Below, in pieces: positions 1 to 23,220 of a DNA stretch of 23,220 nt; position 1 is the stretch's first letter; the number at the start of each line of letters is the position of its first letter. Origin of the DNA: a virus; the IMG/VR virus record IMGVR_UViG_3300042914_001089, positions 1 to 23,220 of that record; one strand, 5' to 3'. Under the pieces are notes generated by a model. The model was given only the letters and a program-made list of their open reading frames with translations, made no database searches and was not told where the DNA came from. The translations under genes and the position numbers were made by a program.

Positions 1-530
1 GGTGATTCCTCACTAACTGTTGCCTTTTCACTTTGGACTAATTTTGTCCAAAACTTTTCAAAGAACTCCAGCTGCTTACTGTTGTCGTAAACCATTTGCC
101 CCTTTACTTTTACCTTTTCTAACTCAGGTAATTCGCCGGGATTGTCCTTTGACCATTTCCATTTCAGCGCTTTGCCGTTTTGATTTACGAAGATGGTGGT
201 TTGCGGTTTGCCATTTTCCCCAATCTTACTCGATGCAATCAGCTTCACAGCCTGACTGATATCGGCATTCGCAATGCTGTTAGTAAGCCCTCGGTAATAG
301 CCTGAGTCAGTGCGAACCTGTACAAGATACTTTTGCCCCTCATCTTCTAAAACTACTTTCAGCTTGCGGAATTTAGTACCATTGTACTCATCATCCTGAA
401 ACTCGATGGATGTAATTTTACCATCTACAGCATCAAATAACTCGATGTCGCCATTGGCGCTTTTGCGGGCAAATTTGCCCTCTTTCAAATTTAGGTAGGT
501 AATCCCTCCCGATGTATTGGATAAGCCCAT
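1..530 (-). CDS. Putative phage single-stranded DNA-binding protein (C-terminus cut by window)
   Basis: An open frame runs leftward from an ATG at 530-528 to the window edge, giving about 176 residues with no stop, so the C-terminus is missing. The protein is rich in beta-type alternation: a start reading MGLSNTSGGITYLNLKEGKF, then IEFQDDEYNGTKFRKLKVVL, then a segment around YLVQVRTDSGYYRGL. This arrangement (lysine-rich 'KEGKF' strand, then an EYNG.K..KL..V strand, then a YLVQVRT strand) resembles the OB-fold ssDNA-binding proteins of Bacteroidetes phages; that is recognition by pattern, not an alignment. It lies downstream of the PD-(D/E)XK nuclease in the same leftward transcript, which fits a recombination/replication role. 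The rightward reading frame at 20-259 across the same bases lacks such features and is a shadow. The family name is moderate confidence; the coding call is strong. Confidence 0.6.
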   Translation of the reverse strand, partial: MGLSNTSGGITYLNLKEGKFARKSANGDIELFDAVDGKITSIEFQDDEYNGTKFRKLKVVLEDEGQKYLVQVRTDSGYYRGLTNSIANADISQAVKLIASSKIGENGKPQTTIFVNQNGKALKWKWSKDNPGELPELEKVKVKGQMVYDNSKQLEFFEKFWTKLVQSEKATVSEES

Positions 531-562
531 AATAAATGCCTGTGACCAGAGCAGGCGTGGTT

Positions 563-754
563 TTAAAGTTTAATAGCTTCCTTAAATTTTTTATTTATAT
601 CTTCTGCGCTTTGTTCACACATCTGCTTTATCTTTTCAATCAACTCGGCATCTGTATCAAATGGGCTTCGATATTTTATTTCTATTAATATACATTTGAA
701 CAATCCCTCAGCGTGGCCAATAACCTTAGCCATTTCAATAGCTTCATTTTTCAT
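563..754 (-). CDS. Small hypothetical protein, 63 aa
   Basis: No family recognised. The protein begins MKNEAIEMAKVIGHAEGLFK and ends in a charged helical stretch (EQSAEDINKKFKEAIKL), so it is probably mostly alpha-helical and cytosolic, without signal peptide or membrane segment. Its start overlaps the stop of the upstream leftward gene by 11 bases, consistent with translational coupling in the same operon as the nuclease. A gap of 32 bases separates it from the putative ssDNA-binding protein downstream. Coding is supported mainly by position, strand and tight packing. Confidence 0.6.
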   Translation of the reverse strand: MKNEAIEMAKVIGHAEGLFKCILIEIKYRSPFDTDAELIEKIKQMCEQSAEDINKKFKEAIKL

Positions 755-1019
755 TTTGGTATTTGTTTAAAATTCCATTAATAACATCCTCACTTTGCGA
801 TATCTTTTTTATCTCAGCATTTTGCCATGTGTCATATAGGCTTTCATCCCACTTTATAGCGGAATTAAACTCAGGGTAATCCTGCCCCTCATCATACCCA
901 CGATATCCCATATATTCATAGGAGCCTATGCCGCTATTCTCCATATAGCAATCCGCCGTGTATTCTATTTCTAATTCCTGCCCTAACACAATGGCATAGT
1001 ATTTTATTGTGCATTCCAT
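744..1019 (-). CDS. Small acidic, Tyr-rich hypothetical protein, 91 aa
   Basis: No confident family. The N-terminal half (MECTIKYYAIVLGQELEIEY) alternates as beta strands, followed by a Gly/Tyr/Asp/Glu-rich middle (about residues 27-50) and a helical C-terminus. The overall order, an 'EIEY' strand, a loop with acidic and aromatic residues, then an 'AEIKKI' strand, resembles a common class of small phage proteins of unknown role. Net charge is clearly acidic, so a DNA-mimic or inhibitor role could be imagined, but nothing in the sequence establishes it. It overlaps the nuclease gene upstream by 16 bases and the next small gene by 11, so the three look co-translated. Confidence 0.65.
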   Translation of the reverse strand: MECTIKYYAIVLGQELEIEYTADCYMENSGIGSYEYMGYRGYDEGQDYPEFNSAIKWDESLYDTWQNAEIKKISQSEDVINGILNKYQNEK

Positions 1020-1741
1020 TTGTGGCTAATTTGATAAGTTAATGATTTAGGTTTGCTCGTTGTATTTTCAGCAGCCCACAGATTAAGAGTGGCGTTGAAT
1101 AATTGTAATTCCTTATTCGTATCGTCTTTTGTTATAAGCTGCCAACCGATACCCTGCACATCTCCTTTCTTACCCTCTGTTCGGGTTTTGGCATTAAGCC
1201 AAAGGATAGCTACTTTATTGACCCTTATGCCTGCTTTATTCATTAGCAAAGAACGATAAGCGGCAAGCTGCAGCCAATACGATGGATAAATAGCGTTTGA
1301 GGTTTTAATATCCAGTAATATCTTTTCTCCATCCATGTCAATAATCCTATCAATCGTACCCGCATATCCTAACTCCTTGCTGATAATATTCATCTCGATT
1401 GAATCGGTTACAAATTGAAACCTGTTGCGGAAATTAACATAGCGCTCGAACATTGCCCATTCGTTGAGCTTGTACTCGATTTGCCCCTGTGGGTTAATTA
1501 AACTAACCTCATAACCCGCATCATAAAACTCAGTAAGCTTGTGAACGACCGAACCCCTGCGCCCGGCTTCATCTCTAATCTCATCGGCATCTTTGCCGTT
1601 CTCTTTTAGCCAGTTGTAATAGGCTGCGCCCTTTGGGTAGCATTCGAGAATTGTAGTTACGGATGGAACGAATCCGCCGTCCTCTGTAGAATAAAAACGG
1701 CTGTCGAGGAAAGTCAGTTGTTTGTTGTTGATTTGATACAT
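1004..1741 (-). CDS. PD-(D/E)XK family exonuclease (RecB/Cas4-like)
   Basis: This 245-residue protein shows the motif series of the RecB/Cas4-type PD-(D/E)XK nucleases. There is an N-terminal RRGSVVH segment (His67) like the family's RG..vH helix, then GYAGTIDRI with Asp131, then ILLDIKTSN with Asp144 and Lys146 (the D-x-K of the active site), then WLQLAAY (Gln158, Tyr162), the QxxxY motif. A metal-dependent DNA exonuclease acting in phage recombination or replication is the natural reading; such single-domain proteins are common beside phage ssDNA-binding proteins, as here. It is the first gene of the leftward operon, with its start about 22 bases from a promoter-like sequence at 1763-1794. 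All recognisable catalytic residues are present, so it looks active. Confidence 0.85.
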   Translation of the reverse strand: MYQINNKQLTFLDSRFYSTEDGGFVPSVTTILECYPKGAAYYNWLKENGKDADEIRDEAGRRGSVVHKLTEFYDAGYEVSLINPQGQIEYKLNEWAMFERYVNFRNRFQFVTDSIEMNIISKELGYAGTIDRIIDMDGEKILLDIKTSNAIYPSYWLQLAAYRSLLMNKAGIRVNKVAILWLNAKTRTEGKKGDVQGIGWQLITKDDTNKELQLFNATLNLWAAENTTSKPKSLTYQISHKWNAQ

Positions 1742-1762
1742 ATGCTTAACGTTTAATTTATA

Positions 1763-1794
1763 CGAAATTAAAAAGAATATTTTTAATAACCAAA
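1763..1794 (-). promoter_or_regulatory. Leftward Bacteroidetes-type promoter
   Basis: Read on the minus strand there is TTTG (complement of 1791-1794), a 20-base spacer, then TAATTTCG (complement of 1763-1770), seven of eight bases of the Bacteroidetes -7 consensus TAnnTTTG at the usual spacing. It sits just upstream of the nuclease gene start at 1741. Confidence 0.6.
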
Positions 1795-1810
1795 TATTTT
1801 TTTATCTTTG
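1780..1810 (+). promoter_or_regulatory. Rightward Bacteroidetes-type promoter
   Basis: TATCTTTG at 1803-1810 is a perfect match to the Bacteroidetes -7 consensus TAnnTTTG. A TTTT at 1780-1783, 19 bases upstream, is in the position of the -33 element but is not the full TTTG. The first rightward start codon follows at 1826. It overlaps the leftward promoter, so the two may compete or be controlled together, for example by the small protein at 1826-1966. Confidence 0.55.
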
Positions 1811-1825
1811 TAAAAAATAAATATT

Positions 1826-1966
1826 ATGGAAAAAAAGAAACCACGCGGGCGGCAGCCCCTTCCGGAAGGAGAAAAGAAACTAAAAGTTTTATTCTTTATT
1901 AAAGAAAAAAATCATGTTAAATTTATTAAGGAGATATCTCCAATCGTTAAAAAATACTCATTATGA
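1826..1966 (+). CDS. Small basic protein, possible ribbon-helix-helix DNA-binding protein, 46 aa
   Basis: The frame begins with ATG at 1826, 16 bases after the perfect -7 box, and ends with TGA at 1964-1966. The product starts MEKKKPRGRQPLPEGEKKLK and continues with a beta-like KVLFFIKEKN stretch and a short helix. A basic 'GRPxLPEGEKK' lead followed by one strand and a helix is typical of very short MetJ/Arc-type (ribbon-helix-helix) proteins of phages and mobile elements, which bind DNA as dimers; at 46 residues it is near the minimum for that fold. As the first rightward gene beside a divergent promoter it could be an autoregulator, which is inference. Its stop overlaps the next start (ATGA at 1963-1966). 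Confidence 0.6.
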   Translation: MEKKKPRGRQPLPEGEKKLKVLFFIKEKNHVKFIKEISPIVKKYSL

Positions 1967-2196
1967 AATTTATTACAGTTAATACATTAGAAGCACATTT
2001 AAAAGATGATCTTGATATAGTATATATAAACATTGATCATATTGTTACAATTACTGACCATTGGATAGAAAACGAAGAATTAGACATATTAAATTGTCAT
2101 GCTAAAATTCTTTTATCTAACGGATCTGAAATTATTTGTGAAGAAAGTATAGAGCGATTAGAAAAAGAATTTAAAGAACTTTTCAAACAATATTAA
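1963..2196 (+). CDS. Small FlbD-like hypothetical protein, 77 aa
   Basis: The product begins MKFITVNTLEAH, has the stretch VYINIDHIVTITDH, then KILLSNGSEIICEESIERLEK. Short proteins with 'I.V..INidhIv.I....i.LsnG..i.v.Es.e.i' resemble the FlbD-like family and similar phage proteins of unknown function; no catalytic residue is evident. It is probably a small cytosolic beta-rich protein with a C-terminal helix. It overlaps the upstream gene in an ATGA junction and is followed one base later by the primase-helicase start at 2198, so the three form one transcription unit. Confidence 0.65.
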   Translation: MKFITVNTLEAHLKDDLDIVYINIDHIVTITDHWIENEELDILNCHAKILLSNGSEIICEESIERLEKEFKELFKQY

Positions 2197-2197
2197 T

Positions 2198-4678
2198 ATG
2201 AATATTTACGAATACCTTGAGCAAGGGGAAATTATCGACAAAGCATCCTACATAGCAGCGCAGGAGCTTATCGGTGTGGGGCATCATGTTATACCACTTG
2301 ACAAAGGAGAAAAACGCCCCACCTCCAATATCAAAAAGATAAATGATATTATAAAGCATCCCATCAATCTGCAAAATGTAGAGTACTATTTTGGCAGGGA
2401 TTGCGATATAGGTATCATGCTGCAGCGTGGAATGGAGGTTATCGATATAGATGAAAAGAACTGCAAAGGAATAACTAAAAAGATTCTTAACACAATCGAA
2501 CAGGGGTGGCCTGAACTTTACGAAAAATTGGTAATATGTACAACCCCCACAGGCGGAGCGCATATAGAATACTTTGCAGAAAAGGTAGGCGGCGACCCTG
2601 TGCTTGCACGTGTAGAAGCCTCACCACACCCGGTTACAGTTATCGAGCGGATTGATGAAACTAATAAGCAATACATTAAGACCGCCCCATCCGCTGGCTA
2701 TTTTTATATACAAGGCAATCCATGCGAACTGCCAAAACTTGACATGGAAGAACGTGGCTGGCTTATGTCGGTAATGAAATCGTACGATCAAACCCCTGTA
2801 TATGAAGTAAAGAAAAAGGATATCTCACGTGAAGATAGCCCGTGGAAAGTATTTAATTCTCAAAAGAATTGGCGCTATATTTTAGAAGAGTTGACTGAAA
2901 GGAATTGGAAGGTAGTAATGGAGCTAAATGATAGAGTAGTTATAAAGCGGCCTGATTCCACCTCCCGCCACTCAGGAAGCATCTTTAAAGATAGCAATGT
3001 TCTTTACCTATTCTCTACAGGTAGCGAACTTGAATCGGGTAAAGGATACACATCATTCGGTATTTACGCTCACTTTTATCATGATGGCAATATCCATAAT
3101 GCATCAAAGCAATTAGCTTCCGAGGGTATAGGTGTTAATATAACTGATGAAGGTCAGTTCTGGAAAAAAGAACATAAGCGGATAAAAATAAAGTACACTG
3201 AACTTGCGGCATGGCTTGAGTCAATCGGTTACTATTTTTATGATAACCAATTGGTACAAGTTATCCACAATAAAGTCCGCATTGCAGAAATACCCGATCT
3301 TATTAAAGCATTCCTAAATGAAGTGGAGCCTGATATTTTAGATGATATGATTGAAAAGGTGCCTGTAATATTTAAGGAAAGCGGCGGTTTAATGCAGGGA
3401 TTATTGACAAACCTAACCCGAGAATTTGTAAGAGATACCAAAAATGAAACGTGGTTTTTCTTTACCAATTGCGCCGTAAAGGTTACTAATGAATCATGTG
3501 AGCCCATACTTTATAATGAAATAAACGGATTAGTATGGGAAGAAAATATAATAAAAAGGCGCTACGAACCTACGGAATATAAAGGATGCGATGCTGATAG
3601 GTTTATAAATATTTTAGGCGGTAATGATGTCGAGCAACTTAATCAAATAATAGGCTATAACCTAAGCCGCTACAAAGATCCGCTTATCTCAAAGTCCACA
3701 GTAATAATGGAAGACGTATCCGCTGAATCAGAGGGGGAAAGTCAGGGGCGCTCCGGTAAGGGTGTACTGGTTAAATTCATAAAAGAGTTTAGAAAGACAA
3801 GCTACATAAACGGAAAGACTATGAACTTTAGCGATACTTTTTTATGGCAGTCAGTTCAAATGGATACTAACCTAATATTTATTGATGATGTGGAAAAGTC
3901 TTTTCGCTTCACAAAGCTATTCAGTCAAATAACTGAAGGCATTGAAATAAACGCAAAGAATAAGGCAAAGATTATTATACCCTATGAAACCTCACCAAAG
4001 ATTATTATAACCTCAAATTACGCTGTTGGTGAGATGGATGAAAGTACATACGATAGGAAGTTTGAATTTCCTGTTGTTAAGCATTTTACATCCAATTACA
4101 AGCCTATAGATGAATTTAAAAGGGCGTTCTTTATTGACTGGGATGTGGCAGAATGGTCGAGGTTTGACAACTTTATGATATCATGCGCTCAAAAGTATTT
4201 GATGCTGGCAGACCGTGGAAAAATTACGGTGAGGACTTCAAATTCAATAGATAGAAATCTTATTAATGATACCGATAAAGCCTTTGTCGAATGGATGGAT
4301 GACCAATTGCAGAATAACTTTTTTAAGTTTGCACCCGATGTACTTAAAAACGATCGGGTAATTATTGGCGGTAAATTAGTAACAAACGCAATAAACGTAA
4401 AGCAGTACAAAGAATTTGCACATAATCCTGATTATTACATTGTAGAATCAAAACAAAGGGTTCTTGAGTTTATCCATAAGGAGTGCAATAATAACAAAAT
4501 AAGTCAAACGATGCTTACAAAATGGATTAAAAAATGGGCGCAGGTTAGGGATGTGGAAGTTGATTTGAGTTACAAAAAAAGCAATGATTCAGGACGTTTT
4601 TATAGGTTTATTTCGTGGCCTGATCAAAAGCAAACGCTCAAAGATGATACCCAAAATTACACGGAAGATTATTTTTAA
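2198..4678 (+). CDS. Bifunctional primase-helicase (PrimPol + DUF5906/SF3-type ATPase)
   Basis: This 826-residue protein is the main replication enzyme here. The N-terminal domain (about 20-190) looks like a prim-pol (AEP) primase: GHHVIPLDKGEKRPT near 28-42, the acidic pair in VIDIDEKN (Asp83, Asp85), and TTPTGGAHIEYF with His122. The C-terminal half carries a superfamily-3/D5-like ATPase: GRSGKG (517-522) as Walker A, LIFIDDVEK (559-567) as Walker B, and KIIITSNYAV (601-610) as sensor/motif C. GKG rather than GKS/T is what I associate with the Bacteroidetes-phage DUF5906 proteins, so I do not read it as inactivating. The last 130 residues probably form a winged-helix or linker region. The enzyme is expected to unwind DNA and lay primers at the replication fork. 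An AT-rich repeat region directly follows the gene. Confidence 0.88.
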   Translation: MNIYEYLEQGEIIDKASYIAAQELIGVGHHVIPLDKGEKRPTSNIKKINDIIKHPINLQNVEYYFGRDCDIGIMLQRGMEVIDIDEKNCKGITKKILNTIEQGWPELYEKLVICTTPTGGAHIEYFAEKVGGDPVLARVEASPHPVTVIERIDETNKQYIKTAPSAGYFYIQGNPCELPKLDMEERGWLMSVMKSYDQTPVYEVKKKDISREDSPWKVFNSQKNWRYILEELTERNWKVVMELNDRVVIKRPDSTSRHSGSIFKDSNVLYLFSTGSELESGKGYTSFGIYAHFYHDGNIHNASKQLASEGIGVNITDEGQFWKKEHKRIKIKYTELAAWLESIGYYFYDNQLVQVIHNKVRIAEIPDLIKAFLNEVEPDILDDMIEKVPVIFKESGGLMQGLLTNLTREFVRDTKNETWFFFTNCAVKVTNESCEPILYNEINGLVWEENIIKRRYEPTEYKGCDADRFINILGGNDVEQLNQIIGYNLSRYKDPLISKSTVIMEDVSAESEGESQGRSGKGVLVKFIKEFRKTSYINGKTMNFSDTFLWQSVQMDTNLIFIDDVEKSFRFTKLFSQITEGIEINAKNKAKIIIPYETSPKIIITSNYAVGEMDESTYDRKFEFPVVKHFTSNYKPIDEFKRAFFIDWDVAEWSRFDNFMISCAQKYLMLADRGKITVRTSNSIDRNLINDTDKAFVEWMDDQLQNNFFKFAPDVLKNDRVIIGGKLVTNAINVKQYKEFAHNPDYYIVESKQRVLEFIHKECNNNKISQTMLTKWIKKWAQVRDVEVDLSYKKSNDSGRFYRFISWPDQKQTLKDDTQNYTEDYF

Positions 4679-4679
4679 A

Positions 4680-4862
4680 ATGTCGGAAGTAGGAAAAATA
4701 GGGCAAAATTTGAATACTGGTAAAATAGTCATTTCCGATATTCCTATTTTTAAAACTATGCTAAAAAAAATAGTTGGAATATCAAAGGCATTGATAATCA
4801 ATGGTGTTATATCTTATTTCCTATTTTCCTACTTTATTTTACTTATAAAAATAAATAAATAA
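4680..4862 (+). CDS. Doubtful small ORF, 60 aa, possible membrane protein
   Basis: An ATG one base after the primase stop opens a 60-codon frame beginning MSEVGKIGQNLNTGKIVISD, with a hydrophobic C-terminal stretch (about 37-56) that could span the membrane. The position just behind the upstream stop is what a coupled gene would show. Against it, the region is very AT-rich, which makes such hydrophobic frames easy to obtain by chance, and it contains the repeat family described for this stretch, which constrains sequence for other reasons. I recognise no family. Treat as unlikely to be a real gene. Confidence 0.25.
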   Translation: MSEVGKIGQNLNTGKIVISDIPIFKTMLKKIVGISKALIINGVISYFLFSYFILLIKINK

Positions 4863-4937
4863 AAATATATATAATAATAGGGGTATATGTATATATATAA
4901 TAAGTAGGCAAAAAAATGATGGAAAATGGGAAATAAG
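4686..4937. repeat. Iteron-like repeat family, four related copies in mixed orientation
   Basis: Copies: 4687-4702 (plus), AAGTAGGAAAAATAGG; 4739-4751 (minus), a partial copy with the core AAAAATAGGAATA; 4813-4834 (minus), reading AAGTAGGAAAATAGG then AAATAAG; 4918-4937 (plus), GATGGAAAATGGGAAATAAG. The first and third match over 15 bases with one extra A; the third and fourth match at 17 of 20 positions in inverted orientation. Confidence 0.6.
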
Positions 4938-4965
4938 TCAAAAAATAAGTAAAAGTACTTACTTT

Positions 4966-5217
4966 ATGGAAAAACAATGCAGAACTTGCGTTTTTTGGAT
5001 AATGGCAGCGGAAAGGACAAAAAGCCTTATTGATGGGGTGCATTACAGAACTAACCTTGGCTACTGCATGAATCCTGTTGTAAGGGATCAAATATTTCAT
5101 GTTAGGAAAGGTGAAGAACAAATACTATTTTTAAACCATAAAAACATTGAGTTCGATGAATCCTTCGGGTGCATACATCAAAAATCAAATATTAACGGAT
5201 CTGTTCAAGAGCCGTGA
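4966..5217 (+). CDS. Small Cys-rich, probably zinc-binding protein, 83 aa
   Basis: The product starts MEKQCRTCVFW and carries CxxC (Cys5, Cys8), then GYC (Cys34), and near the end SFGCIHQK (Cys69, His71). Pairs of Cys separated by a long loop and closed by a 'FGCxH' motif are seen in small phage proteins thought to bind one zinc ion; the function of that class is unknown. No membrane segment is present. The start at 4966 is the first ATG after the AT-rich repeat region. The 3' end overlaps the sigma-like gene by 62 bases in another frame, an unusually long overlap for this genome. Confidence 0.65.
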   Translation: MEKQCRTCVFWIMAAERTKSLIDGVHYRTNLGYCMNPVVRDQIFHVRKGEEQILFLNHKNIEFDESFGCIHQKSNINGSVQEP

Positions 5218-5863
5218 ACTTTGCGAAATGCTGGGCAAGTTCGATGCCGGGGCAGGTAATGAAGATTTGAAGTCTGAACTTTTTTTTGTACTTTGCAATC
5301 AGTCTGAAAGTAAAATCATAGAACTGAATGCTAATAAGCAGATGATGTTCTTCGCCACAGGTATCATTCAAAAAATGGTATTCCAGAAAGGGAAATTTTA
5401 TAGAACCTATAGAAAAACCAATATAGAACTAAATAATAATATCGAAGTAGAATCAGAGGAGTATAATAGGGATAAAGATATTATGTTAAATAGAGTGCAG
5501 GAAAGTTACGAGAATGACTTGCACTGGGTAGAGCGGTCAATGGTATCTTTGTATTTGGATAAGGGGTCAATGACAAAGATTAGTGAAGATGTGAAGATGC
5601 CTTTTAAGCAGGTGCAAAAAATAATGAAATCAGCACGAACGAAAGTGGATAATGCAATAAACGGAAAGATGATTGGCAATTACGTTGTGGCGAATATGGA
5701 TATCATTTTCGACATAAGCGAAACGGTATGCCCAGATAATATCAATGAGATTTTAGAAGCAGCGTGGGAGTATATAAGCTACAGGATTAAAGGAACTAAA
5801 ATACCCTCAAGTGAAAACTATATCAAAGAAATCAAACCAATTAAACTAAAACGGATTATATGA
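5156..5863 (+). CDS. Sigma-factor-like / HTH transcription protein, 235 aa
   Basis: The N-terminal region (about 10-90) has the pattern of sigma-70 region-2-like proteins found in Bacteroidetes phages and mobile elements: ILTDLFKSRELCEMLGKF, an acidic DLKSELFFVLC helix (38-47), then a helix ending in GKFYRTYRK (79-87). The segment 125-165 (SLYLDKGSMTKISEDVKMPF followed by KQVQKIMKSARTKV) is a helix-turn-helix like sigma region 4. A role directing host RNA polymerase to phage promoters is plausible but inferred; it could also be a plain HTH regulator. A TTG at 5147 in the same frame precedes the ATG at 5156; I prefer the ATG. The N-terminal segment matches the family pattern, so the 62-base overlap with the upstream gene seems real. 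Confidence 0.6.
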   Translation: MNPSGAYIKNQILTDLFKSRELCEMLGKFDAGAGNEDLKSELFFVLCNQSESKIIELNANKQMMFFATGIIQKMVFQKGKFYRTYRKTNIELNNNIEVESEEYNRDKDIMLNRVQESYENDLHWVERSMVSLYLDKGSMTKISEDVKMPFKQVQKIMKSARTKVDNAINGKMIGNYVVANMDIIFDISETVCPDNINEILEAAWEYISYRIKGTKIPSSENYIKEIKPIKLKRII

Positions 5864-6090
5864 TTTTAATTATTCCGATAACGGCTGCTTTATTTGCTTT
5901 TCACTTTATCGATGTGCTTCGCATTCCAGAGCGTTGGCGTGTGCTATATCGCAAACCTTTTAACTGCAATCTTTGCTTATCTTTTTGGGTGGCGTTACTT
6001 TTATGGCTTGTGCCTCCTATCTTTGTCAAAGTATTATTCACAGGCTTTGCCGCTTCAATCTTATCAGTATGGGGAATAAAGAAATCATAA
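5860..6090 (+). CDS. Small membrane protein with FNCNLCLSFW motif, 76 aa
   Basis: The protein has an N-terminal hydrophobic helix (MILIIPITAALFAFHFI), a basic loop (RIPERWRVLYRKP), the motif FNCNLCLSFW (about 34-43), and one or two hydrophobic helices to the end. Small inner-membrane proteins with a 'PFxCxxCLxFW' motif at the start of a helix occur in Bacteroidetes and their phages; their function is unknown to me. Its ATG overlaps the stop of the sigma-like gene (ATGA at 5860-5863), and its end overlaps the next gene by 22 bases. Being next to glycan enzymes, it might serve surface modification or superinfection exclusion, which is speculation. Confidence 0.65.
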   Translation: MILIIPITAALFAFHFIDVLRIPERWRVLYRKPFNCNLCLSFWVALLLWLVPPIFVKVLFTGFAASILSVWGIKKS

Positions 6091-6578
6091 TCCATCCTAC
6101 GGCTATTATCTACGATAACGTGATTATTGAGGATGGCGTTTATATTGGTGCTTATTGTGTGATAGGTGCTGAACCTGAATGGAAAGGAAAGGAAGGCGAA
6201 GGCAAAGGAGTTATAATAAGAGCAGGAACAAGGCTTACAGGATTTGTTACAATAGATAGTGGGGCTGAAGGTGTTACATACATCGGAGAGAATTGTTACA
6301 TCATGAAGCATACGTACATTGCGCATGATGTTACTTTAAAAGATAACGTAACCATATCGGCAGGCGTTAGTATTGGTGGATTGTGTACAATAGGACAAAA
6401 TACCAATATCGGAATGAATGCGTCTATTCATCAAAAGGTAAAGATACCTGAAGGTTGCATGATAGGTATGGGCGCTGTGGTTACAAAAAAGACTGAATTA
6501 AAAGAGAATTGTAAATATGCGGGTGTACCTGCAAAATTCATAGGTTACAATGACAGGCATAATATTTCTAAATTATAA
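6069..6578 (+). CDS. LpxA-like hexapeptide-repeat acyltransferase, 169 aa
   Basis: The ATG at 6069 gives MGNKEIIIHPTAIIYDNVII, closely resembling the start of LpxA-type acyltransferases (I.HPTAIv...v.I). Hexapeptide ([LIV]-G-x4) repeats follow through about residue 145: YIGAYCVIG, YIGENCYI, VSIGGLCTIGQNTNIGMNASI, CMIGMGAVVTK, closing with YAGVPAKFIG, the usual end of left-handed beta-helix transferases. HTYIAHD (His81, His86-Asp87) lies where LpxA has its catalytic histidine. It probably transfers an acyl or acetyl group to a sugar or sugar nucleotide in the cytosol; the substrate cannot be told. At 169 residues it is shorter than LpxA, and closer to small sugar O/N-acyltransferases. It overlaps the GT2 gene by 29 bases, so the two probably act together. 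A longer frame opens at 5973, but only the ATG start fits the family. Confidence 0.75.
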   Translation: MGNKEIIIHPTAIIYDNVIIEDGVYIGAYCVIGAEPEWKGKEGEGKGVIIRAGTRLTGFVTIDSGAEGVTYIGENCYIMKHTYIAHDVTLKDNVTISAGVSIGGLCTIGQNTNIGMNASIHQKVKIPEGCMIGMGAVVTKKTELKENCKYAGVPAKFIGYNDRHNISKL

Positions 6579-7221
6579 GCGTAAAGACTATTCAATAAAC
6601 GTATTGCACTCTATTAAGCAAATAGGATGCGAATATGAATTATTGGAGGTTGAAATGTTTGGCATTGCAGCGGCTATCAATTACGGCTTTAAATATTTCT
6701 TTGAAGAGAAAGGATATGATAAAGTTGCTATATGTGCAAACGATATTATGATGCCTGTAGGGTGGCTAGATGCTATGGTTACGGCGGCGGATGCGATACC
6801 AGAAACGGGTACGAGTGCTATCTATTGCGTGGAGCATTTGCCTGCAGTTCAAAACATAAACGGCGTTAATGTGCATCCGGCGTGGGGTGTTTTCGGGTGT
6901 AGCTTAGTAACTAAAAAAGCATTCAATACAATAGGATACTTTAATACTGATCAAGACCCATACGGAATGCAGGATAGTGATTATTCTTATAGGTTACATA
7001 AAGCAGGCTTTTTGAATTATTACATACATGGCATGAATTCTACCCATGTAGGGGCAGACGTTGGCAATGGCTCTGAATATCGTAAAATGAAAGATGAAGG
7101 TTTAAATAAGGCTGGGGCGATTTATGGTAAGTGGTGCAGGATTTATGATAGCGGAAAACTTTACCTACCTTATGAGCAGGAGAATTACATAATCGAAATG
7201 AATCAGTATTATGAGCAATAA
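6550..7221 (+). CDS. GT2-like glycosyltransferase, 223 aa
   Basis: The protein opens with MTGIIFLNYKRKDYSINVLH, the first strand and helix of a GT-A fold. It has VAICANDIMMP (59-69) at the position of the metal/nucleotide-binding DxD region (Asn64-Asp65 here), FGCSLVTKKAF (115-125), and the acceptor-side motif GMQDSDYSYRLHKAGF (139-154), like the ED.D...R...G motif of family 2. It should move a sugar from a nucleotide donor to an unknown acceptor in the cytosol. It lacks membrane segments and is somewhat shorter than many GT2 enzymes, though all core motifs seem present. Its neighbour upstream is the acyltransferase, overlapping by 29 bases, which suggests one sugar-modification unit within the phage. 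Confidence 0.75.
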   Translation: MTGIIFLNYKRKDYSINVLHSIKQIGCEYELLEVEMFGIAAAINYGFKYFFEEKGYDKVAICANDIMMPVGWLDAMVTAADAIPETGTSAIYCVEHLPAVQNINGVNVHPAWGVFGCSLVTKKAFNTIGYFNTDQDPYGMQDSDYSYRLHKAGFLNYYIHGMNSTHVGADVGNGSEYRKMKDEGLNKAGAIYGKWCRIYDSGKLYLPYEQENYIIEMNQYYEQ

Positions 7222-7417
7222 ACAAACATTCATAAAGTACGAAAACGAATGGATGACTGTAAGGTCAGGATTTATTCGTGAATTGACAAATGAATGCAAA
7301 AGCGAGGTTGAGCGTATTTATAAAGAGGAGATTGATATTAACTGGCTTCCTAACAAATGGTGCAAAGCCTGTTACTTTGATGCCATTCGAAGATTAATTA
7401 TTAAATTTGGACTATAA
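7211..7417 (+). CDS. Small conserved hypothetical protein, 68 aa
   Basis: The product starts MSNKQTFIKYENEWMTVRSG and ends with WCKACYFDAIRRLIIKFGL. The C-terminal 'W-C-x2-C-x-x-D-A-I-R-R-L' segment is one I associate with short proteins from Bacteroidetes phages, where the two Cys may bind metal; no function is known. The rest is a charged helix (GFIRELTNECKSEVERIYKE). It overlaps the GT2 gene by 11 bases and shares one base with the next start at 7417, indicating tight co-translation. Confidence 0.65.
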   Translation: MSNKQTFIKYENEWMTVRSGFIRELTNECKSEVERIYKEEIDINWLPNKWCKACYFDAIRRLIIKFGL

Positions 7418-7611
7418 TGCCACTACCGAATAAGAACGAAACGAAAAACGATTATCTGCAACGCTGCATGGGAAGTAGTGAAATGCAGCAGTATGATAAA
7501 GATCAAAGATATGCGCTTTGTAATTCGTATTGGAAAGAAGAGAAACTAAGGAATATATTCAGTAATAAACCAAAAACCATCTTTCATGATAGTAGCAACA
7601 AACAAAATTAA
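7417..7611 (+). CDS. Small conserved phage protein, 64 aa
   Basis: The product starts MPLPNKNETKNDYLQRCMGS and includes QQYDKDQRYALCNSYWKEE. The pattern 'MPLPxxxExxxDFxxRCM...D..QR.AvC.s.W' recurs in phages as a short stand-alone protein and as an N-terminal part of head morphogenesis or protease proteins, usually with two conserved Cys (here Cys17 and the one before NSYW). Its role is unknown. It overlaps the ParB-like gene by 26 bases and so belongs to the operon leading into the methyltransferase and terminase genes. Confidence 0.65.
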   Translation: MPLPNKNETKNDYLQRCMGSSEMQQYDKDQRYALCNSYWKEEKLRNIFSNKPKTIFHDSSNKQN

Positions 7612-8131
7612 ACCCAACCCGAAAAACCCTCGCACGATAAAAGACGAGCGGTTTGAGAAATTAAAGAAAAGCATTCAGGACTTCCCGGATATGCTTAACA
7701 AACGACCTTTGGTTTGCTTTACCGATACCGATGGCAAGTTTGTTGTATTAGGTGGTAATATGCGACTCAAAGCGGCAAAGGATTTAGGATTGAAAGAATT
7801 ACCCATAATCCTTGCAGATGAATGGACTGAGGAACAAAAAGCTGAGTTTCTTATCAAAGATAACGTCGGCTTTGGTGAGTGGGATTGGAACGAATTGAAT
7901 ACCGATTGGGATACGGAACAGCTTAATGAATGGGGGTTGGAGGTGCCCAAGTTTGCTGAGCCTGTAGATTATTCAGATAAAAACGAAGAGATTGATATTG
8001 ATGCTTTAGATACTGAAATGATAATTAAATTAAAATATACTGAAGATGAATATCAATTAGTAAGGGAGCAACTGAGTAAAATAGCTGCAACACCTGAACA
8101 GGCAGTATGGAAATTATTAGGCAATGAGTAA
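7586..8131 (+). CDS. ParB-like (ParB/Srx fold) DNA-associated protein, 181 aa
   Basis: The N-terminal 100 residues form a ParB/sulfiredoxin-type domain: a first strand with IKPNPKNPRTI (8-18), the helix FEKLKKSIQDF, the strand PLVCF, and the signature VVLGGNMRLKAAKDLG (53-68), equivalent to the GERR box of ParB. The family binds and hydrolyses CTP in chromosomal ParB, but phage members are often companions of DNA methyltransferases. The middle (WDWNELNTDWDTEQLNEWG) and the C-terminus (about 137-181) are typical of these phage versions. It overlaps the methyltransferase gene by 8 bases, which supports a joint role in DNA modification. No partition partner (ParA) is visible, so a plasmid-partition role is less likely. 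Confidence 0.78.
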   Translation: MIVATNKIKPNPKNPRTIKDERFEKLKKSIQDFPDMLNKRPLVCFTDTDGKFVVLGGNMRLKAAKDLGLKELPIILADEWTEEQKAEFLIKDNVGFGEWDWNELNTDWDTEQLNEWGLEVPKFAEPVDYSDKNEEIDIDALDTEMIIKLKYTEDEYQLVREQLSKIAATPEQAVWKLLGNE

Positions 8132-9146
8132 ACATAGATTTAATTATAAGTGGTATTTAAAAGATGGCTATCCTAAAAGTCACGGGTTAAAAGTGTTCGG
8201 TACTTTTATTTGTGGAGGTGGCTCAACTATGGGTTATAAGTTAGCAGGGTTTGAACATTTAGGTGGTGTTGAAATAGACCCTGAAGTTGCAGATGTTTAT
8301 AAAACTAATCACAATCCGAAATACTTATTTGTTGAAGATATAAGAGGTTTTGCAGATAGGAAAGAATTTCCTGAAGATTTATACAACCTTGATATTTTAG
8401 ATGGTTCGCCTCCTTGCTCTTCATTTAGTATGGCAGGCAATAGAGAAAAGGATTGGGGCAAAACAAAAGTATTTAGGGAGGGGCAAGCAGAACAGCGATT
8501 AGATGATTTATTTTTTGATTACATTCGACTTGCAAAAAAATTACAGCCAAAAGTTGTTATAGCTGAAAATGTAAAAGGATTAATTCAAGGCAATGCAAAG
8601 GCATACGTTCACAGGATTAAAAAAGAATTTGAAGCTGCAGGATATAAAGTGCAATTATTTTTGCTTAATGCTGCAAGTATGGGAGTGCCTCAAAAAAGAG
8701 AAAGAGTATTTTTTATATGTCAAAGAAATGATTTAAATTTTCCTAAGTTAGAATTGAAGTTTAATGAGCAAGCAATACCTTTTGGAGTAATAGATGAAGG
8801 AATAAATATTGAAAGAGAAAATTTATCAAAAAGCTATACGGAAAAATGGTATAATACAAAAGAAGGAGAAAATCCAAAAGCAAAAAGTGGAAATACCTTT
8901 GGATTTATGTATAAAACATCTTTAATAGATGTATGTTCAACAATTACAAGCGGTGGCACAAACGCTTATTTTTTGCAACCAAAAGAATTAACTAAAAATG
9001 AATATTGTCAAATTGGAACATACCCACTTGATTACAACTTTAAAAAGATTGAGCCAAAATATTTAATCGGTATGTCAGTGCCTCCTGTAATGACTGCACA
9101 GGTAGCAACTGAAATTTATAATCAATGGTTAAAAACAGGGAAATAA
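8124..9146 (+). CDS. C5-cytosine DNA methyltransferase, 340 aa
   Basis: All main m5C-methyltransferase motifs are present in order: motif I FGTFICGGGSTMGYKLAGF (25-43) for SAM binding; IDPE (51-54); motif IV GSPPCSSFS (94-102) with catalytic Cys98; motif VI AENVKG (147-152); motif VIII GVPQKRERVFF (187-197); and motif X near the end, YLIGMSVPPVMTAQVATEI. The target-recognition region between motifs VIII and X is only about 100 residues, so the specificity domain is compact. It should methylate cytosine in a short motif of phage DNA, protecting it from host restriction or marking it for packaging. No restriction endonuclease gene lies next to it, so it looks like an orphan enzyme. The gene is more A/T-rich in codon choice than the terminase genes after it, suggesting a separate origin. 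Confidence 0.9.
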   Translation: MSKHRFNYKWYLKDGYPKSHGLKVFGTFICGGGSTMGYKLAGFEHLGGVEIDPEVADVYKTNHNPKYLFVEDIRGFADRKEFPEDLYNLDILDGSPPCSSFSMAGNREKDWGKTKVFREGQAEQRLDDLFFDYIRLAKKLQPKVVIAENVKGLIQGNAKAYVHRIKKEFEAAGYKVQLFLLNAASMGVPQKRERVFFICQRNDLNFPKLELKFNEQAIPFGVIDEGINIERENLSKSYTEKWYNTKEGENPKAKSGNTFGFMYKTSLIDVCSTITSGGTNAYFLQPKELTKNEYCQIGTYPLDYNFKKIEPKYLIGMSVPPVMTAQVATEIYNQWLKTGK

Positions 9147-9151
9147 CAGGG

Positions 9152-9547
9152 ATGCCAACACCTCCAGAACATAGTCAATTTAAGCCCGGCGAAAGCGGAA
9201 ACCCGAACGGGCGACCTCGCAAGATTGTATCTTTGCTGAAGGATCAGGGGTATAAACTTTCAGAGATTAATGATACTTTGATGGCTTTGCTGTCGATGGA
9301 TATGAATGAGCTGAAGGATGCTTTTGAAAATCCGAAAGCAACGGTATTAGAGAAGGCGGTTGCGGGTGCGATTAGGAAGAGCATCGAGAAGGGCAGCCTT
9401 TATAACATTGAAACGATAATCACGAGGGCAATGGGTAAGCCGAAGGAGCAGACGGAGCATTCGGGCGGGCAAACGATTAAAGTAGTTTATGAGCGAAATA
9501 CAGGTCAGATTACCGGAGCTGCATCGGAATCAACAGAAAATTATTAA
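9152..9547 (+). CDS. Putative terminase small subunit (DUF5681-type)
   Basis: The product begins MPTPPEHSQFKPGESGNPNG and continues RPRKI; the 'FKPGxSGNPNGRP' element is the signature of DUF5681, frequently encoded just before phage large terminase genes. The rest is helical (LLKDQGYKLSEINDTLMALL and a VLEKAVAGAIRKSIEKG segment), suitable for a DNA-recognition subunit. I start at ATG 9152, five bases after the methyltransferase stop, because the family begins near the PG..GNPNGRP element; an in-frame ATG at 9125 would add nine residues and overlap the methyltransferase. The gene overlaps the large subunit by 59 bases in another frame. The small subunit would pick the packaging site and load the motor. 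Confidence 0.7.
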   Translation: MPTPPEHSQFKPGESGNPNGRPRKIVSLLKDQGYKLSEINDTLMALLSMDMNELKDAFENPKATVLEKAVAGAIRKSIEKGSLYNIETIITRAMGKPKEQTEHSGGQTIKVVYERNTGQITGAASESTENY

Positions 9548-10661
9548 CGAAGCTAAGCGCTTCAACGTGCTCAATTGCGGCCGTAGATTTGGCAAGTCGA
9601 AGTTGAGCGTTAATCTTTTGGTTGAGGGCGCATTAGAGGGCTATCCTGTAGGGTACTTTGCCCCGACATATAAACTATTAGAGGGTACGTTTAAAGAGTG
9701 CTATAACGCCTTAGAACAGGTAATAAAGCGAAAACATGATCAGCAGTTCATTGAATTGGTTACGGGCGGGATTATTGAGTTTTGGAGTTTGGACAACCCT
9801 AACGCTGGCAGGTCGAGAAAGTACAAGGTGGCTATTGTGGACGAGGCGGCATTTGTGAAAGACCTTTGGGAAGCGTGGACTCAATCGATACGACCGACGC
9901 TTACCGACTTAAAGGGCGGGGCGTGGTTTATGAGTACGCCAAAAGGGAAGAACGATTTTTACAAGTTGTGGATGCGTGGGCAGACGGGCGAAGAGGGATG
10001 GGCAAGCTGGCAGATGCCGACAAGCACAAACCCTTTTATTGATATTTCAGAGATTTATTCAGCTGAAAAGGATTTGCCGGCTTTGGCATTTAAGCAGGAA
10101 TACCTTGCGGAGTTTAACGATAACGTGGCGAATCCCTTTGGCTTTCAGTTCATCAAGCAATGCACGATGCCTATGAGTACGGAGCCTGCGGTTTGTTACG
10201 GTGTGGATTTGGCGAAGTCATTTGACTGGACGGTGATTATTGGATTAGATAGATTCGGGCAGGTAAGCTATTTAGAGCGCTTTCAAAAGGATTGGAATAT
10301 AACAAAGCAGATAGTAACGCAACTGCCAAAAGCACCGATTAAAGTAGATAGTACGGGCGTTGGCGACCCGATTGTTGAAGACCTGCAAAGGCAGCGGCCA
10401 AATGTATTTGGGTTTAAATATTCAGCAAGCTCAAAGCAGCAGTTAATGGAGGGTTTGCAATCAGCAATCCATCAAAGGAAGGTCGGCTTTCCTGAGGGTG
10501 TTATAACAAAGGAATTAGAAAGCTTTGAATATGAATACACTCGAACGGGTGTAAGGTTTAATGCGCCAACGGGTATGCATGATGATTGCGTGAATGCCTT
10601 AGCCTTAGCGTGGGCGCAATTTATGGAAAGGAAGCACGATGTAAAATATGTTTTTATATGA
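9489..10661 (+). CDS. terL: Terminase large subunit
   Basis: The 390-residue product contains the full packaging-motor set. Walker A is CGRRFGKS (30-37); Walker B is VAIVDEA (114-120) with Asp118 and Glu119; the coupling motif is STPKG (149-153). The C-terminal RNase H-like nuclease shows GVDLAKSFDWTVIIG with Asp240, KVDSTGVGD with Asp287, and MHDDCVNALALAWA with Asp365/Asp366. It powers ATP-driven DNA translocation into the procapsid through the portal and cuts the concatemer. At 390 residues it is short but complete. Its start lies inside the small-subunit gene, so the two are probably translationally coupled. The stop overlaps the next start (ATGA, 10658-10661). Confidence 0.92.
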   Translation: MSEIQVRLPELHRNQQKIINEAKRFNVLNCGRRFGKSKLSVNLLVEGALEGYPVGYFAPTYKLLEGTFKECYNALEQVIKRKHDQQFIELVTGGIIEFWSLDNPNAGRSRKYKVAIVDEAAFVKDLWEAWTQSIRPTLTDLKGGAWFMSTPKGKNDFYKLWMRGQTGEEGWASWQMPTSTNPFIDISEIYSAEKDLPALAFKQEYLAEFNDNVANPFGFQFIKQCTMPMSTEPAVCYGVDLAKSFDWTVIIGLDRFGQVSYLERFQKDWNITKQIVTQLPKAPIKVDSTGVGDPIVEDLQRQRPNVFGFKYSASSKQQLMEGLQSAIHQRKVGFPEGVITKELESFEYEYTRTGVRFNAPTGMHDDCVNALALAWAQFMERKHDVKYVFI

Positions 10662-11284
10662 CATGGAATGACTTAACGGTGGGGCAATATCAGAGGCTCT
10701 ACGGAATATTAAAGCAAACGGACAAAACGAATCTGGATATCCTTACTGAGATTATATCAGTATGTGAGGGGTATGCTATTGATGAAATAGACAGCTGGCC
10801 GTTTAGTAAGTTAATTGAAAAGGAAAAGGAATATAAGTTTTTGGAGTCATTGGACTTTGATAAGACGGCAAAGAAGTATATCAATATCGGTAAAATACGA
10901 TATAAGTTTGTCCATAAAATTCAGGACATACCCGCTGCAAGGTATATCGAGGCAAAGCACTTTTTAAAAGAGGACTTTATAGATAATCTTCACAGCTTAA
11001 TGGCTTCATGTGTTATGCCTATGCGCAAAACGTGGCGTGGGTGGGTTGAGGAGAAGTACGATGCGAAGCTGCACAGCCATTATGCGAACGATTTAAGGCA
11101 GGCGAAGTTTGTGGAGGTTTATAATTGCACGCTTTTTTTTTGTCGATTATACGCGGAATTGATAAAAGGTTTGGAGCCTTATTTGACAAAGGAGCTGGCG
11201 AAGATAACGACGGCGGACAAGATAGCGGAAGTTCAAACAGCTTTGCGGTTAATTACGGATGGATTTACAGTACCGAGCAGGTAG
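10658..11284 (+). CDS. Putative tail assembly chaperone, frame-0 product, 208 aa
   Basis: The ATG at 10658 overlaps the terminase stop and gives MTWNDLTVGQYQRLYGILKQ. The protein is mostly helical and soluble, with conserved-looking stretches such as IPAARYIEAKHFL and NLHSLMASCVMPM. I recognise it only as a protein commonly found between terminase and tail genes in Bacteroidetes phages. A run of nine T residues lies in frame at 11133-11141, and an overlapping -1 frame without a credible start continues to 11421, the arrangement of lambda G/GT-type tail assembly chaperones that make a short form and a frameshifted long form. That assignment is inferred from architecture. A longer in-frame reading from 10586 adds a leader inside the terminase gene and is less likely. 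Confidence 0.6.
   Translation: MTWNDLTVGQYQRLYGILKQTDKTNLDILTEIISVCEGYAIDEIDSWPFSKLIEKEKEYKFLESLDFDKTAKKYINIGKIRYKFVHKIQDIPAARYIEAKHFLKEDFIDNLHSLMASCVMPMRKTWRGWVEEKYDAKLHSHYANDLRQAKFVEVYNCTLFFCRLYAELIKGLEPYLTKELAKITTADKIAEVQTALRLITDGFTVPSR
11134..11140 (+). other. Candidate -1 programmed frameshift heptamer (T TTT TTT)
   Basis: Within CTT TTT TTT TGT of frame 0 the heptamer T TTT TTT fits the X XXY YYZ slip rule exactly. A slip moves the ribosome into the -1 frame, open to 11421. No strong downstream hairpin or pseudoknot was obvious by eye. Confidence 0.5.
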
Positions 11285-11421
11285 CTGAATTGGAGCGGAT
11301 TAGTTTGGATGCAGCCTATGATATGAATATAATGCAATACCTTAGCGATTTGGTTTACATAAAGGAAAAGCAAAAGAATGAGCGGCGAATGATGGAAGAG
11401 ATTAAAAGAAATTACAAATGA
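11140..11421 (+). CDS. -1 frame extension of the tail assembly chaperone (T-like domain)
   Basis: This frame carries 93 codons after the slip and would give a fusion of about 254 residues (161 + 93). It starts with a short LSIIRGIDKRFGALFDKG stretch, passes through a Gly/Ser/Asp-rich linker (GEDNDGGQDSGSSNS), and ends in a compact helical domain, YGWIYSTEQVAELERISLDA followed by AYDMNIMQYLSDLVYIKEK. A domain of this look after a flexible linker is what a 'T' part of G/T chaperones would be. The only start codons are a TTG at 11125 within the upstream gene and ATGs deep in the C-terminal domain, so independent translation looks unlikely. The sequence could also reflect a homopolymer miscount, although both frames look protein-like. 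Confidence 0.5.
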   Translation: MSIIRGIDKRFGALFDKGAGEDNDGGQDSGSSNSFAVNYGWIYSTEQVAELERISLDAAYDMNIMQYLSDLVYIKEKQKNERRMMEEIKRNYK

Positions 11422-11446
11422 GGTGGTTTTTATAGCAAGCATACAT

Positions 11447-11481
11447 CCCCGGCTTATTCTTAGGCGGGGGTTTTGTTTTTT
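11447..11481 (+). terminator. Rho-independent terminator after the chaperone gene
   Basis: CCCCG (11447-11451) pairs with CGGGG (11465-11469) around a 13-base loop that can pair further (GGC...), followed by a T-rich run to 11481. It sits 25 bases after the -1 frame stop. Confidence 0.65.
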
Positions 11482-11482
11482 A

Positions 11483-11499
11483 GGTATTTATTAAAAGAT
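11483..11499 (+). promoter_or_regulatory. GGTATTTAT leader element, copy 1
   Basis: GGTATTTAT (11483-11491) directly follows the terminator U-tract and ends eight bases before the ATG at 11500. The 37 bases ending at this ATG match those ending at the ATG at 22131 at about 31 positions. It may be a late promoter or a shared translation leader. Confidence 0.4.
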
Positions 11500-12153
11500 A
11501 TGCCAACAATAGCACAAGCACAAGCGAAATTAGGGGGGAGTACATTTACCGGAACCGGTATATCTAAAGGCGTGTTTATGCCTAAAGAGGATATTCCTTT
11601 AGCGTCTCAGATGGTAGCTGAATACGTGAAAGAATTTGAGAGCATGGTTGCAACAGAATTGGATCGGGTGGGGCGTGTGGATACTGGCGACCTTGCAAGC
11701 TCGATAAGTTATGAAACGACTGAAACGAGGAACGGGATAATAATTGAGGTCTTTGTAAATGATTATTACAAATTTGTTGATAAAGGTGTTAGGGGTGTGG
11801 GGCGTGGTAATATTAACACTACTTCGCCGTATAAATTTAGAACTTTAAACCCATCGAAAAGCCATCAAAATGCAATTCGCAAATGGTTAAAAAATAATGA
11901 TGTAAAGTCAAGGGCAACGGATGTAAAGAAATACGGGGCGGTAGGTAGGGAGCAAAGGCAGCCTACGGATACGACATTAGCTTTCCTTGTTGCTCGGAAA
12001 ATTAAAAGGGTGGGTTTACCTTACACGGGCTTTTGGGAGAAAAGCATTGATGCCGTGTTCAAAGACTTTGATGTGAAGATGTCGCAGGCTTTGGGTATTG
12101 ATGTAAGGGTTAATTTAGAAAATATGGTAAAAGAGATTAAAAAGAAAAAATAA
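11500..12153 (+). CDS. HK97 gp10-like tail completion/neck protein, 217 aa
   Basis: The ATG at 11500 gives MPTIAQAQAKLGGSTFTGTG. The central part has VGRVDTGDLASSISY (57-71) and VNDYYKFVDKGVRGVG (86-101). 'vdTGdLa.SI' followed by a strand and then 'Y..fvdkGv.G' is the pattern of the HK97-gp10-like/tail-completion group, and related proteins are common in Bacteroidetes phages before the tail proteins. It probably sits at the head-tail junction or the tail end and helps tail joining. The rest, with KRVGLPYTGFWEKSI, suggests a helical C-terminal segment. An earlier in-frame start at 11473 would lie in the terminator and is rejected. The gene is the first after the terminator and ends one base into the next start. 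Confidence 0.65.
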   Translation: MPTIAQAQAKLGGSTFTGTGISKGVFMPKEDIPLASQMVAEYVKEFESMVATELDRVGRVDTGDLASSISYETTETRNGIIIEVFVNDYYKFVDKGVRGVGRGNINTTSPYKFRTLNPSKSHQNAIRKWLKNNDVKSRATDVKKYGAVGREQRQPTDTTLAFLVARKIKRVGLPYTGFWEKSIDAVFKDFDVKMSQALGIDVRVNLENMVKEIKKKK

Positions 12154-13271
12154 TGGCAATTACTATTAAGAGCGCTCCACAAGCGTCTGGTTATGTATCC
12201 GCAAATGAAGATGTTTGGCACGTGGCAGATAGCACGAATAAAGCGGTTATAGGGTTTAAGTATCTTTTTGATATTTACAAGGGCGCTGAATTACTTACAA
12301 GGGTAACAAACAGCCCGTATGGCGATGATGGGTACGGCGTTATAAATGTCGGCAATATTGTGAGGTCGGCGGTGGCGGTGGATACGCTGGCGGATATAGA
12401 TATGCAAAGCACTTATAATACATATTCGGTGTTAAATGCAGGCGCTGACTTTTGGTGGGGTGAGTACGATGTAAGGTATGGTGAGGTGTGTGGAACGACA
12501 ACAACAACAAACGATGCTTCAGGAACTTATCGGGTTTATAATACATACAACAGGCACCCGCTTCACAAGGCAGGGGCGGCGCTAAGTAGCGGTACGGTGT
12601 ATTTGACAAACCGACCGAATGAAAGTTATTTTTATGATGGTGAGCCTGTGATATTAAGTTTTAACGGAAAACGATTAGCGGCCGGCAATGAGTTTGATAT
12701 ATGTATTGCGGGCGGCGAAAATACGGTTACGGCTGTGGATGGCTTTCACTATTTCAGTGTAAATGGATTGGGTGGCGATGCCGATGTAGAGATTGAAACG
12801 AGTGGCACCGTGCTGGCTACAAAGAAACTAAAAAAACGATGTTCGAAATATACACCTTACACATTGATATTTTTGAACACCTACGGGGCTTGGGATAGTT
12901 TTACTTTTGTCAATGGCAATGTATTGACTGACAATCAAAAAAAGAAATTCGAGCAAAGCGAATGGAAGTTGAGCGGCTTTAATATGGTCAATAAAACGGG
13001 AAAGGTATTATATGAAGGGATGCGAACGTATGGCAGCGAGTTTAATACGAAGATGAAGCTTACAACGGATCTTTTAAATAGTGATGAATATATTTGGCTG
13101 TTCGAGTTAATCGTTTCTCCTTTGGTGTATTTATGGGATAAAACGGCAAACCTTTTCCATCCTGTGCAGATTACAGATAGCAATTATGAGATAAAGAACA
13201 GCTTGCAGAATAAGACGGAGACGCTCGATATTAATATAGATGTGTATAAACAAAATACTCAGTACCGATGA
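12153..13271 (+). CDS. Phage tail/baseplate structural protein, 372 aa
   Basis: The product begins MAITIKSAPQASGYVSANED and is predicted all-beta, with a run like FKYLFDIYKGAELLTR (about 31-46), VGNIVRSAV near 67-75, then YTLIFLNTYGAWDSFTFVNG and LTTDLLNSDEYIWLFELIVS followed by PLVYL. This series of elements is a pattern I associate with a tail protein of Bacteroidetes siphoviruses that sits directly before the large hub-like protein and tape measure; I read it as a distal-tail or baseplate protein. No enzyme motif is visible. It starts at an overlapping TAATG (12151-12155) and ends in an ATGA overlap with the next gene, so the three tail genes are co-translated. Confidence 0.6.
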   Translation: MAITIKSAPQASGYVSANEDVWHVADSTNKAVIGFKYLFDIYKGAELLTRVTNSPYGDDGYGVINVGNIVRSAVAVDTLADIDMQSTYNTYSVLNAGADFWWGEYDVRYGEVCGTTTTTNDASGTYRVYNTYNRHPLHKAGAALSSGTVYLTNRPNESYFYDGEPVILSFNGKRLAAGNEFDICIAGGENTVTAVDGFHYFSVNGLGGDADVEIETSGTVLATKKLKKRCSKYTPYTLIFLNTYGAWDSFTFVNGNVLTDNQKKKFEQSEWKLSGFNMVNKTGKVLYEGMRTYGSEFNTKMKLTTDLLNSDEYIWLFELIVSPLVYLWDKTANLFHPVQITDSNYEIKNSLQNKTETLDINIDVYKQNTQYR

Positions 13272-15595
13272 TTTACGAACTATTTTTGGAGGGGCAATTA
13301 GTTGATATCCGGCAGGATTTAGGGATGCAGCTTAGTTACAATATTGATGACGTTAATAAGTACGGCAGCAGGGATACATCATTCAGCAAAACGATTGTTT
13401 TACCGGGTACGGCAAAGAACAATAAGATACTGGGTTTTGTGGGGGAGTTAGGGAGCAATAACCCATATTTGCCCGGCAATGAGAATATAGGCGTTAATTT
13501 CAACGTGGCGCAAACCACTAAGGCAGAACTAAGGGCGAACGGTCTTTTGCTTTTAAAGGGCGTTTTTAGGCTTACAGGGATTGTAAAGGAGCGGGACATG
13601 ATAGAGTATGAGGGCAATCTATTTGGTGAGCTTGGCGGGTTTATTGCAGCCATTGGGGCAGATAAGTTAGAGGATTTAGATTTCAGCGAATATAATCACA
13701 CGTACACACGGGATAACATTGTAAAAAGTTGGGGCGATACTGTTAAAACTAAGTTGATAACATTTACATCTTCATTAAAAAGAATAAGATACTCAGGTAT
13801 AAATGATTCATCTTTATATGTAGCTGGTCAAACAATAACTATATCAGGGTCTGTTAGTAATAACGGAGTTTATACAATAGTATCTGCAAGTTATAGTCTT
13901 TTTACTGGCAATACTATTATTGTTCAGGAATCTATTGTAAATGAAACGGTAACTTGTCAAATAACTATTCCGGGTACAGGCGGATACTATTACCCATTGA
14001 TTGATTATGGCACCTACTCAACACCTGAGAAAAACCCCGGCAGGGTAAAAGTTGATTATGATTACAGGACATTCCGCCCGGCGTTATTTGTGAAAGAGTA
14101 TATTGATAAGATGTTTGAGCCGAGCGGTTACACTTATGAAAGCAGTTTTTTTGATAGTGCATTTTTTAAGAAGTTAATAGTACCTAATAATTCAAAAGAA
14201 TTAAAATCATTATTTACAGACTTGTTAGATGTTTCAAGAAGTAGATATGATTTTGTATTTAATACCGAAACTCAAACTGCTTTAGATTTTAACATTGAAA
14301 ATTTAAAAAGAAGTTTTAATGATGATGGCAATCCAAATTATACATACACTGGATCTCAATCTAAATTAAAATTTAATTATAAATTTTCCGGACGTGTAAG
14401 ATGGTATTCGGTATCTTTTAGAGCTAACAGATATCTTTATATAAGATTATTTAAAAATTCAACTTTAATAAAACAATATTCTTTTGATAGCAATAGCGGG
14501 TTATTTTTTAATTATAGTATTGAGGATTCAATTGAAATTGACTTTAATACAAATGATACTTTTTATTTTGATGTTTATTATAGGAGCATTGATATTGGAG
14601 ATTATTATTTAGATTTTAATTATTTACGTGTTAATTCAACTAATCCAATACTTACTGATGCTATATTAAACGAAAATATTTTAATTAAATATAGCATCCC
14701 TCGTAACATCCTGCAAAAAGATTTCTTTGTATGGATTATGAAAATGTTTAATTTGTACATCACTGAAGATAAGGTAAAGGAAAAACATTTATTAATTGAG
14801 CCGTATGTAGATTATTACGACTTATCGGAGTCAAAGGATTGGACTTATAAAGTTGCAAGGGATAAGGCGTGGAATATTAAACCTATGGGAATGTTGATTG
14901 GAAGATTATTTGAGTATAAGTACAAAGATGATAACGACTTTTACAATGAAGGCTACAAAAAGAAATACAACATTCCGTATGGTTCACGCTTAGAAGATAC
15001 ATCTTTCCAATTTGCAAAGGATAAGCAAACGATTGAAATAGGATTTTCGCCGTCCGTGTTAATCCAATATCAGGGGACTGATAAGGTAGTAACTGCCATT
15101 TACAAAAAGTCGTCGGGTAATGCAGTGGATCAGGAAGAGCGGATGGATAGCAATATCAGGATAATGATGGCAAAGAAAATGACGGGGGTTACAAGTTGGT
15201 ATATCCGCAATAACGATGCCGATCCTGCAAGTGCTAACTTAGGCGCTGCCTTAACGGTTTACGGATATGCTGGTCATTTTGACGACCCTGTGAACCCTAC
15301 AAAGGATATAAATTTCGGGGCGGCTTCTGAGATTTATTTTGACCCTGTTACATATCCATCAACTAATTTATTCAATGATTACTGGAGCGGATACATTGCT
15401 GAGATAGCGGACAAAGATAGCAAGCTATTGACGTGTCATGTTTACCTTACTGATTTAGATATAGCGCAACTTGATTTCAGCAAACCTGTATTTATTGATG
15501 GGGTGTTATGGCGGATAAATAAGGTAATGGATTACGATGCAACGAGCGGCGAATTAACAAAAGTTGAACTATTAAAAGTTATAAATAATGGCTAA
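13268..15595 (+). CDS. Large tail/baseplate hub-like protein, 775 aa
   Basis: The N-terminal 150 residues (MIYELFLEGQLVDIRQDLGM, then SFSKTIVLPGTAKNNK) and the C-terminal half (IPRNILQKDFFVWIMKMFNL, LLIEPYVDYYDLS, FEYKYKDDNDFYNEGYKKK) match what I know as a conserved Bacteroidetes-phage tail protein, probably at the tail tip or baseplate. It lies immediately before the tape measure gene, fitting that place. Two stretches stand out as much more A/T-rich than the rest: about residues 160-235, containing a small beta domain (VAGQTITISGSVSNNGVYTI and a GNTIIVQESIVNETV ending), and about 297-478, a beta-rich module. Both look like inserted modules in a mosaic virion protein. Host recognition or fibre-like roles for them are possible but not shown. 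Confidence 0.6.
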   Translation: MIYELFLEGQLVDIRQDLGMQLSYNIDDVNKYGSRDTSFSKTIVLPGTAKNNKILGFVGELGSNNPYLPGNENIGVNFNVAQTTKAELRANGLLLLKGVFRLTGIVKERDMIEYEGNLFGELGGFIAAIGADKLEDLDFSEYNHTYTRDNIVKSWGDTVKTKLITFTSSLKRIRYSGINDSSLYVAGQTITISGSVSNNGVYTIVSASYSLFTGNTIIVQESIVNETVTCQITIPGTGGYYYPLIDYGTYSTPEKNPGRVKVDYDYRTFRPALFVKEYIDKMFEPSGYTYESSFFDSAFFKKLIVPNNSKELKSLFTDLLDVSRSRYDFVFNTETQTALDFNIENLKRSFNDDGNPNYTYTGSQSKLKFNYKFSGRVRWYSVSFRANRYLYIRLFKNSTLIKQYSFDSNSGLFFNYSIEDSIEIDFNTNDTFYFDVYYRSIDIGDYYLDFNYLRVNSTNPILTDAILNENILIKYSIPRNILQKDFFVWIMKMFNLYITEDKVKEKHLLIEPYVDYYDLSESKDWTYKVARDKAWNIKPMGMLIGRLFEYKYKDDNDFYNEGYKKKYNIPYGSRLEDTSFQFAKDKQTIEIGFSPSVLIQYQGTDKVVTAIYKKSSGNAVDQEERMDSNIRIMMAKKMTGVTSWYIRNNDADPASANLGAALTVYGYAGHFDDPVNPTKDINFGAASEIYFDPVTYPSTNLFNDYWSGYIAEIADKDSKLLTCHVYLTDLDIAQLDFSKPVFIDGVLWRINKVMDYDATSGELTKVELLKVINNG

Positions 15596-17585
15596 GCAGG
15601 AAGTAGGTTTAAAGATAGATGTTGATGTATCGTCGGTGGGCAATATGAAGCAGCAACTAAGGGCCGCAACGAATGAGCTGGTGGCAATGAATGAGAAATT
15701 TGGCAGCACGTCAAAGGAAGCCGTAGCAGCGGCTCAAAGGGTGGCGGGGCTTAAGGATGCTATTGGCGATGCTAAGGCGCTGGCAGAAACATTCAATCCG
15801 GATAAGAAGTTTGTAGCGTTGGGTGGGGCGGTGCAGGGTGCAGCAGCGGGCTTTTCCGCTTTGCAGGGTGCGATGGGTTTATTTGGAGCTGAGAGTAAGG
15901 AAGTAGAGCAAATGCTTTTAAAGGTACAATCCGCGATGGCATTGCAGCAAGGGATTAGTGGAATAGCAAATGCGATGGATTCCTTTAAACTATTAGCAGG
16001 TCAAATAGCCACTTCAAGTTTTGCATTAAAAGCAAATGCAGTAGCTACAAATTTGGCATCTGGCGCAATGAAGCTGTTTGGTGTATCGGTTGCAACAACA
16101 TCGAATGCTTTTAGGGTTTTAAAAGGTGCAATTATTGCTACCGGTATCGGTGCGTTAATTGTAATTGTAGGCGAACTTGTTAATGTTTTAATGGATGTAG
16201 CTGATTCATCTGATGAAGCTGCAGCGGCTCAAAAGCGATTAGAGAAAGCTCAAAAAGATGCTGCCGATGCTATTGAGTTGCAAAACAAAATGCTTGAGGG
16301 TCAAATTGACCTTGCTAAAAGAAATACAGATTTAGCTGTTAATCGTGCAAAGGCCACAGGAGCGAGTGAGGAAGAGATAACAAAATTAACACGCGATGGG
16401 ATATTAAAACGCCAAAAACTACTTAAAGATGATTTAGAACAAAGGGGAACTAATGATGCACAATATTTTGAAAAACTAAAAGAATTTAGTAAAGTAAATA
16501 ATGAGCTTGAAGATTTTGATTTAAATAATCAAATTAAAAGAAGGGAGAAATTAGATGCAGATAGAGAAAAACGTATTGCAAAAGATTCTGAAAAAGCAAA
16601 AAAGAAAAAAGAGGAAGTCGAAGCCGAAAAAAAGCGCCTTGCTGAATTGCAAAAAAATACAGAAGAGTTTTTAAAACAAAATGCAAAACGTACAAAAGAA
16701 TTACAAGACCAATTAAGGCTTTCAGCAATAACAGATGAAAAGGAGAAAGCAAAGGTTGAGAATCAAATTAAATTTCAAAATGAATTAGATGCTGAAACGG
16801 AAAGATTTAAGGCGGGAGAATTAAGACTTGAGCAATATTTATTAAACCTTGCATTGATTAGGCAAAGATATGCTAATGATCAAAAGGCAAAAGATGAAGA
16901 AGATAAAAATGCTGAATTAACAAAACAATCCGAAAAGTTATTAAAGGATGCCGAAAATGATGCACTTTCTTTTGAGGAAAGATTAGCAAAAATACAGGAG
17001 CGTCAGGCGTTAGAAAATCAAATTGTTTTTGCATCTGAGGAAGATCGTAAAAAGTTTATTGCTGAAAATGAAAAGGCAATTACGGATATTAAACTTTTAG
17101 AAGGTCAGGTAAGAACGGCTAATGCACAATTTGCGGCTGATCAGCTTTCTGCCATTGCTGCCATTGCGGGTCAGGATACAGCGGCGGGTAAGGCTTTGAG
17201 TGTGGCGGCTGCAACTATATCTACATATTTATCTGCACAAAAAGCGTATGAATCGCAATTTAAACCTGTTGCGATTGTTGATAGTCCGATACGTGGTGCT
17301 ATTGCAGCGGGTGTAGCCATTGCTACGGGTATTGCTAATGTTCGTAAAATATTATCGGTTCAGGTACCCGGCGGGCGTGGTGGTGGCGGTGGCGCTGGCA
17401 TTTCAACAGCCGCACCTGTTGCTCCTCAACTTTCCCCACAGGTTACAGCCACACAGGTAAATACGGCGGCGGTCAATCAATTAGGCAATCAGGCAACAAG
17501 GGCGTATGTTTTGAATAGCGACATTCAGAACAACGATCAAAGAAATGCGTATATAAATAGAAATGCATCAATAGGAAATCCTTAA
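15588..17585 (+). CDS. Tail tape measure protein, 665 aa
   Basis: The protein has the usual tape measure layout: an Ala-rich helical N-terminus (LRAATNELVAMNEKFGSTSK), a hydrophobic segment at about 182-205 (IIATGIGALIVIVGELVNVL), a long charged coiled coil (about 210-500), a second Ala-rich stretch near 545-590, a Gly-rich patch GGRGGGGGAG, and a Bacteroidetes-type tail with TRAYVLNSDIQNNDQRNAYI. The protein sets tail length and may leave with DNA during ejection. Using the common figure of about 0.15 nm per residue, 665 residues imply a tail near 100 nm, a modest siphovirus tail. The coiled-coil part is more A/T-rich than the ends. It overlaps the hub-like gene by 8 bases. Confidence 0.85.
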   Translation: MAKQEVGLKIDVDVSSVGNMKQQLRAATNELVAMNEKFGSTSKEAVAAAQRVAGLKDAIGDAKALAETFNPDKKFVALGGAVQGAAAGFSALQGAMGLFGAESKEVEQMLLKVQSAMALQQGISGIANAMDSFKLLAGQIATSSFALKANAVATNLASGAMKLFGVSVATTSNAFRVLKGAIIATGIGALIVIVGELVNVLMDVADSSDEAAAAQKRLEKAQKDAADAIELQNKMLEGQIDLAKRNTDLAVNRAKATGASEEEITKLTRDGILKRQKLLKDDLEQRGTNDAQYFEKLKEFSKVNNELEDFDLNNQIKRREKLDADREKRIAKDSEKAKKKKEEVEAEKKRLAELQKNTEEFLKQNAKRTKELQDQLRLSAITDEKEKAKVENQIKFQNELDAETERFKAGELRLEQYLLNLALIRQRYANDQKAKDEEDKNAELTKQSEKLLKDAENDALSFEERLAKIQERQALENQIVFASEEDRKKFIAENEKAITDIKLLEGQVRTANAQFAADQLSAIAAIAGQDTAAGKALSVAAATISTYLSAQKAYESQFKPVAIVDSPIRGAIAAGVAIATGIANVRKILSVQVPGGRGGGGGAGISTAAPVAPQLSPQVTATQVNTAAVNQLGNQATRAYVLNSDIQNNDQRNAYINRNASIGNP

Positions 17586-17595
17586 ATTTACATAA

Positions 17596-18519
17596 ATGGA
17601 AAAGATACTACCAGTATATAAACTGACAATAAAAGAAGATATTGAGAGCGGCGTTGAGGTCGATGCCGTTGCCTTAGTTGATGTGCCTGCTATTGGTGTT
17701 GGCTTTTACGCTTTTAACGAACAGCAATTTGAAAGTTATAGCGATTATCCTAAGCAAGCGAGTGAAAACGCAAAGGTAGCTTTGAGATGGGCTGAAGAGA
17801 ATGGGTGGGGTGATTGCGGTACGGCGGTCGGAAAAAAAAGAGCTAACGATTTGGCAGACGGTAGACCTTTGTCGAGGGATACGATTGCACGTATGGCAGC
17901 ATTTGAAAGGCATAGGCAAAACTCAGATAAAGAGCTTGGCGATGGCTGTGGGCGGCTTATGTGGTTAGCGTGGGGCGGTGATGCGGGTGTTGAATGGGCG
18001 CAAAGAAAACTTGAGCAAATAGATAGGGAAAAGATGCAAGCCTTTGCAGTTGTAAATGAAGAGGAGCGAATTGTAGTTGGTCCCGCAATGATACCCGATA
18101 AAAAGATATTTAGGCGTGATGAAGATGGCACAGAATACGAGGTGTTTTTTACAAAAGAAACAATCCGTATCATTGCCGAAAAGTTTTTTAAAAAGGGATT
18201 CCAGACAAACGGTAACGAAATGCACAATAGCGCAAAGCCTGTGGATTTGGTTTTCTTTCAGTCATGGATAGCAGATGAAAGTAAAGGCATTCCTAAAATG
18301 AAGCAGTTTGAAAGCCTGCCCGATGGCACGTGGTTTTTAGGCGCAAAGATTAACGCTGAAGAATCATGGGCAAAGGTAAAGGATGGCACCTTTAAAGGAT
18401 TCAGCGTGGAGGGTATGTTTGATATGATGCCTATTAAAATGTCAATGAAGATGTCAGAGGAAGCGGCGGCAAAGTTAGTCGTTAATCAGTTAAAAGAACT
18501 TTTGCAAAATGTCAGCTAA
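17596..18519 (+). CDS. XkdF-like prohead protease with an inserted domain, 307 aa
   Basis: The start (MEKILPVYKLTIKEDIESGV followed by EVDAVALVDVPAIG) and the C-terminal half (VGPAMIPDKKIFRRDEDGTE, TKETIRIIAEKFFKK, NEMHN with His210, GTFKGFSVEGMF with Ser270) match the XkdF group, whose members are thought to be HK97/herpesvirus-like prohead proteases using His and Ser. Between them, residues 51-143 hold an extra domain (YPKQASENAKVALRWAEENG, WGDCGTAVGKKRANDL, SRDTIARMAAF, DGCGRLMWLAWGG, GVEWAQRKLEQID) that occurs in other phage proteins and whose role I do not know. The protease would trim the scaffold and capsid during head maturation. It lies before the scaffold and capsid genes, as expected, but a glycosyltransferase stands between. 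Confidence 0.75.
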   Translation: MEKILPVYKLTIKEDIESGVEVDAVALVDVPAIGVGFYAFNEQQFESYSDYPKQASENAKVALRWAEENGWGDCGTAVGKKRANDLADGRPLSRDTIARMAAFERHRQNSDKELGDGCGRLMWLAWGGDAGVEWAQRKLEQIDREKMQAFAVVNEEERIVVGPAMIPDKKIFRRDEDGTEYEVFFTKETIRIIAEKFFKKGFQTNGNEMHNSAKPVDLVFFQSWIADESKGIPKMKQFESLPDGTWFLGAKINAEESWAKVKDGTFKGFSVEGMFDMMPIKMSMKMSEEAAAKLVVNQLKELLQNVS

Positions 18520-18787
18520 TTTACAGGCGATACCATTAGGGCTTATAGGTGTAAAGCCTTATATTGAGTTTGTAGTTGAAAAGGGTTTTTCTGTTATGGA
18601 GCCTGACGATACTACATTGCAAGATGATGCTTTTTCGAGTGCGCCCTCGGTTTATATTGATGGGCTGCTATTGACTTATTTGGCGCTTAATAGCAGAAGG
18701 TATGTGAGTTATGACCCATCCACGAAAACAATAACTTTAAATAATGCAGGTGTAAATGAAGGTGAGGTCGTTCAAATATTTTTATAA
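18509..18787 (+). CDS. Small putative virion protein, 92 aa
   Basis: The product begins MSANLQAIPLGLIGVKPYIE and ends SYDPSTKTITLNNAGVNEGE followed by VVQIFL. The C-terminal beta stretch 'DPSTKTITLNNxGVNEGEVVQI' resembles small Bacteroidetes-phage proteins near capsid genes, possibly a head decoration or a short fibre-like piece; I cannot assign a function. It overlaps the protease gene by 11 bases and is followed 17 bases later by the glycosyltransferase. No signal peptide or membrane segment is visible. Confidence 0.6.
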   Translation: MSANLQAIPLGLIGVKPYIEFVVEKGFSVMEPDDTTLQDDAFSSAPSVYIDGLLLTYLALNSRRYVSYDPSTKTITLNNAGVNEGEVVQIFL

Positions 18788-18804
18788 TCAAACCAATCAA
18801 CAAA

Positions 18805-19800
18805 ATGAAAATCTTAGTTTTAACGCAATCCTTCAGCGGTTGTGGGTACCACAGGCTTATGCTTCCTGTTTCTTTAATGGCAAAGGATAAAGCACGAATA
18901 ACGGATGTTTTTCCTGAAGATTTTGACTACGACATTGTGAACATTAACAGGCTATGGCCTAAAGATGATTTAATAGAGCTTCGCAAAAAGCACGGGTTTA
19001 AATTAGTTGTCGATGTCGATGATTTTTGGATTTTAGATAATTGGCATTTGGACTTTGATACCTACAATCAACATAATGTCGATTCAAGAATAATAAAGCA
19101 CATACGGGAAGCGGACTTAGTTACCTGCACCCATGAGCGGTTGGCGGAAAGGGTTTACCCTCATAATAAAAATGTTGAGATATTACCGAATGCAATACCC
19201 TACGGCCAAAATCAATTTACAAGCGAACGCAATGACTCTGATTTGGTAAGGTTGTTTTGGGCGGGTGGCATTTCGCATGAGCAGGATTTGAAAATACTTA
19301 AGCCTGTAATGAAGCGGCTATTGAATAGCGATTTAAAAGATAAGGTGCAAACGGTTGTTGGCGGTTATTCAGATAGCAATATAACGGAGCAAACTATTTG
19401 GAAAAAGATGGTAAGCTACTTTACGGCGGATGCGCTTTTACCAAATATGGCTTATAGGGGTTTGCCTGTGTTTGAGTATTATCAAATGTATTTAGAGAGC
19501 GATATTAAACTAATCCCTTTGCGAAAAAGTACCTTCAACGGGTATAAATCAAACCTAAAGATATTAGAAGCGGCGGGAAAGGGTATACCTGTGATTGTTT
19601 CAAAGGTTAATCCTTATTTGGGCTTCCCTGAAGATGTAGTGTATTATGAGAACTGGGATAAAAATATTAGGGCGCTGGTTGAGGATAAGGATTTAAGAGA
19701 GGGCAAAGGCAAAGAACTTTTTGAATATTGCCATAAACATTTTAATTTTGATGCAATCAATACCCGCCGCAAAGATTTGTTTAAAAGTTTGTGTTCATAG
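18805..19800 (+). CDS. GT-B (GT4-like) glycosyltransferase, 331 aa
   Basis: The N-terminal half has MKILVLTQSFSGCGYHRLML, then KLVVDVDDFWILDNWH (66-81), with Asp-rich D.DD.W, and TCTHERLAERV followed by NVEILPNAI (123-131), the linker pattern of GT-B enzymes. The C-terminal half shows LFWAGGISHEQD (150-161) and FNGYKSNLKILEAAGKGIPV (244-263), carrying Glu255 and the 'LEaaa.G.PvI' motif of GT4 donor sites. It should transfer a sugar from a nucleotide-sugar donor in the cytosol; the acceptor is unknown. Its place between protease and scaffold/capsid genes suggests the acceptor might be a virion protein, but a host surface glycan is equally possible. A terminator follows at 19824. Confidence 0.8.
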   Translation: MKILVLTQSFSGCGYHRLMLPVSLMAKDKARITDVFPEDFDYDIVNINRLWPKDDLIELRKKHGFKLVVDVDDFWILDNWHLDFDTYNQHNVDSRIIKHIREADLVTCTHERLAERVYPHNKNVEILPNAIPYGQNQFTSERNDSDLVRLFWAGGISHEQDLKILKPVMKRLLNSDLKDKVQTVVGGYSDSNITEQTIWKKMVSYFTADALLPNMAYRGLPVFEYYQMYLESDIKLIPLRKSTFNGYKSNLKILEAAGKGIPVIVSKVNPYLGFPEDVVYYENWDKNIRALVEDKDLREGKGKELFEYCHKHFNFDAINTRRKDLFKSLCS

Positions 19801-19823
19801 TTTTTTAGTTTAGGTTAAGAAAT

Positions 19824-19852
19824 ACCCCTGCTTTTCTAAGTGGGGGTTTTTT
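19824..19852 (+). terminator. Rho-independent terminator after the glycosyltransferase
   Basis: ACCCCTGCTT (19824-19833) pairs with AAGTGGGGGT (19838-19847) at 8 of 10 positions around a TTCT loop, then runs into T-rich sequence. Confidence 0.65.
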
Positions 19853-19908
19853 ATATCTTATTAATTTTCAATTAGTTACAAAGCAAAATATCCATAAATA
19901 TATGTATT

Positions 19909-19921
19909 GGTATTTATTTGC
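19909..19921 (+). promoter_or_regulatory. GGTATTTAT leader element, copy 2
   Basis: GGTATTTAT (19909-19917) lies four bases before the ATG at 19922, downstream of the terminator at 19824. Only this core is shared with the other two copies; the spacer to the terminator is longer. Confidence 0.3.
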
Positions 19922-20506
19922 ATGAACCCAATCGAATTATTACAAAAAGTCAAAGCGCTGGTTTTCGAGGAAACCATGCCTGAGAAAAAAGATGAAAAGG
20001 AGATGGCTATGCCTGAACCTGAAAAAAAAGAATTTGGCGGTTATATGCTTAAAGATGGCACTGAGGTTTACATTGATAAATTAGAGGTTGGTGGTGTTGT
20101 TTCTGTTGAAAAGGAAACAATGGCGCCCGCTCCTGTTGGAGAACATGAGCTTGCAGATGGTACGGTAATCGTACTCGGAGAGGGTGGTGTTATCAGTGAA
20201 ATCAAACCCGCTGCAGCCGTTGAGCCTGAAGCACCAGCTGCTGAAGATTTAGGCAAAAAGTACGAAGAGAAATTCTCTGCTTATGATGCCAAATTTTCTG
20301 CATTGGAAAATGAAAACGCAAACCTTAAAGCAGCCTTCGCAAAGTCTGAAGATGCTATCAAAGGTCTGTTTGAGTTAGTTGAGAAACTTGTAAAAGAACC
20401 TACAACCGAACCCAGCGAGCCTGTGAAAAGCGGTTTTAAATTCGGTAAGCAAGTGGATAACAAAGAAGAAAAATTAAATAGTCTTATTAACCTTTTTAAA
20501 CAATAA
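19922..20506 (+). CDS. Scaffold-like protein, 194 aa
   Basis: The ATG at 19922 gives MNPIELLQKVKALVFEETMP, then a Glu/Lys/Pro-rich stretch. Two short beta units follow, at 43-62 (LKDGTEVYIDKLEVGGVVSV) and 78-95 (LADGTVIVLGEGGVISEI). A coiled coil occupies about 111-160 and the end is KFGKQVDNKEEKLNSLINLF. Acidic, coiled-coil proteins directly before the major capsid gene are the usual scaffolds of phage heads, and the tandem 'L.DGt.v....GgvvsV' units are typical of this type in Bacteroidetes phages. A scaffold role is inferred from position and shape. An in-frame non-ATG start at 19907 lies inside the leader and was not used. It precedes the capsid gene by six bases. Confidence 0.7.
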   Translation: MNPIELLQKVKALVFEETMPEKKDEKEMAMPEPEKKEFGGYMLKDGTEVYIDKLEVGGVVSVEKETMAPAPVGEHELADGTVIVLGEGGVISEIKPAAAVEPEAPAAEDLGKKYEEKFSAYDAKFSALENENANLKAAFAKSEDAIKGLFELVEKLVKEPTTEPSEPVKSGFKFGKQVDNKEEKLNSLINLFKQ

Positions 20507-20512
20507 ATAGAA

Positions 20513-21484
20513 ATGGCGTATAATGTAACGGGCTTAGCCGCATATACTAAGCAAAACGTAGATCTGCTGGTTAAGAACTCAGTTTTCGAAGCCCGCACAC
20601 AAAAGGAAATCCTTGCACTCGGTAACGTTCGTGTAGGTGTAAAATCTTCTGAAGCTATTGGCAGAATGGATACTGATGTATTCTTTCAAGATGATAGCGC
20701 TTGTGGATTTAACGCTTCAGGAACTACTACCTTCACTCAACGTTCTTTGACTGTCGGCAAAGTGAAAGTAAACGAAATCCTTTGCGATAAGGACTTAGAA
20801 CCTTATTACCTTCAACAATCTTTAAAGGCCGGGGGTGAGTACACTACTGCTGCATTCGCTGCTGACTACTCAGATCAAAAAGCGAAGAAAATAGCTGAAG
20901 CTCTTGAGGTTGCTTTGTGGACTGCTAACAGCACAGGAAGTGCAGGATCTAACGGGCTTTTAAACAAGTTTGATGGTATCAAAACTTTAGTAACTGCTGG
21001 TGGTGGATCGGTTGTAAATGCAAACACAACTGGATTCTACGGTACGCCTGCAACAGGGATAACTTCTACAACAATTGCAAAGAACGCAATCAATGCAGTT
21101 ATAAAAGGGTTGCCTGCTAAAATCAAAGGTAAAGATGATGTTCGTATATTCTGCGGATGGGATGTATTCGCTTATTTAATTCAGGCTTATGTGGATGCTA
21201 ACTTGTTCCACTTTGCACCTGATGCGAAGATTGATGATAACAGCGCTGCATTTACCGTTCCGGGTACATCTTATAAAGTAATCCCTGTTCACGGTTTAGA
21301 CGGCACTGATGACATCTACGCTTTCAGAATGTCTAACATCTTCTTAGGTACTGACTTACTCGATGAAGAAAATAAGTTCTGGATTCGTTGGTCTGAAGAT
21401 GATGAGAACATCAAATTCACAGCCCGCATGAAGATAGGTGTACAATTCGCCTTTGTTGATGAGATTGTGAAGTTCGAAGCCTAA
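20513..21484 (+). CDS. Major capsid protein (HK97 fold, probable)
   Basis: The 323-residue product starts MAYNVTGLAAYTKQNVDLLV and ends FTARMKIGVQFAFVDEIVKF. Its place after a scaffold-like gene, its length, and its order of segments (an N-terminal arm, a Cys-bearing CGFNASGTTTFTQRSLTV stretch with an E-loop-like region, a helical spine with AEALEVALWTANSTGS, and a beta C-terminus with TARMKIGVQFAF) fit an HK97-fold capsid. The motif KFTARMKIGV resembles the usual 'k.r.k.Gv.va' end of such proteins. This is a pattern call. A strong hairpin terminator follows at 21490, as often seen after an abundant structural gene. Confidence 0.8.
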   Translation: MAYNVTGLAAYTKQNVDLLVKNSVFEARTQKEILALGNVRVGVKSSEAIGRMDTDVFFQDDSACGFNASGTTTFTQRSLTVGKVKVNEILCDKDLEPYYLQQSLKAGGEYTTAAFAADYSDQKAKKIAEALEVALWTANSTGSAGSNGLLNKFDGIKTLVTAGGGSVVNANTTGFYGTPATGITSTTIAKNAINAVIKGLPAKIKGKDDVRIFCGWDVFAYLIQAYVDANLFHFAPDAKIDDNSAAFTVPGTSYKVIPVHGLDGTDDIYAFRMSNIFLGTDLLDEENKFWIRWSEDDENIKFTARMKIGVQFAFVDEIVKFEA

Positions 21485-21489
21485 TTTAT

Positions 21490-21513
21490 AAGGGGGTGTA
21501 AAAACCCCCTTTC
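21490..21513 (+). terminator. Terminator after the major capsid gene
   Basis: AAGGGGGT (21490-21497) pairs perfectly with ACCCCCTT (21504-21511) around a GTAAAA loop, followed by only a short T run. A second palindrome flanks it: TTTATAAG (21485-21492) with CTTATAAA (21515-21522). This could act as a terminator or as a 3'-end stabiliser. Confidence 0.7.
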
Positions 21514-21533
21514 ACTTATAAAAATTTAATACA

Positions 21534-22052
21534 ATGCCTTGCGCACTTACATCAGGTTATACATTAGACTGTAAAGACAGCTCGGGCGGTTTAGTTGAAA
21601 TATACTTTATAGAAAAAGGTAATGTTTCATCTATTGCCGAAGCGAGTGGAGTTGTAACAGGTCTTACAAAAGCATCTGGTAAAAGATTTTGGAAGTACGA
21701 ACTTCCCAAAGAAACTGGATCATTAACAGAAACAATGACAGGTAACGTTCAAAACGGAACCGTGTTTTATGCTTCTGAGTTGAAATTAGTAGTTAATAAA
21801 TTAAACGTTGCAGTACGCAATGAAATTAAATTGTTAGCGCAAAACGTACTTATTGCAGTTGCAAAAGATAATAACGGCAAATATTGGTTAGTAGGTCGCA
21901 CTCGTGGCGTTGACTTCACAACGGGCACACTCGGAACGGGTACTGCTTTCGGAGATAGAAGCGGCTTTGACCTTACCTTTGCAGGTAGTGAGCCTGAGCC
22001 GATGCTTGAGGTTAATAGCACCGTAGCCAGTGCACTTGAAACCGCAGGATAG
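21534..22052 (+). CDS. Conserved virion protein, possibly tail tube, 172 aa
   Basis: The product starts MPCALTSGYTLDCKDSSGGL and includes VEIYFIEKGNVSSI, NKLNVAVRNEIKLLAQNVLI, DNNGKYWLVGRTRGVDF, and TGTAFGDRSGFDLTFAGSEP. Such a series (CxLTSGYtLDC.ds.GG, NGkYWLlG..rGvd, TGta.gDr.Gy.LtF.G.E.pp) is a common structural protein in Bacteroidetes phages. Its beta-rich composition, length and 'YWLVG..rGvdftTGT' section fit a tail-tube-like fold, but the position after the capsid gene rather than in the tail module is unusual, so I leave it as virion protein. A terminator follows. Confidence 0.6.
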   Translation: MPCALTSGYTLDCKDSSGGLVEIYFIEKGNVSSIAEASGVVTGLTKASGKRFWKYELPKETGSLTETMTGNVQNGTVFYASELKLVVNKLNVAVRNEIKLLAQNVLIAVAKDNNGKYWLVGRTRGVDFTTGTLGTGTAFGDRSGFDLTFAGSEPEPMLEVNSTVASALETAG

Positions 22053-22080
22053 TTTGTTTTGTTGATTGGTTTGATTTTGA

Positions 22081-22110
22081 GCCCTGCCCTTCCGGGCGGG
22101 GTTTTTGTTT
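22081..22110 (+). terminator. Rho-independent terminator
   Basis: GCCCTGCCC (22081-22089) pairs with GGGCGGGG (22094-22101) around a short TTCC loop with one mismatch, followed by TTTTTGTTT. It ends 20 bases before the next start codon. Confidence 0.75.
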
Positions 22111-22113
22111 TAA

Positions 22114-22130
22114 GGTATTTATAAATAGAT
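22114..22130 (+). promoter_or_regulatory. GGTATTTAT leader element, copy 3
   Basis: GGTATTTAT (22114-22122) after the terminator U-tract, eight bases before the ATG at 22131. The surroundings match copy 1 at about 31 of 37 positions, including the terminator T-run and the AGATATG end. It also contains TATAAATA, the T4 late promoter core, which may be coincidence. Confidence 0.4.
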
Positions 22131-22514
22131 ATGTTTAAATTTATAAAAGGAACGACGGCGACAATCATTTGCACTCTTAAGGAGAAGCAGACTATTGATT
22201 CGCCTTATTATTTGTTTGTCTTTACAAATAGAGGCACGAATGATACAGTTACTCTTATAAAGGATTATCTGCATGATGTATCTACAAATAAAGAGCGCTG
22301 GAATGAGTTTACTATCCCGGTTAATACGTATTTTGCAGATTATAAAGAGGGGTGGTGGCGTTACGATATTTATGAGCAAACAAGCTCAACGAATGTAAAC
22401 CCTACGGGGTTGGGGTTATTAGAAAGCGGATTGATGTTTTTAGATGACAATACGAATATAAGTTACACGCAATATTCACAGGACGTTAAATTCAAAATGT
22501 ACGATGCATCCTAA
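22131..22514 (+). CDS. Conserved virion-associated hypothetical protein, 127 aa
   Basis: The product starts MFKFIKGTTATIICTLKEKQ and includes PYYLFVFTNRGTNDTVTLIK, KERWNEFTIPVNTYF, EGWWRYDIYEQTSS, and GLLESGLMFLDDN. The order (I.lTL.Ek.T....YlFvF....t...v..., ERyN.F.I.v...F...G.W.Y.IYEQ.S, LLE.G.m.L) is a pattern I associate with Bacteroidetes phages next to capsid and portal genes. Function is unknown; an all-beta head-neck or head decoration protein is plausible. It overlaps the portal gene by 11 bases. Confidence 0.6.
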   Translation: MFKFIKGTTATIICTLKEKQTIDSPYYLFVFTNRGTNDTVTLIKDYLHDVSTNKERWNEFTIPVNTYFADYKEGWWRYDIYEQTSSTNVNPTGLGLLESGLMFLDDNTNISYTQYSQDVKFKMYDAS

Positions 22515-23220
22515 TATAAGTTTTATAAAGTTCGCAGATGTGAAGCTGCCTATGATGGTTGAGCTTCCCGGCAAAGGTTACGTTCAATTCGGTGAGGATA
22601 ATCTTTATCCTAATCAGTTACTTGAGAAGCTTAATAAAAGCAGTAAGCATAACGGTATTGTATTGGGTAAGGTTAATTACATCATAGGTAATGGCATATC
22701 TTATAAAGATGATAGTACAAAGGAATTAGTACCCAATAAGAATGAAACCATAAATGATTTACTCAAAAAGTTTTCTACTGATATTGAGATTTTTGGCGGT
22801 GTTTATATTGAGCTTCATTATAACGCTTTGGGCAATGTTGGCGCAGTGTATCATATTCCTTACCATAAAGTACGTACAAATAAGGACAATACGCAATACT
22901 TTATAAAGGACTGGACGCAATCAACACGCACACAGCCTGAGATTGTGGCGGCTTACAATCCGGCGGTGAATGAAGGTAAGCAGATTTTGTTTTATAAGGA
23001 ATACAGACCGGGATTAGAAACCTATTCATATCCCAATTATATCGGCGCATTGAATTGGATTGAGGTTGATATTGAGCTTTCTAAGTACCATTTAAGCACT
23101 ATCAAAAATGGTATGTTTAGCAGCAAGTTGATAAATTTCAATGAGGGTAAGCCTTCGCCTGAAGAGCAGCAAGTTGTTGAAACGAAATTCAAAAAGAAAT
23201 TTACGGGGAGCGAAAATGCG
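22504..23220 (+). CDS. Portal protein (C-terminus cut by window)
   Basis: The frame begins with ATG at 22504 and is still open at the window end after 239 codons. The product starts MHPNISFIKFADVKLPMMVE and contains YVQFGEDNLYPNQLL, NGIVLGKVNYIIGNGI, IFGGVYIELHYNALGNVGAV, YHIPYHKVRTN, and ELSKYHLSTIKNGMFSSKLI, then NFNEGKPSPEEQQ and KFTGSENA. The order 'FGxDN.YP..L', 'k..yi.GnG', a helix, 'i.GG.y.e..yn..G.v..i.hip..kvR', and 'lS..H...i.nGm..s..InF..G.P..eeq' is the pattern of Bacteroidetes-phage portal proteins. The portal forms the dodecameric ring through which the terminase packs DNA. Its start overlaps the upstream gene by 11 bases. Confidence 0.78.
   Translation, partial: MHPNISFIKFADVKLPMMVELPGKGYVQFGEDNLYPNQLLEKLNKSSKHNGIVLGKVNYIIGNGISYKDDSTKELVPNKNETINDLLKKFSTDIEIFGGVYIELHYNALGNVGAVYHIPYHKVRTNKDNTQYFIKDWTQSTRTQPEIVAAYNPAVNEGKQILFYKEYRPGLETYSYPNYIGALNWIEVDIELSKYHLSTIKNGMFSSKLINFNEGKPSPEEQQVVETKFKKKFTGSENA

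Follow-up and report, generated by a model that had tools for sequence, protein, structure and literature searches.

A conserved run of nine T in putative tail assembly chaperone genes of Bacteroidota phages: a programmed frame change, possibly by RNA polymerase slippage

The window analysed here is the whole stretch of 23,220 nucleotides, positions 1-23,220 of the Bacteroidota phage record IMGVR_UViG_3300042914_001089. The features of the locus, all on the plus strand, begin with the gene for the terminase large subunit (9489..10661; phrog_2, E 8.9e-45), whose stop codon is overlapped (ATGA) by the start of a gene encoding in its 0 frame a product of 208 aa, the short form (10658..11284). Inside this gene lies a run of nine T (11133..11141), with the window codons CTT TTT TTT TGT and thus the phase xTT TTT TTT Tyy; it contains a T TTT TTT heptamer (11134..11140) in frame as X XXY YYZ, which would be the slip site if the frame change is ribosomal. 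The -1 frame extends over 93 codons and a stop (11140..11421, the stop at 11419-11421), reads LSIIRGIDKRF... after the slip, and comprises a helix, a Gly/Asp/Ser-rich linker and a helical domain (...YGWIYSTEQVAELERISLDAAYDMNIMQYLSDLVYIK...). Joined to the first 161 residues of the 0 frame, this extension gives a long form of 161 + 93 = 254 aa (10658..11421), and from 11141 to 11284 the tail of the short form and the -1 extension are encoded by the same nucleotides. An HK97-gp10-like tail/neck component (11512..12153; PF04883, 21.9 bits against a cut-off of 21.4) and the tail tape measure protein (15588..17585; phrog_1538, E 3.2e-8) are encoded downstream. The first-pass annotation had pointed to the nine T with their in-frame heptamer, a -1 frame open to 11421, a Gly/Ser/Asp-rich linker and helical domain past the slip, a fusion of about 254 residues and a gene lying directly behind the terminase, about 4 kb before the tape measure; sequence and translation bear out each of these points, the last distance being 4.2 kb. 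The run alone is unremarkable in an AT-rich window, which has one T9/A9 run where dinucleotide shuffles of both strands predict 5.2, so the case depends on conservation among relatives.

Queried with the short product, the -1 domain and alignments of each of them, IMG/VR yielded about 280 loci. Of the 260 related loci that bear a T run at the junction, 258 have exactly nine T in a single codon phase (xTT TTT TTT Tyy), while the flanks vary (G, C or A on the 5' side, A or G on the 3' side); these loci amount to 153 distinct sequences, which fall into 13 clusters at 50% identity. A scan for the DNA pattern gave at least 120 contigs with T9 in the conserved flank, family members making up 120/120 among the matches listed, against 10 contigs with T8 (0/10 from the family) and three with T10 (3/3 from the family). 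The two exceptions among the 260 are L248 and L221. In L248 a substitution at about position 3546 (GTT to GAT, a V to D codon) leaves T8, with the heptamer intact and the gene otherwise normal; in L285 (212-231) and L286 (3757-3776) a 5' V-to-F substitution makes T10 with the phase kept, so that FFF replaces VFF. Odd contigs were left out, namely L069 (a deletion across the site), L205 (a local duplication) and L221/L284 (T10, contig end). In L205 (2194-3012) the duplication copies the T9 site and joins the frames in a 273-codon ORF, which is possibly an assembly artefact.

The T9 site is also found outside metagenomes. A first scan of bacterial-genome contigs gave no locus and a second gave two, in the genomes of Mucilaginibacter pedocola and Chitinophaga cymbidii; two more searches, covering 400 and 395 Bacteroidota genomes, led to the same two genomes only. 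A tblastn search of INPHARED gave no isolate for the window protein or for several other members of the family, and the cultured Nonlabens phages P12024S and P12024L were reached via a fold search, not via sequence. Their genes 38+39 and 40+41, annotated in each phage as two hypothetical proteins, share with the window gene a homologous N part, the T9 in the same phase (at 23578), a position directly behind the terminase and the -1 domain. They differ from it in being very divergent (branch 4.9) and in having a shorter 0-frame tail (~25 aa); the homology is distant, with an HMM E of 2.4e-8 for the N part and only 0.018 for the -1 part (P12024L). Flavobacterium phage 6H (L282, KC959568) was considered and not counted, its match being a weak fold match with T6 and an immediate -1 stop. 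The protein concerned has 191 aa and is encoded at 10352-10927 on the minus strand; downstream of its gene, a helical stretch is encoded in a different frame, but not via a T9 run.

These data bear on the view that the run is a homopolymer sequencing error or the mark of a pseudogene, the true gene being one ORF. In its favour, related phages with a single ORF do exist, and T10 joins the frames in L221/L284, in L221 at the extreme end of the contig. Against it, T9 recurs in hundreds of independent metagenome contigs, in the two bacterial-genome loci and in cultured phages, and the overlap is selected in both frames, as shown below, beyond what an error could produce. An assembly artefact is ruled out for the family by the independent contigs and the cultured phages, and we give the error reading a negligible probability.

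It could also be supposed that the -1 ORF stands alone as a gene, having a start of its own and unfused to the upstream product. A TTG at 11125 opens a program-made ORF of 98 aa, and P12024S_39 (L281, JQ823122, 23663-23830) is annotated as a gene of its own with 55 aa; the latter corresponds to the 3' part of the -1 extension of P12024S_38, and P12024L_40/41 are arranged likewise. The first-pass annotation had seen no credible start in the -1 frame of the window, and the relatives agree: a conserved start codon is absent, and several have none at all from the preceding -1 stop to about 60 nt past the run. Moreover, conservation in the -1 frame starts at the T run, and both parts are encoded in one ORF in 13 relatives. 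We consider a separate gene very improbable.

The comparison with related phages proposed at the outset showed that the -1 domain is conserved along with the run, with identity down to ~30% (FFLS..D..F..LF...F...YGWIY...VAE.E.I.L..AY.LP..QFLNDL.YLK). Between paired relatives, third-position differences in the -1 frame amount to 0.253 per codon past the 0-frame stop and 0.129 inside the overlap, a ratio of overlap to downstream of 0.51 (bootstrap 95% 0.42-0.60). Since each third position of a -1 codon falls on a second position in the 0 frame, the tail of the short form must be constrained too. In all 153 sequences the 0 frame is open after the slip for 46 codons or more, and synonymous reshuffling of the -1 codons in the 13 cluster representatives rarely keeps it open (combined p 7.5e-7). 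A helical tail is common to members in the short-form alignment, and the model of the window short form (pLDDT 86) ends with a long helix and a second helix. The substitution patterns indicate that both frames of the overlap are under purifying selection. From the translations, the slip is predicted to swap alternative C-termini, a helical tail of ~47 residues and the extension of 93 residues, behind common residues 1-161.

The 13 run-less loci encode both parts in one ORF. In a maximum-likelihood tree, rooted by midpoint only, they form two separate groups inside T9 lineages, and well-supported branches force at least two changes; on this tree, T9 has been lost twice independently. The former 0 frame of these relatives is open over 0-69 codons (median 3) and is no longer kept open (p 4e-5). 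In the model of one natural fusion (L217, pLDDT 81), helices and beta structure make up the N-terminal part; a long helix then crosses the junction, followed by a disordered linker (173-185) and, at the C-terminus, a helical domain. The long protein thus appears to be the indispensable form of the two. Slippery heptamers near the junction are sporadic in the one-ORF relatives, and on that account another slip route in them is not argued. The first-pass annotation had held that run-less relatives with joined frames would make the case an artefact or a normal gene; such relatives exist, but the tree makes them derived losses, so that they confirm the fused protein and do not refute the slip. Taken from the comparative data, a programmed frame change giving two products from one gene is almost certain. 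As a separate observation, a conserved gene of ~120 aa, by eye unrelated to the short form, lies directly before the one-ORF chaperone gene in one slip-less lineage (L209 3642-4004, L212 3610-4005, L220 3648-4010).

We propose with good confidence that the gene product is a tail assembly chaperone pair, as suggested by gene order, by sub-threshold matches to Phage_TAC_7 and by the short/long G/GT layout. PF10109 (Phage_TAC_7), which represents tail assembly chaperones E, 41 or 14, matches the N-terminal stretch of relatives at 15.8 and 22 bits, under the 25-bit cut-off, and of 18 members compared with its profile, three match with E values up to 0.1. The window protein itself had nothing above cut-off in PHROGs and Pfam, and PF10109 did not match it either; a search for a solved relative in the PDB by profile, Foldseek and VIA-align found none, the best Z of 4.1 over 46 residues not being meaningful. 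A fold search of BFVD returned weak rows for annotated chaperones. With respect to gene order, the chaperone gene lies behind the terminase gene in most loci; the tape measure ORF is directly downstream of it in L209, L212 and L220 and just upstream of it in L200, the Mucilaginibacter locus, while in the window the two genes are 4.2 kb apart and not adjacent. It is conceivable that the frame change is real and the protein is some other factor, for instance one associated with the terminase or the neck, as the usual position behind the terminase and the absence of curated families above cut-off would allow. The TAC_7-like N-terminal stretch, the short/long architecture and the two other arrangements in which the gene adjoins the tape measure gene speak against such a factor, which we regard as unlikely.

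The order of the structural genes in the window (9489-23220) is itself unusual, running from terminase, chaperone and gp10-like genes through two large tail genes to the tape measure, with a scaffold-like gene, a capsid-like gene and the portal further downstream. In L209-L212, the gp10 and large tail genes precede the chaperone gene. Cargo-like genes were noticed by eye in or near the structural module of the window (5973-7221, 8124-9146 and 18805-19800), of the hexapeptide-repeat acyltransferase-like, glycosyltransferase-like (two) and DNA cytosine methyltransferase-like kinds.

With regard to how the two products would arise, we suppose that translation begins at one start and that most products pass the T9 in the 0 frame and end as the 208-aa short form, whereas a fraction would pass at the run into the -1 frame, giving the 254-aa long form. 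RNA polymerase could bring this about by adding one U on the T9 (U10), ordinary translation of the altered message then giving the same 254-aa protein; the ribosomal and transcriptional routes predict an identical product. By analogy with lambda G/GT, the common part may form a coat around the tape measure protein and the extension may bring in the tail tube protein, with the short:long ratio presumably set by the slip.

The first-pass annotation had read the site as a candidate programmed -1 frameshift. The frame change is supported but need not be ribosomal; slippage of the polymerase fits at least as well, a judgement that follows from the T9 itself, from the missing stimulators and from the way in which these genomes shun runs of nine or more. 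Folding of 24 representatives, pseudoknots being outside the model, gave no stimulatory 3' RNA structure (mean z +0.21 and +0.25) and no conserved RNA element at the site, and no anti-SD element was found upstream, where the anti-SD energy was no better than in controls. The first T of the run, which lies outside the heptamer, is invariant in T9 lineages, whereas 3 of the 13 one-ORF relatives have a residue with a T-middle codon at that position (p 8e-7). Elsewhere in the family genomes, A/T runs are observed at 0.47 of expectation at length 8, 0.11 at length 9 and 0 above; Baranov 2005 took such avoidance as the mark of slippage-prone 9A/9T (PMC1088944).

Ribosomal -1 programmed frameshifting at T TTT TTT, as in lambda G/GT, with T9 over T7 incidental to the flanking codons, is a substantial possibility that we nonetheless place below an even chance. 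A perfect in-frame heptamer is present in every run-bearing member, ribosomal frameshifting is known in tail chaperones of the lambda G/GT type (PMC5009743), and a rate of 6-7% was measured for an HK97-like cluster (PMC3711429); L248 keeps the heptamer with T8 only. On the other side, the downstream structure and the anti-SD signal are both absent, U_UUU_UUU is described as shifting less readily in E. coli than A_AAA_AAG does (PMC5009743), T9 lineages always keep an extra 5' T that the heptamer does not require, and nine is the length at the threshold of avoidance. Transcriptional slippage has its own difficulties, since the run contains a perfect -1 heptamer in frame and L248 has a normal gene, as ribosomal slipping would allow; moreover, the protein itself might call for V, L or I at the first T, and long runs may be avoided on account of replication slippage. 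From the comparison of sequences, we rank transcriptional slippage somewhat above ribosomal frameshifting. The whole proposal, of two tail chaperones with the long form made via RNA polymerase slippage on T9, stands in our estimate at an even balance.

Two-product tail chaperones made by frameshifting are textbook knowledge. The system described here resembles lambda gpG/gpGT, along with its HK97-like and P2 E/E' counterparts, in that one gene of the phage structural module gives two products by a -1 change, the long form having an extra C-terminal domain (PMC5009743). It differs from lambda in that T9 takes the place of the lambda slip site, ~46-85 dual-coding codons with both frames constrained follow the slip, the gene usually lies right behind the terminase, no stimulator was found, and G or T was not matched by sequence. 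The G/GT layout proposed in the first-pass annotation therefore stands as regards the programmed -1 change and the long form; the position of the slip departs from it, in that ~47 codons of the short gene still follow. The run of nine recalls the bacterial 9A/9T slippage genes (A9 in Thermus dnaX, IS elements and, for T3SS, Shigella mxiE), in which several frames are obtained from one gene, an accessory signal is unneeded and runs of nine are avoided genome-wide (PMC1088944); these cited cases, unlike the family here, are host genes and insertion elements.

In the literature searched, which took in few subscription journals, we found neither a published account of a T9 chaperone family nor a description of a tail chaperone using transcriptional slippage. 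What is new here is a fixed T9 for which no stimulators were found, together with a long overlap that codes in both frames and gives alternative C-termini, and two losses of the slip in nature. The annotation can be corrected as well, these genes having been recorded as a short hypothetical protein with or without a spurious small gene (P12024S_39), and the chaperone missed. It may well be, the arguments being evenly weighted, that tailed phages of Bacteroidota, in a widespread clade, rely on RNA polymerase slippage on T9 to set their chaperone ratio, two lineages having the long form only. The T8 variant in L248, where the heptamer is kept and the T9 is not, is a natural test case of polymerase versus ribosome, and the family tests whether RNA polymerase can replace the ribosome in a frame change. 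Comparison within the family also offers a clean test of whether both chaperone forms are needed by phages, and in what ratio.
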